From the NCBI RefSeq assembly GCF_028622115.1, contig NZ_CP097263.1, forward strand, positions 6,138,001 to 6,202,000: 64,000 bases of DNA. The letters run 5' to 3'. Both the position numbers and the translations under genes were made by a program. The notes beneath the pieces were generated by a model, which saw only the letters and a program-made list of their open reading frames with translations, was not told where the DNA came from and ran no database searches. Shown here one piece after another: positions 1 through 64,000 of this stretch. Every line of letters begins with the position of its first letter. The stretch's first letter is position 1. The DNA comes from Kutzneria chonburiensis (GTDB lineage: Bacteria > Actinomycetota > Actinomycetes > Mycobacteriales > Pseudonocardiaceae).

Positions 1-830
1 TTCAGCACGTCCATGGCGCGGGCCTTGTTCTGCAGCTGCGAGCGCTCGTTCTGGCAGGACACCACGATGCCGGTCGGGATGTGCGTGATCCGGACCGCCG
101 AGTCGGTGGTGTTGACGCTCTGGCCGCCGTGCCCGGACGAGCGGAACACGTCCACCCGCAGGTCCTTCTCGTCGATCTCGACGTCCTCGACGTCATCGAC
201 CTCCGGGTAGACCAGCACGCCGGCGGCCGAGGTGTGGATGCGGCCCTGCGACTCGGTCACCGGCACCCGCTGCACGCGGTGCACGCCGCCCTCGAACTTC
301 AGCCGCGCCCAGACGCCGTCGAGGTCGTTGCCCTTCGACTTGATCACGAGCGTGGCGTCCTTGTAGCCGCCGAGATCGGAGTCGGTGGCGTCGAGCATCT
401 CGGCCTTCCAGCCGTGCTTCTCGGCGTAGCGCAGGTACATCCGCACCAGGTCGGAGGCGAACAGCGCGGACTCCTCGCCGCCCTCGCCCGACTTGACCTC
501 CATCACGATGTCGGAGGCGTCGTGCGGGTCGCGCGGCAGCAGCAGCTCGGTCAGCCTGGTCTCCAGGCCCGGCACCCGCTCGCGCAGCTCCTCGGCCTCG
601 GCGGCGAACGCCGGGTCCTCCCCCGCCAGCTCCTCGGCCGCGTCGATGTCGCTGCGCACCTGCTCCAGCTCGCGGATGGTGCGCACCACCGGCGTCAGCT
701 CGGAGTAGCGGCGGCCGAGCTTGCGTGCCGTCGCCTGATCGGCGTGCACCGAGGGGTCGGCGAGCCGCTCCTCCAGCTCGACGTACTCGGTCAGCAGCGC
801 CTCGAGGGCCTCAGGGACGGGTCTGGTCAC
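1..830 (-). CDS. prfA: Peptide chain release factor 1, C-terminus cut by the window edge
   Basis: Release factor 1 recognises UAA and UAG in the ribosomal A site and triggers hydrolysis of peptidyl-tRNA. The minus-strand translation from the GTG at 830 reads [13 protein letters not shown] and continues through the class I release factor core. The catalytic GGQ loop is visible as [10 protein letters not shown], coded near 115-145, and the reading ends in [17 protein letters not shown], a typical RF1 stretch. About 276 codons are present; the remaining C-terminal part of a roughly 355-residue protein lies left of the window. It follows the response regulator gene by 14 bases on the same strand, so it may be co-transcribed with that pair. 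In many actinobacteria prfA directly follows rpmE. The identification is secure; the start is the best GTG but has no strong ribosome binding site. Confidence 0.95.
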
Positions 831-844
831 ACTGCCTAGTTTGC

Positions 845-1489
845 CTAACGGGTCGAGGTGCCACCCGATCGGGCCAGCGCCACGGCCTCCAGCTGCGAGC
901 CGACCTCCAGCTTGGCCAGGATGGAGCGGATCTGGCTGCGTACGGTGGCCACCGACACGACGAACTCCTCAGCCACCTTCGCGGCCCGCTGACCTGCGGC
1001 AAGCCGCTCCAGGACCTCCCGCTCACGGGTGGTCAGCCGGTCCAGCAGGCGGGTCCGGTCCTGGTCGCCGCGGTTGAGTTCGTACAGCTCGCGGCGCTCC
1101 TGCTCGGACAGCATCGACTTGCCGTGCACCGCCGCGGCGGCGGCCTGCACGAGCTGCTCGAACGGCGCGGTCTTGGACACCCAGCCGATCGCGCCGGCGA
1201 CGATCGCGGCAGCGATCCGGTTGCGGCTGGACGACCCGGTCACCACCAGCACCCGCCAGCCGGCGGCCTTGAGCGGCAGCACCAGGTCGGCCCCGTCGAC
1301 GTCGAGGCCGAGGTCCATGTCCAGCAGCACCAGGCCTCGCTGGTCGCCCGACTCGGCCTCGGCGATGATCTCCGCCTCGGACGTCACCGGGCAGCGGCGG
1401 GCCGGAATGCCCTGCCCCCGCAGCGCCAGCACCAGTGAGGTGGCCACGATCGCGTGATCGTCGATCACCAGAACGGGTGGCTTTGCCAT
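845..1489 (-). CDS. LuxR/NarL-type response regulator
   Basis: This is a two-component response regulator that binds DNA when phosphorylated. The receiver domain (about residues 4-115) has the acidic pair D10-D11, the predicted phosphoacceptor D57 in [11 protein letters not shown], and a conserved Lys in [11 protein letters not shown]. The C-terminal HTH (about 145-205) starts [16 protein letters not shown] and contains [17 protein letters not shown], the NarL/FixJ pattern. The length of 214 aa is normal. The ATG at 1489 shares a base with the kinase stop codon (TGATG); a GTG at 1492 is an alternative. This coupling to the upstream histidine kinase shows that the two act together. The signal and target genes cannot be told from sequence. 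Confidence 0.9.
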
Positions 1490-2835
1490 CACGGGCGGCC
1501 CGCAGGCACGGCCAGGGCCGCGACGGTGCCGTGGCCGTCGGCGGCCGGGCGCAGCGACAGCGAGCCGCCGGACGCGCCGACCAGCTGCTGGCTCAGGTGC
1601 AGCCCCAGGCCGCTGCCGCCGCGCGACTCGTCGTGCACGCCGCGCCGGAACAGCTTGCCGCGCACCTCGGGGGCCAGGCCGGGGCCGTCGTCACGCACCT
1701 CGACGTGCACGCTCCGCCCGTTGGCCCTGGCCTTGACCTGCACCTTCGCCCCGGGCGCGTGGCGCTCGCAGTTGGCCAGCAGATTGGTCACGACCTGGGC
1801 GAACGCGTCGGCCGGCATGGTCGTGCGCAGGCCCGGCTCCACGTCCAGCTCCACGTCGAGGCCGTTGGTCCGGCGCAGCGTGACGATCCGCGTGAGCACC
1901 GGGTCGACCGCGCACCCGGCCGGCTCGGCTCGCTGGTCCAGCAGGTTGCGCAGGCGGCCGATCTCCTCGCGGACGGCCTCGCTGAGCAGTTCCCGGTCGT
2001 CCTTGCCGGCGGCGCTGAGCACGTGGGTCATGCCGTCAAGGCCGGCCAGCACGTTGTGCAGCTCGTGGTCCAGCTCGGCGATGCGGTCCACCCGCAGCTG
2101 CGAGGTCATGAACCGCTCGCGCAGCCGCCGGGCCAGCGCCGCGCACATGATGATCGCCCCGCACAGCCGCAGGCAGGCGCCGCCGAGGCCGGTGTTGCCG
2201 GTGTCGCGCAGCACCAGCGCGATGGCCACGACCAGCATGCCGGCGCCGAGGCCGTAGGCCATCGGGATCCGGTTGCGGATGCCGTACACGATGTAGGTGA
2301 CGGTGACGGCGATCCAGGCCGCCACCACGAAGCGGTCCAGCACGCCGGCCAGCGCCAGCGCGTTCAGCGCGGGCGTGGTGTAGATCAGCATGGCCAGCGC
2401 GACGCTGACCACGATGCCGAGCAGGCCGCCCGGGACGCCCATGGTCAAGCGCGGTTGGCTGGGCACCAGGGCGAAGGCCATCAGCACCAGGAAGATCAGG
2501 CAGCCGGCGAACCGCAGCAGCGCCATCAGGTGCTGGGTGTCCGGGCTGGTGAAGGCGATGACCGTGGCCGGCAGCACAACCAGCGCGTAGACCGTTACGG
2601 CGGCGGCCAGTCCGCCGATACCTCTGCTGTCGTCCAGCCTGGCCAGGAAGAAGGCGAGTACCACACCGCACGCGGTGATACCGGCGACCGCGATGACCAG
2701 CACGAGCTGGCCGGCCTGGTCCGGCATCAGCGTGCGGGCCGGGGAGAGGTTCACCGCGATGGTGGCCAGCACCGCGACCACCACCGGCACCCGGACGGCC
2801 GGTACTCGCGACAGCATCCAATCCCGCCCTGTCAT
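1489..2835 (-). CDS. Membrane sensor histidine kinase
   Basis: This sensor kinase is predicted to phosphorylate the response regulator coded immediately downstream. The first half (about residues 1-235) consists of six to eight hydrophobic segments with short loops and no recognisable extracellular sensor domain, so it may sense something in or at the membrane. The cytoplasmic part has an H-box-like stretch (DHELHNVL), an N box (NLLANCERH), a G1 box (RDDGPGL) and a G2 box (GGSGLGLHL), which makes a complete HATPase. An ATG at 2835 preceded by CAGGGGG at good spacing is preferred; a GTG at 2853 would add six residues. Its place between rpmE and prfA is unusual, because these two are often adjacent in actinobacteria. 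The 448 aa length is compatible with the family. Confidence 0.88.
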   Translation of the reverse strand: MTGRDWMLSRVPAVRVPVVVAVLATIAVNLSPARTLMPDQAGQLVLVIAVAGITACGVVLAFFLARLDDSRGIGGLAAAVTVYALVVLPATVIAFTSPDTQHLMALLRFAGCLIFLVLMAFALVPSQPRLTMGVPGGLLGIVVSVALAMLIYTTPALNALALAGVLDRFVVAAWIAVTVTYIVYGIRNRIPMAYGLGAGMLVVAIALVLRDTGNTGLGGACLRLCGAIIMCAALARRLRERFMTSQLRVDRIAELDHELHNVLAGLDGMTHVLSAAGKDDRELLSEAVREEIGRLRNLLDQRAEPAGCAVDPVLTRIVTLRRTNGLDVELDVEPGLRTTMPADAFAQVVTNLLANCERHAPGAKVQVKARANGRSVHVEVRDDGPGLAPEVRGKLFRRGVHDESRGGSGLGLHLSQQLVGASGGSLSLRPAADGHGTVAALAVPAGRP

Positions 2836-3238
2836 GCGCAGCCCCCTGCCCACAACGTCGGCGCGGTCGTGGGAGAACGACCGCTTGGTGATGATTCAAC
2901 CAACCGGCCTATCGACCGGACCCCCGGACGCGTTATCCGGATCGCGGGCACGAATATCGGTCACCGGGTGATCGGCGATCTGGTTGCTCGTTTTCCGTGG
3001 CCCAGGGGCGAATACCCAATTTTGACGATGAGCGGCCGGCGGCGCCAGGGCAGTCTTGGTGGTGTCGAACTTCGCCGGGGTCCGGGAGAGCCCCGACGGG
3101 GCGATGCAAGACCGTGGCGGCGTCGGTAGCCCCCAGCCGGCGCCGCCACGGCGCACGAAGTCATTCCCAGCCAGAACGCGCCCGCGTCCGCGGGCAGGGT
3201 CCGGCCGGCACCCCCAGACGGCCGGGCCAGGTAGGACG
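2836..3238. other. Intergenic stretch without a convincing gene
   Basis: These roughly 400 bases separate the histidine kinase start from the rpmE terminator. Short open frames exist on both strands, but they lack ribosome binding sites and have Arg/Pro-rich shadow composition. The stretch from about 2890 to 3030 is locally less GC-rich than its surroundings, which fits the promoter of the kinase/regulator/prfA unit. I see no RNA gene or repeat in it. Confidence 0.5.
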
Positions 3239-3277
3239 CGAGAGGGCCCCGCAGCCAGTGGCTACGGGGCCCTCTCG
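3239..3277 (-). terminator. Hairpin terminator after rpmE
   Basis: Bases 3239-3256 and 3260-3277 form an 18-bp stem around a three-base loop, with a single non-Watson-Crick position. Read as minus-strand RNA that position is a U-G pair, while on the plus strand it is a C-A mismatch, so the hairpin favours minus-strand use. It sits 18 bases beyond the rpmE stop. There is no long U tract, which is common for actinobacterial terminators. Confidence 0.75.
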
Positions 3278-3295
3278 ACGTCTTTAGTTACGCAC

Positions 3296-3508
3296 TCACT
3301 TCTGGCGCTTGCCGTAGCGGGCCTCGAAGCGGGCGACGCGGCCACCGGTGTCCAGGATCTTCTGCTTGCCCGTGTAGAACGGGTGGCAGTTGGAGCAGAC
3401 CTCGACGTGGATGGCGCCGTCGCGCTTGGTGCTGTGGGTCGTGAAGGTGTTGCCGCAACCACAGGTCACGGACGTCTCCACGTACTCCGGGTGAATGCCG
3501 GCCTTCAT
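3296..3508 (-). CDS. rpmE: 50S ribosomal protein L31, zinc-binding form
   Basis: L31 is a large-subunit ribosomal protein that helps bridge the subunits. The 70-residue protein begins [19 protein letters not shown] and carries C16, C18, C38 and C41, the four-cysteine set of the zinc-binding (C+) class rather than the zinc-independent class made under zinc starvation. The length is normal. The gene stands in the conserved rho-rpmE-prfA neighbourhood but is separated from rho by two plus-strand genes and from prfA by the two-component pair, so here it is probably transcribed from its own promoter in 3509-3600. Confidence 0.97.
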
Positions 3509-3742
3509 CGCTCGTTCCTCTCATCGGCGGCCGCCGGGTCCCCGTGGCTGGTGCTGGGGTGAACCGGAGCCTTTCTCGACCATCCATTCTGCCAGATGGC
3601 CCGACACCTGCTAGAACAGGCCTGGTCGGGCGTTTGTTCCCGGTCGACCACTCGCCGTGCGAGAAGGCCCGCTGACCGCCGGAAGCGGCCTTATACCGAC
3701 CTCACCCGCCCGCCGAATGGGCCGTTCGCCACACTGTGGGCC

Positions 3743-4150
3743 GTGTCGTGCGCGCTCGAAGCCTGCTCGCCGGCGCGGCCGCTGCCGGTCGCGCTGTGGC
3801 TGACCGTGCCGGTGCTGTTCACGGCCACGGTGCTGGGCCTGCTCGCGGCCGCGTGCCTGGTGCTGGGCGTGGGTGACGGCTCGGTGCCGCTGTCGACGCC
3901 GGTGTTCGGCGCGGCCGCCGCGGTGACGGCGGCGCTGCACCCCGGGGTGTCGTGGGGCCGCCGGGAGCGGCTGCGCCGGGCCGCCCGCGGCTACCCCGCT
4001 GTGGTGCTGGCCGCGGGGATCGCGGTGTGCTGGCTGTCCGTGCCCGACCTGCTGGCCGTGACCATCGGCGCGCCGGCGGCGGTCGCGTCGGTGGCGTTGT
4101 GCGTGTGGGAGCGCAGCGACTACCAACTTTCGTCTGACCACCGGGCGTGA
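3743..4150 (+). CDS. Small membrane protein of unknown function
   Basis: I do not recognise this protein. From the GTG at 3743 it is 135 residues with about four hydrophobic segments: two in the first 65 residues (near LWLTVPVLFTATVLGLLAAA and PVFGAAAAVTAAL), then a basic stretch GRRERLRRAARG, then two more (VVLAAGIAVCWLSV and IGAPAAVASVALCVW). The tail is polar. The frame stays open up to an ATG at 3596, but the added residues are Arg-rich and look like untranslated leader. No clear ribosome binding site precedes either start, so the start is uncertain. It runs opposite to the surrounding housekeeping genes. Confidence 0.55.
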   Translation: MSCALEACSPARPLPVALWLTVPVLFTATVLGLLAAACLVLGVGDGSVPLSTPVFGAAAAVTAALHPGVSWGRRERLRRAARGYPAVVLAAGIAVCWLSVPDLLAVTIGAPAAVASVALCVWERSDYQLSSDHRA

Positions 4151-4258
4151 CCGACCGCTCACGTTTCCACTCCCGGCAATCGCCGATGACGTGACCGCGG
4201 TCACGCTCCTAGCGTCGCCCTCAGCTCGTCAGGAACTCACCTGCTGAGGGGACATGAC

Positions 4259-4750
4259 GTGAACCGTTTTCTGCACACCGTGGCCAAGGCCGCGTTAGCC
4301 GTCACCCTGTCCGTCACCGCACTCTCCGCCATCCCGCTGGCCACGGCCTCGGCCGCGCCCGCCGTGGTCGCCGCGCCCATGTCGGCCGGCGACGGCACCG
4401 CCGCCGGGGCCGTCGCCTGGTACCAGGCGCACAACGGCAGCACCGCCTACCAGGGCTACTGCGAGAAGGCGGCGGAGAACGCCTATGGCACCACCGGTGT
4501 CTGGGCCTCGGCCAACGCGCACTGGAACGGCGCATCGCCCAAGCACCCCGGCGACAAGAACCCGCCGCTGGGGGCGTTCGTCTACTGGAACATCAGCGCC
4601 TACGGCCACGTCGGCATCTCCGACGGCGCCGGCGGTTTCTGGGCCTCCAGCGTCAACGGCCGCATCGGCCACGTCACCCGGTCCATGGGCGGCGTCGACT
4701 ACTTCAACGCCTACCGCGGCTGGACCCCGGCGGCCCGCCCCCACCAGTAA
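4259..4750 (+). CDS. Secreted CHAP/NlpC-like peptidoglycan amidase or peptidase
   Basis: The protein is exported and probably cleaves or binds peptidoglycan. The GTG start at 4259 follows a GAGGGG ribosome binding site. The first 33 residues form a Sec signal peptide (hydrophobic run, then ATASAAP). The mature part holds a Cys in YQGYCEKAAENAYG, followed by PPLGAFVYWNISAYGHVGIS, where the GAFVYW...HVGI pattern matches the Cys-His core of CHAP and NlpC/P60-like amidases. At 163 aa it is one short catalytic domain with no cell-wall binding repeat. The call rests on motifs by eye; the Cys and His are visible but the exact family is not certain. Confidence 0.7.
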   Translation: MNRFLHTVAKAALAVTLSVTALSAIPLATASAAPAVVAAPMSAGDGTAAGAVAWYQAHNGSTAYQGYCEKAAENAYGTTGVWASANAHWNGASPKHPGDKNPPLGAFVYWNISAYGHVGISDGAGGFWASSVNGRIGHVTRSMGGVDYFNAYRGWTPAARPHQ

Positions 4751-4798
4751 GCCACCTGTCCGGGGACCGCGAGCCCCCGCCGGGGTCCCCACCGATAG

Positions 4799-4841
4799 GA
4801 AGGGGCCCTTCCTGACGTTGAACGTCAGGAAGGGCCCCTTC
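4799..4841. terminator. Perfect 21-bp palindrome between convergent genes
   Basis: Bases 4799-4819 and 4821-4841 are perfect inverted repeats around one base, with the core GAAGGGGCCCTTCCTGACG. The palindrome lies between the 3' ends of the secreted amidase gene and rho, so it can end transcription in both directions. A related palindrome with the same GAAGGGSCC core recurs at 15354-15400, which marks it as a member of a dispersed family. Confidence 0.75.
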
Positions 4842-4851
4842 ACTGCATCGA

Positions 4852-6927
4852 TCAGTCGTTGTCGCCGTTGCTGCCCGGTGTGGTCTTCGCCACCTGCATC
4901 AGGAACTCGATGTTGGTGCGGGACTTGCGCAGCCGGTCCAGCAGCAGGTCGATGGCCTGCTGGCTGTCCAGGGCGTGCAGCACGCGGCGCAGCTTGTGCA
5001 TCACGGCCAGCTCGTCCGGCGGGAGCAGCAGCTCCTCCTTGCGGGTGCCGGACGGGTCGACGTCGACGGCCGGGAAGACCCGCTTGTCGGCGATGCGCCG
5101 GTCCAGCTTGAGCTCGGCGTTGCCGGTGCCCTTGAACTCCTCGAAGATGACCGTGTCCATGGTCGACCCGGTCTCCACCAGCGCGGTCGCGAAGATGGTC
5201 AGCGAGCCGCCACCCTCGATGTTGCGCGCGGCGCCGAGGAAGCGCTTCGGCGGGTACAGCGCGGTCGAGTCGACACCACCGGACAGGATGCGGCCCGAGG
5301 CCGGCGCGGCCAGGTTGTACGCGCGGCCGAGACGGGTGATCGAGTCGAGCAGCACGACCACGTCATGGCCCATCTCGACCAGGCGCTTGGCCCGCTCGAT
5401 GGACAGCTCGGCCACCGAGGTGTGGTCGCCCGGCGGGCGGTCGAAGGTGGAGGCGATGACCTCGCCCTTCACCGACCGCTGCATGTCGGTGACCTCTTCC
5501 GGACGCTCGTCCACCAGCACCACCATCAGGTGGCACTCGGGGTTGTTCGTCGTGATCGCGTTGGCGATCGACTGGAGCACCGAGGTCTTGCCGGCCTTGG
5601 GCGGCGACACGATGAGCGCGCGCTGGCCCTTGCCGACCGGCATCACCAGGTCGATGACGCGGGTGGTGAGGATGTGCGGCTCGGTCTCCAGGCGCAGGCG
5701 CTCGTTGGGGTAGAGCGGCGTGAGCTTGGTGAACTCGGGCCGGTTGCGCACCTGGTCGGGCTCGAGGCCGTTGATGGTGTCCACGCGCACCAGCGGGTTG
5801 AACTTCTGCCGCTGCTGCTCGCCCTCACGGGGCTGGCGCACCGCGCCGGTGATGTTGTCGCCGCGGCGCAGGCCGTGCTTGCGCACCAGCGACAGCGAGA
5901 CGTAGACGTCGTTCGGGCCGGCCAGGTAGCCGGAGGTGCGCACGAAGGCGTAGTTCTCCAGCACGTCGAGGATGCCGGCGACGGGCAGCAGCACGTCGTC
6001 GTCGCGGACCTCGGTGTCGCCACCGCCGCCGCCCTGGCCGCGCTCGACGCCGTCACGCCCGCGCCGGTTGCGGTCGCGGAACCGACGGCCGCGGCGACCG
6101 CCGCGCTCGTCGTCATCGTCCTGCTGCCGGTTGTCCGGGCGGTTGTTCTGCTGGCGGTCGCCACGGTCACCACGGTCGCCGCGCTGGTCGTTGCGGTCGC
6201 CACGGTCACGCTGGCGGTCGCCACGGTCACCCTGCTGACGGTCGCCCTGCTGGCGCTCGCCACGGTCGCCGCGGTCGCCCCGCTGCTCGTTGCGGTCGCC
6301 ACGGTCACGCTGCGGACGGTCGCCGTCCTGCTGGCGCTCCTGGCGCTCGGCCCGCGGCTCACCGCCCTGCTGCGGCTGCTCCGTGCGCTGCTCGGCGCCG
6401 CCCTCGGGCGAACCCGCGGGACGGCTGGCGGCGCGGCGGCGGCGGTTGTTGCGACGGCCGCCCTCCTCGTCGCTCTGCCGCGGCGCGGGGGCCGTCTCGG
6501 TGGGAGCCTCGACTACGGGCGCGGGAGCGGCGGCAACCTCGACGGGCGCAGCCTCGGCCTTGGCGGCCTTCTCCTTCTTGCCGTCGGTGGCGCGGGCGGG
6601 CTTCTCGCTGGTGCGGCGGGCCGGCTTGGACGCGGTGACACCGGTCAGCGGCAGCTCGGCCGTCTCGGCGCGACCGCCGGCGGACCCCTGGCGCTCCTTG
6701 ATCGCGGCGATCAGGTCACCCTTGCGCATGCCCGCGGTGCCGCTGATGTTGAGTTGACCGGCGAGCTCGCGCAGTTCCGCGAGCACCATGCCGGACAGTC
6801 CTGCGCGGCGCTTCGTGGTGGTCAGCGGGGTCTCCTTGGATTCGGTACGGGGGGCAGGAGCCGAGTCCTGCTGGGAACCCGGCGCGGCGGACACCGCGTC
6901 GCTGCCCAAGAGATCGGTGTTGCTCAC
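4852..6927 (-). CDS. rho: Transcription termination factor Rho with a long disordered insert
   Basis: Rho is the hexameric RNA helicase that ends transcription at Rho-dependent sites. The GTG at 6927 is chosen because AGGAAGGA stands at proper spacing; the frame stays open further upstream. Visible parts are an N-terminal Rho_N helix-extended-loop-helix near residues 45-80 (AELRELAGQLNISG), then a very long low-complexity stretch rich in Arg, Gly, Asp and Gln (about 110-300), and the cold-shock-like RNA-binding domain (VAGILDVLENYAFVRTSGYL). The ATPase core has Walker A PPKAGKT and Walker B VVVLLDSITRLGRAYN. At 691 residues it is far longer than E. coli Rho (419), which is normal for actinobacteria. 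The gene follows thrB on the same strand. Confidence 0.97.
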   Translation of the reverse strand: MSNTDLLGSDAVSAAPGSQQDSAPAPRTESKETPLTTTKRRAGLSGMVLAELRELAGQLNISGTAGMRKGDLIAAIKERQGSAGGRAETAELPLTGVTASKPARRTSEKPARATDGKKEKAAKAEAAPVEVAAAPAPVVEAPTETAPAPRQSDEEGGRRNNRRRRAASRPAGSPEGGAEQRTEQPQQGGEPRAERQERQQDGDRPQRDRGDRNEQRGDRGDRGERQQGDRQQGDRGDRQRDRGDRNDQRGDRGDRGDRQQNNRPDNRQQDDDDERGGRRGRRFRDRNRRGRDGVERGQGGGGGDTEVRDDDVLLPVAGILDVLENYAFVRTSGYLAGPNDVYVSLSLVRKHGLRRGDNITGAVRQPREGEQQRQKFNPLVRVDTINGLEPDQVRNRPEFTKLTPLYPNERLRLETEPHILTTRVIDLVMPVGKGQRALIVSPPKAGKTSVLQSIANAITTNNPECHLMVVLVDERPEEVTDMQRSVKGEVIASTFDRPPGDHTSVAELSIERAKRLVEMGHDVVVLLDSITRLGRAYNLAAPASGRILSGGVDSTALYPPKRFLGAARNIEGGGSLTIFATALVETGSTMDTVIFEEFKGTGNAELKLDRRIADKRVFPAVDVDPSGTRKEELLLPPDELAVMHKLRRVLHALDSQQAIDLLLDRLRKSRTNIEFLMQVAKTTPGSNGDND

Positions 6928-7259
6928 ACATGTCCTTCCTGACCGGTCCGAGCCTCCTACTTGGACCAGCTGCGCCGTCCCGAACGACTGAACGGCGCGG
7001 GCGCCCGTGAGCGGGCGGAAAGCCGCGAACACGGGACTTGTCGGTCACCACAGCGGCCGGGTATCCCGCCAGACGTCGAGGACCGACATTCCGATCGGGA
7101 GATGCGTACCGGGACGAGTGCCCGGGCACGACACCGGCGCCCGTGCGCTCGGTGACTGATCTACCCTGAGGGTAGACGGCAGGCCCGCATGGTGCAACAA
7201 CCGGCCCCCGGCGTGGCGCTGATGGCGTCAACACCCCCCACCTGCGTTTTGTTCCAGAA
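6928..7259 (-). promoter_or_regulatory. Promoter/leader region of rho
   Basis: These 332 bases between thrB and rho hold no convincing gene. A 17-base perfect palindrome, TCTACCCTGAGGGTAGA at 7160-7176, stands about 230 bases before the rho start and could be an operator or a short hairpin in the leader. The ribosome binding site of rho is within 6930-6942. No intrinsic terminator is obvious behind thrB, so read-through from the threonine genes into rho is possible. Confidence 0.4.
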
Positions 7260-8126
7260 TCAACCGATCGGCCGAACCTGTACGCCGTCCCGGTCGATTT
7301 CCAGCCGATGCGCCGCGAACCCGGTCAGGTCCACCGTCGGCGGCACCTCTCGATCGCCGCTGACCAGCGTGAACACCGTCGGGCCGGCGCCGGAGACGGT
7401 AGCCGGGAAACCGGCCGCGCGCAGCGCTTCGACACCACGGATCGTGTCCGGCCAGGCCGGTTCGCGATACCCCTGGTGCAGTCGATCCTCCGTAGCGGGC
7501 ATCAGCAGATCCGGCGCGGTTGTCACGGCGTGCACGGCCAAGGCTGCCCGTCCGGCCGCGAACGCGGCGTCGACGTGCGGCACCTGCGCCGGCAGCAGGC
7601 CGCGCGTGGTCTTGGTCGAGGACTCCGTGGCCGGGATGAACACCATGGCGTGCAGGTCGGCGTGCGGTTCGAGGCGAACGGCCCGGTAACTCTTGTCCTC
7701 GCTCCAGGCCAGCACGAGACCGCCATACAGGCTGGCCGCCGCGTTGTCGGCGTGCCCCTCGAACTCCGCGGCCAGCTGCAACGCCCGGTCATCCAACGTC
7801 CGGCCGGCCAGCGCGTAGCCGGCGGCGACGCCGGCCACCACCGCGGCGGCCGAAGAGCCGAGCCCGCGGGAATGCGGGATGACGTTGCGGCAGCGGACAA
7901 TCAGCCCATCGGGCGTGCCCTCGACGGACCGGATCGCCCGTACCAGCAGATGGTCCTCGTCCAGCGGCACCTGTCCCGCACCTTCGCCCTGCACCTTTAT
8001 GTCCAGACCGGCGTCCGCGGCTTCCACCGTGACCTCGTCGTACAGGCCGAGCGCGATGCCCAGGGCGTCGAAGCCGGAGCCCAGATTGGCCGTGGAGGCC
8101 GGCACCCGGACGTGAACCGCCCTCAC
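7260..8126 (-). CDS. thrB: Homoserine kinase
   Basis: ThrB phosphorylates L-homoserine with ATP, the step before threonine synthase. It is a GHMP-family kinase: motif 1 [13 protein letters not shown] near residues 8-20, the ATP-binding loop [14 protein letters not shown] near 85-98, and motif 3 SGAGPTVF near 250. The length of 288 aa is normal. The GTG start overlaps the thrC stop by four bases (GTGA), so hom, thrC and thrB are translationally coupled in pathway order except that synthase precedes kinase, as in other actinobacteria. Confidence 0.96.
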
Positions 8127-9193
8127 ACCAGCTCCAGGGCGTGCGCCACCGCCGAAGGCTCCACCGGCAGCACCTCGAACTCCGGCATGCCCTTCAGCGC
8201 CGTGTCCGGGTCCTTGAGGCCGTGACCGGTCACGGTGCAGACGACCGTGGAACCCTTGGGCAGCCGCCCATCCGCGGCCGTCAGCAGCAGACCGGCGATG
8301 CTGGCCGCGGAGGCGGGCTCCACGAACACGCCCTCGCGTGCGGCCAGCAACCGGTATGCGGCAAGGATCTGATCGTCGGTGACAGCGTCGATCAGGCCGT
8401 TCGACTCGTTACGCGCGTTGATCGCGCCGTCCCAGGAAGCGGGATCGCCGATGCGGATGGCCGTGGCGATCGTCTCCGGGTGCTTCACCGGCTCGCCGGT
8501 CACCAGCGGGGCCGCGCCGGCCGCCTGGAAGCCGAACATCCTTGGCGTGGCGGCAATCACGCCGTCCTTCGCGTACTCCGTGTAACCCTTCCAGTACGCC
8601 GTGATGTTGCCGGCGTTGCCCACCGGCAGCAGGTGGAAGTCCGGCGCGTGGCCGAGCACGTCGCAGACCTCGAAGGCGGCGGTCTTCTGGCCGTCGATAC
8701 GGATCGGGTTCACCGAGTTCACCAGGTTGATCGGGAACTCGGCGGCGGTCTTGCGGGCCAGTTCGAGGCAGTCGTCGAAGTTGCCGTCCACCTGGAGGAT
8801 GCGACAGCCGTGCATGACCGCCTGAGCCAGCTTGCCCAGCGCGATCTTGCCGCTGGGCACGAGCACCGCGCAGGTGAGCCCGGCCTTGGCCGCGTAGGCG
8901 GCCGCGGAGGCGGAAGTGTTGCCCGTGGAGGCACAGATGACGGCCTTCGCCCCTTGCGCCACGGCCAGGGTGACCGCGGCGGTCATGCCGCGGTCCTTGA
9001 ACGAGCCGGTCGGGTTCGCGCCCTCCACCTTCAGGAAGACGCGGCTGCCGGTCAGCCCGGACAGGTGCTTGGCCTCGACCAGCGGCGTGCCGCCCTCGTG
9101 CAGCGTGACGATCTCGGCGTCGGCCGGCAGCGGGATGCGGTCCCGGTACGCGGCGATGATGCCCGGCCAGCCCGCCCTGATCGCGGTGGTCAT
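8123..9193 (-). CDS. thrC: Threonine synthase
   Basis: ThrC converts O-phospho-L-homoserine and water to threonine and phosphate. It is a fold-type II PLP enzyme. The PLP lysine lies in [15 protein letters not shown] (about residue 65), the phosphate-binding loop is visible as [12 protein letters not shown], and the C-terminal part contains [11 protein letters not shown]. The 356 residues correspond to the short actinobacterial form. Its ATG overlaps the hom stop codon (ATGA), and its own stop overlaps the thrB start. Confidence 0.96.
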
Positions 9194-10482
9194 GACTCTT
9201 CCCCTTCGACCCTCATCACGCTGACGACCTCCCGGACCACCGGCAGGCCGGCGATCTTCTCCACGGTTCCGCGCAGCGCTGCGTCGGAGGCGGCATGGGT
9301 GACCACGACCAGGCTGGCGTCCACCGGACGGCCCTCCTGGCGGACCACGGCGATGCTCACGTCGTGCTCGGCGAACACGGCGGCGACCTGGGACAGCACG
9401 CCCGGCCGGTCGGCCACGTCCAGACTGATGTGATAGCGGGTGCTGGCCTGGCCCATCGGCCGCACCGGCAGGTCGGCGTAGGCCGACTCGCGCGGCCCGC
9501 GCCCACCGGCGACGATGTTGCGCGCCACCGCGACCAGGTCGCCGAGCACCGCGCTGGCCGTCGGCGCGCCGCCCGCGCCCTGGCCGTAGAACATCAACTG
9601 GCCGGCCGCGTCCGCTTCCACGAACACGGCATTGAACGCGCCGCCGACCGAGGCCAGCGGATGGCTGTTCGGGATCATCGCCGGGTGCACGCGCACGGCC
9701 ACCGACTCCACGCCGTCGGCGTCGGTGACCCGCTCGCAGATGGCCAGCAGCTTCACCGTGCGGCCGAGACCGCGGGCCGCCGCGATGTCGGCCGAGGTGA
9801 CCGCGGAGATGCCCTCGCGGTGCACGTCGCCGGCGGTGACCCGGGTGTGGAAGGCCAGCGAGGCCAGGATGGCCGCCTTGGACGCGGCGTCGAAGCCGTC
9901 GACGTCCGCGGTCGGATCCGCCTCGGCGTAGCCGAGGCGGCTGGCCTCGTCGAGCGTCTCGCCGTAGCCGGCGCCGGTGGCCGACATCGCCGACAGGATG
10001 TAGTTCGTGGTCCCGTTGACGATGCCCATCACGCGGGTGATCCGGTCCCCGGCAAGGGATTCCCGCAGCGGACGCAGCAGCGGGATGGCCCCGGCCACGG
10101 CCGCCTCGAAGTAGATGTCCGCACCCGAGGCGTCGGCCGCGGCGTACAGCTCCGGGCCGTGTTCGGCCAGCAGCGCCTTGTTCGCCGTGACCACGGACTT
10201 GCCGGCCCGCAAGGCTTTCAGCAGCAGCGAGCGCACCGGCTCGATGCCGCCGATGACCTCCACGACAACGTCCACATCGGACTCGACCAGCGAGTCGGCG
10301 TCGGTGGTCAGCAGCTCGGCCGGCACCTCGCGGTGCTTGTTGGGCCGGCGCACCGCGATGCCGGTCAGCTCGACCGGCGTGCCGATCCGGGCCGCGAAGT
10401 CCTCCGCCTGGTCGGTGAGCAGCCGCGCCACCTCGGTGCCGACGGTGCCGCAGCCGAGCATCGCGACCTTGATGGGTTTCAC
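9190..10482 (-). CDS. hom: Homoserine dehydrogenase
   Basis: Hom reduces aspartate semialdehyde to homoserine with NAD(P)H, the branch point to threonine and methionine. The nucleotide-binding loop is [16 protein letters not shown] at the N-terminus. The catalytic domain contains [14 protein letters not shown] and [16 protein letters not shown], and the C-terminus is an ACT domain ([17 protein letters not shown]) that is the usual site of threonine feedback. The frame is open far upstream, but the GTG at 10482, two bases after the lysA stop and preceded by GGAGG inside the end of lysA, is the real start. The length of 430 aa is normal. Confidence 0.96.
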
Positions 10483-10484
10483 GA

Positions 10485-11909
10485 CTAAGCCTCCAGGCGG
10501 AACAGGTCGTCCTCGGTCTCCCTGCGCAGCAGCAACCGGCTCGTGCCGTCCTTGACGGCGACGACCGCCGGGCGGGGCAGCCGGTTGTAGCCGTTGGCCA
10601 TCGCGTAGCAGTAGGCGCCGGTCGCGGCCAGGGCGAGCAGGTCGCCCGGGGCCGTGTCGGCCGGCAGCCAGCAGTCGCGCACCACGACGTCGCCGGACTC
10701 GCAGTGCTTGCCGACCACGCGAGACAGGGTCGCCGGCACGTCCTCGTCGACGCGGCGGGACACCAGCCGGCAGTCGTAGACGGCGTCGTACAGCGCGGTC
10801 CGGATGTTGTCGCTCATGCCGCCGTCGATGCTGACGTAGCGACGACCGGCGCCGCCGCCGAGCACCACGTCCTTGGTCGTGCCGACCTCGTACACCGTGA
10901 CCGTGCCGGGGCCGGCGATGGCGCGGCCGGGCTCGACCGCCACCCGCGGCACCGGCAGGCCCTCGTTGGCGCACTCCTTGGCCACGATCTGCTGGAGCTG
11001 CTCGGCCAGCTGGGCCGGCGGCGGCGGGTCGTCGTCAGGCATGTAGGCGATGCCGAGGCCGCCACCGAGGTCCACAGTGGACAGATCGGCCAGTGCGTCG
11101 TCGCCGTGTTCCTTGTGCAGCGCGGAAAGCAAGCCGATCACCCGGTGCGCGGCGATCTCGAAGCCGTCGGCGTCGTAGATCTGGGAGCCGATGTGGCTGT
11201 GCAGCCCGACGAGCGTGAGCCCCTCGGCCTTGAGCACCCGGCGGGCCGCCTCCGCGGCGTCGCCGCCGGCCAGCGAGAAGCCGAACTTCTGGTCCTCGTG
11301 CGCGGTGGCGATGAACTCGTGGGTGTGCGCCTCGACGCCGACCGTCACGCGGATCATCACCGGCTGGCGGACGCCGCGGACGCGGGCGATCTCGTCCAGC
11401 CGGGCGATCTCCAGGAACGAGTCCAGCACCACGACGCCGACCCCGGAGTCGACCGCGAACTCCAGCTCGGCGAAGGACTTGTTGTTGCCGTGCAAGGCAA
11501 TGCGCTCGGGCGGGAACTCGGCGCGCAGCGCGATGGCCAGCTCGCCGCCGCTGCACACGTCCAGCCCGAGGCCCTCCTGCGCGACCCAGCGGGCGATCTC
11601 CACGGACAGGAATGCCTTGGACGCGTAGTGCACCAGCGCCGGGTCGCCGAACGCCTCGGCCTGGGTGCGGCAGCGCGTGCGGAAGTCGTCCTCGTCGACC
11701 ACGAACAGCGGCGTGCCGTACTGCTCGGCCAGCTCGCGGACGTCGACACCGGCCAGCGTGACGATGCCGTCCTCGCGGCGACGCGCGTTGAGCGGCCACA
11801 CGTTGGCCGGCAGCGAATCCAGGTCGTCCGAAGTGGACGGTCGGGGTCCTGCGGTGTTCGCCGGCACCAACACGTCGGCGTGACGTGGGCCGGCGGGATG
11901 TGCGCGCAT
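10485..11909 (-). CDS. lysA: Diaminopimelate decarboxylase
   Basis: LysA decarboxylates meso-diaminopimelate to lysine. It is a fold-type III PLP enzyme: the PLP lysine is in [16 protein letters not shown], the glycine loop is [10 protein letters not shown], and the C-terminal barrel includes the active-site cysteine stretch [10 protein letters not shown]. The ATG at 11909, seven bases after the argS stop, is preferred over an upstream frame extension to 11942 that would overlap argS. The 474-residue protein is a normal actinobacterial LysA with an N-terminal extension. It is followed two bases later by hom, so lysine and threonine synthesis share a transcript. Confidence 0.95.
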
Positions 11910-11916
11910 CGCTGAT

Positions 11917-13584
11917 CTACATCCGTTCCGGGGCGGAGACACCCAGCAGGGCCAGCCCGTTGCGCAGCACCTGCTGCGTGGCGCGGTAGAGGTGCAGCCG
12001 CGGCACGGCCAGCGGCGATACCTCCTCGTCGCCCTTGGGCAGCACCTTGGCGCCGGGGGTGTCGTAGTACTTGTGGAAGGCGCCGGCCAACTCCTCCAGA
12101 TACCGCGCCACCCGGTGGGGCTCGCGCAGTTCGGCGGCGGTGGCGACGACCTTGGGGAACTCGCCGAGGGTGCGGATCAGCGCGCCCTCACGGTCCATGG
12201 TCAGCAGGCTCAGGTCGGCGTCGGCCACGTCGCCGAGGTCGATCTTCAGGTCGGCCGCGTTGTCCAACAGCCGGGTGATCCGGGCGTGCGCGTACTGCAC
12301 GTAGTGCACCGGGTTCTCGTTGTTGGTCTTGCGCAGCAGATCCAGGTCGATGTCCACGGCGGAGTCGACCGAGGACCGGATCAGCGAGTACCGGGCCGCG
12401 TCCACGCCGACCGCGTCGACCAGGTCCTCCAGCGTGATCACCGTGCCGGCCCGCTTGCTCATCCGCACCGGCTTGCCGTCCGAGACCAGGTTGACCATCT
12501 GGCCGATCAGCACCTCGACCGAGTCGGGGTCGTCGCCCAGTGCCGCGGCGGCCGCCTTGAGCCGGCCGATGTAGCCGTGGTGGTCCGCGCCCAGCATGTA
12601 GATGCACAGGTCGAAGCCGCGGGACCGCTTGTCCTCGAAGTAGGCGATGTCACCGGCGATGTAGGCCGGCGCGCCGTCGCTCTTGATGACGACCCGGTCC
12701 TTGTCGTCGCCGAAGTCCTTGGACCGGATCCACCAGGCGCCGTCCTGCTCGTACAGGTCGCCGGAGGCCTTGAGCCGCTCGACGGCCCGCTGCACCGCGC
12801 CCGACTCGTGCAGCGAGTTCTCGTGGAAGTACACGTCGAAGTCGGTGCCGAAGTCGTGCAGGGTCTGCTTGATCTCGTCGAACATCAGGTTCACGCCGAC
12901 CTGGCGGAACGTCTCGTCCCGCTCGGCCTCGGGCAGCGAGAGCACGCTGGGCTCGCGCTTGATCACCTCGGCCGCGATGTCGTTGATGTAGCCGCCGGCG
13001 TAGCCGTCCTCGGGGGCCGGCTCGCCCTTCGCCGCGGCGACCAGGGACCGGACGAACCGGTCGATCTGCGCGCCGGCGTCGTTGAAGTAGTACTCCCGGG
13101 TGACCTCGGCTCCCTCGGCCTCGAGCACCCGGCCCAGGGCGTCGCCGACCGCGGCCCACCGGGTGCCGCCCAGGTGCACCGGGCCGGTCGGGTTGGCCGA
13201 GACGAACTCGAGGTTGATCTTCTTGCCGGTCAGCAGCGTGTTGTGGCCGTAGCCCGCGCCGGCGGTCAGCGCCTCGCGCACGATCGCGCCCTGCGCGTCG
13301 GCGTCCAGCCGCAGGTTGAGGAAGCCGGGGCCGGCCACGTCCACCGCGGCCACGCCTGCCTGCTTGGTCAGGGCCTCGGCCAGCCAGCCGGCGAACTCAC
13401 GCGGGTTGGCGCCGACCTTCTTGGCCAGCTGCAGGGCCAGGTTGGTGGCGTAGTCGCCGTGCTCCGGGTTGCGGGGTCGCTCGATCGTCACCTCGGCCGG
13501 AATGACGCCGGTGTCCAGTCCTCGGGACGTGAGGACATCGACGGCGGTGGCACGGACGAGGTCGGCAAGAGCGGCTGGAGTCAC
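11917..13584 (-). CDS. argS: Arginyl-tRNA synthetase
   Basis: ArgS charges tRNA-Arg with arginine. It is a class I synthetase: the HIGH-region variant is [13 protein letters not shown] (about residues 133-145) and the KMSKS-region variant is [11 protein letters not shown] (about 378). The C-terminal DALR anticodon-binding domain closes the 555-residue protein, whose length is normal. It begins with GTG at 13584 and is the first gene of the argS-lysA-hom-thrC-thrB series. The intergenic space 13585-13769 to the divergent DUF3105 gene must hold both promoters. Confidence 0.97.
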
Positions 13585-13769
13585 CCGAGCAGTCTAGGAG
13601 AGCGTATCCGCACGTCGCGATGGGGTTACTCACGTCCCGACCGGTGGAACGGCGCTGGTCTGGGATGTTCCTCCTTCCGGGTCTGACGGAATTCTCATCC
13701 CCGGTCCCTAGACTGGCCGCCGAAGGTCTGGACCGGTGTGGTCCAGCTCACGATGCCAAGGGCGGGGAG

Positions 13770-14612
13770 ATGGCCGGCGGTAAGAAGAAAGGCGGCGCGA
13801 AGAGCGCCGTCGCGGCGGCGCGGGGCGCGGTGCCGGGCAAGGGCAAGCCTTGGGGCATGATCATCGCGGTTCTCGTCGTGTTGGTGCTGGCCGTCAGCGT
13901 GTTCGGGTACGCGTTCATCCAGATCAGCGACAAGAACGCCGCGCAGGCCGCACTGGCCCAGTGGCAGCCGAGCGACACCAACAAGGATCCGTCGACCAAG
14001 ATCCAGGGTGTCGTGGTCAAGGACTACAAGTCCGGCCAGCACGTGCAGCCGACGCAGCGGGTCGCCTACGACCAGTCGCCGCCGTTCGGCGGGCCGCACG
14101 ACGGCTTCTGGGCCGACTGCGACGGCATCGTCTACCCCAACGCGGTGCGCAGCGAGAACATGGTGCACGCGCTGGAGCACGGCACCGTGTGGATCGCCTA
14201 CAACCCGGACAAGGTCAAGGGCGCCGATCTCGACAAGCTCAAGCTCAAGGTGCAGGGCAAGCAGTTCATGATGCTGTCCCCGTACCCGGGCCTGGACAAG
14301 CCGATCTCCCTGCAGTCGTGGGGCCACCAGCTCAAGGTCGACAACGCCGGCGACGAGCGCATCGACGAGTTCATCTCGGCGCTGCGCACCAACCAGTACG
14401 AGTACCCCGAGGTCGGCGCCAGCTGTGACGCGCTCGGCCCGGGCCAGTTCGACCCGAACAACCCGCCGCCGTTCGACCCGTCCAAGCCGGGCCCCGACGC
14501 CGTGCCGATGGCCGGCACCGGCGCGCAGGACGCGACCAACGAGCAGCAGCCGGGCGGCACGCCGCCGTCGACCGGGACGTCGGCCACGACCAGTCCGTCG
14601 AACCCGAAGTGA
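13770..14612 (+). CDS. DUF3105 membrane-anchored protein
   Basis: This is a DUF3105 protein of unknown biochemical role. A Lys/Gly-rich cytoplasmic tail (residues 1-28) is followed by one transmembrane segment (MIIAVLVVLVLAVSVFGYAF), then an extracellular domain with the family signature FGGPHDGFWADC, YPNAVRSENMVHALEHGTV and MLSPYPGLDKPISLQSWG. The C-terminal 60 residues are Pro/Thr/Ser-rich. The ATG at 13770 fits the usual AGGKKKG start; the frame is open to 13620. It overlaps the next gene (DUF305) by one base. DUF3105 and DUF305 genes are often neighbours in actinobacteria, so a joint envelope function is inferred. Confidence 0.88.
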   Translation: MAGGKKKGGAKSAVAAARGAVPGKGKPWGMIIAVLVVLVLAVSVFGYAFIQISDKNAAQAALAQWQPSDTNKDPSTKIQGVVVKDYKSGQHVQPTQRVAYDQSPPFGGPHDGFWADCDGIVYPNAVRSENMVHALEHGTVWIAYNPDKVKGADLDKLKLKVQGKQFMMLSPYPGLDKPISLQSWGHQLKVDNAGDERIDEFISALRTNQYEYPEVGASCDALGPGQFDPNNPPPFDPSKPGPDAVPMAGTGAQDATNEQQPGGTPPSTGTSATTSPSNPK

Positions 14613-15343
14613 TGACCGACGAGCTCGACGAGGTCGCGGAGGAGGGCCTGCCAACGGGGCCCGTCTCCGCGACCACGCGGGTGCTGGTGCTGACCGCGGC
14701 CGCGGTGGCGATCCTGCTGCTCGGGGCCGCGGTCGGGCTGCTGATCAAGCTGCCCGGTAGCAGCGCGTCGGCCGGCAACCCCGGCCCCGGCTCCATCGAG
14801 GTCGGCTTCGCCCAGGACATGGGTGTGCACCACCAGCAGGCCGTGACCATGGCCAACTGGGCCCGTGACCACACCCAGAATCCCGAGATCCGGCAGCTGG
14901 CCTTCGACATCCAGTCGACCCAGCTGGACCAGCAGGGCCGAATGCGAGGCTGGCTCATGTTGTGGGGCCAGCCGGAGCAGTCGCCGACCGGGCGCTACAT
15001 GGCGTGGATGGCCGGGCCCAGCGACGGCATGGCCGGCATGAACGGCATGAACGGGAACCAGATGCCGGCCAACGGCGTGGACCACATGCCGGGCTACGCC
15101 ACCAACGCCGAGATCTCCAAGCTGCAGTCCATGACCGGGCCGGACATGGACACCTACTTCCTCCAGCTGATGCTCCGCCACCACCTCGGCGGCGCGCCGA
15201 TGGCCCAGTTCGCCGCCGACCACTCGAACGTCCCGGCCGTGCGGGTGCTGGCCGAGAACATCCTGAAGTCACAGGGCGCCGAGGTCGACCTGATCAAGCA
15301 GATGCTGACCGCCCGCAACGCCCAGCCGCTACCCATGAACTGA
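14612..15343 (+). CDS. DUF305 membrane-anchored protein
   Basis: This DUF305 protein has a ferritin-like four-helix fold and has been connected with metal, often copper, binding. After a short tail there is one transmembrane helix (near residues 25-47). Two DUF305 half-repeats follow: FAQDMGVHHQQAVTMANWA with its HH pair and TYFLQLMLRHHLGGAPMA with a second HH pair. Between them is a Met-rich stretch (GMAGMNGMNGNQMP) that would suit soft-metal binding. The ATG at 14612 shares its A with the DUF3105 stop; a GTG at 14609 is an alternative. A function in metal handling is inference. Confidence 0.88.
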   Translation: MTDELDEVAEEGLPTGPVSATTRVLVLTAAAVAILLLGAAVGLLIKLPGSSASAGNPGPGSIEVGFAQDMGVHHQQAVTMANWARDHTQNPEIRQLAFDIQSTQLDQQGRMRGWLMLWGQPEQSPTGRYMAWMAGPSDGMAGMNGMNGNQMPANGVDHMPGYATNAEISKLQSMTGPDMDTYFLQLMLRHHLGGAPMAQFAADHSNVPAVRVLAENILKSQGAEVDLIKQMLTARNAQPLPMN

Positions 15344-15353
15344 CCCCGATGTC

Positions 15354-15400
15354 AGGAAGGGCCCCTTACTGACGTTGAACGCCAGTAAGGGGCCCTTCCT
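15354..15400. terminator. Palindrome of the GAAGGGSCC family after the DUF305 gene
   Basis: Bases 15354-15371 and 15383-15400 form a perfect 18-bp stem with core AGGAAGGGCCCCTTACTG and an 11-base loop. Just beyond it, the phrase TTSAACGCCAGTA is repeated (15375-15388 and 15405-15418). The element resembles the one at 4799-4841. It follows the DUF305 stop by 11 bases and can serve as a terminator. Confidence 0.7.
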
Positions 15401-15441
15401 CACGTTCAACGCCAGTATCGGTCCCTTGATCTTGGCGCACA

Positions 15442-15475
15442 CAAAGGGGCTGTCCCTTGCGGGACAGCCCCTTTG
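15442..15475. terminator. Second hairpin, bidirectional terminator
   Basis: Bases 15442-15456 and 15461-15475 make a perfect 15-bp stem (CAAAGGGGCTGTCCC) with a TTGC loop. The outer ends are A-rich on the left and T-rich on the right, so it can work for the plus-strand DUF305 gene and for the minus-strand ROK gene. The stretch 15476-15659 shows no gene. Confidence 0.75.
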
Positions 15476-15659
15476 CGTCGTTCGGGCGGCGGCGAAAGCG
15501 GCGCGGCGACCGCTGCCCGAACTGAGGTGACCCGACCCCCGTCTTGGCCTGCCTCGTTTTTCATCCCCTGTGCGACCCTTTGCCCCTCCGAGGAGGTGAC
15601 GCTCACGCTATGCCACCAAAGCCGGAGTTGGGTTCCGCCAAACGAGTGATGCGCCTCAG

Positions 15660-16877
15660 TTAAACGTTCACACCACTGCGCTGAGTCACCAAATTCTCGC
15701 CGCGGCGCTCGAAGACAATGTCCTGGGCCGCCCGCAGCGCGGTGGCGATGGCCCCGGTCAGCACCGCGTCCTCGCCCAGCTCGCCGGGGGCGATCCGGGG
15801 CGAGAGCGGGCTGATCTCGTGCATCGCCTTCTCCAGCGGCTCGATCAGCAGGTCGGTGTTCGAGCCGATGCCGCCGACCAGCAGCACCAGCTCCGGGTCG
15901 ATCACCGCCGACACCGAGGCGACCAGGAAGGCCAGCTTGGTCGCCTCCTGCTCGACCACGGCCAGCGCGCCGGCGTCGCCCTGCCGGGCCAGCTGGAACA
16001 CCTCGCGGGCCGTGCCGGCGTTGCGCACGCCCCGCTCCTTGGCCAGCTGCACCACCGAGTTCGCCGCCGCCGCCTGCTCGAGAATGCCTGGCGTGGACGG
16101 GGTCCAGCCCTCGGAGTCGGTGTCCACCCAGCCGTACGGCAGGTAGCCCACCTCGCCCGCGGCCCCGTGCGCGCCGCGGAACAGCTGGCCGTCGACCACG
16201 ATGCCCATGCCGATACCGGTGCCCACGTTCACGCAGACGAACACGTCGACACCTCGGGCCGCGCCCTGGTCCCGCTCGCCCACCGCGGCCAGGTTGGCGT
16301 CGTTCTCCACCAGCAGGCCCGGGCCCAGCACCGCCTCCAGCTCGTCCAGCAGGCCGCGACGGCCCCAGCCAGGCAGGTTCGGGGCCAGGTGCAGCATGCG
16401 GCCGCTGCGATCGGGCACGCCGGGGCTGCCGACCACGGTCAGGACCACATCGGACAGTCCCATCCCGGCCTGGCCGACCACGCCGGTCGCCATGTCGTGC
16501 ACCGTGCGGACCAGCGCGCTGGCCGACCGGCAGCGGTTGGGTTCGTCCACTTTGGCCACGACGTTGCCGGACAGGTCGGCCACCGCCAGCCGCAGCCGGC
16601 CGCGGCCGATGTCGATGCCCAGCACGTGCCCGGCCGCCGGATCGGCCTCGTACAGCACGGCCGACCGGCCGGGGCCCGCACTCGTGCGACCCGCTTCGCG
16701 GACCAGACCGTCCTGTTCGAGGTCGAGCAGTGCCTGCCCGACCGTCGGTTTGGACAGCCCGGTGTCCCGGGCCAGGCTCGGCCGGGTCGCGGCACCACCT
16801 CGTCGCAGCCGGTCCAGCACGATCCGCTGGTTGAGCTCCCGCATGCTCGCGGGCGTGCCGACCTGTGGCGCCCTCAC
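15660..16877 (-). CDS. ROK-family transcriptional regulator
   Basis: ROK-family protein with an N-terminal winged helix, a likely sugar-responsive repressor or activator. The HTH is visible in RPSLARDTGLSKPTVGQALL (about residues 32-52). The ROK/actin-like ATPase fold follows: phosphate 1 LGIDIGRGRLRLAV, the sugar-binding region LVENDANLAAVGER and the glycine-rich GTGIGMGIVVDG. The Cys-rich zinc motif of many ROK kinases (CxCGxxGC) is absent; the stretch after GAAGEVGYLPYG holds no cysteine, which suits a regulator rather than a sugar kinase. The GTG at 16877 has GGAGG at good spacing; an upstream GTG at 16937 is possible. The sugar ligand cannot be assigned. Confidence 0.87.
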   Translation of the reverse strand: MRAPQVGTPASMRELNQRIVLDRLRRGGAATRPSLARDTGLSKPTVGQALLDLEQDGLVREAGRTSAGPGRSAVLYEADPAAGHVLGIDIGRGRLRLAVADLSGNVVAKVDEPNRCRSASALVRTVHDMATGVVGQAGMGLSDVVLTVVGSPGVPDRSGRMLHLAPNLPGWGRRGLLDELEAVLGPGLLVENDANLAAVGERDQGAARGVDVFVCVNVGTGIGMGIVVDGQLFRGAHGAAGEVGYLPYGWVDTDSEGWTPSTPGILEQAAAANSVVQLAKERGVRNAGTAREVFQLARQGDAGALAVVEQEATKLAFLVASVSAVIDPELVLLVGGIGSNTDLLIEPLEKAMHEISPLSPRIAPGELGEDAVLTGAIATALRAAQDIVFERRGENLVTQRSGVNV

Positions 16878-16941
16878 ACCCACTGCCTCCGTGTCCAGGG
16901 GCCAAGGCCCCGCCGATCTCCCATAGTAGGAGGTCACGGGA

Positions 16942-17238
16942 TCAATGGGCGTGAGCCGTCATGGCGCGGCGCAGACCGGCGAACGAGGGATACACCGCCA
17001 CCCCCGGATCGACGTGGGCCGACTGGGCGAACGACACCATGGTCCAGACCAACTCGCGACCTTGTCCCGCGGTGTAGACCACGGTGTCGCAACCGGCGCA
17101 ACGGGCCACCGCGGCGATCACCGTGACCGCGAGCGGATGGTCGTCGCCGAGCGTCCCGGCCAGCAGTTTCTCCAGCGCCGCGCGCTGGTCGGCCGACACG
17201 AGCAGCCACGACTCCGGGAAGAGTCCGGACGGCGTCAC
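16942..17238 (-). CDS. Small conserved-looking protein, unknown
   Basis: I do not recognise this protein. From the GTG at 17238, which has GGGAG upstream, it would be 98 residues, soluble and without signal peptide. It includes DQRAALEKLLAGTLGDDHPLA and a CAGC pair that could bind metal or form a disulfide. The C-terminus is His-rich only in its last residues (TAHAH). It lies just upstream of the ROK gene on the same strand, so it may be co-transcribed with it. Coding status is likely but not proven. Confidence 0.5.
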   Translation of the reverse strand: MTPSGLFPESWLLVSADQRAALEKLLAGTLGDDHPLAVTVIAAVARCAGCDTVVYTAGQGRELVWTMVSFAQSAHVDPGVAVYPSFAGLRRAMTAHAH

Positions 17239-17355
17239 CGGACCAGTCTCCCGCAAGATCAGGTCACGACTTCGGCGGCAGTCACCGTCGGCGTGTTCCC
17301 CGCCACGCCGTCTTTATGTTAAGAACCTTTCCTAATTCGAGCCAGGGAGGTGGGC

Positions 17356-18774
17356 GTGGCTTCGGGCACGTACAACGGGCAGGCGGCGGGCCTCGAACGG
17401 CGGATCGGGCCGTGGCAGGCGACCGCCATCAACATGACGCAGATGTGTGGCATCGGGCCGTTCCTCACGATCCCGCTCATGGTGGCGGCGATGAACGGTC
17501 CGCAGGCCATGCTCGGCTGGGTCATCGGCGCGATCATCGTGCTGGCCGACGGCCTGATCTGGGCCGAGCTCGGCGCGGCCATGCCGGGCGCCGGCGGCAC
17601 GTACATCTACCTGCGGGAGGCGTTCCAGTACCGGACCGGGCGGCTGATGCCGTTCCTGTTCGTGTGGACCGCGGTGCTGTTCATCCCGCTGATCATGTCC
17701 ACCGGCGTGATCGGACTCGTGCAGTACCTCGGCGTGCTGTGGCCGGCGGTGGTGGACGACACCGGCGCCGTCAACACGCTCGGGCACGTGGTCGGCGTGG
17801 TCATCACCGGCCTGGTTGTCGTCCTGCTGTACCGCAAGATCGGCGACATCACCAAGGTCACCACGGCCTTCTTCGGGGTGATGCTGGTCAGCATCCTGGC
17901 CGTGATCATCGCCGCGTACAGCCACTTCAGCGCGGCGCTGGCCTTCGACTTCACGCCCGGCGCGTTCGCCGGCGGCGGCGCGTTCTGGACCGGCCTCGGC
18001 GCGGGCCTGATCATCGCCGTGTACGACTACCTGGGCTACAACACCAGCGCCTACCTCGGCGGCGAGGTCCGCGAGCCGGGCAAGACGCTGCCGCGGTCGA
18101 TCATCCTGTCCATCGTCGGCATCATGTGCCTGTACCTGCTGTTGCAGATCGGCATCCTCGGCGCCGTGCCGTGGCAGGACGTGGCCAAGTCCTCGTCGGT
18201 GGCCACCCTGGCGGTCAACACGTCGTGGGGCCCGGTGGCCGGCGACATCGTGACCGTGCTCATCGTGGTGACGGCGTTCGCGTCGGTGTTCGCGGGACTG
18301 CTCGGCGGCTCCCGGGTGCCTTACGAGGCCGCCCGCGACAAGCTGTTCCTGCCGGTGTTCGCCAAGCTGCACCCGAAGGGGCACTTCCCCACCGCGGGCC
18401 TGCTGGTGATGGGCGTGATCACCGCCGTCGCCTCGCTGTTCCCGCTCGGCGTCGTGATCAACGCGCTCACCGCCGTCATCGTGCTGGTGCAGTCGGTGGC
18501 GCAGATCGCCGCGCTCGTCGTGCTGCGTCGTCGCCAGCCCGGGTTGGTCCGCCCGTACAAGATGTGGCTGTTCCCGGTGCCGCTGGTCGTCGCGCTGGCC
18601 GGTTGGGTCTTCCTGTACTACTCGGTCGACACGCTGTCCCAGATCCTGTCGGTCGCCTGGGTGATCGTCGGTGTCGCCGCGTTCCTGATCTGGGCCCGGG
18701 CCGAGCAGGTCTGGCCGTTCGGGCCGAAGGAGATCAAGGAGGAGTACCTCACGACATCGACGTCAGCCGCGTGA
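17356..18774 (+). CDS. APC-superfamily amino acid permease
   Basis: Amino acid/polyamine/organocation transporter in the cytoplasmic membrane. The protein has about 12 hydrophobic segments over 472 residues. The first, INMTQMCGIGPFLTIPLMVA, carries the glycine-rich unwound helix typical of the APC fold, and ELGAAMPGAGGTYIYLREAF is the conserved second/third helix loop. The GTG at 17356 is chosen because AGGGAGG ends six bases before it; the GTG at 17350 overlaps that site. The substrate cannot be deduced. Its 3' end overlaps the convergent SsgA-like gene by 26 bases. Confidence 0.88.
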   Translation: MASGTYNGQAAGLERRIGPWQATAINMTQMCGIGPFLTIPLMVAAMNGPQAMLGWVIGAIIVLADGLIWAELGAAMPGAGGTYIYLREAFQYRTGRLMPFLFVWTAVLFIPLIMSTGVIGLVQYLGVLWPAVVDDTGAVNTLGHVVGVVITGLVVVLLYRKIGDITKVTTAFFGVMLVSILAVIIAAYSHFSAALAFDFTPGAFAGGGAFWTGLGAGLIIAVYDYLGYNTSAYLGGEVREPGKTLPRSIILSIVGIMCLYLLLQIGILGAVPWQDVAKSSSVATLAVNTSWGPVAGDIVTVLIVVTAFASVFAGLLGGSRVPYEAARDKLFLPVFAKLHPKGHFPTAGLLVMGVITAVASLFPLGVVINALTAVIVLVQSVAQIAALVVLRRRQPGLVRPYKMWLFPVPLVVALAGWVFLYYSVDTLSQILSVAWVIVGVAAFLIWARAEQVWPFGPKEIKEEYLTTSTSAA

Positions 18775-19171
18775 GCTCCGCGTCGATGTCCACCCACAGG
18801 TGCTCGTTGCCGGGCATGACGATCTCGTAGGTCTCGTCAAGGAATTCGGCGAGGTCCTCCGCCGGGGCCTCGAACACCGCCTGGCCCGACGGCGAGCGCA
18901 GCTCCACCACGACCATCTCCACGTCGCTGTCCGACGGCCTGATCCGGATGTCGCCCTCACCGGCGTCGCCGATCAGGCCGTCGGCCAGCAGGTCCCGGCT
19001 GAAGGCCCATTCCACGCAGTCCTCGCGGCCGGGGCGGAAGGCCGCCACCACCGCGTACGGATCCAGCGTGTCGTAGCGCAGCTCGACCTCAAGCGGCACC
19101 AGGAAGTCGTGCGCGGCCAGGAAGCCGAAGTCGACCCGCTCCGTGATCACCTTGCGGTCGTTGTTGCCCAT
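18749..19171 (-). CDS. SsgA-family sporulation/cell division regulator
   Basis: SsgA-like proteins are found in morphologically complex actinomycetes, where they guide FtsZ placement and peptidoglycan remodelling. The 140-residue protein shows the family pattern: VPLEVELRYDTLDPYAVVAAF, then VEWAFSRDLLADGL, then a GDIRIRPS stretch and the C-terminal LAEFLDETYEIVMPGNEHLW. The ATG at 19171 has AAGGGGA upstream; the frame reaches further but without a start signal. Whether this is the SsgB orthologue or another paralogue needs a tree. Confidence 0.88.
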   Translation of the reverse strand: MGNNDRKVITERVDFGFLAAHDFLVPLEVELRYDTLDPYAVVAAFRPGREDCVEWAFSRDLLADGLIGDAGEGDIRIRPSDSDVEMVVVELRSPSGQAVFEAPAEDLAEFLDETYEIVMPGNEHLWVDIDAELTRLTSMS

Positions 19172-19277
19172 CGTCCGTCCCCTTCGCTCTCTCACGTCAT
19201 CACCCGTGACAGAGGTGGGACGCAGCACCGGTGGGATACCCACGCGGTTTTCCCAGAAGACACCCGAACGGGTGCCG

Positions 19278-20180
19278 TCACCAAGTCAGGTCACGGCACT
19301 TCGAGGTCGCGTCCCGGGGTTCCACCTGCACCGTGGCGTGCTCCAGCCGGTAGTCCTCGGCCAGCAGTTTCTGGGCCCTGACCAGCACATCCGCCGGTTC
19401 CGCCCCCGGGGCCACCGCGAGGTGCGCCGAGGCCACTTCCATGCCCGATGTGAGGGTCCACACATGCACGTCATGGGCCTCGGTCACGCCGTCAAGTGCC
19501 GTGAGATCAACACATAGCTGCTTGACGTCCACCCGTTCGGGCGCGTGCTGGAAGAGGATGCGCAGTGCCTTCTTGGCCAGGCCCCAGGTGCGGGGCAGGA
19601 CGAACAGCCCGATGGCGACGGCGATGACCGGGTCCGCGTAGCGCCAGCCGGTGGTGAGCGTGATCAGACCGCTGATCAGGACGCCCATCGAGCCGATGAG
19701 GTCCGACAGCACTTCCAGGTAGGCGCCGCGGAGGTTCAGGCTCTCCTTCGCACCGTCCTTCAGCAGCATGAAGGCCGTCGCGTTGATCGCGATCCCGATC
19801 ACCGCCGTGATCGTCACCGGCAGTCCCGGCACCGCCGGCGGCGCCGCGAAGCGTTCGATCGCCTCGTACAGCACGTAGCCCGCCACCGCGAACAGCAGCA
19901 CCGCGTTCGCCAGGGCCGCCAGCACTTCCGCCCGGTACATGCCGAACGTGCGTTCCTGCTTCTGGTTCTTCCTCGCCGCCAGGATCACCGCCGCCAGCGC
20001 CAGGCCGATCCCCACCACGTCCGTGAGCATGTGCGCCGCATCCGAGATCAGCGCCAGCGAGCCCGTAGTGATCCCGATCGCCGTCTCGATGGTCAGGAAC
20101 CCCGCCCCCAGGCCGAGCGCCGCCCACAGCCGGCCCACGTGTTGCCCCGAGGCGCTGCCGTGCCCGTGTCCGTGCCCCAT
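19278..20180 (-). CDS. Cation diffusion facilitator (zinc/cobalt/cadmium-type exporter)
   Basis: CDF proteins export divalent metal in exchange for protons. The N-terminus is His-rich (MGHGHGHG). There are six transmembrane segments; TM2 carries the metal site DAAHMLTD (H and D four apart), and the TM5 counterpart reads YLEVLSD, with Glu where many CzcD-like proteins have His. The C-terminal cytoplasmic domain (DGVTEAHDVHVWTLTSGME) has the conserved His residues of the family. At 300 aa the length is normal. It follows the alpha/beta hydrolase gene by 71 bases; that gap is AT-richer than average and probably holds its promoter. The metal is inferred to be zinc-like. Confidence 0.9.
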   Translation of the reverse strand: MGHGHGHGSASGQHVGRLWAALGLGAGFLTIETAIGITTGSLALISDAAHMLTDVVGIGLALAAVILAARKNQKQERTFGMYRAEVLAALANAVLLFAVAGYVLYEAIERFAAPPAVPGLPVTITAVIGIAINATAFMLLKDGAKESLNLRGAYLEVLSDLIGSMGVLISGLITLTTGWRYADPVIAVAIGLFVLPRTWGLAKKALRILFQHAPERVDVKQLCVDLTALDGVTEAHDVHVWTLTSGMEVASAHLAVAPGAEPADVLVRAQKLLAEDYRLEHATVQVEPRDATSKCRDLTW

Positions 20181-20251
20181 CGCCCGTTCCTTCCGTGTCC
20201 CCAGTCCCCCTCAACATATAGCGACATGCGCATAAGCTCAATGAGTGCAGC

Positions 20252-20980
20252 CTAACTTTTTCTCGTCAGCTCCTTGATCCAGCTGGCCAGGATGTGTGGC
20301 TGCTCCTTGATCACCCAGTGCCCCGCCGGCAGCGTCTTGACCGTCAGATCGTCACACCACGGCTCCGCTGCCTTAGCCATCGCCGGCGTCACGAACCGAT
20401 CTTTCGTCGGCACGACCAGCAGCGTCTTCGTGGTGATCCGTTGGGCTTGGTGGCTTCTGCCAATGTTCGCCCGGTACAGCTCAAGCCCCGCTCGCGGGAA
20501 GATCAGATCCGGCAGCTTCGGGATCTTGAACGCCGCCATGTACCAGGACCGGGCCAGCTGGTTCACCGTCTCCTTGCTGGGGAAGTTCTTCTCGTACCAG
20601 TAGCTCGCGTGCCCCAGATCCGGCCCCGAGATCGCCGTGAACGTGTCGAAGGGGTGGTCGACCACCGCCCTCCATCCCTGCACCGCGCCCCAGTCATGCC
20701 CCACCAGATGCTTCGCCCTCGTGGCCTCCGCCACACGTCTCAGATCATCCTTCAGCCGCTCGATCCCGTACCCCTCCGTGGTCGTCGGCCCCTCCGACCC
20801 ACCCATCCCCCGGACGTCGTACCTCACCACCCTGAAGCTGTCTTTGAGCTCCTTGACCAGCGGCTCCCACACCTCCGCCGTATCCGGAAACCCGTGCACC
20901 AGCAGCACCCTCGGCCCTTTGGGGTCCCCGTCCTCGTACACCCTCAGCCGCAGCCCGTCCTCCGTGATCACGTCCGCCAT
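20252..20980 (-). CDS. Alpha/beta hydrolase, epoxide-hydrolase-like
   Basis: Single-domain alpha/beta hydrolase. The oxyanion motif is LLVHGFPDTAEVWEP and the nucleophile elbow is LVGHDWGAVQG, with Asp at the nucleophile position as in epoxide hydrolases and dehalogenases rather than Ser. The catalytic His is in LPAGHWVIKEQP near the C-terminus. The ATG at 20980 gives 242 residues; the frame is open further upstream, but that part runs across the tRNA gene and is not real. The substrate is unknown. Confidence 0.85.
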   Translation of the reverse strand: MADVITEDGLRLRVYEDGDPKGPRVLLVHGFPDTAEVWEPLVKELKDSFRVVRYDVRGMGGSEGPTTTEGYGIERLKDDLRRVAEATRAKHLVGHDWGAVQGWRAVVDHPFDTFTAISGPDLGHASYWYEKNFPSKETVNQLARSWYMAAFKIPKLPDLIFPRAGLELYRANIGRSHQAQRITTKTLLVVPTKDRFVTPAMAKAAEPWCDDLTVKTLPAGHWVIKEQPHILASWIKELTRKS

Positions 20981-21049
20981 GCCCCCAGACGGTAGGCCCT
21001 GCAAAACCCCTCCACCCCGTGTTGTAAGCTTCTCCTCGTTGAGCAACGG

Positions 21050-21121
21050 GCCCCCGTAGCTCAGGGGATAGAGCACCGCCCTCCGGAGGCGGGTGCGCAG
21101 GTTCGAATCCTGCCGGGGGCA
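21050..21121 (+). tRNA. tRNA-Arg (anticodon CCG)
   Basis: The cloverleaf can be drawn completely: acceptor GCCCCCG (21050-21056) pairs with CGGGGGC before the discriminator A at 21121. The D arm has GCTC/GAGC, the anticodon stem CCGCC/GGCGG encloses CTCCGGA with anticodon CCG, and the T arm is GCAGG TTCGAAT CCTGC. CCA is not encoded. This gene directly borders the defence island and is a plausible integration site. Confidence 0.97.
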
Positions 21122-21131
21122 CGCGATCGTA

Positions 21132-21168
21132 CGAGAGCCCTGTCTGGCTTCGCCAGACAGGGCTCTCG
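21132..21168 (+). terminator. Rho-independent terminator of tRNA-Arg
   Basis: A perfect 17-bp stem (21132-21148 with 21152-21168, CGAGAGCCCTGTCTGGC) with a TTC loop is followed by CGTTTGTGTTTT, a T-rich tail. It begins 10 bases beyond the tRNA end. Confidence 0.9.
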
Positions 21169-21179
21169 CGTTTGTGTTT

Positions 21180-21244
21180 TCTGGGGCTCTCGCCCCAGAC
21201 CCCAAGCCAGGAGGGCTCCGCCCCTGGACCCCCGATTCGGGGGT
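21180..21244. repeat. Cluster of short palindromes behind the tRNA
   Basis: Three small inverted repeats follow one another: TCTGGGGCTCTCGCCCCAGA at 21180-21199, an imperfect CCAGG/CCTGG hairpin at about 21208-21228, and ACCCCCGATTCGGGGGT at 21228-21244. Their role is unknown. They mark the junction between the tRNA and the island. Confidence 0.5.
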
Positions 21245-21377
21245 AGCGTCCGGGTTTGTGTCGGCGGAGGTCGCTGGTCCTGGCAAAGTTTCTGTCACCG
21301 GATTGGTGGTTCTGGTTGACGGCGAGCGCTGGATGTACATCGATGGGGTCACAGCGTGGAGAGGCTGGGGGCTTGGG

Positions 21378-21977
21378 GTGAGCAAGATCCATGTTCGGCC
21401 AGAGCTTCTGCGGCAGACGGGCGGAAAGGTCAGCGGGTTTGGCGGGAAGCCAGCTGAAGGCGGGCAGAAGCTGGAGTCGGCGGGACAGAGCCTGGTCTCA
21501 AATACCGGGCGGCAACCGGTCCGGCATCGGCGCGATGGTGGCCAAGCTGTTCGGGCGCGGCGTACAGATCACGGGCAAGGCGTTCAGCAAGGGCGGGCTG
21601 GTCGGCGAAGGCTCCGGCAAGCAGCTGCACACGTCAGCCGATCTCTACGAGGATGCGGACGGCAAGAGTGCCGGACTGCTGAAGAAGCTGCACCCAGACA
21701 TCAAGGGCAAGGCAGATCCACCGGGCGGTGGAGCGCAGACGGGCACACGGGTTGGGATAGGTGGCAGACGACAGCCCCGTACAGCACGGCGACATGTAGG
21801 TGGGAACGCCAGATCGCACACGGTTCCGCCCACGAGGCGCACGACGACCAAAGACCCGGTAGATCTGGCTACTGGGGAGGTGCTGCTGACCCAGACCAAC
21901 CTCACGCTATCCGCGTTCGTCCTCTTGTGCCGGCGAGGACCCACGTGCCGTCGTATCGGGTGGGCCGGCCGTTCTGA
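21378..21977 (+). pseudogene. Frameshifted N-terminal remnant of an Rhs-type polymorphic toxin
   Basis: Pieces of one protein can be followed across two frames. From the GTG at 21378 the frame reads VSKIHVRPELLRQTGGKVSG, a WXG100-like start. Near 21500-21520 homology moves to the next frame: GIGAMVAKLFGRGVQITGKA, then SADLYEDADGKSAGLLKKLH and DPVDLATGEVLLTQTNLTL, the last being the signature before the DUF6531/Rhs repeat region. Near 21910-21930 it returns to the first frame as RTHVPSYRVGRPF, then a stop. The YD-repeat core and toxin tip are absent. This is therefore a decayed remnant, and the toxin it carried is unknown. The assignment rests on remembered family patterns. Confidence 0.7.
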
Positions 21978-22122
21978 CGTTCATGGGCGTCCCTCCAGGC
22001 AGCGATCGTCAGCACTGTCCATCTGCTGCCGCGATAGCCACCTGCACCTCGCGAGTCTACTAACCGATTTGCCGCACGTGTACGCATGCGACACTAACTG
22101 GACCGTAAGGAGGTCTACATTG

Positions 22123-23172
22123 ATGAACCAACGTCGCCATACTACACAGACCGTCGCCTGGTTCCTCGATCTCTATCGACGAGAACTTCTCATCCTCGAT
22201 CCGCCCTACCAGCGCAGGAGTGTCTGGAACCAATCCTACGCAGATTACTTCATAGACACAATGCTGCTAAACTACCCCGCTCCGGCGATCTTCTTGTATG
22301 AAGACATAAGCGACAGCGGAAAAGCAACCTATTCCGTAGTGGACGGCAGACAACGCCTAACCACCGTTCTCAGGTTTGTAGAGGATGAATTCCCGGTCGG
22401 CGATTCGGCCTCCACGCACGGTTTTCGTGGGAAATTCTTCAAAGACCTCCCCTCTGACATCAGGAAAGATTTCTACAGATATCAATTCTCGATCGAATAT
22501 CTTCCGTCAACCGACGAAGGAACACTCAGCAATATATTCGATCGAATAAACAGAAACGTGGCGAAACTAACGCCCCAGGAACTTCGACACGCTAGATTCT
22601 CCGGCGAGTTTGCCACTTCAGCCGAGCGCCTTAGCGAATTCATGACGAGGCAGCTTGACGAAAACTTTCCTAGAGTTAACCAAGCGGCTCGCCGACAGAT
22701 GAAAGACGTGGAGCTTGCCGTCAACCTAATGCTACTGGTTGAGAGCGGAATAGCCTCATACTCCCAGGCGGAGCTCGACAAGGCTTACAGCGATCGCGAG
22801 GACAACTGGGAAGAAGCCTCGCGCGTAGATACGGAATTTCGGCAGACTATCGCAACCCTCCGCGACTGGCAGAATGAACTACTAGTTGGCGACGCTGCCC
22901 GATTCCGCAATCAGGCAGATTTCTATTCCCTTTTCGCAATCATCCTTGAGCTGCATCGTGAACAACAGGTCCCCCAGAAGGATGACTCGGTAAAACGTCT
23001 ACGGGAATTTATGGCGATCGTACTAGACGACAAACGCAGGTCATCCGACGAAAACGCGGCAAAGTACTACGAAGCCACCAGGTCTGCATCAAGCGACCAA
23101 GCACCTCGCCGCGATCGGGTAAGGATCCTCCGCCAAGTGCTCCTCAGGGAATCCAATGTCAGCAAGTCCTGA
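22123..23172 (+). CDS. DUF262 protein (GmrSD N-terminal-like), candidate defence protein
   Basis: DUF262 is the ParB-like NTP-dependent domain found in GmrSD restriction enzymes and other defence proteins. The 349-residue protein has PPYQRRSVW (residues 27-35) and VVDGRQRLTTVLRF (72-85), the two core motifs, followed by ENIFDRINRN-like text (NIFDRINRNVAKLT) typical of the family. There is no C-terminal HNH (DUF1524) domain, so it is a short form. A perfect TAAGGAGGT ribosome binding site nine bases before the ATG fixes the start; the frame is open far upstream into the Rhs remnant only by chance. The codons are clearly richer in A/T than the neighbouring genes, a sign of transfer. Its last 17 bases overlap the RelA/SpoT-fold gene, so the two proteins are made together. 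Confidence 0.85.
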   Translation: MNQRRHTTQTVAWFLDLYRRELLILDPPYQRRSVWNQSYADYFIDTMLLNYPAPAIFLYEDISDSGKATYSVVDGRQRLTTVLRFVEDEFPVGDSASTHGFRGKFFKDLPSDIRKDFYRYQFSIEYLPSTDEGTLSNIFDRINRNVAKLTPQELRHARFSGEFATSAERLSEFMTRQLDENFPRVNQAARRQMKDVELAVNLMLLVESGIASYSQAELDKAYSDREDNWEEASRVDTEFRQTIATLRDWQNELLVGDAARFRNQADFYSLFAIILELHREQQVPQKDDSVKRLREFMAIVLDDKRRSSDENAAKYYEATRSASSDQAPRRDRVRILRQVLLRESNVSKS

Positions 23173-24181
23173 GTCTGTCCGTAAGGCATTCGAGGATTCC
23201 CGCCCGCTGGTCGGCAGTGTAAGATCCTACGTCGGATCTACGCTACGATCATTTTGCGATGGCGAATTCCTTTTTGCCGACAGGGTAAAGACCCTTGGAT
23301 CGGTCAGCGAGAAGCTAGAAAGCGGTCGATTTGGCCACTGGAGCGACTTGGACGATCTATACGCGTGCACCATCGTTGTACCAGTCGCCACATTTGAGTC
23401 AAAGGTACTCAACTTCCTTCGCTCAGCTTTTTCAGAGGTACGCTCCCGCGGCCGCACAGACACGCGCAAAGCGCCCGATACTTTTCGCTTCGACGGACTT
23501 CGATGGTACGGGAAAGTTACCCCTGAGGCCGCAGAAAAGATGCCAATCGGCGCTTCACTTCTAGTATTTGAGGTTCAAATTCTCACAGCGTTCGAATACG
23601 CCTGGTCGCGAGTCACCCATTCCCTTGTCTACAAGTCAGATGATGTAGACTGGAAACGGCAGCGACTTGCAGCACAGCTGAAAGCTGCCGTCGAACAGAT
23701 TGAAATGATTATCGCCAGCTTCGACGCATCATCATCAGCTGTCCAAGAGTCCCCCTGGCCCGAAAACGAGTTAAAGCAGAAAATAATATCCAAATTCCAG
23801 CAGTGGGTCCTCGACAAAAAGATTCCAGATTCGATCGCGCCCGACAGCTGGAGCCGATTTGCAGATAATGTACATGGCCTGCTGCGCCAGGTCGAGCGAG
23901 AAGAAGGTCGCCGAGCAGACGCACTGAGTTCTCTGCTGGAGTGCATCGAAGGTGAGCTTCAGAATGAGTCTGAAATCCACGTCCCAGTTTCCGGAACTTT
24001 GTTTCAGTACGTCCTAGGCGTACTATCCAGGACCGGATCGCTCAAGAAGATAAAGAAAGGATACTTCGTCCCATCGGTAGAACTTCGCGATCTACATGGC
24101 ATACTCGACCTTCCGCGCGAATTTCAGTTCGACACCATCTCAGCAAATGAAGAGGCCCTGAAGGAATCGATGCCGGAATAG
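23156..24181 (+). CDS. RelA/SpoT-fold nucleotidyltransferase-like protein, partner of the DUF262 protein
   Basis: Residues 40-160 show the synthetase-fold pattern of small alarmone synthetases: RVKTLGSVSEKL (43-54), DLDDLYACTIVV (64-75), an EVQI motif (139-142) and THSLVYK (154-160). The usual GYRS-H loop is replaced by FDGLRWYGKV (112-121), so substrate choice or activity may differ. The stretch 160-215 is helical. The C-terminal 130 residues contain a small domain (TLFQYVLGVLSRTGSLKKIK) that I cannot name. At 341 aa it is longer than a bare alarmone synthetase. It overlaps the DUF262 gene by 17 bases and shares its low GC content. The role is unknown; a toxic effector or sensor function in defence is inference. 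Confidence 0.75.
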   Translation: MSASPESVRKAFEDSRPLVGSVRSYVGSTLRSFCDGEFLFADRVKTLGSVSEKLESGRFGHWSDLDDLYACTIVVPVATFESKVLNFLRSAFSEVRSRGRTDTRKAPDTFRFDGLRWYGKVTPEAAEKMPIGASLLVFEVQILTAFEYAWSRVTHSLVYKSDDVDWKRQRLAAQLKAAVEQIEMIIASFDASSSAVQESPWPENELKQKIISKFQQWVLDKKIPDSIAPDSWSRFADNVHGLLRQVEREEGRRADALSSLLECIEGELQNESEIHVPVSGTLFQYVLGVLSRTGSLKKIKKGYFVPSVELRDLHGILDLPREFQFDTISANEEALKESMPE

Positions 24182-24255
24182 GAGCGCAACACAATAGGAA
24201 GGTCAAGCAACGAGGACGCAGTGCCTGCAGCAGACCCACTGGCCGACCGCAAGAA

Positions 24256-24292
24256 TGCCAGATGACAATCTTGAGCAGGTTGTCATCTGGCA
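24256..24292. terminator. Bidirectional hairpin between convergent genes
   Basis: TGCCAGATGACAA at 24256-24268 pairs perfectly with TTGTCATCTGGCA at 24280-24292 around an 11-base loop. It separates the RelA/SpoT-fold gene (plus) from the restriction endonuclease gene (minus), so it ends both transcripts. Confidence 0.75.
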
Positions 24293-24301
24293 GTATGTCG
24301 C

Positions 24302-25054
24302 TCAGAAGGGCAGCATTCCCGCACCTGCACCGGGAATTCCCAAGTCCTTAAGATAGGTCAGCCGCCCATTGATCGCTGCGGAAAAATGCCTCCAATCGAG
24401 GCTTTCAACCGGCTCGATGGGTCGAGGATCAGCCGGGGATGAAGTGATGTAGCAGACCGCATCATAGAGGCCTTCCGCAACCAGCCGTTCGCAGAATGTG
24501 CCGAATCGCTGCTGATAGGACTTACCCTCCCAAATTCTGTCAGCCGAAATAGCAGCCTTTTTCGCCGTCCCCACAGGGGACGTCGACCCCTTGGCGTCCT
24601 CCATAATAAAGAAGTAGCCCAACCACGGCCGTTCGCCCGGAAATAGGTCTTCCAGCGCAGCGCGACGAATATCAATGGCGCTACCCAGCGCCTCCTCAAC
24701 CCGATTATTGTAGTTGTTACCGAACGAGGGACCTCCCAAGGCTTTGAGCTCAAACGCGGCAACAAGTGTCCCATCGTGGACGACCACCACGTCCCATTGT
24801 TTCTGCGGGCGATAGTAGCCGGGCAACTCCAGCCCTTGGATTCGAGCGACTCTGATCGAGCTGGACGGATAGCCCGCATCCAAAAAGAATTTAGCGATCA
24901 ACGCAGTGATCTTATCGAAGTGCTTACCGGCACGAACAGAGCCGGCAGTGCCGGAACCGACCTTATTCTTGATCTCAGACAACTCACTTTGAGTCTTTTT
25001 GGCGCCCCAGTATGCAGCGACAGCTTCTTCGAAGTCTTGGCGGCTAACCGTCAA
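24302..25054 (-). CDS. PaeR7I/XhoI-like type II restriction endonuclease
   Basis: Members of this family cut CTCGAG. The PD-(D/E)xK core is visible: D88 in QWDVVVVHDG, then E102 and K104 in AAFELKALGG, followed by the highly characteristic GPSFGNNYNNRVEEALGSA (108-126). The 250 residues match the size of PaeR7I. The start is a TTG at 25054, 12 bases after the methyltransferase stop with GGGGGACC between; no better start exists. It is coded behind the methyltransferase on the same strand, so methylation is made first. The recognition sequence is inferred from the family. Confidence 0.85.
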   Translation of the reverse strand: MTVSRQDFEEAVAAYWGAKKTQSELSEIKNKVGSGTAGSVRAGKHFDKITALIAKFFLDAGYPSSSIRVARIQGLELPGYYRPQKQWDVVVVHDGTLVAAFELKALGGPSFGNNYNNRVEEALGSAIDIRRAALEDLFPGERPWLGYFFIMEDAKGSTSPVGTAKKAAISADRIWEGKSYQQRFGTFCERLVAEGLYDAVCYITSSPADPRPIEPVESLDWRHFSAAINGRLTYLKDLGIPGAGAGMLPF

Positions 25055-25066
25055 AGGTCCCCCATG

Positions 25067-26749
25067 TCAGTCCGGAAGTTCAACAAGCCCGTAAGCCTTC
25101 AGCGCGGCCGTCGTAGCCGCTTGCACATCACGCCGATCGAATGCCTCCGCCAACGCAATACGAACGTCGTCCCTGATCGCCGCCGGGTCGGGCACACGAA
25201 TCTTGCGCAAGTACTGAGCTTGAAATCGGAGTGTGCCACCTCGCATCTTCACAGCATACGCTGATACAAAAGCCTCAGCGACCTTCGACAAGAGAAGGCC
25301 ACCAAGCACCCGCATATCCCATTTATCCGAAGTGATGTAATATAGATTGTGGTGCGGATAAAACCCGCCGGGGTCGAGGACCGGATGGATGGCAAGCTTC
25401 ATGTCTGGGAACAAAAGTTTCGGGCGTGCAGTGAGCCGATGATCGACTTTGTCGATAGTCTTGTACCAATTATCGGGTTGTTTAGTAGCCACGTAACGCT
25501 TACGCAGCGCCGCAGCATGGCGATTGAAGTACTGCGCCAGTCGCGGGTAGACATCAAGGTCAACCAATTTTCCTTGCGCGTCCCACGGGTTTACCAGGTG
25601 GGTCCCGTTCCAGTCGAGCTCGCCACTAGTAGTGTCGCGAACCATCGCTAGCGGCAGGAGCCGGTCTTCCTCTACATCCGCAGCATCACTGCGATGAGTA
25701 ATGAAGACGCTGTCCGCGCCGGTTGCAACCCCGATGCCAACCCGCGTGCCGGTGGACACATCCTCTAGTAGTTGGCAACGGTCACTGAGGTCTTCAAGCA
25801 CCGCCAACCGCGCTGGTGACGCCGCCGGCCACGAGTCGTCGCCGGGGAACCAATGCGGCAGCCGAGCCGCATGATATGCCGGTTTGTCGACGCGAGCTTG
25901 GCCCACCTTCGACGTCCAGGCGACGAACTCCTTGGCCTGTTGAGCATCGAACCGCCCTGTGGCGTCAGCAGCAATGGCCGAACCTTGTACAGCATTACTT
26001 ATAACGGTAATGGCCGGGTATGCAGATACCTGCTCCTGGAACGCGTCGACGTCATGCATCGTCAACACAAGGTCCACACTAAAACGCCGAGTCACCATGC
26101 CACGAAGATTACGACCGTATTGGTTACGCATCCACCGATCGGCACAGATGAACCCGAGCCGGCCGCCAGGCTTAAGGCTACGCAGGGCTACTTCGTAGAA
26201 GCCGACGTAGATGTCGGCCCGTCCACCCATAGTCGAACAGGAAGATCGATAAGCATTCATGCGAATATCCGGCACGTCCTCCAGCCGGATATAGGGCGGG
26301 TTGCCAACTACGAAGTCTGCGAGATGAACGCTCGACTCTTGCAGCAGATAGTCGCCTTGTCCGATCCAGGAATTAACGACCTTTTCGACGTCGGTTGACT
26401 CGAACCCATCGGCGAGCAACTGTTGCCCGACCAGGTCTCGGCTTGCCTGGACATTGCGATCCAGCAAGTCGTAGGCCTCGATTGCTTGGACGGCATCCAA
26501 CAAAGATCGTCCGTGCTTACGACACGACGCGCTCAAGCGTTCGACTACCGGACCCAGAAAAGCCCCGCCACCACATGCCGGCTCCACGATGACCGCGTCA
26601 GCAAGGTCCTGATCGGCCGTGTAGCCGACCAGGTCGAGGATCGTCTCCACAACCCAACGCCTGGTAAACACCTCGCCGTGCTGGACGGCCTGTTGCAACG
26701 ACTCCGGCAAGACCAGTGCGTCCAGGCCGAACAGCTCACGAGTTGCCAC
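25067..26749 (-). CDS. N6-adenine DNA methyltransferase of the PaeR7I/Eco57I type
   Basis: This protein methylates adenine to protect host DNA against the adjacent endonuclease. The AdoMet motif is EPACGGGAFL (56-65) and the catalytic motif is NPPYIRLEDVP (150-160), the NPPY form of gamma-class adenine methylases. The C-terminal 250 residues form a target recognition region ending in GGTLRFQAQYLRKIRVP, as in Eco57I/PaeR7I-like enzymes. The length of 560 aa is appropriate. It starts with GTG at 26749. The divergent space 26750-26981 must carry promoters for this operon and for the Wadjet genes. Confidence 0.88.
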   Translation of the reverse strand: MATRELFGLDALVLPESLQQAVQHGEVFTRRWVVETILDLVGYTADQDLADAVIVEPACGGGAFLGPVVERLSASCRKHGRSLLDAVQAIEAYDLLDRNVQASRDLVGQQLLADGFESTDVEKVVNSWIGQGDYLLQESSVHLADFVVGNPPYIRLEDVPDIRMNAYRSSCSTMGGRADIYVGFYEVALRSLKPGGRLGFICADRWMRNQYGRNLRGMVTRRFSVDLVLTMHDVDAFQEQVSAYPAITVISNAVQGSAIAADATGRFDAQQAKEFVAWTSKVGQARVDKPAYHAARLPHWFPGDDSWPAASPARLAVLEDLSDRCQLLEDVSTGTRVGIGVATGADSVFITHRSDAADVEEDRLLPLAMVRDTTSGELDWNGTHLVNPWDAQGKLVDLDVYPRLAQYFNRHAAALRKRYVATKQPDNWYKTIDKVDHRLTARPKLLFPDMKLAIHPVLDPGGFYPHHNLYYITSDKWDMRVLGGLLLSKVAEAFVSAYAVKMRGGTLRFQAQYLRKIRVPDPAAIRDDVRIALAEAFDRRDVQAATTAALKAYGLVELPD

Positions 26750-26981
26750 GGTCAGACTCTAGCGCCACGTGCCCGTGTAACCGCCGACTCCCGGTACGAC
26801 GCAACATCCTGTCGGGCCGTCATGTCTTCAGACTTGCAGGTCGCTTCCAGATTGCCAGCGACGACATCGTTGGTGCACACGACGGTGACGGTTGGTTGTC
26901 GACCAACCCGGCAGGCTACAAGTGTTGTAACCACCGGTGGCCAGCCCTGTTCCGCGGCACGTCACGAACTACTGTCGGAGC

Positions 26982-28199
26982 GTGGCTACCGGTCAGCGAG
27001 GTCGTGCGGAGAAGCTCTCCCCTGTGCTGCGGCCGGTGTGGCGGGCGGCGCACGAGAGGCTGTCCTCGGGGCAGCCGGTGAGCAGGATCCGGCTGGGGCC
27101 GCTGATGGAGGAGCAGCGGGCGGCGCTGGCGGATCTGCTGGGGCTGGATCGGCTGCCGCCGGAGACGGTGACGGTGAGCGTGGCCAGGCTGGACGAGGTG
27201 CTGATCGAGGCGGTTGGTCTGCCGCTGAGAGACGTCGTGGCCGAGCTGGTGGGACCGATCGGCAATCGGGCGCAGGAGCGGGAAGCCCAGGGGAAAGAGC
27301 GGGCTGACCTGTGGGTATGGCTCAAGCGCAGTGACGTGGTAGTGGGTCAGCCGGCGCTGAACGACTGGGTGGAAGCGGTGCGGCGGGGCGGTCTCGTGGA
27401 GGGGTCGACGGAGCGCACGAAGAAGCTGCTGGAAGGAACGCTGGACGTCCTGGCGGAGTTGCCGGCGGCGGGGGTGCCGCTGCCGGTGCTGGCGCAGAAG
27501 ACGCTGCACGACCCGCACGGGCTGGATGAGGGGACGCGGCAAGGGGCGCTGGTACTGAAAGCGCTGGCGGCGATCTACGACGTGCCGGTGCCGACGGATG
27601 TGCAGCAGAAGAGGGGGCTGTGGGAGCGGGCGGGGGTGGCGGACGACGAGTTGTCGTCGGTGGTGCTCGTGGCGGGGATGAGGCCCGAAGGTGAGGGCGT
27701 TGCGAGCAAGGTGCTGAGGGCCTGTACGGGCCACGCGGCGGCGCTGACGCTGGGGCAGCTGAGGGCGACAAACTGGGGAAATGGCCTGCCGGAAACGGTG
27801 TGGGTGGTGGAGAACCCGAGCATCCTGGCGCTGGCGCTCGAGAGGTTCAAGGAGAGCTGCCCGCCGCTGGTGTGCACGTCGGGATGGCCGAACAGCGCGG
27901 GGATCCTGCTGCTGAGCGGGCTGGCGGAAGCAGGCTGTGAGCTGCGGTATCACGGGGACTTCGACGGCGAAGGGATCCGGATCGCGGCGAATGTGATGGC
28001 CAGGACGGGCGCGGTGCCGTGGCGGATGGGGGCGGCGGACTACCTGAAAGCGGTGGGCACGGTCGGGCCTAGTGTGGGCAGGGTGACGGAAGCGCCCTGG
28101 GATGGGCAGCTGGCCGAGGTGATGCGGGAGCACGGCATCACGGTGAGCGAGGAGCGGGTGGCGGACGAACTGCTGGCAGAGCTGCACTCGAACGAGTGA
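26982..28199 (+). CDS. jetD: Wadjet type II nuclease subunit JetD (DUF2399/TIGR02679)
   Basis: JetD is the Toprim-type nuclease of Wadjet, which cleaves plasmid DNA after the SMC complex has extruded it. The C-terminal half has the acidic Toprim pattern: E277 in WVVENPSILAL and D326/D328 in LRYHGDFDGEGIRIAAN. The first 200 residues are helical and contain the dimer/arm region. From the GTG at 26982 the protein has 405 aa; an ATG at 26937 would add 15 residues and neither has a strong ribosome binding site. It is the first gene of the cluster, 30 bases before jetA. Family knowledge supplies the mechanism; the sequence shows the motif. Confidence 0.85.
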   Translation: MATGQRGRAEKLSPVLRPVWRAAHERLSSGQPVSRIRLGPLMEEQRAALADLLGLDRLPPETVTVSVARLDEVLIEAVGLPLRDVVAELVGPIGNRAQEREAQGKERADLWVWLKRSDVVVGQPALNDWVEAVRRGGLVEGSTERTKKLLEGTLDVLAELPAAGVPLPVLAQKTLHDPHGLDEGTRQGALVLKALAAIYDVPVPTDVQQKRGLWERAGVADDELSSVVLVAGMRPEGEGVASKVLRACTGHAAALTLGQLRATNWGNGLPETVWVVENPSILALALERFKESCPPLVCTSGWPNSAGILLLSGLAEAGCELRYHGDFDGEGIRIAANVMARTGAVPWRMGAADYLKAVGTVGPSVGRVTEAPWDGQLAEVMREHGITVSEERVADELLAELHSNE

Positions 28200-28229
28200 A
28201 GCTGGCTAGCGGCAGGACGTCGGCGGACG

Positions 28230-29792
28230 ATGTACGGGCAAACGCAGTGGGGAGGCTGGGTGGAACCGATCCGCGTCCCGGCGGAGATGTTCCGGTTCAC
28301 CAGCGGGGACCGCGCCGGGCTCTACATCTCGGTGCTGCACGCCTTCACGGAAGCCAATGAGCGCCTGGAAACGGCGCTGAGCCTGGACGATCTGCGGGCC
28401 AGACTGCGGGCGGTGGGCCGGCTGGAGGCGCTGGAGGACGAAGACCTCACCAGGGCGCTGGGACAGCTGCGCGAGTGGGATCTGGTGGACGTGAACCAGA
28501 ACCACGCGGAGAACTACCTGACCGCCGCGGACTACGAGCGGAACAACCTCCAGTACTCGCTGACCAGGCGCGGAGAAGCGGCGTTCGCGGGCGTGCTGCA
28601 CGCGTTGTCGGTGCTCGCCTCGACCGGGGCACTGCAGACGGCGGTGCTGGACGCGATCGCGGACCGGCTGGGTGACCTGCTCACGCTGCTGGCGGACGAC
28701 GGCGCGGACCGGCGGATCTTCACGACGGTGATGGAGCTCGAGGGCCATCTCGAAGCCCTCAGCACGAACACGAAGCAGTTCAACGGCGAGCTGCAAAGGC
28801 TGCTCCGGGCTGACGGCGCGGACCTGTCGACCTTCCACGAGGTCAAAGCGGCGACTGTGGCGTACCTACAGGAATTCGTCACGAATCTGGACCAGCGGGC
28901 CCGGACGATCGAAGCCCGGATCGGGCAGCTCGAAGAGCACGGCGCGAGCCGGCTGCATCTCCGTGCGCTCCGCGGCGCCGACCTGCCGAAGATCTCCGGC
29001 ACGGACCCCGGACCCGAGTGGCTGGCGCACCGCCAGGCACGCTGGGAGGGGCTGTGTGCCTGGTTCTTGCCGCCGGACGGCGCCCGCCCACGGGTGGAAC
29101 AGCTGCGTCTGGTGGCGCGTCGCGCGATCATCACCCTGCTCCAGGTCCTGGACCGGATCACGGAGTCGCGACGTCGAGCAAGTAGCGCGGTGGCTGATTT
29201 CCGTGAGCTGGCAAGGTGGTTCACGGTGTTGCCGGCACAGGACGATCTCCACCGGCTGTGGGCGACGGCGTTCGGCCTCAGCTCGGCCCGGCATGCCCAT
29301 CTCGGTCACCCGGATCCGGAGCTGGTGAGCTCGTCGGCCACCTGGGCCGAGGCCGACCCGGTCGCAGTGTCAGTCCTGCTGCGGTCGTCCGGACGGACGG
29401 AACGCTTCAGCCGGACCGGCCGGGTCCGCGAAGTCGCGGCGATCAAGGCAGCCCGCGCCGAGCAGGCTCTGGCGGAGCGAGCCCAACTGGAAGCCGCATG
29501 GGACATGCTCGACACCGACGGCCGAGTGCGGTTGTCCCACTTCGGAAAGCTCGACCACAGCGTGTTCGAGCGGCTGCTGGACCTGCTCGGCAAGGCGCTC
29601 GCGAGCAGTCCGTCAGCGGCCGGCACGCGGCGAAGCACGACCAGCGACGGCAAGATCGAGATCGTGCTGCGGGATCCGGCCGACGGGGCGGTGGCGCAGC
29701 TGATCACGCCGCGTGGGCGGTTCAGCGGACCGGACTACGAGATCGAGATCCGGGCGTTCGGCGGCCGCCAAGTCAAAGAAGCAGCGCGATGA
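28230..29792 (+). CDS. jetA: Wadjet type II subunit JetA (DUF2397/TIGR02677, kleisin)
   Basis: JetA is the kleisin that joins the two SMC heads of the JetC dimer. The 520-residue protein opens with RVPAEMFRFTSGDRAGLYIS and continues LHAFTEANERLETALSLDDL, the typical start of TIGR02677 members. It ends in a winged-helix-like region rich in charged residues. Long helices fill the middle (residues 130-300). The ATG at 28230 has GCAGGA upstream. Its stop overlaps the jetB start (ATGA), which indicates coupled synthesis. Confidence 0.85.
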   Translation: MYGQTQWGGWVEPIRVPAEMFRFTSGDRAGLYISVLHAFTEANERLETALSLDDLRARLRAVGRLEALEDEDLTRALGQLREWDLVDVNQNHAENYLTAADYERNNLQYSLTRRGEAAFAGVLHALSVLASTGALQTAVLDAIADRLGDLLTLLADDGADRRIFTTVMELEGHLEALSTNTKQFNGELQRLLRADGADLSTFHEVKAATVAYLQEFVTNLDQRARTIEARIGQLEEHGASRLHLRALRGADLPKISGTDPGPEWLAHRQARWEGLCAWFLPPDGARPRVEQLRLVARRAIITLLQVLDRITESRRRASSAVADFRELARWFTVLPAQDDLHRLWATAFGLSSARHAHLGHPDPELVSSSATWAEADPVAVSVLLRSSGRTERFSRTGRVREVAAIKAARAEQALAERAQLEAAWDMLDTDGRVRLSHFGKLDHSVFERLLDLLGKALASSPSAAGTRRSTTSDGKIEIVLRDPADGAVAQLITPRGRFSGPDYEIEIRAFGGRQVKEAAR

Positions 29793-31024
29793 GCAACCTG
29801 TCCAACCAGCTGGTGATCGCCGAACGCGACGAGGTGGCGCGGGGCATCCGACTTCTGCTCGCGACGCCGCTGATCCACGAACGTGGTGCGCCCGAGTCGT
29901 TCGATCTGGTGCGCCGTCGGCGCGACCCGATCAAGAAGTGGTTCGAGTACTACTGCGGCTGGTCCCTGGTCGTCGAACCGCGCCTTGGCTACGCCCGGCT
30001 GGCGAAAGTCAGGGCGATGGCGGACGCCAGCCGGCCGCCGCGCAGGCATCGATCCGGACGCGCGCCGTTCGACCGGCGGCGCTACGTTCTGCTCTGCGTG
30101 GCGGGGGCCGAGTTGCTGGCCGCACCGGTGACGACCATCGGCCTGCTGGCCGACCGGGTCACCAGGGCCACCGCCACCGACGAGGTGCTGACGACGTTCG
30201 ACGCGTCGGCTCGCGGGGAGCGGATGGCTTTCGTCGACGTGCTCAGGATGTTCGAGTCGCTTGGCGTCGTCGAGGTGGTGGACGGCGCAACGGAGTCCTA
30301 TGTGGACTCCGCTGAGGCGAAGGTGTTGTATCGGGTCGATGCGGCGCTGCTCATGCGGCTGCTGGCCACCACGACCGGCGTCTCGCAGCTGGCCGTGCCG
30401 ATCGACGAGGTGCCGACGCGGCTGGACGAGCTGTTGGCGGCTGTGTCACGAGAACGGCGTTATGGCGTCGTCGGCACGACGCCGGTCTCTGACGTGCAGC
30501 GGAATCTGTGGCTGCGGCATTCCGTCTTCCGGCGGCTGGTCGACGACCCCGTTGTCTACCTTGATGATCTGACCGACGACGAACGCGCGTACCTCAACTC
30601 GCCGACCGGGCGGCAGTTGGTGCGGCGGGCAGCCGGCGAAAGCGGCTTCCTCCTCGAAGAACGGGCCGAGGGCATGCTGCTCGTCGATCCGGACGGGATC
30701 GCCACCGACAGCCGCTTTCCCGACGACAGCAGCAATGCCAAGGTGGCGGCGCTGCTGCTGTTGGACAGCATGGACATGGCCGTCACCATCGAACAACTCC
30801 GGCTGACGGCCAGCGCGTTGCTGACAAGATTTCCCTCCTGGGCCAAGGCGTATCGCGGCGACAACGGCCCCGCCGAACTCGTCACCGATGCGCTGGCTGT
30901 GCTGCGCGGATTCGGCCTGGTCCGAATTGGCGACGGCGTGGTGCATCCGCTGCCGGCGGCGGCGCGATACGCCGTGAGCGGGGCACGCAGTGCTGATCAG
31001 GACAACGCGGAGGCGCAGCGATGA
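29789..31024 (+). CDS. jetB: Wadjet type II subunit JetB (DUF2398/TIGR02678, KITE)
   Basis: JetB is the KITE subunit, a winged-helix dimer that binds the kleisin. The 411-residue protein contains FDLVRRRRDPIKKWFEYYCG and LVVEPRLGYARLAKV near the N-terminus, which is characteristic of TIGR02678. Later come VYLDDLTDDERAYLNSPTGR and a C-terminal winged helix (LAVLRGFGLVRIGDGVVHPL). The ATG lies inside the last codons of jetA and its stop overlaps the jetC ATG, so jetA, jetB and jetC form one tightly coupled run. The frame is open 570 bases further upstream, but that part is a shadow of jetA. Confidence 0.87.
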   Translation: MSNLSNQLVIAERDEVARGIRLLLATPLIHERGAPESFDLVRRRRDPIKKWFEYYCGWSLVVEPRLGYARLAKVRAMADASRPPRRHRSGRAPFDRRRYVLLCVAGAELLAAPVTTIGLLADRVTRATATDEVLTTFDASARGERMAFVDVLRMFESLGVVEVVDGATESYVDSAEAKVLYRVDAALLMRLLATTTGVSQLAVPIDEVPTRLDELLAAVSRERRYGVVGTTPVSDVQRNLWLRHSVFRRLVDDPVVYLDDLTDDERAYLNSPTGRQLVRRAAGESGFLLEERAEGMLLVDPDGIATDSRFPDDSSNAKVAALLLLDSMDMAVTIEQLRLTASALLTRFPSWAKAYRGDNGPAELVTDALAVLRGFGLVRIGDGVVHPLPAAARYAVSGARSADQDNAEAQR

Positions 31025-34000
31025 CGATCACCGAGCTGCCGTGGCGCGCGGCTGAGCCCCTTGAACGTGAGGCGCATCGCTGGGTCCCGACGCGAGCGGG
31101 CATTCTCAACGTCTGGCGTTATTACGACGAGGTTTTCGAGTTCCAGCGGGGCCGGCTGTTGTTGCGCGGGGAGAACGGCAGCGGCAAGTCGAAGGCGCTG
31201 GAGCTGTTGCTGCCGTACCTTTTCGACGCGAACCTGCGCGCCAACCGTTTGTCGACGTTCGGCACCAGCGAACGGACGATGCACTGGAACCTCATGGGTG
31301 ACGGCGCATCGGGAACCACCCGGGTCGGCTACGTGTGGGTCGAGTTCCGCCAGGGCGACACGTGGTTCAGCTGCGGGGCACGACTCCAGGCAAGCAACCA
31401 CACGACGGCCGTACATGCCGACTACTTCACCACGACCCTGCGCGTCGGCGACGGGCTGGAGTTGGTGACCGACTCGGGCACACCGCTGACCAGAAACGCG
31501 CTCGAACAGGCACTCGGTGACCACGGCTTGTTGCACGGCAACGCGACCGAATACCGGTCGGCGATCCGCACGACGCTGTTTCCCGGGTTGAGCGAGCAGC
31601 GTTACGACGCGCTGATCACCGCGCTGTTGCAGCTGCGGACGCCGAAGTTGTCCCAGCGGCTCGACCCGTCACTGCTGTCCACACTGCTGTCACGGGCCCT
31701 GCCTCCGTTGGACCAGCAGGAGATCGCCGATCTCGCCGAGGGTTTCGAGCGACTGGACCGGCAGCGGGAACGTCTCACAGCCCTGGACGCGGAGGTCACG
31801 GCGGCCCGCACGCTCGGCGGCCGGCAGCGGACCTACGCGCAACGGGTGCTGCGGGCCGCGGCCGCCACGCTCATCTCGGCCACCACCGAGCTGGACAATC
31901 TCACCAAGTCCGCCCGGCGGTCGGCCGAGCAGCACGACCAGGTGGCCGAGCAGAAAGCCGAGACCGAAGCGCGGATCGAAACGCTTGTTGTCGACGAGGA
32001 GGAAACCCAGGCGCGGATCGCCGGGCTCGTCGAGAGCGACGCGTACCAGCACGGCCACGAACTCGACCAGCTACGGCAGCACACATCCGCGGCAGAATCC
32101 CGTGCTGTTGCCGCACGGTCGGACGCGGAAGCGAAGCGCCGGCAAGCTGTCAAGGATGCCGAGACTGCGGCGAACGCCGAGCGCGATGCCGAGCTGCGCG
32201 CTGGCACCGAGGCGGTCCGGGCGGCCGACGCCCGCCAGGCCGCGGCTCGGGCGGGGTTGATCGGCGTGCATGCTGAAGTCACCGAAACCCTGACCACAGC
32301 AGCCAAGCAGTCGCGGGTGCTGCTCCGCGCAGCCGTGCAAGGCCGGGCAAGGCAGATCGCCCTTGTCCGCGACGCGTTGGCCGAGCACGCAACGGCCGTG
32401 GACCGTCGGCAACAAGCGGAGACCGACCTCGAAGACGCGCGCTCCGATCTTTCCGCGGCTGAGGAAAGTCGCGCCGAGGCGGCCGAGAGGTGCGAACAGG
32501 CGCTGACCCGCCTCGTCGACGATCTTCGAGCCTGGGCGCGCGACTGCCGGGAACTCGCGTTTCCCGATCTCGACATGTTCGACGAGTTGGTCGAGAACGA
32601 GGCGGCCCTGCTCGAGCATGTCGATGCCGTGGCCGGCTCGGCGACCGACGTGCTGGTGCGGGCCGAATCGTCGACCGAGGCCGAGCAGGATGCCAAAAAG
32701 TCCGAACGGGACGGTCTCGCCGACGAGCTCGATGCCCTTGGGAAAAAGCAGGATCTGCCGCCGGAGGCACCGCCGACGCGGACCGCGGACCGCTCGACCA
32801 TGGCCGGGGCGCCGCTGTGGCGGTTGGTGCGTTTCGCCGACTCGGTGCCGGAGTCGACGCAGGCGTCGATCGAGGCCGCGTTGCAGTCGGCTGGCGTGCT
32901 CGATGCGTGGGTCGGCGCAGATGGCGCGGTGACCGGCCACGACGTCTTCGCGGTGGCCGAAGCCGTGCCACCGGCGGCCGGGCAGTCGTTGTCCGACGTG
33001 TTGATCCCAGAGAGGGATGCGGTCGTGCCGGCCAGCGTCGTGGCTCGGCTCCTCGCCGGCGTCGCATACGGTGACCGTGCGCCGGCCGGGCATCCGGCGG
33101 CGGTCGGGGCCGATGGCAGCTGGCGACTGGGCAATCTGGTCGGCAGCTGGCAAAAGCCGCATGCCGCGTACATCGGCGCGGTCGCGCGGGAACGGGCCAG
33201 GCAGCGGCGAATGGGCGAACTGCGGGCCCAGATCGATCAGCTCGACACCGAGCTCGGCGCACTGGCGTCACGGTTGCAGGCCATCCAGGCGCGGCGATCG
33301 GCTCTCGCCCGGGAGCGCGCGGCCCGCCCTCCGTACGGCGATGTGCGGGCGGCAAGGGATTCGCTGACCCGTAAGGAATCTGACGTCGAGTCGGCGAACC
33401 GCCACGTGCGCAAGCAGCTCGACACGCTGTCGAAACGCGAATCCGCGGTAAGCGCGTCACTACATGAGTTGACCGTCCTCGCGGCCGAGCACGGCATGCC
33501 GACCGATCGGGCCGCGCTAGACAACGTCGAACGTGCGGTGGAAGCGTTTCGGGATCAGGCGGAGATCTGGCTCGACAGCCACGACGAGCTCATGGCCGCC
33601 CGCCGTCAACGGGACACGGCGGCCGACTGGGCGGCCCGATCAGGCGCCGTCGCAGGCGAACGGGAGCACGACGCCGCCGAGGCCGAGGAGAACACCGCCG
33701 GCTCGCCGCGAAGCTGGAGACCGTCGAACGCACCGTCGGCGTCGAGTACCGGGAGGTTCTCGCCGAGCTGCGCGACCTGCGCATTCGGCGATCCGACCTG
33801 GCCAAGGGATTGGTGGCCGCGCGGGCAAAGGCATCCGACCTCGCCATCCGACTCGGCGAGCTGGGCGAGCGGCGCAAGTCCGACATCCAGGCCCGCGATG
33901 GGGCGCTGGTGGTGCGGGACAACGCTGCGCGTCGCTTCCGTCACCTCGCCGGCGGGACCCTGTCGGCCGACAGCGGTTTCCCGGATCTCAGTGGACTCGC

Positions 34001-35045
34001 CGCGACGCTCACAGCGTCCGACGGTGTCCGAGCGGCGCTCGACGCCGCCCGCTCGGTGGCGTCCACGTGGCCGAACGTGCCACACGAGCCGAACAATCTC
34101 GGCGACGCGCTGCACCGCCTCTCCGAGTCCGTGCACGAGTGCCGTACGGCGCTGAGCGCGCGGGCCGACCTCGACCTGGAGGCGGACGAGGACGTGCAGA
34201 TGTTCACCGCGCTCGTGGACGGCGTCCGGGTCGGCGCCGCCGAGCTGCTCGCCATCCTGCGGGCCGACGCCGAGCAGAGCCGGCAGGAGATCACCGAGCG
34301 GGAACGACAGCTGTTCGACCAGACCTTGACCGGCGATACCCGCCGGCACCTGGCCGCGCGCATCCGGCAGGCCGGTGAGCTGGTGGATGCGATGAACGAC
34401 CGGTTGGAACGCGTTCGGACGGCGTCCAAGGTCGCCGTGCGGCTCGTCTGGCAGGTCGCGCCGAACCTGCCAACCGGCACCAGGGCGGCACGGGACCTGC
34501 TGCTGAAGGACCCGGTCCGGCTGACGGAGTCGGACCGTGAATCTCTGCACCAGTTCTTCCGGGACCGCATCGAGCAGGCGAAGTCGAACGACACAGCCAC
34601 GAGCTGGGAGCAGCAGCTGGCGGAGGTGTTCGACTACACCGCGTGGCACCAGTTCGTGGTGAAGGTGGACCGCGCGAACGGCGAGGGCTGGCAGCTGCTC
34701 ACCCGGAAGCTGCACGGCGCGTTGTCCGGCGGCGAGAAGGCCATCGCGCTGCACCTGCCCCTGTTCGCAGCCGTCGCAGCCCACTATCAGGCCGTGCCCA
34801 CCGCGCCGCGCGTCATCCTGCTCGACGAGGTCTTCGTCGGGGTGGACAGCAGCAACCGAGGGCAGGTCTTCGCCCTGCTGTCCGCGCTGGACCTCGACCT
34901 CATGCTGACCTCGGACCACGAGTGGTGCACCTACGCGGAACTCGACGGCATCGCGATCCACCAGCTGCTCACCGGTGACGGCGACAACGCGGTCACCACG
35001 GCTCGCTTCGTGTGGAACGGCCGGGACCTGGTCCCGGATTCCTGA
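31021..35045 (+). pseudogene. jetC: Wadjet type II SMC subunit JetC (TIGR02680) with a one-base frameshift
   Basis: JetC is the SMC-like motor ATPase that extrudes DNA loops. Walker A is RGENGSGKSKALELL (residues 49-63). Long coiled coils with a hinge-like centre follow. The C-terminal head has the signature ALSGGEKAIALHLPLF and Walker B RVILLDEVFVGVD. The reading frame breaks near 33698-33705: the first frame runs to 34155 in out-of-frame text, while true coding resumes in the next frame as LAAKLETVERTVGVEYREV and runs to 35045. Adding one base restores 1341 residues, the expected family size. No slippery heptamer is visible. So it is either a real knock-out mutation or a sequencing error; the rest of the gene shows no decay. 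Confidence 0.85.
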
Positions 35046-35229
35046 GCGCCTCACCGCTGCTGAGGTGCTGAGCTCGGCGCGGGACTGAAAGGCGCAGGTG
35101 ACGGGCTGCGCCGAGCGGCCGATAGCTGCAAGGGTCTCGGCGTTGTCCCGACTTCCGGCGGTTACGGGTGCCCGGTTGCTCCTCTTACGGTCGAAAGCTT
35201 CCGGTGCGCTCGGTCGAGGAGGGGTGGCT

Positions 35230-37710
35230 GTGGGGCAATTGCCGAGAAAGCGGCTGGTGGTGGGCACGGTCGGCGTGGTGCTGGCCGGGGTGTTCGTGGC
35301 GCTGCCGGGGACGGCGGAGGCGGCGCCGAATGTGCTGAAGGCGGATAGGGCGGTGACGAGGTCGTGCTTCGCGGCGGAGCTGCCGCAAGGGGCGCAAGGG
35401 ACCGACCGCCGGGAATTCACGTCCACAGTGGACGGATTGGTGCAGGCGAGGCTGAAGCCGACCAAGGGGGTGGAAGGCGACTGGGATATCGCGGTGTTCG
35501 ACAAGGCCACCGGCAGTGTGGTGGCGGCGTCGGCAGCGCTGCGTAGCCGCGAGGTGGCGGAAAGCTTTGTGAAGAAGGGGCAACAGCTCGTCGTGCAGGC
35601 CTGTCGGTATGCGGGCCAGGCCAAGACGGTGGAGCTGGGGGTGGACTTCCTGGCGCTGACGCCGCAAGGGACGTCGACGGCAACGCCGCCGGAGCTGGTG
35701 AGGGTGGAAACGCCTACCAGGGCGGACAAGAACCGGCTGAACACGCTGGGGCTGGACGTCACGGAGAAGGGCGACGCGACGGGCGTTGAAGTGGTGCTGG
35801 CGGATGCCAAGGACCGCAAGACGCTGCAGGACGCGGGGTTCAAGTCGACGGTCGTGGAGCCGAATCTGGCGCAGAAGTCCATAACCGACGCGGCGACGGA
35901 TCGGGCGTACGCGGCGAAGACGGAGAGCTCGGCGCTGCCGTCGGGGCGGACGACGTACCGGCATCTGTACGACTACGAGTTCGAGATCAAGGAGCTGGCC
36001 CGCAAGTACCCGAACCTGGTGTCGGCCTTCACCATGCCGGAATCCACCTGGGAAGGCCGCGACGTGGTGGGCATGGAGATCGCCACGGACGTCAAGAACA
36101 TCAGTGACGGCAAGCCGGTGGACTTCACGATGGGTGTGCATCACGCCCGGGAATGGCCGGCCGGCGAGCACGCGATGGAGTTCGCCTACGAGCTGATCAA
36201 CGGCTACAACCACGACAACGCGATCCGGGCCCTGGTCGGGAAGACGCGCAACATCGTGGTGCCGATCATCAACCCGGACGGCTTCGACATTTCACGCGAG
36301 GCGGAGCCGAAGGGTGACTTCAGCACGTTCGACTACGAGATGAAGCGCAAGAACTGCAACGTCAACGACTCGCCGCCGAAGTACGCGACGGGCGTGTGCA
36401 AGGCGAACCCGGGCGGCCGGGTGCGCGGCACGGATCCGAACCGCAACTACGCCGGCTTCTGGGGCGGCCCGGGCGCCAGCGTGTCCTGGAGCAGCGACAC
36501 CTTCCGCGGCTCGGCCCCGTTCTCCGAGCCGGAGACGCGCAACGTCCGCTGGCTGGTGTCGTCACGCCAGGTGACGAACCTGATGACGCTGCACACGGTG
36601 GCGGCGCTGGTGCTGCGCGCGCCGGGCATCGCCGACACGCGGCCGCCGCTGGACGAGCCGGCGTACAAGGCGCTGGGCGACAAAATGGCCTCCCGCAACG
36701 GATACACGAGTGAGCCGAGCTGGCAGCTGTACGACACGACCGGCACCACGGAGGACTGGTCGTACTGGACGACCGGCGGCTGGGGCTTCACGATCGAGGT
36801 GGGCGGCAACGGCTTCCACGGCCCGTACGCGGACAGCGTGGTCGCCGAGTACGAAGGCCTGGCCCCGGCGGCGGGCGCGGGCAAGGGCGGCAACCGTCAG
36901 GCGTTCCTGGACTTCCTGAGCAACGCGGCCGACCCGGCGCAGCACTCCACGCTGATCGGCTCGGCGCCGAAGGGCTACCAGCTCAAGCTGCACAAGACGT
37001 TCCAGACGCCGACCTCGCCGGTGATCCAGCCGGACGGCACGACCGCGCCGCCGATCTACTACACCGACGACCTGAACTCGACGTTCACCACGACCGGCGG
37101 CCGCTTCGCCTGGTCGGTCAACCCGTCGACCCGGCCCTACGTGGCCGGCCGCTACGGGCGTGACCCCCGCGGCCCGGTCCAGCCGGGCTTCGCCGTGACG
37201 AACCCGCCGGGCGTGCCGCCGATCAACCAGGACTACCCGAACAACGCGACGGCGGAGAGCTTCACCTTCCACGTCGACGGGCTGCCCAAGGCGGACAACG
37301 GAAAGCTCAGCGTCAACATCAACTGGGCGCACCCGACCACGGACTGGGACCTCTACGTCTACGACGCCGCCGGCAACCTGGTGACGTCGTCGGCCAACGG
37401 CGGCACGACCTCCGAGCACGCGGTCCTGTTCGACCCGCCAGCCGGCGACTACAAGGCGGTCGCGGTGAACTTCGACCAGACCGACCCGAACGCGGTCGAC
37501 GACTGGACCGGCGACGTCTCGTTCGCCGCGCCGATCCCGGCCACCTACGGCCCGAAGGAGGCCTACCAACTGACCTGCACCTCGCCCAAGGGCAAGCTGG
37601 TCGGCGTGGCCGACGTCTTCGCCGACCGCGGCCAGACCGTGGACGTCGGCGAGGTCTGCACCCGCTCGGCGCACGCGCAGAAGCAGCGTCTGTCCGGCGG
37701 GGCCAGGTAA
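35230..37710 (+). CDS. Secreted M14-family zinc carboxypeptidase
   Basis: This exported metallocarboxypeptidase trims C-terminal residues of peptides. The GTG at 35230 has GAGGAGGGG at good spacing; its first 33 residues are a Sec signal (RKRLVVGTVGVVLAGVFVAL, then AEAAP). The M14 domain (about residues 230-590) shows the zinc ligands in HHAREWPAGEH, the substrate residues NPDGFD and GTDPNRNYAGFW, the third zinc ligand in MTLHTVA, and the catalytic Glu in GFTIEVGGNGFH. The C-terminal 150 residues form a beta-rich domain (WDLYVYDAAGNLVTSS) like pre-peptidase or P-type domains. Total 826 aa. It has its own terminator. Confidence 0.9.
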   Translation: MGQLPRKRLVVGTVGVVLAGVFVALPGTAEAAPNVLKADRAVTRSCFAAELPQGAQGTDRREFTSTVDGLVQARLKPTKGVEGDWDIAVFDKATGSVVAASAALRSREVAESFVKKGQQLVVQACRYAGQAKTVELGVDFLALTPQGTSTATPPELVRVETPTRADKNRLNTLGLDVTEKGDATGVEVVLADAKDRKTLQDAGFKSTVVEPNLAQKSITDAATDRAYAAKTESSALPSGRTTYRHLYDYEFEIKELARKYPNLVSAFTMPESTWEGRDVVGMEIATDVKNISDGKPVDFTMGVHHAREWPAGEHAMEFAYELINGYNHDNAIRALVGKTRNIVVPIINPDGFDISREAEPKGDFSTFDYEMKRKNCNVNDSPPKYATGVCKANPGGRVRGTDPNRNYAGFWGGPGASVSWSSDTFRGSAPFSEPETRNVRWLVSSRQVTNLMTLHTVAALVLRAPGIADTRPPLDEPAYKALGDKMASRNGYTSEPSWQLYDTTGTTEDWSYWTTGGWGFTIEVGGNGFHGPYADSVVAEYEGLAPAAGAGKGGNRQAFLDFLSNAADPAQHSTLIGSAPKGYQLKLHKTFQTPTSPVIQPDGTTAPPIYYTDDLNSTFTTTGGRFAWSVNPSTRPYVAGRYGRDPRGPVQPGFAVTNPPGVPPINQDYPNNATAESFTFHVDGLPKADNGKLSVNINWAHPTTDWDLYVYDAAGNLVTSSANGGTTSEHAVLFDPPAGDYKAVAVNFDQTDPNAVDDWTGDVSFAAPIPATYGPKEAYQLTCTSPKGKLVGVADVFADRGQTVDVGEVCTRSAHAQKQRLSGGAR

Positions 37711-37715
37711 CAGAA

Positions 37716-37752
37716 GTTCGCGGTGCCACGCCAACGGCGTGGCACCGCGAAC
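37716..37752. terminator. Bidirectional terminator
   Basis: GTTCGCGGTGCCACGCC at 37716-37732 pairs perfectly with GGCGTGGCACCGCGAAC at 37736-37752 around AAC. It lies between the convergent carboxypeptidase and trypsin-lectin genes. Confidence 0.85.
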
Positions 37753-37766
37753 GGGTCAACGCAAAA

Positions 37767-39280
37767 CTAGAACCACTGCTGCTGCGGCCCGCCGTTGCAG
37801 GACCACACCTGCATCGAACCGGTCAACGTCTTGCCGTCCAGGGTCTGCGCGTCCAGGCACTTGGTGTTGTCCATGCCGTTGTGCAGGGTGTGGTTGGACG
37901 GGTCGAGGATCCACTGCTGCTGCGGGCCGCCGTTGCAGTCCCACACCTGGATCGAACCGGTCAGCGTCCGACCGTCGAGGGTCTGCGCGTCCAGGCACTT
38001 GGTGGTCACCATGCCGTTGTGCAGCTGGGTGTCGGCCGCGCCGCTCCAGGACTGCTGCGGGCCGCCGTTGCAGTCCCAGACCTGCACGGTGCCGGTGACG
38101 GTGCCGGCCTGGAAGGTCTGCGCGTCCAGGCACTTGGTGAGGTTCATGCCGTTCTGCAGCGGGCCGTTGTGCGCGCCGGTGGTCTGCTTGATCCACGACG
38201 CGAGGTCGTCGGTGCGGACCTCGGTGGAACCCGAAGTGCCTGCGGCGGAACCGAAGCAGCCGTGCTGGGCGGAAACGCTGCTGATGGCCACGATCTGGCC
38301 GTTACGCAGCGCCGGCCCCCGGCGTCGCCCTTGCAGGTGTCGACGGAAGCCGAGACGGCGACGGTGGTGGCGTCGACCGAGCCGACGCTGTAGGCGCCGG
38401 CGTGCGGCTGGAGCGGGGCCCACGTCGAGGCGGTACGGCCGTAGCCGACGACGGTCAGGTTGTCGCCGACGGCCGGGACGGCGGAGCCCAGCAGCGCGGG
38501 GGCGATGTCGGTCACGGGCTTGGACAGCTGAGCCAGCACGAAGTCACGTTCGGTCCGCGGCGTGAGCGAGGTGATCGTGGCGACCTCGCCGTTCGGGAAG
38601 GTCGCGGTGCTGGCCTGGCTCGGCGCACCGGCCTGGACGGTGCCGGGCGAGGCCGGGTCGTCGGCGAAGCAGCTGGTCGCGGTGGCCAGCCAGCGCGGGG
38701 CCACGAGGAAACCGGTGCAGCCACGGCCGTTGGCCGAGGTGGGCGCGCCGACGGCAACCTTGGCCAGGTACGGGTAGTCGGTGGCCGGCGGGGTCGACGA
38801 GCCGCCGGTTGCCTTGATCTCCAGCAGAGTGGCCGGGTCCGGACCGGCGCCGACGCCAACGCCGGTCCAGCCGTTCTTGTCCACCGCAACGGTGCTGGTC
38901 TTGTCGTTGACCGTCACCGTGGCCTGCACGTCGTGGTTGTCGCCCTTGACCTGATAGGCGTTGGGAATGTTCAGGGTCAGGTCGCCGACCGGCCCGTCGA
39001 TCTTGAAGCAGTAGTGGTACAGGTCGGAGCCGTGGTCACCGGGCACGTTGGTGCTGCGGACCTCGATCAAGCCGGTCCCACTGCACGTGACGAAGGTGAT
39101 GTGCCCATCGCCCTTGAGCAGGGTGATCCCCCGGTCGGCGAGAACCTGTGCGGCGCCGGGATATCCGTAGTCCTCGACGGCCGGCGACCGGCCGGTGTCG
39201 GCGGCCGCCGTCGGCACGGCCGCGGCGCCGCACAGCGCCATCGCGCCGAACACCGTGAGCAGACGGGGAATTCTTCGCAT
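37767..39280 (-). pseudogene. Secreted trypsin-fold/ricin-B-lectin protein, catalytic residues replaced, one-base frameshift
   Basis: Residues 1-27 are a signal peptide. Residues 30-155 form an unassigned beta-rich domain. Residues 165-340 have the S1 trypsin fold, and a three-repeat ricin B lectin follows (GGPQQSW, GGPQQQW, GGPQQQW, each preceded by TKCLDAQT). In the S1 fold the His position reads RWLATATSCF (Ser203 in place of His), the Asp is kept (ERDFVLAQL) and the Ser position reads CKGDAGG (Ala320), so the protein should not be a protease. Near 38313-38320 the frame breaks: GDAGG continues correctly as PALRNGQIVAISSV only in the next frame. Adding one base gives 504 residues. The gene stands 42 bases behind the toxin gene on the same strand. 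Confidence 0.8.
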
Positions 39281-39322
39281 GACAGATCGCTTTCTCTGTG
39301 GAGCTCAATGGTTTACGGATGG

Positions 39323-42300
39323 TCATTGCTCGTGCGGCCGCAGGTAGACGGACTCGCCCGGGATCGAATGCCGGAACGTGTTCCGGTTGTCCTTGATGAC
39401 CTGGAGGATGATGTTCGGGTCGTTCAGGTCGGCCGGATCGGGGTGCTGGGCGAACATCCGGGCGCCGGCCCGGATGGCGGCTTCCTTGTCCGGGCCCCAG
39501 TGGTTGCCGGGCGAGATGTCGTGGTACAGCTTGCCCGCGCCGACGAGGACCTCCTCGCTGAGCCCGCAGGACGCGCCCACGTAGCCGTAGTGCAGGTTGG
39601 ACCAGAAGTCGAAGTTGATTTCCTCGTCGGTGCCGGGGATCGGGAAGTACGGCTCGTCGGTGTCGATGCCGTTGCCCTCAAGGATTTTCAGCAACCGTCC
39701 CTTGTGGTCCCACGGGCCGTCGGTCCTGACCTGCTGCGCGAACAACGCGAGCCCCCCGGCCAGGTCGGCCGGGTTGCACGTGCTCAACGACTGGCACTGG
39801 GAGATCCCGAGGCGGATGGCCTTGCCCATGGGGCTGTTGGGGTTGTTGACCATCTCACCCTGCATGAACTGCATGGCCATGTCCCACGCCTGGTTGTCCG
39901 GGATGCGCTTGTCCGGCGGCACACACGTGGGCGGGCAGTCGAGTCCGCCGTTGACGCCGGGTGCTGGCGGGGCGTCCTCGCGGCCGGTCACCTCCCGCCG
40001 GGCGGCCTTGGCCACGGCCTGGAACGCAGCCTGCGCCGCCTGCGCGGCTTCATCGGCCGATTTCTGTGCGGCGTCGGCATCCTGACGCGCCTGCGCGGCG
40101 GCGGCCGCTGCCTCGGCGGCGTAACCGGCGGCCTGCGCGGCCGAAACCTTGGCCGCGGCAGCGGATTTGTCGGCGTCGGCGGCTGCGGCCTGCGCGGTCT
40201 GAGCCGCCGTGGCGGCCTGCCGGGCCGATGCCGAGGCCTGGTCGGCCGAGTTCTGCGCGGCCGTGGCGGACTGGGCCGCCGCGGTCGCGGCGTCGTGCGC
40301 GGCGGATGCGGCGTTGGCGGCGTCCGTACGGGCCTGGTCGGCGGCCGCCGCGTCCCCACGGGCGTTGGCGGCGTAGACAGCCGCCTGGGCCGCCTGGCTC
40401 TTGGCGTTGGCCGCGGTCTCGGCGGCGTCGGCCAGGTAGCCGTCGATCTGCGCGTTGTGCACGGCCGCGTCGGCGTCCCGCTGGGCCGCCTTGTACTGGT
40501 CGACCTGGAGGAATTGCTTCACGTACGACCACGGGCCGGAAAGCGCGGCGTTGGCCGCGGCCTTGACCTCGGGGCCGCCGTTGGTGACCAACACCTGGGT
40601 GGCCACACGGTCGTCGTCCTCGGCGGCCCGGTACCGGCCGGTGGCCAGGAACGCCTGGATGTCATCCGCAGTACCGTTGAGCGCCTTGTTCGCGGCGGCC
40701 TTGGTCGCCGGTCCACCGGTGTTGAGGATCTTCTGCACTGCGATCCGGTCGTCGTCGACCTTGCCCGGATACGCCCGCGTGCGCAGGAATTCCTTGACCT
40801 GGTTGTAGGTTCCGGCCAGCGCGGCCAGTGCAGCGGTGCGCTGGGCGGGAATCGTGGTGGTGTCGGCAATCGTCGTGACGCTGGCCCGGTCGTCCTCCTC
40901 GACGGCGGCCGAGAGTCCAGTGTGGACGAACGCGGCGACGCCGGCATCGGTGTCGGACAACGCGGTCAACGCGGTTGACTTCACCCACGGGCCACCGGTG
41001 TGCCAGAGGCGGGCGGCCACCTTGCGGCCGTCGGCAATGACGGTCGCGACAGGGGTTCCGGTGGCCTGCGCCTCGGCCAGCAGCCGCTGCTCTTCGGCGT
41101 CGAGCTGGGCGGCCTGACCGGCCTGCCACACGATGGCGGCCTGCTTGTCCCGTTCGGCCTGCGCGGCGTCGGCGGCGTCCTGCATGCCCTTGTTCTGTTG
41201 CGCGGTAAGGCGTTCCGCGTCGGCCGCCCGGGCGGTCGCGGCGGTGGACTTGGCCTGGTCGGCTGCGGCCTGCGCCTCCTCGGCAGCGGTCTTGGCCGCA
41301 TCGGCGTCGGCCTTGGCCTCGTCGGCCGCGTGATCGGCGTCGTAGGCGGCGTCGGCCGCGGCCTGGGCAGCTTGCGCGGCAGCGTCGGCGTGCGCCGCGG
41401 CCGCATTCGCAGCGTCCTTGGCCTGGTTCGCGGCGGCCTGGGCCTGAGCGGCGATGGACCGGGCGGCATTCGCGGCGCGAGTGGCCTCCCCGGCGTAGGA
41501 ACGGGCCCGGTCGGCGGCCCGCTTGGCTTCCTGGGCACTGGCGTTGGAGCTGTCCGACCACCGGGCGGCGGAGTCGGAATACCCGCCGGCCAACGCCGCG
41601 TCGTTCGCCGTGGCGGCGGCCTCGGACGCGGCCTGGATCGCGAAGTCGAGCGCGTTCAGCGCATCGCCGAGGGCGGAAACCGCGCCACGGGCACCGTTCG
41701 CGGCGGCGGTGGCGTTCGCCGCCGCCTGTCGTGCGGCGTCCCGGATGCCCGCGGTGTTCCCGGCGTCGAGGTGGGCCGCCGCGGCGGCATTGCGGGCCTT
41801 GGCGGCGGCCTGGCCGGCCATCGACGCCGCCCATGCGGCCTGCTGCGCCGCGGCGGACGCGGTCCGTGCGGCGGAAACGGCTGCTGTGGCGGCACTGATC
41901 GCGGTCTGGGCGGCGGACGCCGCGGCGTTCGCCGCACTGGCCGCACGGCTGGCCGCATCGGCGGCCTGGCCGGCGGACGCCTTGGCGGCTTCGGCTTCCT
42001 CGGACGCGCGCTTGGCCGCATCCTTCGCCGCCTGTGCGGCGGCCGCGGCACGGTCGGCCGCATCCTTGGCGGCGGCGGTCTGCTCGGTCGCCCGCTGCCC
42101 GGCCGCGTGGGCCAAGTTGACCAGCTGCGAGATGCTGAGCGTCTCCTGGTCCCGCTGCGACGCGACCTGCCAGCCGGTCTCGAGGAAGTAGCGGACGTCG
42201 TCCGGCGTGCCGTTCAACGCGGCGTTGGCCGCCTTGCGAACCTCAGGGCCGCCGTTGTTGAGCAAGATCTGCGCGGCAATCCGGTCATCGGTGACCTGGG

Positions 42301-42808
42301 CCTGCTGCACGCCGACCCCGTTGAAGACCTCGATGTCCTGGATGGTGCCGCTGAGCGCCTTGTTGGCGGCGGCCTTCACCGCCGGCCCGGTGGCCGCGGC
42401 CAGCAGCTGGCTCGCCTTGACGCGCTGGTCGGTCTGCCACGGCTGGGTCCAGCCGGTGTCGAGGAACGTGCTCAGGTCCGCCGGCGTGCCGGACAGCGCC
42501 TGGTTGGCGGCGTTGCGGGTGGCCGGGCCGCCGCCGTTGAGCAGCCGCTGCACCGCGATCCGGTCGTCGGCGGTCCGGCATTGGGCCAGAATCGTCGTCA
42601 GGAACGCGTGGACGTCGTCGTCGGTGCCGGCCAGCGCGGTCTCCGCGGCGGCGGCCACCGCCGGGCCGCCGGACGTGAGCAGCGCGGCGACCTGCGCCCG
42701 TTCGCTCGGCGGCGGGGCCGTGTCGGCATTGGCCGGCGCGGTCATCGCGCCGGCGGTGATCGCGGCCACGCTCAACATGGCCGTGGTCTTTACCCACAGC
42801 AGTCTCAA
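39323..42808 (-). CDS. Secreted ALF-repeat polymorphic toxin with Ntox44-type C-terminus
   Basis: A large exported protein with a toxin tip. A signal peptide (LWVKTTAMLSVAAITAGAM, then PANADTAP) is followed by ALF repeats (units such as AANQALSGTPADLSTFLDTG), a long Ala-rich coiled coil (about 230-590), a second ALF block (590-800) and a second Ala-rich coil. The last 160 residues carry a compact domain: VRTDGPWDHKGRLLK, FDFWSNLHYGYVGASCGLS and LVGAGKLYHDISPGNHWGPD. These match polymorphic toxin type 44 as I remember it. The start is probably the TTG at 42808 with AGGGGGG upstream; a GTG at 42838 and an internal ATG are alternatives. No obvious immunity gene follows on the same strand. The 1161-residue estimate uses the TTG. 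Confidence 0.8.
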   Translation of the reverse strand: MRLLWVKTTAMLSVAAITAGAMTAPANADTAPPPSERAQVAALLTSGGPAVAAAAETALAGTDDDVHAFLTTILAQCRTADDRIAVQRLLNGGGPATRNAANQALSGTPADLSTFLDTGWTQPWQTDQRVKASQLLAAATGPAVKAAANKALSGTIQDIEVFNGVGVQQAQVTDDRIAAQILLNNGGPEVRKAANAALNGTPDDVRYFLETGWQVASQRDQETLSISQLVNLAHAAGQRATEQTAAAKDAADRAAAAAQAAKDAAKRASEEAEAAKASAGQAADAASRAASAANAAASAAQTAISAATAAVSAARTASAAAQQAAWAASMAGQAAAKARNAAAAAHLDAGNTAGIRDAARQAAANATAAANGARGAVSALGDALNALDFAIQAASEAAATANDAALAGGYSDSAARWSDSSNASAQEAKRAADRARSYAGEATRAANAARSIAAQAQAAANQAKDAANAAAAHADAAAQAAQAAADAAYDADHAADEAKADADAAKTAAEEAQAAADQAKSTAATARAADAERLTAQQNKGMQDAADAAQAERDKQAAIVWQAGQAAQLDAEEQRLLAEAQATGTPVATVIADGRKVAARLWHTGGPWVKSTALTALSDTDAGVAAFVHTGLSAAVEEDDRASVTTIADTTTIPAQRTAALAALAGTYNQVKEFLRTRAYPGKVDDDRIAVQKILNTGGPATKAAANKALNGTADDIQAFLATGRYRAAEDDDRVATQVLVTNGGPEVKAAANAALSGPWSYVKQFLQVDQYKAAQRDADAAVHNAQIDGYLADAAETAANAKSQAAQAAVYAANARGDAAAADQARTDAANAASAAHDAATAAAQSATAAQNSADQASASARQAATAAQTAQAAAADADKSAAAAKVSAAQAAGYAAEAAAAAAQARQDADAAQKSADEAAQAAQAAFQAVAKAARREVTGREDAPPAPGVNGGLDCPPTCVPPDKRIPDNQAWDMAMQFMQGEMVNNPNSPMGKAIRLGISQCQSLSTCNPADLAGGLALFAQQVRTDGPWDHKGRLLKILEGNGIDTDEPYFPIPGTDEEINFDFWSNLHYGYVGASCGLSEEVLVGAGKLYHDISPGNHWGPDKEAAIRAGARMFAQHPDPADLNDPNIILQVIKDNRNTFRHSIPGESVYLRPHEQ

Positions 42809-42950
42809 CGCACTGTCCCCCCTGGTCGGCCAGCACACGTCAACCGCACCATAGGGACGATCACGTTGCGCCGCACCATGTTTCGACCAGGTTCGAAGAA
42901 TGCGGCGAGCTATTCGATCCAGGTTGGACCACCGGTTACCGAGTGACCGT

Positions 42951-42983
42951 CAAAAAAAAACGCCGCGCGGTATCGCGCGGCGT
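42951..42983 (-). terminator. Classic intrinsic terminator of the YbjN-like gene
   Basis: Read on the minus strand, an ACGCCGCGCG/CGCGCGGCGT hairpin (42960-42983, loop of four) is followed directly by nine T residues (the A run at 42952-42960). It lies 20 bases past the stop of the gene at 43003-43395 and isolates the toxin gene from upstream transcription. Confidence 0.92.
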
Positions 42984-43002
42984 CCGGAGGGTCTACGGTC
43001 GG

Positions 43003-43395
43003 TCAGAACTCGTCGGACTGGGTGAGCTCCTGCTCAAGGGTGTCGGCGCGGGCAACGAGCAGCTCCAGCGGCCGGGCGAATTCGTCGAGCACGCTCAAAT
43101 CCTCGAGCGGGGCGGCGTACTTGAGCAGGGCGACGCCGTCCACCACGGCCGCGCCGCCGACGGTCGCCTCCCCCGCCAGCTCCAGCAGCCGGCGCAGGTC
43201 GATCGCGTCGGCCCGGCCGACCGGGGAGGAGATCTCCAGCCACTCGGCCCCGTCCAGGTCGGCCACGTGGTGCACGGCCACCTGCTGCGTGCGGTCGCCC
43301 TCGCACTCCAGCCGGAACCGCAGCCACGAGCCCGTGTCCTCCAGCACCTCGTGCCGGGTCCGGACATAGTTGATCACGTCGGTCCAGGTGGTCAC
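43003..43395 (-). CDS. YbjN/CesT-like small protein
   Basis: The 130-residue acidic protein resembles the YbjN domain family, which shares its fold with type III secretion chaperones. Visible features are TWTDVINYVRTRHEVLEDTG at the N-terminus, a beta-strand pair TQQVAVHHVADLDGAEWLEI, and a long C-terminal helix rich in Asp and Glu. There is no signal peptide. Its function is unknown. A strong terminator separates it from the toxin gene downstream, so there is no direct evidence that it is the toxin immunity protein. Confidence 0.65.
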   Translation of the reverse strand: MTTWTDVINYVRTRHEVLEDTGSWLRFRLECEGDRTQQVAVHHVADLDGAEWLEISSPVGRADAIDLRRLLELAGEATVGGAAVVDGVALLKYAAPLEDLSVLDEFARPLELLVARADTLEQELTQSDEF

Positions 43396-43482
43396 TCGTC
43401 TCGCCTCTCACTGCCGGTCCGAAAGCCGTCCACAGCATCCCATGCCGGCCGCCGGGGCCAGCACGGAATCGCCGCCGTCAAC

Positions 43483-44070
43483 CTACTTCGTGACCGGCCC
43501 GAGCAGCAGGGTCATCAGGGCCTGCTGGACGGGCTCGCGGCCGGCGCCGTTGGCGATCATGAGGGCGGACTCGATGACGGCGCTGAGCACGAGCTGGGAC
43601 AGGGCCGGCACGGAGGTGCCGGCCGGGATCATGCCCTCGTCAGCGGCGGCGGAGAGCATGGACGTGATGATGCCGAGGCCGTGGCGGCCCTCGATCTCCC
43701 GCCAGGCGGCCCAGCCGAGCACGGCCGGCGCGTCGGTCAGCCCGATACGCAGCACCTCGGGCCGCTGGCAGATGTCGAGGAAGCACTGGACGCCGACGGC
43801 CATGGCCGCGAGCTGGTCGGTCGAGCCGGCGACGGCGGCCGTGATCTCGGCGGTGATCTCGGCTTCCAGCTGCTCGAACACGTCGCGGAACAGGGCCTGC
43901 TTGTCGGCGTAGTGGTGGTACAGCGCCCCCCGGGTCACGCCGGCGGCCCGCACGATCTCGTCGGTGGACACGCCGGCATAACCCCGCTCGGTGAACAGCT
44001 CACGGGCGGCGGTGGTGAGGGCGGACCGGGTGGAACGGGTGCGTTCCTCCTGGCTACGGCGTGGTGGCAC
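43483..44070 (-). CDS. TetR-family transcriptional regulator
   Basis: The N-terminal HTH reads ALTTAARELFTERGYAGVST and then DEIVRAAGVTRGALYHHYAD, a canonical TetR domain (residues 15-62). The C-terminal ligand domain fills 195 aa. The GTG start at 44070 overlaps the upstream hydrolase gene by 17 bases. The palindrome ahead of the hydrolase is its likely operator, so this would be an autoregulated hydrolase-repressor operon. Confidence 0.92.
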   Translation of the reverse strand: MPPRRSQEERTRSTRSALTTAARELFTERGYAGVSTDEIVRAAGVTRGALYHHYADKQALFRDVFEQLEAEITAEITAAVAGSTDQLAAMAVGVQCFLDICQRPEVLRIGLTDAPAVLGWAAWREIEGRHGLGIITSMLSAAADEGMIPAGTSVPALSQLVLSAVIESALMIANGAGREPVQQALMTLLLGPVTK

Positions 44071-44902
44071 CGAGAAAGTTCACCACGAGGCGGCCGAGCG
44101 CCTGCGGCTGGTCCTCGGGCAGGAACGTGTAGCTGTCGTCGATCAACTCCAGCCGGGCGTCGGGCAGCACGGCGGCCAGCCGCTCGGCCAGCGAGACCGG
44201 GAACAGCCGGTCCTCACGGGCCCAGGCCAGCAGCACCGGCCGGTCGAAGGAGCCGAGTCGCTCGGCGGCGGCCAGCGTGTACCGGTTGTGCACCCCCGTC
44301 GCGAACCGCCGCAGATCGGCGCGGATCGCCGGGTCGCGGCGGGTCGGCAGCAGGTAGGAATCGACGATCTCGGCCGGCGGCTGGCGCTTGGCCACCCAAC
44401 CCAGGGCGATCGGCAACCGATGCAGGGCCTTCAACCGCATGGACTGCACGAGCATCCATGCCGCGCCGGGAAAGCGCATCAGCGCCGGTAGTGGCGCGAA
44501 CACCGACGGGAAGAACGCCTCGAAGCAGTCGCACGACGTCAGCACGACCCGCCCGACCCGCGCCGGATGATCGGCCATCACCAGCTGGGTCAGCGCCCCA
44601 CCGGTGTCGTTGGCGATCAACGTGACGTCCTCGAGGTCAAGGGCCGCCATGAACTCGGCGATCAGCGCCGCCAGGCCGGGCGGCGTGAGGTCGGCCTCCG
44701 GCACCGGCACCGAATGCGCACCCAACGGCCAATCCGGGACCAGGCACCGATAGCCGGCGCCGGCGACGATCGGCACGACCTTGCGCCACAGGTCCCCGTT
44801 GACCAGCAGGCCGTGCACGAAAACGACGGGCGGCCCGGTGCCGACGTCCCGATAGCGGATCCGGCCACCACTGAGCTCGATCTCTCTGCTGTCACTCCCC
44901 AT
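44054..44902 (-). CDS. Alpha/beta hydrolase, dehalogenase/epoxide-hydrolase-like
   Basis: The oxyanion strand is PVVFVHGLLVNGDLW and the nucleophile elbow is LIANDTGGALTQ, again with Asp rather than Ser. The C-terminal region has the acid in LAWAREDRLFP; the His is not obvious in the usual PEG-H pattern (the text reads IDDSYTFLPEDQP), so a catalytic His may be missing. The ATG at 44902 is chosen because the alternative ATG at 44914 lies inside the operator. The protein has 282 residues and is coded ahead of the TetR gene. The substrate is unknown. Confidence 0.82.
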   Translation of the reverse strand: MGSDSREIELSGGRIRYRDVGTGPPVVFVHGLLVNGDLWRKVVPIVAGAGYRCLVPDWPLGAHSVPVPEADLTPPGLAALIAEFMAALDLEDVTLIANDTGGALTQLVMADHPARVGRVVLTSCDCFEAFFPSVFAPLPALMRFPGAAWMLVQSMRLKALHRLPIALGWVAKRQPPAEIVDSYLLPTRRDPAIRADLRRFATGVHNRYTLAAAERLGSFDRPVLLAWAREDRLFPVSLAERLAAVLPDARLELIDDSYTFLPEDQPQALGRLVVNFLGATTP

Positions 44903-44910
44903 GCCCGTCA

Positions 44911-44931
44911 ACATACAGACAGACGGTATGT
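44911..44931. promoter_or_regulatory. Probable TetR operator
   Basis: ACATAC and GTATGT are inverted around nine bases, and the inner part contains AGAC twice. This is the size and style of a TetR-family operator and it lies directly before the hydrolase-tetR operon. Confidence 0.65.
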
Positions 44932-45044
44932 AAGTCGAGAGCCGACCGGCCGGGTGTGAGCAGGACCCCTGACAACATCGGGCCTATCCCCACGCCGCAT
45001 TGCGTAGGTTTGACTCAGCACGCCGATCATCCCGAGGGGGCACC

Positions 45045-46190
45045 GTGGAGACCGGGACCGAACATCCGCAGCCGAGGTTGGCCCGCCACCTCGCAATGGC
45101 CGAGGTATACGCCGATCAAACGCTGTCGCAGCGCTTCGCCAGCGACCTGAACCACCTGTTGGCCGAGGCCGGCGACACGCCCCGAAACCCCTCCGCCACC
45201 TGGGACGACTGGCACGCCGCGGTCACGCGAACGCTCGGCCCGTCGCTCACGGACATGGTCCTGCCGGACGCGCCGCCCACCGCGCCGGTCATCCCGCCCA
45301 ACCAGCGGCACCTGTGGCGCAATCGCTTGCGGGCGATGCACGACACCGTCACGAGCGAGCCGCTGCCCTGGCCCGAACTGCGCATGACGGTCGCGCGCCT
45401 GTACCTGGACCTGCTCGCGGCCGGCGTCTGGGAATCCGGTGAGGAGTGGCGGCCGGAGCTGCGGGACGTCGTGTCGACGCTCCCCCTGCGCGACGGCGAG
45501 AGCGCCCCGGGCCAGCTGGAGTCGTTTCTCAGCTCGCTGATCGCGGTGTGCCTGGCGCTGCTGTGCCAGGAGGCGGACATCTTCGGCAGCGCGCCGAACG
45601 ACGCGATCGCCAAGTCGGCGTGGGACAAGGCGGCGGAGATCGCCGCGTTCGCCGACGCCGAGCAGGCCGAGCGCTACCTGTACCACCCGGACCAGCCCTA
45701 CGCCCGGGTCGTGACCCGCACGGACGTGGACTGGGTGATCGAACTGGCGGTGGACTCGGCCGACGATCCGCACGCCGAGCTGCGGGCGGCGTTCGAGAGC
45801 GCGGGTCTTGACGTCGAGCTGATCGACGGCGTCTGGGTCTCCAAGGGCACGTTCCGCAACCCGCGCCGGGCCGCCGCCCGGATCGCGACACTGGTCGGCG
45901 ACCAGTGCGTGACCATGGCCTACAACGACAAGCGGGCCAGCGTGATCATCCGCAACGGCCGTGAGGTCGTGGTGGCCGACTCCACCGCCCCGCGCTGGCG
46001 CTACTACCGGCTGACCACGCTGGCCACCCCGGAATCGCTGCTCGGCGACGCCGAGGGCCTGCCGCCGACCAGGGAGAACGACCCGTTCCGGCCGGTGCCG
46101 GCCCGGGTCGCCGCCCTGTTCGAGGCCGCCGGCGTGAACTCGCAGCACATCCTGATGCTGTTCGACAGCTTCCGGCCACGCCTTCGCTAA
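45045..46190 (+). CDS. Conserved-looking protein of unknown function
   Basis: I do not recognise this 381-residue protein. The GTG at 45045 has GAGGGGG at proper spacing. The protein is soluble, with no signal peptide or membrane segment. The first half is helical (ARLYLDLLAAGVWESGEEW, then LESFLSSLIAVCLALLCQEA). The middle contains a DVDWVIELAVDSADDPHAEL stretch followed by alternating strands and helices (CVTMAYNDKRASVIIRNGRE). It ends in SQHILMLFDSFRPRLR. It converges on the dehydrogenase gene with four bases of overlap. Confidence 0.7.
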   Translation: METGTEHPQPRLARHLAMAEVYADQTLSQRFASDLNHLLAEAGDTPRNPSATWDDWHAAVTRTLGPSLTDMVLPDAPPTAPVIPPNQRHLWRNRLRAMHDTVTSEPLPWPELRMTVARLYLDLLAAGVWESGEEWRPELRDVVSTLPLRDGESAPGQLESFLSSLIAVCLALLCQEADIFGSAPNDAIAKSAWDKAAEIAAFADAEQAERYLYHPDQPYARVVTRTDVDWVIELAVDSADDPHAELRAAFESAGLDVELIDGVWVSKGTFRNPRRAAARIATLVGDQCVTMAYNDKRASVIIRNGREVVVADSTAPRWRYYRLTTLATPESLLGDAEGLPPTRENDPFRPVPARVAALFEAAGVNSQHILMLFDSFRPRLR

Positions 46191-47132
46191 CCCAGAACCC
46201 TGACCGGTTCGCCGGCTGCGAACGCGTCGATGTCCTCGACGGCTTCCGTGAAGTAGCGGAAGTAATTGCCGCGGGTCACGTAGCCGAGGTGGGGCGTGGC
46301 CAGCACGGTCGGCAGTGTCCGAAGTGGATGGTCGAGCGGCAGTGGCTCGAGGTCGAAGACGTCGAGCCCGGCCCCGGCCAGCCGTCCGGCGGACAACGCG
46401 GCGATCATGGCTTCGGTGTCCACGATCGCCGCGCGCGAGGTGTTGACCAGCAGCGCGGACGGTTTCATGGCGGCCAGCGCGGCCGCGTCGACCAGGCCAC
46501 GCGTGCGGTCGCTCAGGGCCAGGTGGATCGAGACGATGTCGCTGCCGGCCAACAGTTCTTCCTTGGACGAGGCCAGCACGGCCCCGACCGCCTCGGCCCG
46601 TTCGACGGTGAGGTTCTGGCTCCAGGCCAGCACTTCCATGCCGAACGCCTTGGCGATCGCGGCCACCCGAGTGCCGATCTTGCCCAGTCCGAGCAGGCCG
46701 AGCGTGGCCCCGGCCAGGTCGGTGCCGATGGTGCTCTGCCACGCCCCGGCGGTGCGGAACGCCGCGTTCTCCGGCACGACGTGACGGCACAGGCCGAGGA
46801 TCAACGCCCAGGTCAGCTCGACCGGCGGCGTCGACGAACTGGCCGTGCCGCACACCGTGATCCCCTTGGCCGCAGCGGCTTTCAGATCAATGGACGCGTT
46901 GCGCATACCTGACGTGATCAGCAGTTTGAGCCGGGGCAGCCGGGCAATGAGCGAGGCCGGGAACGGCGTGCGCTCACGCATGATCACCACGACGTCGAAC
47001 TCGGCCAACGCCTCGGCCACCTCGTCCTCGGTGTCCAGGTGCTCCCGGAAAACGGTGAGGTCGACCCGGCTCCAGTCGGCGAGCCCCGCCGCCGCGTCCT
47101 GGTAGTCGTCGAGCACAGCACAACGCAACATC
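46187..47132 (-). CDS. D-2-hydroxyacid dehydrogenase family protein
   Basis: NAD-dependent reductase of 2-keto acids. The nucleotide loop is LGLLGLGKIGTRVAAIAKA, the catalytic Arg is in LVNTSRAAIVDT, the Glu is in DVFDLEPLPLDHPL, and the His is in LATPHLGYVT. The 314 residues are normal. The ATG at 47132 overlaps the stop of the AraC gene (TGATG) and GGAGG lies inside the end of that gene, so regulator and enzyme are co-translated. The frame is open to 47470 only as a shadow. The substrate is unknown. Confidence 0.9.
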
Positions 47133-47955
47133 AACAAACCTCCGCGAGCCGGTACTGGTTGGGCGACTGGCCGAACAGCCGCTTGAACGCGTGCGAGAAG
47201 GCGAACGGGGACTCGTAGCCGACCTGGTGGGCGATGGCCGACAGCGGCGCGTCGGATTCGCGCAGCAGCCGGGCCGCGCGAGTCATCCGCCACCAGGTCA
47301 GGTAGGCCATCGGCGGCTGGCCGACCAGCGCGGTGAACCGCCGGGCCAGCGTGGCCCGGGACTGCCCGACCAGGGCGGCGAGTTCGGGCACGGTCCACGG
47401 CCGCGCCGGATCGTCGTGGATCGCGTGCAGTGCGCCGGCCACCGCGGGATCTTTGAGCGCGGCGGACCATCCGGTGCCGGGATTGTCCTCGAGCCAGGCG
47501 CGAAGCATGTACACGAGCAGCAGGTCGAGCAGGCCCGACACCACGGCGTCACGGCCGGAACGGTCGGCCTCCACCTCGCCGCCGAGCAGGTCGATGGCCG
47601 CGCGCAACTCGGGATGACGGCCGACGGTCGCCGGCAGATGAATGATCTCCGGCAGGTCGCCCAGCAACGGGTGGGACCGTGACCGGTCGAGCCGGTATTT
47701 GCCGCACAGCAGCTCGGTTCCGTCGCCGGCCAGCCGATGGGCACTGCCGTGCGGCAGCAGCACGACATCGCCGACGCCGAGGCGTACCGGCTCGGCGAAA
47801 TCGCCGAGCAGCGAACAGTTTCCGCGCAGCAGGATGTGGAACCCGGCACCGTCGTAGGCGTCGAACGGCATCTGCCAGCGCACGTCCACCGAGGTGCGGT
47901 TGGAGGACGGCCGCCCGGTGCGCAGCACCGTGATGACATCGCTCACCACGTCCAT
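47131..47955 (-). CDS. AraC-family regulator with an N-terminal cupin
   Basis: An AraC-type activator of 274 aa. The N-terminal cupin (residues 30-120, FHILLRGNCSLLGDFAEPVR and VLLPHGSAHRLAG) probably binds a small ligand. The C-terminal pair of HTH motifs reads WTVPELAALVGQSRATLARRF and then PLSAIAHQVGYESPFAFSHAFKR. It starts at the ATG at 47955 and is divergent from the MBL-fold gene at 48032, so it probably controls both that gene and the dehydrogenase behind it. Confidence 0.92.
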   Translation of the reverse strand: MDVVSDVITVLRTGRPSSNRTSVDVRWQMPFDAYDGAGFHILLRGNCSLLGDFAEPVRLGVGDVVLLPHGSAHRLAGDGTELLCGKYRLDRSRSHPLLGDLPEIIHLPATVGRHPELRAAIDLLGGEVEADRSGRDAVVSGLLDLLLVYMLRAWLEDNPGTGWSAALKDPAVAGALHAIHDDPARPWTVPELAALVGQSRATLARRFTALVGQPPMAYLTWWRMTRAARLLRESDAPLSAIAHQVGYESPFAFSHAFKRLFGQSPNQYRLAEVC

Positions 47956-48031
47956 GGCGTGAGCGTATCAAGCATGGAATCGACTTGCATAAGCATTCAA
48001 ACGCTCAGCCGTGAGCCGCAGACTACTAGTC

Positions 48032-48880
48032 ATGAACACCATCACCTTGGGCGATGTCGAGATCACACGAGTGGTTGAGCGGCACCGGGAGTTCGGTCCG
48101 CTGCGCACGTTCGTGCCGGGCGTGCCGGACCCGGCACCGGCTTGGCTGACACCCGATCACCACGACCCGTCGACCGGCGGCATGATCGCCGCGGCCCAGA
48201 CGTGGGTGCTGCGCAGCGGTGGACGGACCATCCTGGTCGACACCGGCGTCGGCAACGACCGTGTGCGCACCAACCCGGTTTTCGCCGGCTGGCAAACAGA
48301 TTTCCTGGAGCGGTTGAGTTCGGTGGTTGATCCGTCCTCTGTGGACGTCGTCGTGAACACCCACGTGCACGCCGATCACGTCGGCTGGAACACCCACGAT
48401 GTCGACGGCCGCTGGGCACCCACGTTCCCGAACGCCACCTATCTCATCCATCGCGCCGACCACGAGCACTTCAAGGGCACCGAGGTGCATGACGACAGCG
48501 TCGCCCCGGTTCTCGGCCAGACCACCTTGTGGGAGAACAGTTTCCGTATCGACGAGAACCTCGAACTGGAGTCCGCGCCCGGGCACACCCCGGGATCGGC
48601 CGTGCTGCGCCTACGCTCCGGTACCGACCGGGCGGTGTTCGTCGGCGACCTGATGCACAGCCCGTACCAGGTCACGGATCCGTTGTGCAACAGCACTTTC
48701 TGCCTCGACCCGGCGCAGGCGCAGGCCACCCGGCTCCGCGTCCTCGGCCGGGCCGCCGACACCCACGAGCTCGTCGTGCCGGCCCACTTCGGCGGTCACG
48801 GCGCCGTCGAGGTGGCCCACTCCGGCCCCAGTTTCGCCATTACCACCTGGGCCGCCTTCCCGCCACTCGCGACGCCATGA
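48032..48880 (+). CDS. Metallo-beta-lactamase-fold hydrolase
   Basis: The zinc-binding motif VVNTHVHADHVGWNTH (HxHxDH) is complete, with further ligands in SAPGHTPGSAV, FVGDLMHSP and VPAHFGGHG. The protein has 282 residues without a signal peptide. It resembles AHL-lactonase-like or quorum-quenching MBL proteins in order of motifs, but the substrate is unknown. The ATG at 48032 lacks a clear ribosome binding site and may be leaderless; the GTG at 48011 is an alternative. It is divergent from the AraC gene, which is its likely regulator. Confidence 0.88.
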   Translation: MNTITLGDVEITRVVERHREFGPLRTFVPGVPDPAPAWLTPDHHDPSTGGMIAAAQTWVLRSGGRTILVDTGVGNDRVRTNPVFAGWQTDFLERLSSVVDPSSVDVVVNTHVHADHVGWNTHDVDGRWAPTFPNATYLIHRADHEHFKGTEVHDDSVAPVLGQTTLWENSFRIDENLELESAPGHTPGSAVLRLRSGTDRAVFVGDLMHSPYQVTDPLCNSTFCLDPAQAQATRLRVLGRAADTHELVVPAHFGGHGAVEVAHSGPSFAITTWAAFPPLATP

Positions 48881-48927
48881 AAGCGCCGTTCCTAAACCCC
48901 GAGTTGTGGAATGGTCCGTTCCGAACT

Positions 48928-50499
48928 TCAATCCAGCAGTTCTTGGGCGACTATGTAGCCGGAGCCGCCGTTGATGCCGTGGCCGGGCCAGGTGGCGGCG
49001 CCGAGCATGTAGAGGTTCGGGACGACGGTGCGGTGGCTGGGCTGGCCGGGCAGTGGGCTGAAGACGTAGCTCTGGGCCAGGTCGTGGCTGCCGCCGAAGG
49101 GATCGCCGGGCCCGCAGTTGGGGTTGAACGCGGCCAGCTCACGTGGGCTGATCACGTGCCGGTCCAGGATGATGTCCTTGAGTCCCGGCACATGCCGGGC
49201 GGCCTCGTCGATCACCCGGTCGGCGAAGGCGTTCTTCACGTCCTCGGTCCAACCGTGCTCGCCGACCGGGATCGTGCCGGCGGCGTCGCCACGCACGACC
49301 GTCGGCACCTCCAGCATTTGCAGGCGAGCCACGGCCCGGCCGGGCGGGCAACGGGACGGGTCCAAAGTGGACGGAGTGTCCCACGAGATCGTCGGCTCGA
49401 CCGGCAGCAGGCCGCGCAGGGCTTCGTTGGTGGCACGGGAGATCGCGTTCAGCCCGCCGGTCAGGTGCGGCTGGCCCACGTGCATCAGGCGCTCGTCGTG
49501 GAACCGCGCCGGCTCGGACAGCGCGAGGTGGACCTGCACCGCGCCGAGGCCGTAGCGATAATCCCTGGCCTGCTTGCGAAGCGTGGGCGGGGCGACGCCG
49601 TGCTCGTGGTCGAGCAGCCGGAGGTAGAGCTGGTCGGGATTGACCGAGGCGATCACCGCGCGCCGCGCGTGGATCACGTCGCCGTCGGCGGTGCGCACGC
49701 CGACGGCATGTCCGCCTTCGACCAGAACGTGTTTCACCCACTGTCCACAACGGACCTCGCCGCCATTGCGTTCGACGATGCGAACCAGTCCCTTGACCAG
49801 TTCCTCGCTGCCGCCCTTGGGAATGGGCATGCCGACCATGGTCAGCGCGGCCAGCACGAGAATGGTCCAGGTACCGCTGTTGGCGTCGTCAACGGCCCGG
49901 CCCAGGTGCGTCGCCCACGGCGCGAGCATGGCCCGCAGCACCGGCGAGCGGAACCGCTGCTCCAGCAGGTTCCGGGCGCTGAGCGTGAACATGTGGGCGA
50001 AGTCGGAGAAACCGCCGTCGGGCGTGTGCATCAGGCCCTGGATCGCCGCCGCCGAGGCCGGCGTGGTCAGATCGGCCGAGCACAGCGCGAACACGGTCTC
50101 GATGGCCGGCCCGAACTCCTTGAAGATCTCGGCCAGCGCGTCGCCGTCGCCCGGGGACAGCCGGTTGGCCTCGACCACGTTCTCGTCAAGGTCGGTCGAG
50201 ACCACCGAGCTGGCGCCGTCCGGCAGCGACACCCCGGTGGGGTATCGGCTGTTGAGGTACTCGATGTCCAATTCGGACTTGAGGTCGGCGTAGGCCGGGC
50301 CGGCCACGAACAGCGGGTGCGCCGCCGAGAAGTTGTCGTGCACGAAGCCGGGCAGTGTCAGCGCATCGGTACGGACCAGCCCGCCCGGCCGGTCGTTGCC
50401 CTCCAGCACCAGCACGCCCCAGCCGGCCCGGGCCAGGTACGCCGCCGCCACCAGCGCGTTGTGGCCACTGCCGACGACCACCGCGTCGTATCCCGCCAT
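48928..50499 (-). CDS. Phytoene-dehydrogenase-like FAD oxidoreductase
   Basis: CrtI-like/NAD(P)/FAD-dependent amine oxidase-type protein of 523 residues. The FAD loop is VVVGSGHNALVAAAYLARAG at the N-terminus, followed by VLVLEGNDRPGGLVRT. The C-terminal FAD motif is NLYMLGAATWPGHGINGGSG. The whole length matches the pyridine nucleotide-disulfide/phytoene dehydrogenase family. There is no carotenoid gene nearby, so a carotenoid role is not supported. The ATG at 50499 begins the FAD motif; the longer frame to 50598 has no start signal. It converges on the MBL-fold gene. Confidence 0.87.
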   Translation of the reverse strand: MAGYDAVVVGSGHNALVAAAYLARAGWGVLVLEGNDRPGGLVRTDALTLPGFVHDNFSAAHPLFVAGPAYADLKSELDIEYLNSRYPTGVSLPDGASSVVSTDLDENVVEANRLSPGDGDALAEIFKEFGPAIETVFALCSADLTTPASAAAIQGLMHTPDGGFSDFAHMFTLSARNLLEQRFRSPVLRAMLAPWATHLGRAVDDANSGTWTILVLAALTMVGMPIPKGGSEELVKGLVRIVERNGGEVRCGQWVKHVLVEGGHAVGVRTADGDVIHARRAVIASVNPDQLYLRLLDHEHGVAPPTLRKQARDYRYGLGAVQVHLALSEPARFHDERLMHVGQPHLTGGLNAISRATNEALRGLLPVEPTISWDTPSTLDPSRCPPGRAVARLQMLEVPTVVRGDAAGTIPVGEHGWTEDVKNAFADRVIDEAARHVPGLKDIILDRHVISPRELAAFNPNCGPGDPFGGSHDLAQSYVFSPLPGQPSHRTVVPNLYMLGAATWPGHGINGGSGYIVAQELLD

Positions 50500-50664
50500 G
50501 TCCGAATCATGACCGCGGCGAGGGCCGTGGACAACAGGTGATGTGGTGCTTTTTCCGTGACTCGGCGGTGACGGCGACCTTGCCTGGAACCGATCCAAAA
50601 CGGAGGTCAGCGCGGATAAGGCGGTCGCATTGCCACTCCTACCGGGGCGAGGGAAGTGGAGGGC

Positions 50665-50702
50665 GGCCGCGCCGGACCATGCAGGGAAGGCCCGGCGCGG
50701 CC
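50665..50702 (-). terminator. Terminator of the sedolisin gene
   Basis: GGCCGCGCCGG at 50665-50675 pairs with CCGGCGCGGCC at 50692-50702 around a 16-base loop that contains ATGCAGGGAAGG, the same phrase seen in the palindrome at 55278. It begins about 10 bases past the stop of the sedolisin gene. Confidence 0.7.
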
Positions 50703-50712
50703 GGTCGGCGGG

Positions 50713-52859
50713 TCAGAATCCGTACACGGTGAACGTGAACGTTGTGCTGCCCGAAGTGCCATTGGCCTCGGTGGCCGTGGCCTTGACGGTGAAGGTGCCG
50801 GCCGCGGTCGGCGTGCCGGTCACGGCGCCGGACGCGCTGATCTTCAGGCCGGGCGGCAGGCCGGTGGCCGAGAACGTCACCGAGCCGCCGTCACTGGCGG
50901 TGGCCTTGAGCTGCAAGGTCTGGAACAGCGGATAGCCCTTGAACGCCCACTGGTTGCCGGGGTTGGTGACCGTGACGGTGCCGGTCGGCGGGTTGCCCAC
51001 GGTCCACTTGAAGCTGGTGTTGCCGGAAGCCTGCGTGTCATCGGTGACGGTGACCGTCACGGACGACACGCCCTGGGTGGTGGCGGTGCCGGAGATGACG
51101 CCGGTGCCGGAGTCGATCGACAGGCCGGCCGGCAGGCCGCTGGCCGAGTAGGTCAGCTTGGCCGTGGACGACGAGTCGGTGGCCTTGACGGCCAGGTTCA
51201 CCGAGCCGTTCACCGCCGTCGTCTGGTCGCCCGGGTTCGTGACGGTAACCGTGTTGCCGCTGGTGGAACCGTTGAGGGCGTTGAACAACTTGGTGCCGTC
51301 GTACGAACCCCAGCCGGTGGTCTCGTCGTAGCCCGGGCCGGCCTTGAAGTCACCGTTGTTGCCGGACGTGACGTCGTGGAAGGTGTTGCCCTTCAGCCCG
51401 TAGATGGCGGCGTTGCCGGCGCCGAGCTTGGCCTTGGCCTTCTGGTTGTACAAGGCGGCCCAGCCGGCCCACATCGGGGCGGCGCAGCTGGTGCCGCCGT
51501 AGACCTGCCACTGCCCGCCGGTGTACACGGAGTAGCCGGTGTTGGGATCGCCGTCCGAGGCCACATCGGGCACGGTCCGCTTGCCGTTCACGCCGGTCTG
51601 CCAGCTCGGGGCACTGAACACAGTGGACACACCGCCGCCGGTGGCGCCGATGGAGTTGTTCCACACGGTCTCGGAGCCGTAGGAGTTGTTGCTACCGACG
51701 GTGAGCGTGGTGCCGCCGACGCCGGTCACGTTGGGCGAGGAAGCCGGGAAGTCGACGGCCACCACCGACCCGCCGGAGTCGCTGTGCTTGCAGTCCTTGG
51801 AGCCGTTGTCGCCGGAGGCGGCGAAGAAGCTCTGCCCCTGGGCCGCGCCCTGCTTGAAAGCGCTGTCCACGCTGGACATCGTGGACGGCGTCGAGTCCTG
51901 CTCGCACAGGCCCCACGAGATCGACACGACCTGGGCCCGGTTGTCCTTGACGATCTGGTTGGCCATGTCGAGCTCGCCGGCGTCGGTGTTGGGCGCCTCG
52001 TAGACCAGGGTCGTGGCCTTGGGCGCCATCGCCTGCACGATCTCGATGTCCAGGCTCACCTCGGCCTGTCCCCCGCCGGGGCTGGAGTCGTAGTTCGCGC
52101 CGTCGACCGACACGGTGGTCGGGGCCGAGGAGGCGAGCCCGAACTGCTGGTCGTACGTGCTGATGTCGGACTTCTTGTAGCCGTCGAACTCCCACAGCGC
52201 CACGGTCTGCCCGCTGCCGTCGGCGCCGATGCCGTCGGTGTCGTAGATCGACCGCAACGCCGCCGGGCCGAGGCCGCTCGGGGCGGCAGGCTGTGCGTCA
52301 TGCTGGCGGACGGCGAAGTTGTTCAGGCCGGAGACGCCCTGCACCAGACCGGCGATCCCGGCCGGCAGCACGGGGTTGCGGTCGTTGGCGTAGAAGCGCT
52401 TTCCACCCCGGTCGTACACGCCCATCGGCATGGCGAACGCGGCGGTGACCTGGGCCGTCGTGCCGGTGGCGTCCACGGCCTGGCCGTTGATGCCCGTGAC
52501 CTTCAGGCCCTTGGCTCGCAGATAGGCGCTGACCTGGTCAAAGGACTGCCGCGTAGGCCCGAACCGGTCGGCGAACTGAGCAGGGTCAGGTAGTGACCGT
52601 ACTCGGGCGAATGCCGGTCGGCGACGGCGGCCAGGAACCGGTCAAGGCCGGCGGTGTCCCGGAGCTTGAGCGGCACGGCGACGTGCAGCTCCTGGCCGGC
52701 GGGTAGGTCGCCGACGCGGTGGCTGACGCCGACGGCCGGGCTGATGTCGCCGGTCAGGGCGATCTGCGGCTCGGCGGCGGCCGCCGGGGCGGCCAGCGCC
52801 GGCAGGGACAGCGCCAGCGGCGCGGCGAGCAGGAGCGCCACGCGTGAATATGGTTTCAC
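50713..52859 (-). pseudogene. Secreted sedolisin (S53) protease with Ig-like C-terminal domains, one-base frameshift
   Basis: The signal peptide at 52859 onward (YSRVALLLAAPLALSLPALA) and the pro-domain (FLAAVADRHSPEYGHYLT) are in one frame. Near 52581-52586 homology moves to the next frame (QFADRFGPTRQSFDQVSAYL), which runs to 50713. The mature domain has the acidic pair in AEVSLDIEIVQAMAP, SWGLCEQDST, FFAASGDNGS and the catalytic Ser in YGGTSCAAPMW. Two Ig/cadherin-like domains (GLPAGLSIDSGTGVISG and GLPPGLKISASGAVTGT) end the protein. Adding one base gives 715 residues. The break is in a run where CCCCT is expected and CCCT is found. All catalytic motifs are kept. Confidence 0.82.
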
Positions 52860-53002
52860 GTCATCTCCACAAGGCAGGGGAATTAAGTGTTAATGGACGT
52901 GGTGAATTTGCTGCGGACGCAGTACAGGTCAACGAACGCCGTGATGTCAAGAGCCCCAAGAAGGGTGGTATCGGTGCTATTGATCCGCGATAATGGGACG
53001 CG

Positions 53003-53893
53003 ATGACGCAACGCCGCGACTTCGCATCCGCCCTGCACGGTGCGATCACCGCCAGCGGACTGACCCTGGACCGTATCGTCCATCGGCTCGCCGAGCGGGG
53101 TTTCGCGCTGAGCACCGCCACGCTCAGCTACTGGTCACGGGGGCGGAGCAGACCCGAGCGCCCGGAGTCGCTGGCCGCGCTGTCGGCGCTGGAGGAGATA
53201 CTCCGGGTGCCGTCGGGATCGCTGCGCGAGCTGCTGCCGGACCGGGTCCGCCGCGGCCGGGCGGCGGCGAGATCGGTGCCGTTCGGCGAGCTCTGGGGGT
53301 CTTTCGGCGAGGCCGTCGACCACGTGATCGCGCAGGTCAAGTCCCCGGCCGATCAACGCCGCGTGCTCAGCTACCACGAGCGGTACCACCTCGACGAGAC
53401 CGGCGCCGAGCGCTACTGCCGGGTCATCGCGGTGCTGGAGGCGGTCACCGAGAAGGCCAAGCACATGGTCACCGTGTATCGCGACGACACCAGCGGCACC
53501 CACCTGCCGACCGTGATCCCGGTGGCCGGGGTGCGGCTGGGCCGGGTCGGGATCGACCGGGAGTCGCACGTGATGGCGGCCGAACTGTGGTTCGACCAGA
53601 CCCTGCGCAAGGGTGAGCGAACCGTTGTTGAATACGACCTCGAATTTGTCCGCGGCGGCAACCGTTCGTTGATGTGTGAACGAAGATTCGCCAGCCCGAT
53701 CCGCCAGTACGTCCTGGAGGTCACCTTTCATCCGGAAGCGGTTCCGCGCTACTTCCAGGCCATTTCTGAACCGAACAAGGGCACCGGCGGGGCCACCGTC
53801 CAGCTCTCCGTGGACGACCGCCGCACGGTCCGCGCGGTCTGGCTGGACCAGCCGGCCGGGGCCTATCGCATCTCGTGGGAGTGGGACCGATGA
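53003..53893 (+). CDS. XRE-type HTH regulator with a large C-terminal domain
   Basis: The N-terminal 70 residues form a helix-turn-helix (LDRIVHRLAERGFALSTATL, then SYWSRGRSRPERPESLAAL). The remaining 220 residues form a beta-rich domain (VEYDLEFVRGGNRSLMCERR, VLEVTFHPEAVPRYFQ) that I cannot name. The arrangement is common among actinobacterial regulators of unknown signal. It is divergent from the sedolisin gene and is followed after 30 bases by the sigma factor gene. Confidence 0.75.
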   Translation: MTQRRDFASALHGAITASGLTLDRIVHRLAERGFALSTATLSYWSRGRSRPERPESLAALSALEEILRVPSGSLRELLPDRVRRGRAAARSVPFGELWGSFGEAVDHVIAQVKSPADQRRVLSYHERYHLDETGAERYCRVIAVLEAVTEKAKHMVTVYRDDTSGTHLPTVIPVAGVRLGRVGIDRESHVMAAELWFDQTLRKGERTVVEYDLEFVRGGNRSLMCERRFASPIRQYVLEVTFHPEAVPRYFQAISEPNKGTGGATVQLSVDDRRTVRAVWLDQPAGAYRISWEWDR

Positions 53894-53923
53894 GTTCTGC
53901 GCCTGGCCGTCGTTACAGTTCGC

Positions 53924-54850
53924 ATGACAGCGCTACACGACCCGTGCCATGCTGCGGAACCAGTGGACCAGAACGACTTCACCGAGCTCAGCGCGCGGCA
54001 CCGCCGCGAGCTCCACGTGCACTGCTACCGGCTGCTCGGCTCCTTCGAGGACGCCGACGATCTGGTGCAGGAGACCTTCCTGCGGGCCTGGCGGTCTCGT
54101 GGCGACGTGCGCGACGACGGCGTGCGGGCCTGGCTGTACAAGATCGCCACCAACGCCTGCCTCGACGCCATCCGCAGCCGCAAGCGCCGCGCCCCGTTCC
54201 TCCAGCCCTATCCGGACACGCTGCTGGATGAGCTGTCGCCGGACCAGATCGTGGTCGAGCGCGAGACGATCGAGCTGGCCTTCCTGGCCGCAATCCAGCT
54301 GCTGCCGCCGCGACAGCGAGCGGTGCTCATCCTGCGTGACGTGCTCGACTGGTCGGCCGCCGAGACCGCGAATCTGCTCGACCTGACCGTGCCGGCGGCC
54401 AACAGCGCCTTGCAACGGGCGCGGGCGACTCTGCGCAGCACCCAGTGGACGCCGTCCACGCCGAGCAGCGACGAGCAAGCCCTGCTCACGGGCATGATCG
54501 AGGCGCACGAGCACGCCGACGTCGACCATTTCGTGCGGCTCGTGCGGGACGACATCCGCATCTCCATGCCGCCCGAGCCGATGACGTACCTCGGCGTCGC
54601 GTCCATGCAGCCGCTGTTCGACATCGCCTTCGGCCCCGACGGCATGGGCGACTGGCGGTTGCTGCCGACCTCGGTCAACCGCTCGCCGGCCGCCGCCAGC
54701 TACCTGCGCCGTCCCGGCGAGGTCGGCTTCCGCCCGTTCAAGCTGGACGTCTTCCGCATGGTCGACGGCCTGGTGGCGCAGATCCACACGTTCGACGCCC
54801 GGATGTTCGACGACCTTGGCCTGCCGAAGGAGCTTGGTGACCATGCCTGA
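53924..54850 (+). CDS. ECF sigma factor of the SigG/TIGR02960 type
   Basis: RNA polymerase sigma factor with a SnoaL-like C-terminal domain. Region 2 reads RHRRELHVHCYRLLGSFEDA and then DDLVQETFLRAWR (residues 25-57). Region 4 reads LPPRQRAVLILRDVLDWSAA and then ETANLLDLTVPAANSALQRA (about 125-165). Residues 185-300 form the SnoaL-like domain (DHFVRLVRDDIRISMPPEPM), which probably binds a small molecule or tunes activity in place of an anti-sigma factor. The total of 308 aa is typical. The next gene starts within its last codons. Confidence 0.9.
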   Translation: MTALHDPCHAAEPVDQNDFTELSARHRRELHVHCYRLLGSFEDADDLVQETFLRAWRSRGDVRDDGVRAWLYKIATNACLDAIRSRKRRAPFLQPYPDTLLDELSPDQIVVERETIELAFLAAIQLLPPRQRAVLILRDVLDWSAAETANLLDLTVPAANSALQRARATLRSTQWTPSTPSSDEQALLTGMIEAHEHADVDHFVRLVRDDIRISMPPEPMTYLGVASMQPLFDIAFGPDGMGDWRLLPTSVNRSPAAASYLRRPGEVGFRPFKLDVFRMVDGLVAQIHTFDARMFDDLGLPKELGDHA

Positions 54851-55271
54851 GCCGATGAGCGTTGCGCGGCAACGGGAATTCCTGAACGAAGGCACCAGGA
54901 CCGCGGTGCTGGTGACCATGCGGGCCTCGGGCCGGCCGCACGCCGTGCCGGTCTGGTACGCCCTCGACGGCGACGACGTGGTGATGTTCACCGGCGCTCA
55001 CTCGGTGAAGGGCAAGGCCATGCGGGCCAATCCCCAGGTGTCGGTCGTGGTCGACGACGACCAGCCGCCGTACGCCTTCGTGACGATCGAGGGCACCGCT
55101 TCGTTGTCCGACGACCAGGCCGAGCTGCGCCGCTGCGCGACGATCATCGCCGAGCGCTACCTGCCGGCCGAGCAGGCCGCCCAGTTCGTCGAGTACAGCG
55201 CCGCCACCGGCAACGTCCTCGTCCGCGTCAAGCCCACCCACGTCATCGCCCACGACCGCATCGCCGGCTGA
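54843..55271 (+). CDS. PPOX-class F420-dependent oxidoreductase
   Basis: Split beta-barrel flavin/F420-binding protein of 142 residues. RTAVLVTMRASGRPHAVPVW and VVMFTGAHSVKGKAMRANP are the family motifs, and the pattern is that of TIGR03618-like proteins. The ATG at 54843 overlaps the sigma factor stop by eight bases, so both are made together. The substrate is unknown. Confidence 0.85.
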   Translation: MPEPMSVARQREFLNEGTRTAVLVTMRASGRPHAVPVWYALDGDDVVMFTGAHSVKGKAMRANPQVSVVVDDDQPPYAFVTIEGTASLSDDQAELRRCATIIAERYLPAEQAAQFVEYSAATGNVLVRVKPTHVIAHDRIAG

Positions 55272-55277
55272 TTCAGC

Positions 55278-55306
55278 AATGCAGGGAAGGACGCCTTCCC
55301 TGCATT
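55278..55306. terminator. Bidirectional hairpin
   Basis: AATGCAGGGAAGG at 55278-55290 pairs perfectly with CCTTCCCTGCATT at 55294-55306 around ACG. It lies between the convergent oxidoreductase and ECF42 sigma genes and its end touches the stop of the latter. Confidence 0.82.
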
Positions 55307-56559
55307 CAGCCGCAGGCGGCGGCGCGGGCCAGCAGCAACGTCCGCTCGCGTTCGTTGCGGGTGAGGGAGGCCGCCCGCTCGAATTCGGCGCGGGCCTCGG
55401 GCAGGCGGCCGAGCTTGGCCAGGAAATCGCCGCGCACGCTGGGCAGCAGGTGGTAGTTCTGCATCGCCGGAATCTCCATCAGCTGGTCCAGCAGCGCGAG
55501 CCCCATCTCCGGCCCGAAGGCCATGGACACCGCCACCGCCCGGTTCAGCTCCACCACGGGCGAGGGCATGGTCTCGGCCAGATGCTCGTACAGCCAGGCG
55601 ATACGGGCCCAGTCGGTGTCGTCGAAGTGCCGGGCCCGGGCGTGGCAGGCGGCGATCGCCGCCTGGAGCACGTACGGACCGGGCTTGTCGTCGATCAGCG
55701 CCTCGGCCTGCTCCAACGCCGCCAGCCCGCGGCGGATCAGCAGCTGGTCCCAGCGGGAGCGGTTCTGGTCGGCCAGCAGGATCGGCTCGCCGTCCGGTCC
55801 GGTGCGGGCGGCCGCCCGGGAGGCCTGGATCTCCATCAGCGCAACCAGGCCGTGCACCTCGGGCTCACGTGCGGCCAGCCGGGCCAGGATCCGGCCCAGC
55901 CGCAAGGCGTCCGCGCACAGCTGGGGGCGCATCCAGTCGTCGCCGGCGGTGGCCGAATAACCCTCGTTGAAAATCAGATAGACGACTTCGAGCACCGAGG
56001 ACAGCCGCGCCGCCAGCTCGTCGCCCTGCGGCACCTCGAACGGCACCTGGGCCTTGGCCAGGGTCTTCTTGGCCCGCACGATCCGTTGTGCCATGGTCGG
56101 TTCCGGCACCAGGAAGGCACGGGCGATCTCGTCGGTGGCCAGGCCGCCGAGCAGCCGCAGCGTCAGGGCCGCGCGGGCCTCCGTGGACAGCACCGGGTGG
56201 CAGGCCACGAACACCAGACGCAGCAGGTCGTCGCCGATGCCGTCGTCCTCGGCGACCACGTCGCCGATGTCCGGCGTGGCCTCCTCGAGGTCGCGGCCGA
56301 CCTCCTCGACCTTGCGCCGGTACGTCTCGTTGCGCCGGATCTGGTCGATCGCCCGGCGCTTGGCCGTGGTCATCAGCCACGCGCCCGGATTCTTCGGCAC
56401 GCCCTCGTTCGGCCACTGCTCCAGGGCCGCGACCAGCGCGTCCTGGGCCATCTCCTCGGCCGTGCCGACATCGCGGACCAGCCTGGTCAGGCCGGCGATG
56501 AGGCGCGGAGCCTCCATTCGCCAGACAGCGTCGATCGCGCGGTGGGTGTCCGTGGGCAC
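55306..56559 (-). CDS. ECF42-type sigma factor (first copy)
   Basis: ECF sigma factor with the long C-terminal helical domain that replaces an anti-sigma factor in ECF42. Region 2 is EEMAQDALVAALEQWPNEG with GAWLMTTAKRRAIDQIRRNE. Region 4 is ALTLRLLGGLATDEIARAFL with VPEPTMAQRIVRAKKTLAKA. The C-terminal part has FNEGYSATAGDDWMR and VELNRAVAVSMAFGP, both family signatures, and repeats like TPR units. 417 aa. It follows the DGPF gene by 45 bases, the usual partner of ECF42. Confidence 0.92.
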   Translation of the reverse strand: MPTDTHRAIDAVWRMEAPRLIAGLTRLVRDVGTAEEMAQDALVAALEQWPNEGVPKNPGAWLMTTAKRRAIDQIRRNETYRRKVEEVGRDLEEATPDIGDVVAEDDGIGDDLLRLVFVACHPVLSTEARAALTLRLLGGLATDEIARAFLVPEPTMAQRIVRAKKTLAKAQVPFEVPQGDELAARLSSVLEVVYLIFNEGYSATAGDDWMRPQLCADALRLGRILARLAAREPEVHGLVALMEIQASRAAARTGPDGEPILLADQNRSRWDQLLIRRGLAALEQAEALIDDKPGPYVLQAAIAACHARARHFDDTDWARIAWLYEHLAETMPSPVVELNRAVAVSMAFGPEMGLALLDQLMEIPAMQNYHLLPSVRGDFLAKLGRLPEARAEFERAASLTRNERERTLLLARAAACG

Positions 56560-56604
56560 TGCCCCCGTCTACCCCACCGCGCGTACCGACCGCAACCGAT
56601 TCGC

Positions 56605-57039
56605 TCAGTTGTTGTGCTGCGCGGCGGCCCGCTCCCGCAGGGCCTCGACCGCCGCCTGCCGCTCCGGCGTGAAGTTCTCGCCGAAGTCCTCGGCCTGGAA
56701 GACCCGCCGGATCTCGATGTTGGTCTGCACGCCCGGCGCCGGGTTCGGGCAGCGCTTGAACCGCTCGACGCACTCCTCCAGCGAGGAGACCTCGACCAGC
56801 CAGTAGCCGGCGATCAGCTCCTTGGACTCGGTGAACGGCCCGTCCACCACGGTCTTCTTGTCGCCGTCGAAGTAGATCCGGGCACCCTTGGAGCTGGCCT
56901 GCAGGCCGTCGGCGGCCAGCAGCACACCGGCGTCCACCAGCTCCTCGTTGAACTTGCCCATGGCCTCGAACTCCTCCGGGGTGGGCAGCACGCCGGCTTC
57001 GCTCGCCTCGCTGGCCTTGACGATCACCATGAAACGCAT
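56605..57039 (-). CDS. DGPF/YCII-domain protein partnered with ECF42 (first copy)
   Basis: DGPF proteins are small ferredoxin-like proteins that accompany ECF42 sigma factors and may be their targets or sensors. The name-giving motif is in VVDGPFTESKELIAGYWLVE (residues 64-83). The 144-aa protein has the alpha/beta pattern MRFMVIVKASEASEAG at its start and a charged C-terminal helix. GAGGAGA precedes the ATG. It is divergent from the RibD-like gene of the second module. Confidence 0.9.
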   Translation of the reverse strand: MRFMVIVKASEASEAGVLPTPEEFEAMGKFNEELVDAGVLLAADGLQASSKGARIYFDGDKKTVVDGPFTESKELIAGYWLVEVSSLEECVERFKRCPNPAPGVQTNIEIRRVFQAEDFGENFTPERQAAVEALRERAAAQHNN

Positions 57040-57167
57040 CGCGGTCTCCTCAGGTCGTTGGTGCCTTCTTACCTACGCGTCGAGCGGCCGTCAGCCCGAT
57101 CGACACCCGGCCCAAAACTTTTTCGGGGACGTTGTCGGATCGGGTCGGCGGCGTTCGTAGCACCACC

Positions 57168-57719
57168 ATGAAGCTGACGACGATGACCCAGATCGCCCTC
57201 GACGGCGTGGTGCAGGACAACGGCCGCTGGGCGCGGGGCGCGGGTGACGACTCGACCCGGGCGTTCATCAACGAGACCTACCAGCGGGCCGACGCCTTCC
57301 TGTTCGGTCGGCGCACGTACGAGTTGTTCACCGAGGCGTGGGGAACGTCCACCCACCCCGTCGGCCTGGCGCTGCGGCAGGCTCCCAAGTACGTCGCCTC
57401 GACCACGCTCACCGATGCGTCCTGGTCGGGCAGCACCGTCCTGCCCGACGTGGCCGCGATCGCCGACCTGAAGGCCAAGCCCGGCGGCGAGCTCCAGGTG
57501 CACGGCAGTGGCACGCTGATCCGGTCGCTGCTGGCGCACGGCCTGGTCGACGAGATGACGCTGATCGTCGTTCCGGTGATCGTCGGCCACGGCACGCGGC
57601 TGTTCCCGGAGAACGGCCCCGATCTGGCGCTCGACCTGGTCGAATCGCGGGTGGACAGCAAAGGCGTGACCATCCAGGTCTTGCGGCCGGCCGGACGCCC
57701 GAAGTACTTCGGCGCCTGA
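57168..57719 (+). CDS. Dihydrofolate-reductase-like (RibD C-terminal) protein
   Basis: The protein has the fold of the RibD reductase domain: MTQIALDGVVQDNGRW at the N-terminus, AFLFGRRTYELFTEAW, KYVASTTL, and the NADPH-binding GGELQVHGSGTLIRSLLAHG. Such proteins are often coded next to DGPF and ECF42 genes. 183 aa from the ATG at 57168. It starts the second, plus-strand module. The natural substrate is unknown. Confidence 0.88.
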   Translation: MKLTTMTQIALDGVVQDNGRWARGAGDDSTRAFINETYQRADAFLFGRRTYELFTEAWGTSTHPVGLALRQAPKYVASTTLTDASWSGSTVLPDVAAIADLKAKPGGELQVHGSGTLIRSLLAHGLVDEMTLIVVPVIVGHGTRLFPENGPDLALDLVESRVDSKGVTIQVLRPAGRPKYFGA

Positions 57720-57742
57720 AGCGCACAGGAGAGGATCTTCCG

Positions 57743-58072
57743 ATGCAGTATCTGCTTTCCGTGATCCACGACGGGCCCAGCCTGGCCGACGCCGAGGAGG
57801 ACGCCGCGATCGACGTGTTCAACGAGGCGCTCCGGACCGGCGGCTACTGGGTCTTCGCCGGCGGGCTGGGCATGCCCGACACCGCCACCGTCATCGACAA
57901 CCGGCAGGACGCCGGGCTGGTCACCGACGGGCCGTTTCTGGAGTCCAAGGAGTACCTCGCCGGCTTCTGGATCATCGAGGCGGCCGACCTCGATGTGGCG
58001 CTCAAGCTGGCCACCGCCGGCTCGAAGGCGTGCAACCGCAAGGTCGAGGTGCGACCGTTCCTGGTCCCGTGA
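57743..58072 (+). CDS. DGPF/YCII-domain protein (second copy)
   Basis: A 109-residue protein with LVTDGPFLESKEYLAGFWII, the DGPF motif. AGGAGAGGA precedes the ATG. It stands 23 bases behind the reductase gene and its stop overlaps the start of the second ECF42 gene (GTGA). Confidence 0.9.
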   Translation: MQYLLSVIHDGPSLADAEEDAAIDVFNEALRTGGYWVFAGGLGMPDTATVIDNRQDAGLVTDGPFLESKEYLAGFWIIEAADLDVALKLATAGSKACNRKVEVRPFLVP

Positions 58073-59286
58073 ACCCGGCGGACGCCGTCGCCCGGGCCCA
58101 CCGCGAGGAGTGGGCCCGGGTGGTCGCCACCCTGACCAAACGCTTCGGTGACCTCGACATCGCCGAGGAAGCCGCCGCCGAAGCGGTCGCGACCGCCGTC
58201 GAGCGGTGGCCGGCCGACGGCGTGCCGCCCAATCCCGGCGCCTGGCTGACCACCACCGCCACCCGCAAGGCCATCGACCGGATCCGGCGCGAGAACAAGC
58301 GTGACGACAAGTACAAGGAGGCTCTGGTGTTCGACAACGACCCGCCCGAGCCTCTCGGCGTCATCGACGACGACCGGCTCCGGCTGATCTTCACCTGCTG
58401 CCACCCGGCACTGGCGTTGGAATCCCGGCTGGCGTTGACGTTGCGCATGGTCGGCGGACTGACCATGCCCGAGATCGCCCGGGCCTTCCTGGTCGCCGAG
58501 AGCGCCATGGGGCAGCGGATCACCCGGGCCAAGGCCAAGATCAAGGCGGCCCGGATCCCGTATCGCGTGCCGGCCGCCGAGGACCTGCCGGCCCGGGTGG
58601 CCGGCGTGCTGACCGTGCTGTTCCTCGTGTTCAACGAGGGCTACCTGGCCACCGGCCCGGACAGCGATCCGCTCCGGCCCGACCTGACCGGCGAGGCGAT
58701 CCGGCTCACCCGGCTGATCCGCGCGCTACTGCCGGACGACGGCGAGGTGACCGGGCTGCTGGCGTTGATGCTGCTCACCGAGGCCCGCCGGCCGGCCCGG
58801 GTTTCCGGCGGCGAGCTGGTTTCCCTGGCCGAGCAGGACCGCGGGGCCTGGGACACGGCGCTGATCACCGAGGGGCATCGGCTGGTACGCGAGCGTCTCG
58901 CCGCTGGGGTGGTTCCGGGGCGGTACCAGATCCTGGCGGCGATCAACGCCGTGCACACGTCGGTCCGCGATTCGCGCGACACCGACTGGTCGCAGGTCCT
59001 TGCCCTGTACGACCAGCTCGTCCGTGTCGACACGTCCCCGGTGATCGCGTTGAACCGGGCCATCGCGCTGGCCGAGCTGGACGGGCCGACGGTGGCGCTG
59101 TCCGTGGTCGACCGTCTCGAGGCGCGGTTGGCCGGCTATCACGCCTTTCACGCCACGCGGGCGGATCTGTTGCGCCGACTGGGCCGTGGCCGGGAATCCC
59201 GGGCGGCCTATGACAAAGCCATTGAGCTGGCCGGAAATACCGCCGAGATCGCCAACCTGACCCGACGGCGTGATCAGTTGGGGTAG
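58069..59286 (+). CDS. ECF42-type sigma factor (second copy)
   Basis: This sigma factor is a diverged paralogue of the one at 55306-56559. Region 2 is DIAEEAAAEAVATAVERWPA with GAWLTTTATRKAIDRIRREN. Region 4 is ALTLRMVGGLTMPEIARAFL with VAESAMGQRITRAKAKIKAA. The C-terminal helical domain has LVFNEGYLATGPDSDPL and IALNRAIALAELDGP. 405 aa from the GTG at 58069; the frame is open to 58030. Its 3' end overlaps the convergent pip gene by 13 bases. Confidence 0.92.
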   Translation: MNPADAVARAHREEWARVVATLTKRFGDLDIAEEAAAEAVATAVERWPADGVPPNPGAWLTTTATRKAIDRIRRENKRDDKYKEALVFDNDPPEPLGVIDDDRLRLIFTCCHPALALESRLALTLRMVGGLTMPEIARAFLVAESAMGQRITRAKAKIKAARIPYRVPAAEDLPARVAGVLTVLFLVFNEGYLATGPDSDPLRPDLTGEAIRLTRLIRALLPDDGEVTGLLALMLLTEARRPARVSGGELVSLAEQDRGAWDTALITEGHRLVRERLAAGVVPGRYQILAAINAVHTSVRDSRDTDWSQVLALYDQLVRVDTSPVIALNRAIALAELDGPTVALSVVDRLEARLAGYHAFHATRADLLRRLGRGRESRAAYDKAIELAGNTAEIANLTRRRDQLG

Positions 59287-60227
59287 GCGAACCTGTCGGT
59301 GGCCGTGATCAGGGCGTGGCGCATGCCTTCCGACCGCACGCTGTGGCCCTCGTCCGGCACCATCACCAGCTCGGCGTGCGGCAATGCCTTGGCCAGCAGC
59401 CACGGTGAGCCGACCAGGTTGCCCAGGTCGAGCACTCCCTGCACGAGGACGGTGGGGATGTCCTTGAGCTTGCCGGCGTTGGCCAGCACCTCGTCGGGGT
59501 CGATGAAGTGGTCCTGGCTCCAGTAGTGGGTGACCAGCCGCGTGAAGGCGTACGCGAACTTCTCGTCCTCCTCGTACATGGCGCGGGCCGGGGCGTACGG
59601 GAGCATCGCGTCCTCCCAGTCGCACCAGGCGCGCATGGCGCGGTCGCGGACCGTCGGATCGGGGTCGTTGAGCAGTTTCGAGTAGCCGGCGGCAGCGTTG
59701 TCGCGCTCGTTCTCCGGCAGCAGGGACACGAATTTCTCGTACGCCTGCGGGAAAATGCCGCCGAGGCCACGGGTCAGCAGCTCGACGTCCTCGCGGCGGC
59801 CGGTGGCCAGGCCCATCTGCACGAGCTCGGTCACGCGGTCGGGGTGCCGCTCGGCGTAGACGAGGCTGAGCACGCAACCCCAGGAGCCGCCGAACAGCAT
59901 CCAGCGGTCGATGCCGAGGTGCTCGCGCAGCAGCTCCATGTCGGCGATCAGGTGGTCGGTGGTGTTGGCGCTCAGGTCGACGGCCGGGTCGGCCGCGTTG
60001 GGCAAGCTGCGGCCGCAGTTGCGCTGGTCGAACAGCACGATCCGGTAGCGCTCGGGGTCGAAGTAGCGGCGCGAGTTCGGGTTGCAGCCGCTGCCCGGGC
60101 CGCCGTGCACGGACAGCACCGGCTTGCCGTCCGGGTTTCCGCAGGTCTCCCAGTACATGAGGTTGCCGTCGCCGACATCGAGCAGGCCGTGGTCGTAGGG
60201 CTCGATGGCCGGGTAGCGGTCACGCAT
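59274..60227 (-). CDS. pip: Proline iminopeptidase
   Basis: S33-family aminopeptidase that removes N-terminal proline. The oxyanion motif is VHGGPGSGCNPN, followed by the DQR motif (LFDQRNCGRSLPNA). The nucleophile is in LFGGSWGCVLSLVYAERHP, the Asp is in VQGVLDLGNLVGSP and the His is in PDEGHSVRSEG. 317 aa, which is normal. The usual GRYD-xx-CP acid loop is changed to VLDLGNLVGSP but keeps the Asp. It is divergent from the MarR gene. Confidence 0.93.
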   Translation of the reverse strand: MRDRYPAIEPYDHGLLDVGDGNLMYWETCGNPDGKPVLSVHGGPGSGCNPNSRRYFDPERYRIVLFDQRNCGRSLPNAADPAVDLSANTTDHLIADMELLREHLGIDRWMLFGGSWGCVLSLVYAERHPDRVTELVQMGLATGRREDVELLTRGLGGIFPQAYEKFVSLLPENERDNAAAGYSKLLNDPDPTVRDRAMRAWCDWEDAMLPYAPARAMYEEDEKFAYAFTRLVTHYWSQDHFIDPDEVLANAGKLKDIPTVLVQGVLDLGNLVGSPWLLAKALPHAELVMVPDEGHSVRSEGMRHALITATDRFAYPN

Positions 60228-60251
60228 GGATCCCCCTTCATCGGATACAAC

Positions 60252-60279
60252 AGCACTGTTACATTAGCACTGTTATATT
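60252..60279. promoter_or_regulatory. Tandem 14-base repeat, probable MarR operator
   Basis: AGCACTGTTACATT at 60252-60265 is followed at once by AGCACTGTTATATT at 60266-60279 (13 of 14 bases equal). It occupies the 58-base gap between the divergent pip and marR genes, together with the likely promoters. AACAGCACTGTT within it is partly palindromic, as expected for a MarR site. Confidence 0.6.
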
Positions 60280-60285
60280 GCTTCC

Positions 60286-60741
60286 GTGACGGGACCGGGA
60301 CTGGGCACACGACTGCGCCACCTGATCGAGCTGTTGGACGGCGACGTGGCCGCGGTCGAGGAAGAGTTGGGGCTCACCGGTTTCCGGCCCCGCTACGCGC
60401 CGTTCCTGCGCACCCTGGCCGCGCTCGGGCCGAGCTCCATCCGCCGGCTGGCCGAGGTCGTCGAGGTCACCCACTCCGCCGCCAGCCAGACCGTCGCCGC
60501 CATGGAACGCCAAGGGCTGGTGTCGCTGTCGCCGGGAACCGATGCGCGCCAACGGATCGTCGACCTGACGCCGCACGCCCGCGCACTGTTGCCCAAGCTG
60601 GAGCAGGCATGGCAGGCCACCGAAGCCGCCGGCCGTGAACTGGACGCCGAGCTGCCGCACCCACTGTCCGAAGTGGTCATTGCTGCCCTGGAAGCGTTGC
60701 AGCGCAAGCCCCTCCGGGAGCGGATCCAGGACTACCTGTAG
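60286..60741 (+). CDS. MarR-family transcriptional regulator
   Basis: A 151-residue winged-helix regulator: SIRRLAEVVEVTHSAASQTV with AAMERQGLVSLSPGTDARQR is the recognition helix and wing. The GTG at 60286 begins directly behind the tandem repeat. It probably regulates itself and pip. Its end overlaps the convergent HxlR gene by 10 bases. Confidence 0.9.
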   Translation: MTGPGLGTRLRHLIELLDGDVAAVEEELGLTGFRPRYAPFLRTLAALGPSSIRRLAEVVEVTHSAASQTVAAMERQGLVSLSPGTDARQRIVDLTPHARALLPKLEQAWQATEAAGRELDAELPHPLSEVVIAALEALQRKPLRERIQDYL

Positions 60742-61103
60742 GACTTGCGGTTGGCGTTGATCTGCTCGCGGTTGGCCATCGCCCACTCGGCCAGCGCGAT
60801 CACCAGCGGCACCAACGTTTTCCCCAACTCCGTCACCTCGTACTCGACGCGGGGCGGCACCTCGGCATAGGCGGTGCGGGAGACCACGCCGTCCTCGACC
60901 AGATGCTTCAACGTCAGCGTGAGCATGCGCTGCGAGATGCCGGCGATCTTCTTCTCCAGCTCGCCGAACCGCAGCGGGCCGTCGCGCAGCGCGCCGACGA
61001 CCAGCAGGCTCCACTTGTCGCCGATGCGGTCCAGCACCTCGCGGACCGCACCACCGTCCTTGATCGGCGGCGGACAGTTGCCCTCGCCTGTGAGCTGCGT
61101 CAT
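60732..61103 (-). CDS. HxlR-family transcriptional regulator
   Basis: A winged-helix regulator of 123 aa: the family start GDKWSLLVVGALRDGPLRFG, ISQRMLTLTLKHLVEDGVVS, and the wing VPPRVEYEVTELGKTLVPLV. A Cys near the N-terminus (GEGNCPPP) stands where HxlR/YodB-type sensors carry their redox cysteine. The ATG at 61103 is preferred over the GTG at 61127. It is divergent from the DoxX gene, a frequent partner of such regulators. Confidence 0.9.
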   Translation of the reverse strand: MTQLTGEGNCPPPIKDGGAVREVLDRIGDKWSLLVVGALRDGPLRFGELEKKIAGISQRMLTLTLKHLVEDGVVSRTAYAEVPPRVEYEVTELGKTLVPLVIALAEWAMANREQINANRKSYR

Positions 61104-61209
61104 AGCCGACCCGCCTTTCCTGGACACTTACATCGCTGTGCCTTTTGTAGCGACGCCCGTACGGACAGACCATGAGGCTACGCACAAGAGGTAAGGATTG
61201 GGGAATCCC

Positions 61210-61578
61210 GTGAACATCGCCCTGTGGGTCGTGCAGGTTCTGCTGGCATTGGTCTACCTCGCGGCCGGCGGCATGAAGGTCGTGCGCCCGCGCGCCGACC
61301 TGGTGGCGTCCGGCCGGTTCGACTGGATGAAGGACACCTCCGACGCCGGCGTCAAGGCCGTCGGGGCGGTCGAGGTGCTCGGCGCGCTCGGCCTGATCCT
61401 GCCGCAGCTCACCGGAATCGCCCCGATCCTGACGCCGATCGCCGCGATTGGACTGGTCATCGTGCAGATCGGCGCGATCCGAGTCCACCTCACCCGGGGC
61501 GAGCGGCAACCGTTGCCGGCCAACGGAATTCTCCTGCTACTGGCCACTTTCGTGGCGGTCGGTCGTTTCCTCGGCTGA
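61210..61578 (+). CDS. DoxX-family membrane protein
   Basis: A four-helix DoxX-like protein of 122 residues. The first helix (ALWVVQVLLALVYLAAGGMK) ends in the DoxX GxxK pattern, then SGRFDWMKDTSD, the AVGAVEVLGALGLILPQLTG helix, and two more hydrophobic helices. The GTG at 61210 is the chosen start. It is divergent from the HxlR gene, which suggests control by it. The function in redox or quinone handling is inferred. Confidence 0.88.
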   Translation: MNIALWVVQVLLALVYLAAGGMKVVRPRADLVASGRFDWMKDTSDAGVKAVGAVEVLGALGLILPQLTGIAPILTPIAAIGLVIVQIGAIRVHLTRGERQPLPANGILLLLATFVAVGRFLG

Positions 61579-61592
61579 CCAGACCAATTAAC

Positions 61593-61622
61593 AAAAGGCC
61601 GCCGGCATGCCGGCGGCCTTTT
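61593..61622 (+). terminator. Intrinsic terminator of the DoxX gene
   Basis: AAAAGGCCGCCGGCA pairs with TGCCGGCGGCCTTTT (61593-61622) as a perfect palindrome, followed by one more T. It lies 15 bases past the stop. Confidence 0.9.
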
Positions 61623-61930
61623 TGTCGGTCACCGACACGTCAATATGTTTCACCCAATCGGTGGCATTTCCCGCCCTTGGGGAACTGATTGACAAGTTAC
61701 TCCGAACGCAGCATCATCTTGCGCATGATGCGCGGGGTCTATCTGACCATTCGCCGGCATGTCGACCTGCAGAGGCAGGCCAGCGACCTCTGTCTCGGCC
61801 GCTGAGGCCATCTCACATTCATCGGTGACCGACATGTTCGGGAGCCGGTGAAAGCGCTTGCCCGAACATCGAAATCGGTGTCCGGTCGGTCAGTCGCGCG
61901 CATTTTCTACTTTGCGAATCGGGAGCACAC
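61623..61930. other. Intergenic region with an inverted repeat, leader of the SBP56-like gene
   Basis: No gene is seen in these 308 bases. ATGTTCGGG at 61834-61842 is inverted as CCCGAACAT at 61861-61869, which may be an operator about 60 bases before the ATG at 61931. A smaller GCATCAT/ATGATGC repeat lies near 61710-61730. The local base composition is less GC-rich than the flanks, which suits a promoter. Confidence 0.45.
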
Positions 61931-63757
61931 ATGTCTGTAAATCCGCCTGGCCGGCGCAGGGCCGGGATGGTGGGCGCGGCCGTGCTGGTCGCGGCCGGCG
62001 CCACCTTCTTCCCGGCCGCCGGCACGTCCGCGTACGCGGACGTGCAGGTCAGCACCGAGCACGTGACCGGCTCGGACGGCAAGGACTACTCCGTCACCAA
62101 CCACCTGGTGCCGCAGTACGCCGCGAAGTCCACCAGCCGCAAGGAATGGCTGCTGGTCTGGGCCGGCGACGAGAACATCGCCGACACGATCGTGCCGGAC
62201 ATCAAGAACCTGCCGGGCACGCTCGGCGGCGGGCTGACCAAGGTGCGCAATGCCTTGCCAGGCCCGGACTTCCTCGCCGTCATCGACGCCACCAAGGGCT
62301 CGCCGGACTACGGCAAGGTGGTCAACACCGCCACCGTCGGCCCGCTGGTGGAGAACGAGCCGCACCACATGCAGTACGTGTGGCACAAGGGCGACACCAT
62401 CTACGCCGGCGCGCTGTTCGCCGCGGCCACCTACGCGTTCGACGTGTCGTCGTTGCCGCAGCTCAAGCTCAAGGGCATCAGCCTGCCCAGCCAGACCCTC
62501 GGCGGCTCCGTGCCCGACGCGTACTGGACGCTCAAGGACGGCACCGCGTACGGCACCTACATGGGCGGCCCGGTCGTGCCCGGCCCGTACGTGTACGGCG
62601 ACGGCTCTTCGGTGATCGGCAACGGTTTCGCCGGCAGCCCGGGCGAGGTCATCCACTTCGACCAGAACGCCAAGGTGCTGTCCCAGTCCCCGGCGGCGAC
62701 CCCGCAGGGCGACGATTCGAAGCTGTGCGACAACCTGCCGCAGCTGGGCAGCGCCACCTGCGCCAACCCGCACGGCATCCAGGCCCGTGAGGACCTGAAC
62801 ACGCTGATCACCAGCGACTACGCCGAGCCGCGCAACATCATCCTGGACCCGGTCAAGCAGCCGTCGCCGTACCTGCGCCGGCCGACCATCCGGACCTGGG
62901 ACATCTCCGACCGCAACAACCCGAGGCTGCGTGCGGTCAGCTATCTGCCGGACGGTCCGCGGGCCAACCCGGCCGACCCGCTGCACGCGGAAAGCCGTGC
63001 GGTCATGGAGAACACCGTGACCAACCAGCCCGGGCACAAGGGCGCGTTCGCCCAGACCATGCAGGGCGGGGCGATCTTCTACACGCCGGACATCACCGCG
63101 GCGGAGCCGCACTGGCGTGAGGTGTTCGACGACGGGACGGCCACGAAGGCGTTCAATCCCAACGCCACCGAGGCCAACGGCGGCGGCACCAACGGCGGCT
63201 GGGTGCAGGTCAGCCCGGACGACCACTACCTGTACCACGCGGTGATCGGCCGGCCCAAGGGCGTGCTGTCGGCCGACGACCCGGGCACCATCGGCGGCGT
63301 GTACACATTGGACATTCGCAAGCTGCTGTCCAGTGGCTCCTCGTACACCTGCAACATCGACACGATTGCCAAGGCACAGAACGGCGGCGGCGCGGACTGC
63401 CCGACGCTGGTCGGTGCGGCGGCGATCAACCCGAGCACGCCGGGGCAGGGTCCGCACTGGGGGACCTACGACAACTTCACCATCGGCTCGGACGGCTACT
63501 ACCACGAGACCGACAACCCGGCCCGGGTCGCGGTGTCGGACTACTTCGTGGCGCGGTCCGGCATCGACGGCGACCACAAGGTCAACATGGTGAACATCGG
63601 CCCGGACGGCAAGCTGACCGTCGACACCGCGTTCCGTGACGAGTACACGGGGCAGGTCGGCATCAACTTCAACCGGAAGTCCTGGCCGCACGGCGACTTC
63701 GGCAACGCGAAGCCGCACTCGGAACTGTTCGTCGTCGCTGACGCGGACGTGAAGTAA
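61931..63757 (+). CDS. Secreted beta-propeller protein resembling SBP56/methanethiol oxidase
   Basis: A 608-residue exported protein. A signal peptide (AGMVGAAVLVAAGATFFPAA, then SAYAD) is followed by a repeated-strand domain. DFLAVIDATKGSPDYGKVVN, ENEPHHMQYVWHKGDTIYAG and ITSDYAEPRNIILDP recall the SBP56 (selenium-binding protein/methanethiol oxidase) family, in which His pairs bind copper. The usual cytosolic family has a CSSC motif that I do not see here. The likeness is therefore partial and the activity is inference. It is followed by a hairpin and by a membrane protein gene in the same direction. Confidence 0.65.
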   Translation: MSVNPPGRRRAGMVGAAVLVAAGATFFPAAGTSAYADVQVSTEHVTGSDGKDYSVTNHLVPQYAAKSTSRKEWLLVWAGDENIADTIVPDIKNLPGTLGGGLTKVRNALPGPDFLAVIDATKGSPDYGKVVNTATVGPLVENEPHHMQYVWHKGDTIYAGALFAAATYAFDVSSLPQLKLKGISLPSQTLGGSVPDAYWTLKDGTAYGTYMGGPVVPGPYVYGDGSSVIGNGFAGSPGEVIHFDQNAKVLSQSPAATPQGDDSKLCDNLPQLGSATCANPHGIQAREDLNTLITSDYAEPRNIILDPVKQPSPYLRRPTIRTWDISDRNNPRLRAVSYLPDGPRANPADPLHAESRAVMENTVTNQPGHKGAFAQTMQGGAIFYTPDITAAEPHWREVFDDGTATKAFNPNATEANGGGTNGGWVQVSPDDHYLYHAVIGRPKGVLSADDPGTIGGVYTLDIRKLLSSGSSYTCNIDTIAKAQNGGGADCPTLVGAAAINPSTPGQGPHWGTYDNFTIGSDGYYHETDNPARVAVSDYFVARSGIDGDHKVNMVNIGPDGKLTVDTAFRDEYTGQVGINFNRKSWPHGDFGNAKPHSELFVVADADVK

Positions 63758-63761
63758 CGGC

Positions 63762-63800
63762 GAGCGGGTGGCGCCGCCCCGACCGCGGCGCCACCCGCTC
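63762..63800 (+). terminator. Hairpin after the SBP56-like gene
   Basis: GAGCGGGTGGCGCCG (63762-63776) pairs perfectly with CGGCGCCACCCGCTC (63786-63800). It begins four bases past the stop and precedes the next gene by about 26 bases, so it is a terminator or attenuating hairpin. Confidence 0.8.
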
Positions 63801-63826
63801 CTAGGCGAAGCGGGATTGCCTTGAAC

Positions 63827-64000
63827 ATGACCGACATGGGCATGGACACCTCCGTCACCGGAGTGCCCCCTGCCGTGCTGCTGCTCAGGATCGTGCTGCT
63901 GTTGGCGACGGCCACGGTCGCCGGTATCGGCCTGCTGCGTCCGACCGTGGTCTCGGTGCGCCGCAACACCTTCGTCATCGCGTGGGTCGCCGCCGCCGTT
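63827..64000 (+). CDS. N-terminus of a membrane protein, cut by the window edge
   Basis: From the ATG at 63827 the frame reads MTDMGMDTSVTGVPPAVLLL and continues with a hydrophobic helix (RIVLLLATATVAGIGLL), a short basic loop and the start of another helix. Only 58 codons are visible. The Met-rich start may bind copper, in line with its neighbour, but the family cannot be named from this part. Confidence 0.6.
   Translation, partial: MTDMGMDTSVTGVPPAVLLLRIVLLLATATVAGIGLLRPTVVSVRRNTFVIAWVAAAV

Follow-up and report, generated by a model that had tools for sequence, protein, structure and literature searches.

A DUF262 gene coupled to a divergent RelA/SpoT-type synthetase gene and recurrently linked to Type II restriction-modification genes

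The window, the whole 64,000-nucleotide stretch of Kutzneria chonburiensis DNA analysed here, carries a pair of tightly spaced genes next to the genes of a Type II restriction-modification (R-M) system. The features of this locus are as follows.

21993..27000, strand not applicable: low-GC block with the pair and the R-M system (left edge from the synteny break with congener G003 at 21992, GC in 200-bp steps, right edge approximate)
22106..22113, + strand: strong Shine-Dalgarno sequence of the pair, TAAGGAGG, ahead of gene 1
22123..23172, + strand: gene 1, DUF262 / GmrSD_N protein of 349 aa, no HNH domain
23156..24181, + strand: gene 2, divergent small-alarmone-synthetase-like protein (SAS) of 341 aa
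24256..24292, strand not applicable: hairpin in the gap where the pair and the R-M genes converge, possible two-way terminator
24302..25054, - strand: XhoI-family Type II restriction endonuclease (Pfam XhoI 3.7e-45), converging on the pair
25067..26749, - strand: N6-adenine DNA methyltransferase of the XhoI-type R-M system (Pfam Eco57I 2.1e-17; PADLOC MTase_II 2.2e-197)

Genes 1 and 2 lie on the same strand and overlap by 17 nt. The + strand of the window has the Shine-Dalgarno sequence once only, at 22106, and gene 2 is preceded by a weak AGGGA, as judged by eye. Gene 1 matches the Pfam family GmrSD_N/DUF262 (PF03235) at 6e-20 over residues 18-159, and Pfam detects no HNH/DUF1524 domain in it; DUF1524 is also absent among the seven window proteins scanned. 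Its DGxQR motif is intact (D74, G75, Q77, R78), and the D, G, Q and R of this (I/V)DGxQR nucleotide motif are kept in all eight aligned DUF262 members. In PADLOC, the protein matches NsnA (2.5e-37) and PD-T4-2_A (4.5e-17), while the NCBIfam search returned nothing for it. Gene 2 is assigned by its SYNTH domain profile to the RelA/SpoT synthetase family (RSH/SAS): it matches RelA_SpoT (PF04607) at 5.2e-7 over residues 43-162, with 30.4 bits against a curated cut-off of 27, and the profile of the SAS family matches the GTP pyrophosphokinase 2be3 at 1.1e-4 in a PDB profile search. The best NCBIfam value is only 0.077, a PHROGs search with the window SAS gave no match, and no Pfam family matches the protein beyond approximately residue 165. 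The overlap of 17 bases, the strong ribosome binding site before gene 1 only, the DUF262 protein devoid of HNH and the synthetase type of gene 2 had all been proposed in a preliminary description of this DNA and are borne out, the last of them at the level of the family match.

Other parts of that description need adjustment. The GC content of both genes is 52%, compared with 68.7% for the window, so their lower GC is real; they are not unlike the whole remainder of the window, however, since the XhoI-type endonuclease (55.5%) and the methylase (58.1%) are low as well. Low GC was consequently rejected as a mark of the pair alone, the R-M genes sharing it from about 22.0 to 27.0 kb. Similarly, the hairpin is genuine (best fold a 16-pair stem, z = -4.67) but cannot be called the pair's own: the terminator scan returned 0 terminator-like sites there and accepted no T-run, and, because the hairpin is situated between two converging genes, it may serve the pair or the R-M unit. 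Between 17807 and 21992, congener G003 aligns with the window at 82.8%; past that point the two diverge, which places the start of the variable segment about 130 bp 5' of gene 1; in congener G002 divergence from the window begins already after 21706. The segment that carries the pair is thus variable and adjoins a tRNA, in keeping with the tRNA neighbourhood first noticed, and the stretch then called an Rhs remnant is a flank conserved in G003. The window carries other defence genes, and the site differs among congeners. In the 10.4-Mb host genome PF02384 gave three N6_Mtase matches, one of them at this locus. With PF04607, the same genome yielded a single match, which was not the window gene; the first pass of the genome search is therefore lossy, and such rarity figures are lower bounds.

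The DUF262-SAS pair is a conserved unit. Indeed, the two genes are on one strand at all nine visible junctions, with a spacing that varies from a 17 nt overlap to a 17 nt gap, and they come from the host's phylum Actinomycetota, a Planctomycete, Rhizobium plasmids and IMG/VR contigs. The co-occurrence across bacteria that the preliminary description had put forward as a check is therefore found in distant lineages. Locus L018, whose contig ends 13 nt past the DUF262 gene, was excluded from the junction count and included in the R-M count; four Rhizobium plasmid records with identical match values were taken as one locus, L008, two of them (L008, L009) being examined. In L012 the DUF262 gene is interrupted by an insertion. 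L006/L040 is a SAS remnant without its N-terminal half on a 5.7-kb contig, where neither a DUF262 nor an R-M gene was seen by eye. The DUF262-linked SAS form one clade with respect to eight outgroup SAS (support 100/100), and in the DUF262 tree the SAS-linked copies are not one clade (3 changes, bootstrap 2-4). Among phage records, neither query P0002 nor the L011 SAS found a match, and the L005 DUF262 query gave 13 matches, all below 80% coverage. Scans of viral contigs with P0002, P0001, A10 and A11 confirmed no relative, and the scan with A4 returned L011 and L012 only.

The most consistent partner of the pair is an R-M system. An R-M gene adjoins it in 9/9 loci having a DUF262 gene of this group and a visible upstream flank (the window, L005, L007, L008, L011, L012, L018, L036 and L056, with L012 counted through its BsuBI/PstI catalytic domain), and lies upstream on the same strand in seven of them. 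For instance, L056 shows the order m5C methylase, DUF262, SAS, putative restriction endonuclease. The R-M genes of the window and of L007 run towards the pair and do not share an operon with it. At least three types of partner occur, namely XhoI with an N6 methylase, BsuBI/PstI with an N6 methylase, and an m5C methylase; in L011 and L018, where the contigs end, only a methylase is visible. For L057 and L093, which are cut by a contig end upstream, inspection by eye of the downstream part that is visible reveals no R-M gene. The genome of the closest relative (G1179, from which L057 derives) has its methylase homologue only on another contig, next to what are just fragments of an XhoI-like gene.

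As a control, outgroup SAS loci were scanned at 1e-6, and a methyltransferase or endonuclease model was matched in 0/8 of them (the scan covered 89 of the 139 ORFs that reach 250 aa within 6 kb, the remainder being the SAS genes and, for the most part, shorter or antisense ORFs). Other defence models are matched among these 89, such as mad3, mad8, AriA, SoFic, PDC-S48 and HEC-01A. The difference between 9/9 and 0/8 gives a Fisher p of 4e-5, or 0.0013 when the three loci without a visible R-M gene (L006/L040, L057 and L093), which are outside the 9/9 counts, are scored as misses. The recurrent adjacency by which an R-M-linked suicide effector is recognized is hence found here, at 9/12 loci even overall, and the R-M operon cannot be treated as the bystander it was at first taken to be. 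In a second control, an annotated DNA methylase was present in 1/12 plasmid loci of other DUF262 relatives, a figure drawn from 12 records opened out of match lists of 781 and 19, with an incomplete gene table and hypothetical proteins mostly unscanned. On the other hand, PMC4619093 describes DUF262/GmrSD genes in general as enriched near R-M genes, so the linkage by itself is no proof of a functional connection.

The neighbours of these 12 other DUF262 genes vary, and some of the genes precede another likely effector. In L076 (Tabrizicola), DUF262 precedes a HEPN protein gene that comes after a methylase gene, and in L070, L079 and L080 a DUF262 gene lies ahead of a kinase gene. Since DUF262 genes can thus precede a HEPN protein or a kinase, these arrangements suggest that the effectors of DUF262, synthetase, HEPN or kinase, are interchangeable. 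The L076 DUF262 was rejected as a close relative, as it forms a long branch outside the rest in the tree.

To characterise the SAS active site, its residues were compared with the donor phosphate and metal residues of FaRel2 (R64, K66, S70, K74, D90, E145, Q147). R43, K45, S49, D67, E139 and Q141 are present in 8/8 aligned SAS and K53 in 7/8 (Arg in L056); H155, Y159 and K160 are also invariant in 8/8. The substrate positions are different. The position of FaRel2 R95, which stacks on the donor adenine, is Thr72 in all eight, and that of Y128, which stacks on the acceptor, is Phe112 in six, with Tyr retained in L036 and L056. A Tyr-to-Phe change at Y128 reportedly impairs FaRel2. Because of the Thr at the R95 position and the predominant Phe at the Y128 position, the SAS of the pair may use another, unusual substrate or may be a weak enzyme. 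Although it belongs to the same family as FaRel2, PhRel2, CapRel and FaRel and keeps their donor phosphate and metal residues, it was rejected as a plain toxSAS, given these two changes, its DUF262 partner and its R-M context.

No named or described system joining DUF262 to a RelA/SpoT (SAS) protein was found in the literature and databases searched, as the preliminary description had anticipated. The resemblance of gene 1 to NsnA and PD-T4-2_A makes Menshen and PD-T4-2 close comparisons. According to PMC10952713, the DUF262 gene of Menshen accompanies a predicted OLD nuclease; Menshen membership was rejected, NsnB and NsnC having no PADLOC match among the seven window proteins scanned. The same source ties the DUF262 NTPase of GmrSD, BrxU and SspE to DNA-modification sensing and effector control; their effector is the DUF1524 HNH domain, however, and a GmrSD Type IV restriction enzyme was rejected, there being no such domain, fused or adjacent, among the seven window proteins scanned. 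On the SAS side, the sole PADLOC match is the candidate PDC-S33, weak and confined to the synthetase core (3.6e-7 in L036, 3.3e-6 in L011, 1e-4 in L005, 0.012 in the window, no match for L057 at 1e-4). To our knowledge, no function is assigned to PDC-S33. The closest parallels in logic are R-M-linked. PrrC is a translation-stopping effector encoded with an R-M system, kept silent by PrrI and released when R-M is defeated (PMC3710099), yet it is an ABC-HEPN tRNA nuclease of a Type Ic system, whereas the domains found here are DUF262 and a separate RelA_SpoT, next to Type II systems, with neither the HEPN anticodon nuclease nor the ABC ATPase that defines PrrC. HEPN genes of the MAE_28990 type share operons with genes for ParB and a DNA methylase (Anantharaman 2013, PMC3710099), an arrangement of methylase, ParB-fold protein and effector that L076 reproduces with DUF262; in that case the effector is HEPN and not a synthetase, and the DUF262 of L076 is related only distantly to that of the pair.

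With modest confidence, we lean towards the pair being an accessory module of Type II R-M systems, in which DUF262 would bind NTP and serve as a DNA sensor or switch, with the SAS as an effector freed when R-M is breached. The sequence features that point this way are the two family assignments, the DGxQR motif, the kept donor phosphate and metal residues of the SAS, the tight coupling and the recurrent linkage to several R-M types. In the resting cell, DUF262, perhaps together with R-M subunits, would keep the SAS silent. A breach of R-M, caused for example by phage anti-restriction, by unmodified or differently modified DNA or by loss of methylation, would shift the nucleotide state of DUF262 and release the SAS. 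The latter would then pyrophosphorylate a 3'-OH group, with tRNA or a purine nucleotide as the most likely acceptor, leading to growth arrest before the phage completes. The pair would thus probably act as a backup on R-M failure, following the PrrC-PrrI logic with a synthetase replacing the anticodon nuclease. SspE offers a precedent on the sensing side, its DUF262 NTPase being described as sensing modified DNA and then activating a nuclease domain (PMC10952713).

Other readings of the same data have to be weighed. The pair could be a type II toxin-antitoxin or addiction module, with DUF262 as a plain antitoxin and with the role of keeping the R-M block and the mobile element that carries it stable; tight spacing, fixed order and the presence of some pairs on plasmids and IMG/VR contigs fit this, as does the report that genes for immunity or antitoxin proteins accompany those of toxSAS (PMC12691689). 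We regard it as unlikely, though still a serious contender, since a plain antitoxin has no need of the NTP motif kept in all eight DUF262 and a generic toxin-antitoxin pair would not be expected to have so steady an R-M partner. The roles might instead be reversed, the SAS making a phosphorylated nucleotide signal and DUF262, as a ParB/Srx-fold NTPase or nuclease, responding to that signal as the effector. In favour of this, the changes at the donor and acceptor positions suggest that the nucleotide product is unusual, a nucleotide pocket is present in DUF262, and NTPase and nuclease activity can occur in proteins of the ParB/Srx fold (PMC4619093); the other DUF262 genes that precede a HEPN protein or a kinase nevertheless fit DUF262 as a switch, and we find this reversal distinctly improbable.

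A SAS that is a pseudo-enzyme, serving as a nucleic-acid-binding adaptor with DUF262 as the active component, for example in modification-dependent nicking, would account for the Thr and Phe at the two substrate positions, but the nine residues invariant in all eight SAS would hardly persist in a dead enzyme, which makes this very doubtful. Finally, two unrelated genes may have met by chance in a defence hotspot, as the variable site and the other defence genes of the window could suggest. This is contradicted by the recurrence of the pair, with its junction kept in distant bacteria, and by the single clade of DUF262-linked SAS, and was rejected as exceedingly improbable. As for the accessory-module reading, a bolder version can be formulated, in which DUF262 would be a general DNA-modification switch that plugs R-M systems into interchangeable killers, and the SAS would form a product unlike that of any described RelA/SpoT enzyme; we consider it speculative and rather unlikely. 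If true, restriction by several R-M types would be linked through one DNA-state sensor to a shutdown based on nucleotides or tRNA. In this version, DUF262-SAS may even replace the restriction enzyme in L011 and L018, as far as their contigs extend, unmethylated DNA provoking shutdown instead of cleavage.

A link between restriction and translation shutdown is documented in detail for PrrC-PrrI and has been predicted for many HEPN genes. If the proposed module is real, an alarmone-type synthetase would join these effectors, coupled through DUF262 to several Type II systems. The altered active site makes the SAS a candidate for new RelA/SpoT chemistry, and the pair would offer a route to what DUF262 reads and to how R-M systems raise the alarm when phages win.

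The pair comprises a DUF262 protein and a RelA/SpoT-fold protein resembling small alarmone synthetases (SAS), and faces a converging Type II restriction-modification (R-M) system, with a Wadjet locus beyond it:

22123-23172, + strand: gene 1, DUF262 protein, 349 aa (Pfam GmrSD_N 6e-20, residues 18-159)
23156-24181, + strand: gene 2, RelA_SpoT-domain protein, 341 aa (Pfam RelA_SpoT 5.2e-7, residues 43-162)
24256-24292: hairpin between the pair and the converging R-M system (fold z = -4.67, T-run absent)
24302-26749: XhoI-type R-M system converging on the pair (Pfam and PADLOC matches)
from 26937 onward: Wadjet JetD, JetA, JetB and JetC (PADLOC)

The preliminary description of the pair stands in its main features: the two same-strand genes overlap by 17 nt; the first, the only one with a strong Shine-Dalgarno sequence ahead of it, encodes a DUF262 protein devoid of an HNH domain, and the second belongs to the RelA/SpoT family by its sequence. 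The hairpin ascribed to the end of the pair is present, but it has no T-run and lies in a gap shared with the converging R-M system. Further along, PADLOC places JetC in two overlapping frames, 31021-34155 (JetC2 profile 9-909) and 33810-35045 (949-1351), and since the profile is divided between them, the Wadjet SMC gene looks frameshifted.

The low GC content reported for the pair was recovered (~52%) but is not confined to it, the R-M genes being also low (55.5% and 58.1%; JetD, 70%); in 200-bp steps, the drop covers ~22.0-27.0 kb of the window. The match to congener G003 (L090), 82.8% over 17807-21992, gives way to divergent sequence beyond, and congener G002 (L089) matches up to 21706, then only at the JetC tail (34696-35034), resuming at 43003. 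Between these matching parts G002 carries other genes, including, by eye, a methylase and an HsdS-like gene. The GC drop and these synteny breaks indicate that the pair and the R-M system lie in a variable segment next to the tRNA-Arg (21050-21122), and they look like one acquired block. The ORF at 21391-21992, previously called an Rhs remnant, is kept at the tRNA-Arg site in two congeners, with a longer copy (336 aa) in G002; it thus looks like a shortened local gene rather than a part of the mobile block.

The pair recurs elsewhere. Among genome contigs, the SAS query recovered a Planctomycetaceae locus with the pair (L005) and a SAS remnant (L006); among plasmids, it recovered one locus in Rhizobium sp. 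007 (L007), along with four Rhizobium records that share identical hit values. In the two of these four that were read, pTiK1_93 (L008) and pTi932 (L009), the SAS is cut by IS5. The same five records were the best 5 of 781 plasmid records for the DUF262 query. IMG/VR gave L011 and L012, and L018 from the DUF262 side, while genome searches added G804 (L036), G1017 (L056), G1179 (L057) and G1592 (L093). Family members per genome search numbered at least 1/200, 1/392, 2/396, 2/201, 2/394, 1/35 and 2/198, counts that exclude outgroup SAS matches and come from overlapping genome sets and a lossy initial screen. At all nine visible junctions (window, L005, L007, L008, L011, L012, L036, L056, L057) the genes share a strand and the SAS start falls no more than 17 nt from where DUF262 ends; one gene of the pair is interrupted in L008 and in L012.

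R-M genes lie next to the pair in the following loci:

L005: methylase fused to BsuBI/PstI endonuclease (REase), DUF262, SAS
L008: methylase, BsuBI/PstI REase (both from annotation), DUF262, SAS pieces
L011: methylase, DUF262, SAS
L012: BsuBI/PstI catalytic domain, interrupted DUF262, SAS
L018: methylase, DUF262, contig end
L036: m5C methylase, putative REase, divergent Vsr, DUF262, SAS
L056: m5C methylase, DUF262, SAS, putative REase
L007: DUF262, SAS, converging N6 methylase
window: DUF262, SAS, converging XhoI REase and methylase

L036 and L056 share 49% identity between their putative REases and 66% between their methylases; these REases found no match to Pfam or PADLOC families, so their assignment is made from position. 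No REase was seen in L011 and L018, where contig ends are close by. R-M genes were likewise not seen beside the SAS remnant L006, nor, by eye, downstream in L057 and L093, whose upstream side is cut by the contig end. The source genome of L057, G1179, carries a homologue of the window methylase (66% identical) on a separate contig, with XhoI-like gene fragments beside it. On its contig 49 (L068, 2702-3997), a RloAB-like pair is visible by eye near an XhoI-type methylase, the XhoI gene being present as fragments only. In L005, an ImmA/IrrE-like gene, an AAA ATPase and a CD-NTase-like gene, identified by eye 3' of the pair (9265-15267), form a possible CBASS-type locus.

As a control, eight loci of outgroup SAS gave no match to methyltransferase- or REase-named models at 1e-6 in the 89 of 139 ORFs scanned, among which other defence models did match (R-M at 9/9 vs 0/8, Fisher p = 4e-5; 9/12 vs 0/8, p = 0.0013). 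Of 12 plasmid loci that carry other DUF262 relatives, one has a DNA methylase by annotation, the gene table there being incomplete, and PF02384 has three matches across the 10.4-Mb host genome. The association of the pair with R-M is strong; it is not proof of joint action, since DUF262/GmrSD genes are generally enriched near R-M genes (PMC4619093, in part).

All eight aligned DUF262 members keep an intact DGxQR nucleotide motif; the partial copies of L012 and L057 lie outside that alignment. A close downstream partner gene is found in seven of the 12 other DUF262 plasmid loci (L070, L071, L072, L075, L076, L079, L080) and is less clear in L069, L073, L074, L077 and L078. In L070, L079 and L080 the partner is a protein kinase gene. 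These DUF262 and kinase genes overlap by 1-8 nt (L070 4935-7179, L079 4956-7098, L080 4986-7132; one cyanobacterial and two Asticcacaulis plasmids). The 8.2-kb Tabrizicola piscis plasmid (L076, 2367-6936) carries a DNA methylase-DUF262-HEPN run, the same layout as in the window but with a different effector; its DUF262 sits on a long branch and is only distantly related. SAS-linked copies do not form one clade in the DUF262 tree (3 changes; 10/500 shuffles as low).

The eight DUF262-linked SAS, for their part, form one clade against the eight outgroup SAS (100/100). R43, K45, S49, D67, E139, Q141, H155, Y159 and K160 are invariant in 8/8, and K53 is found in 7/8. Using the toxSAS enzyme FaRel2 as a guide, with residues matched by sequence alignment and spacing, the conserved positions include donor-triphosphate- and metal-binding residues (PMC11782079, in part). 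The adenine-stacking R95 of FaRel2 corresponds to Thr72 in 8/8, and its acceptor-stacking Y128 to Phe112 in 6/8, with Tyr in L036 and L056; a Y128 to Phe mutant of FaRel2 is impaired (same source, in part). The SAS is read as a putatively active but divergent pyrophosphotransferase.

R-M adjacency, the variety of partners that related DUF262 proteins have, and the precedent of PrrC-PrrI, an R-M-linked suicide effector (PMC3710099, in part), point to a backup module to R-M. R-M would be the first line of defence, and upon its failure the DUF262-gated SAS would arrest growth. Family matches, motifs, gene coupling and R-M linkage are read in the sequences; gating, toxicity, trigger and product of DUF262-SAS are what we infer. 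Rival explanations would make the pair an addiction module, reverse the roles of the two proteins, or take the SAS for a pseudo-enzyme.

Among the matches listed from the PMC literature, in the text portions available, no described DUF262-RelA/SpoT system was found, and 'undescribed' is valid within that literature; term counts for 'DUF262', 'SpoT' and 'alarmone' are zero in the main text of two recent comparative surveys (PMC12839542, PMC10853773). R-M-linked suicide effectors being already known, DUF262-SAS would add a new variant to them.
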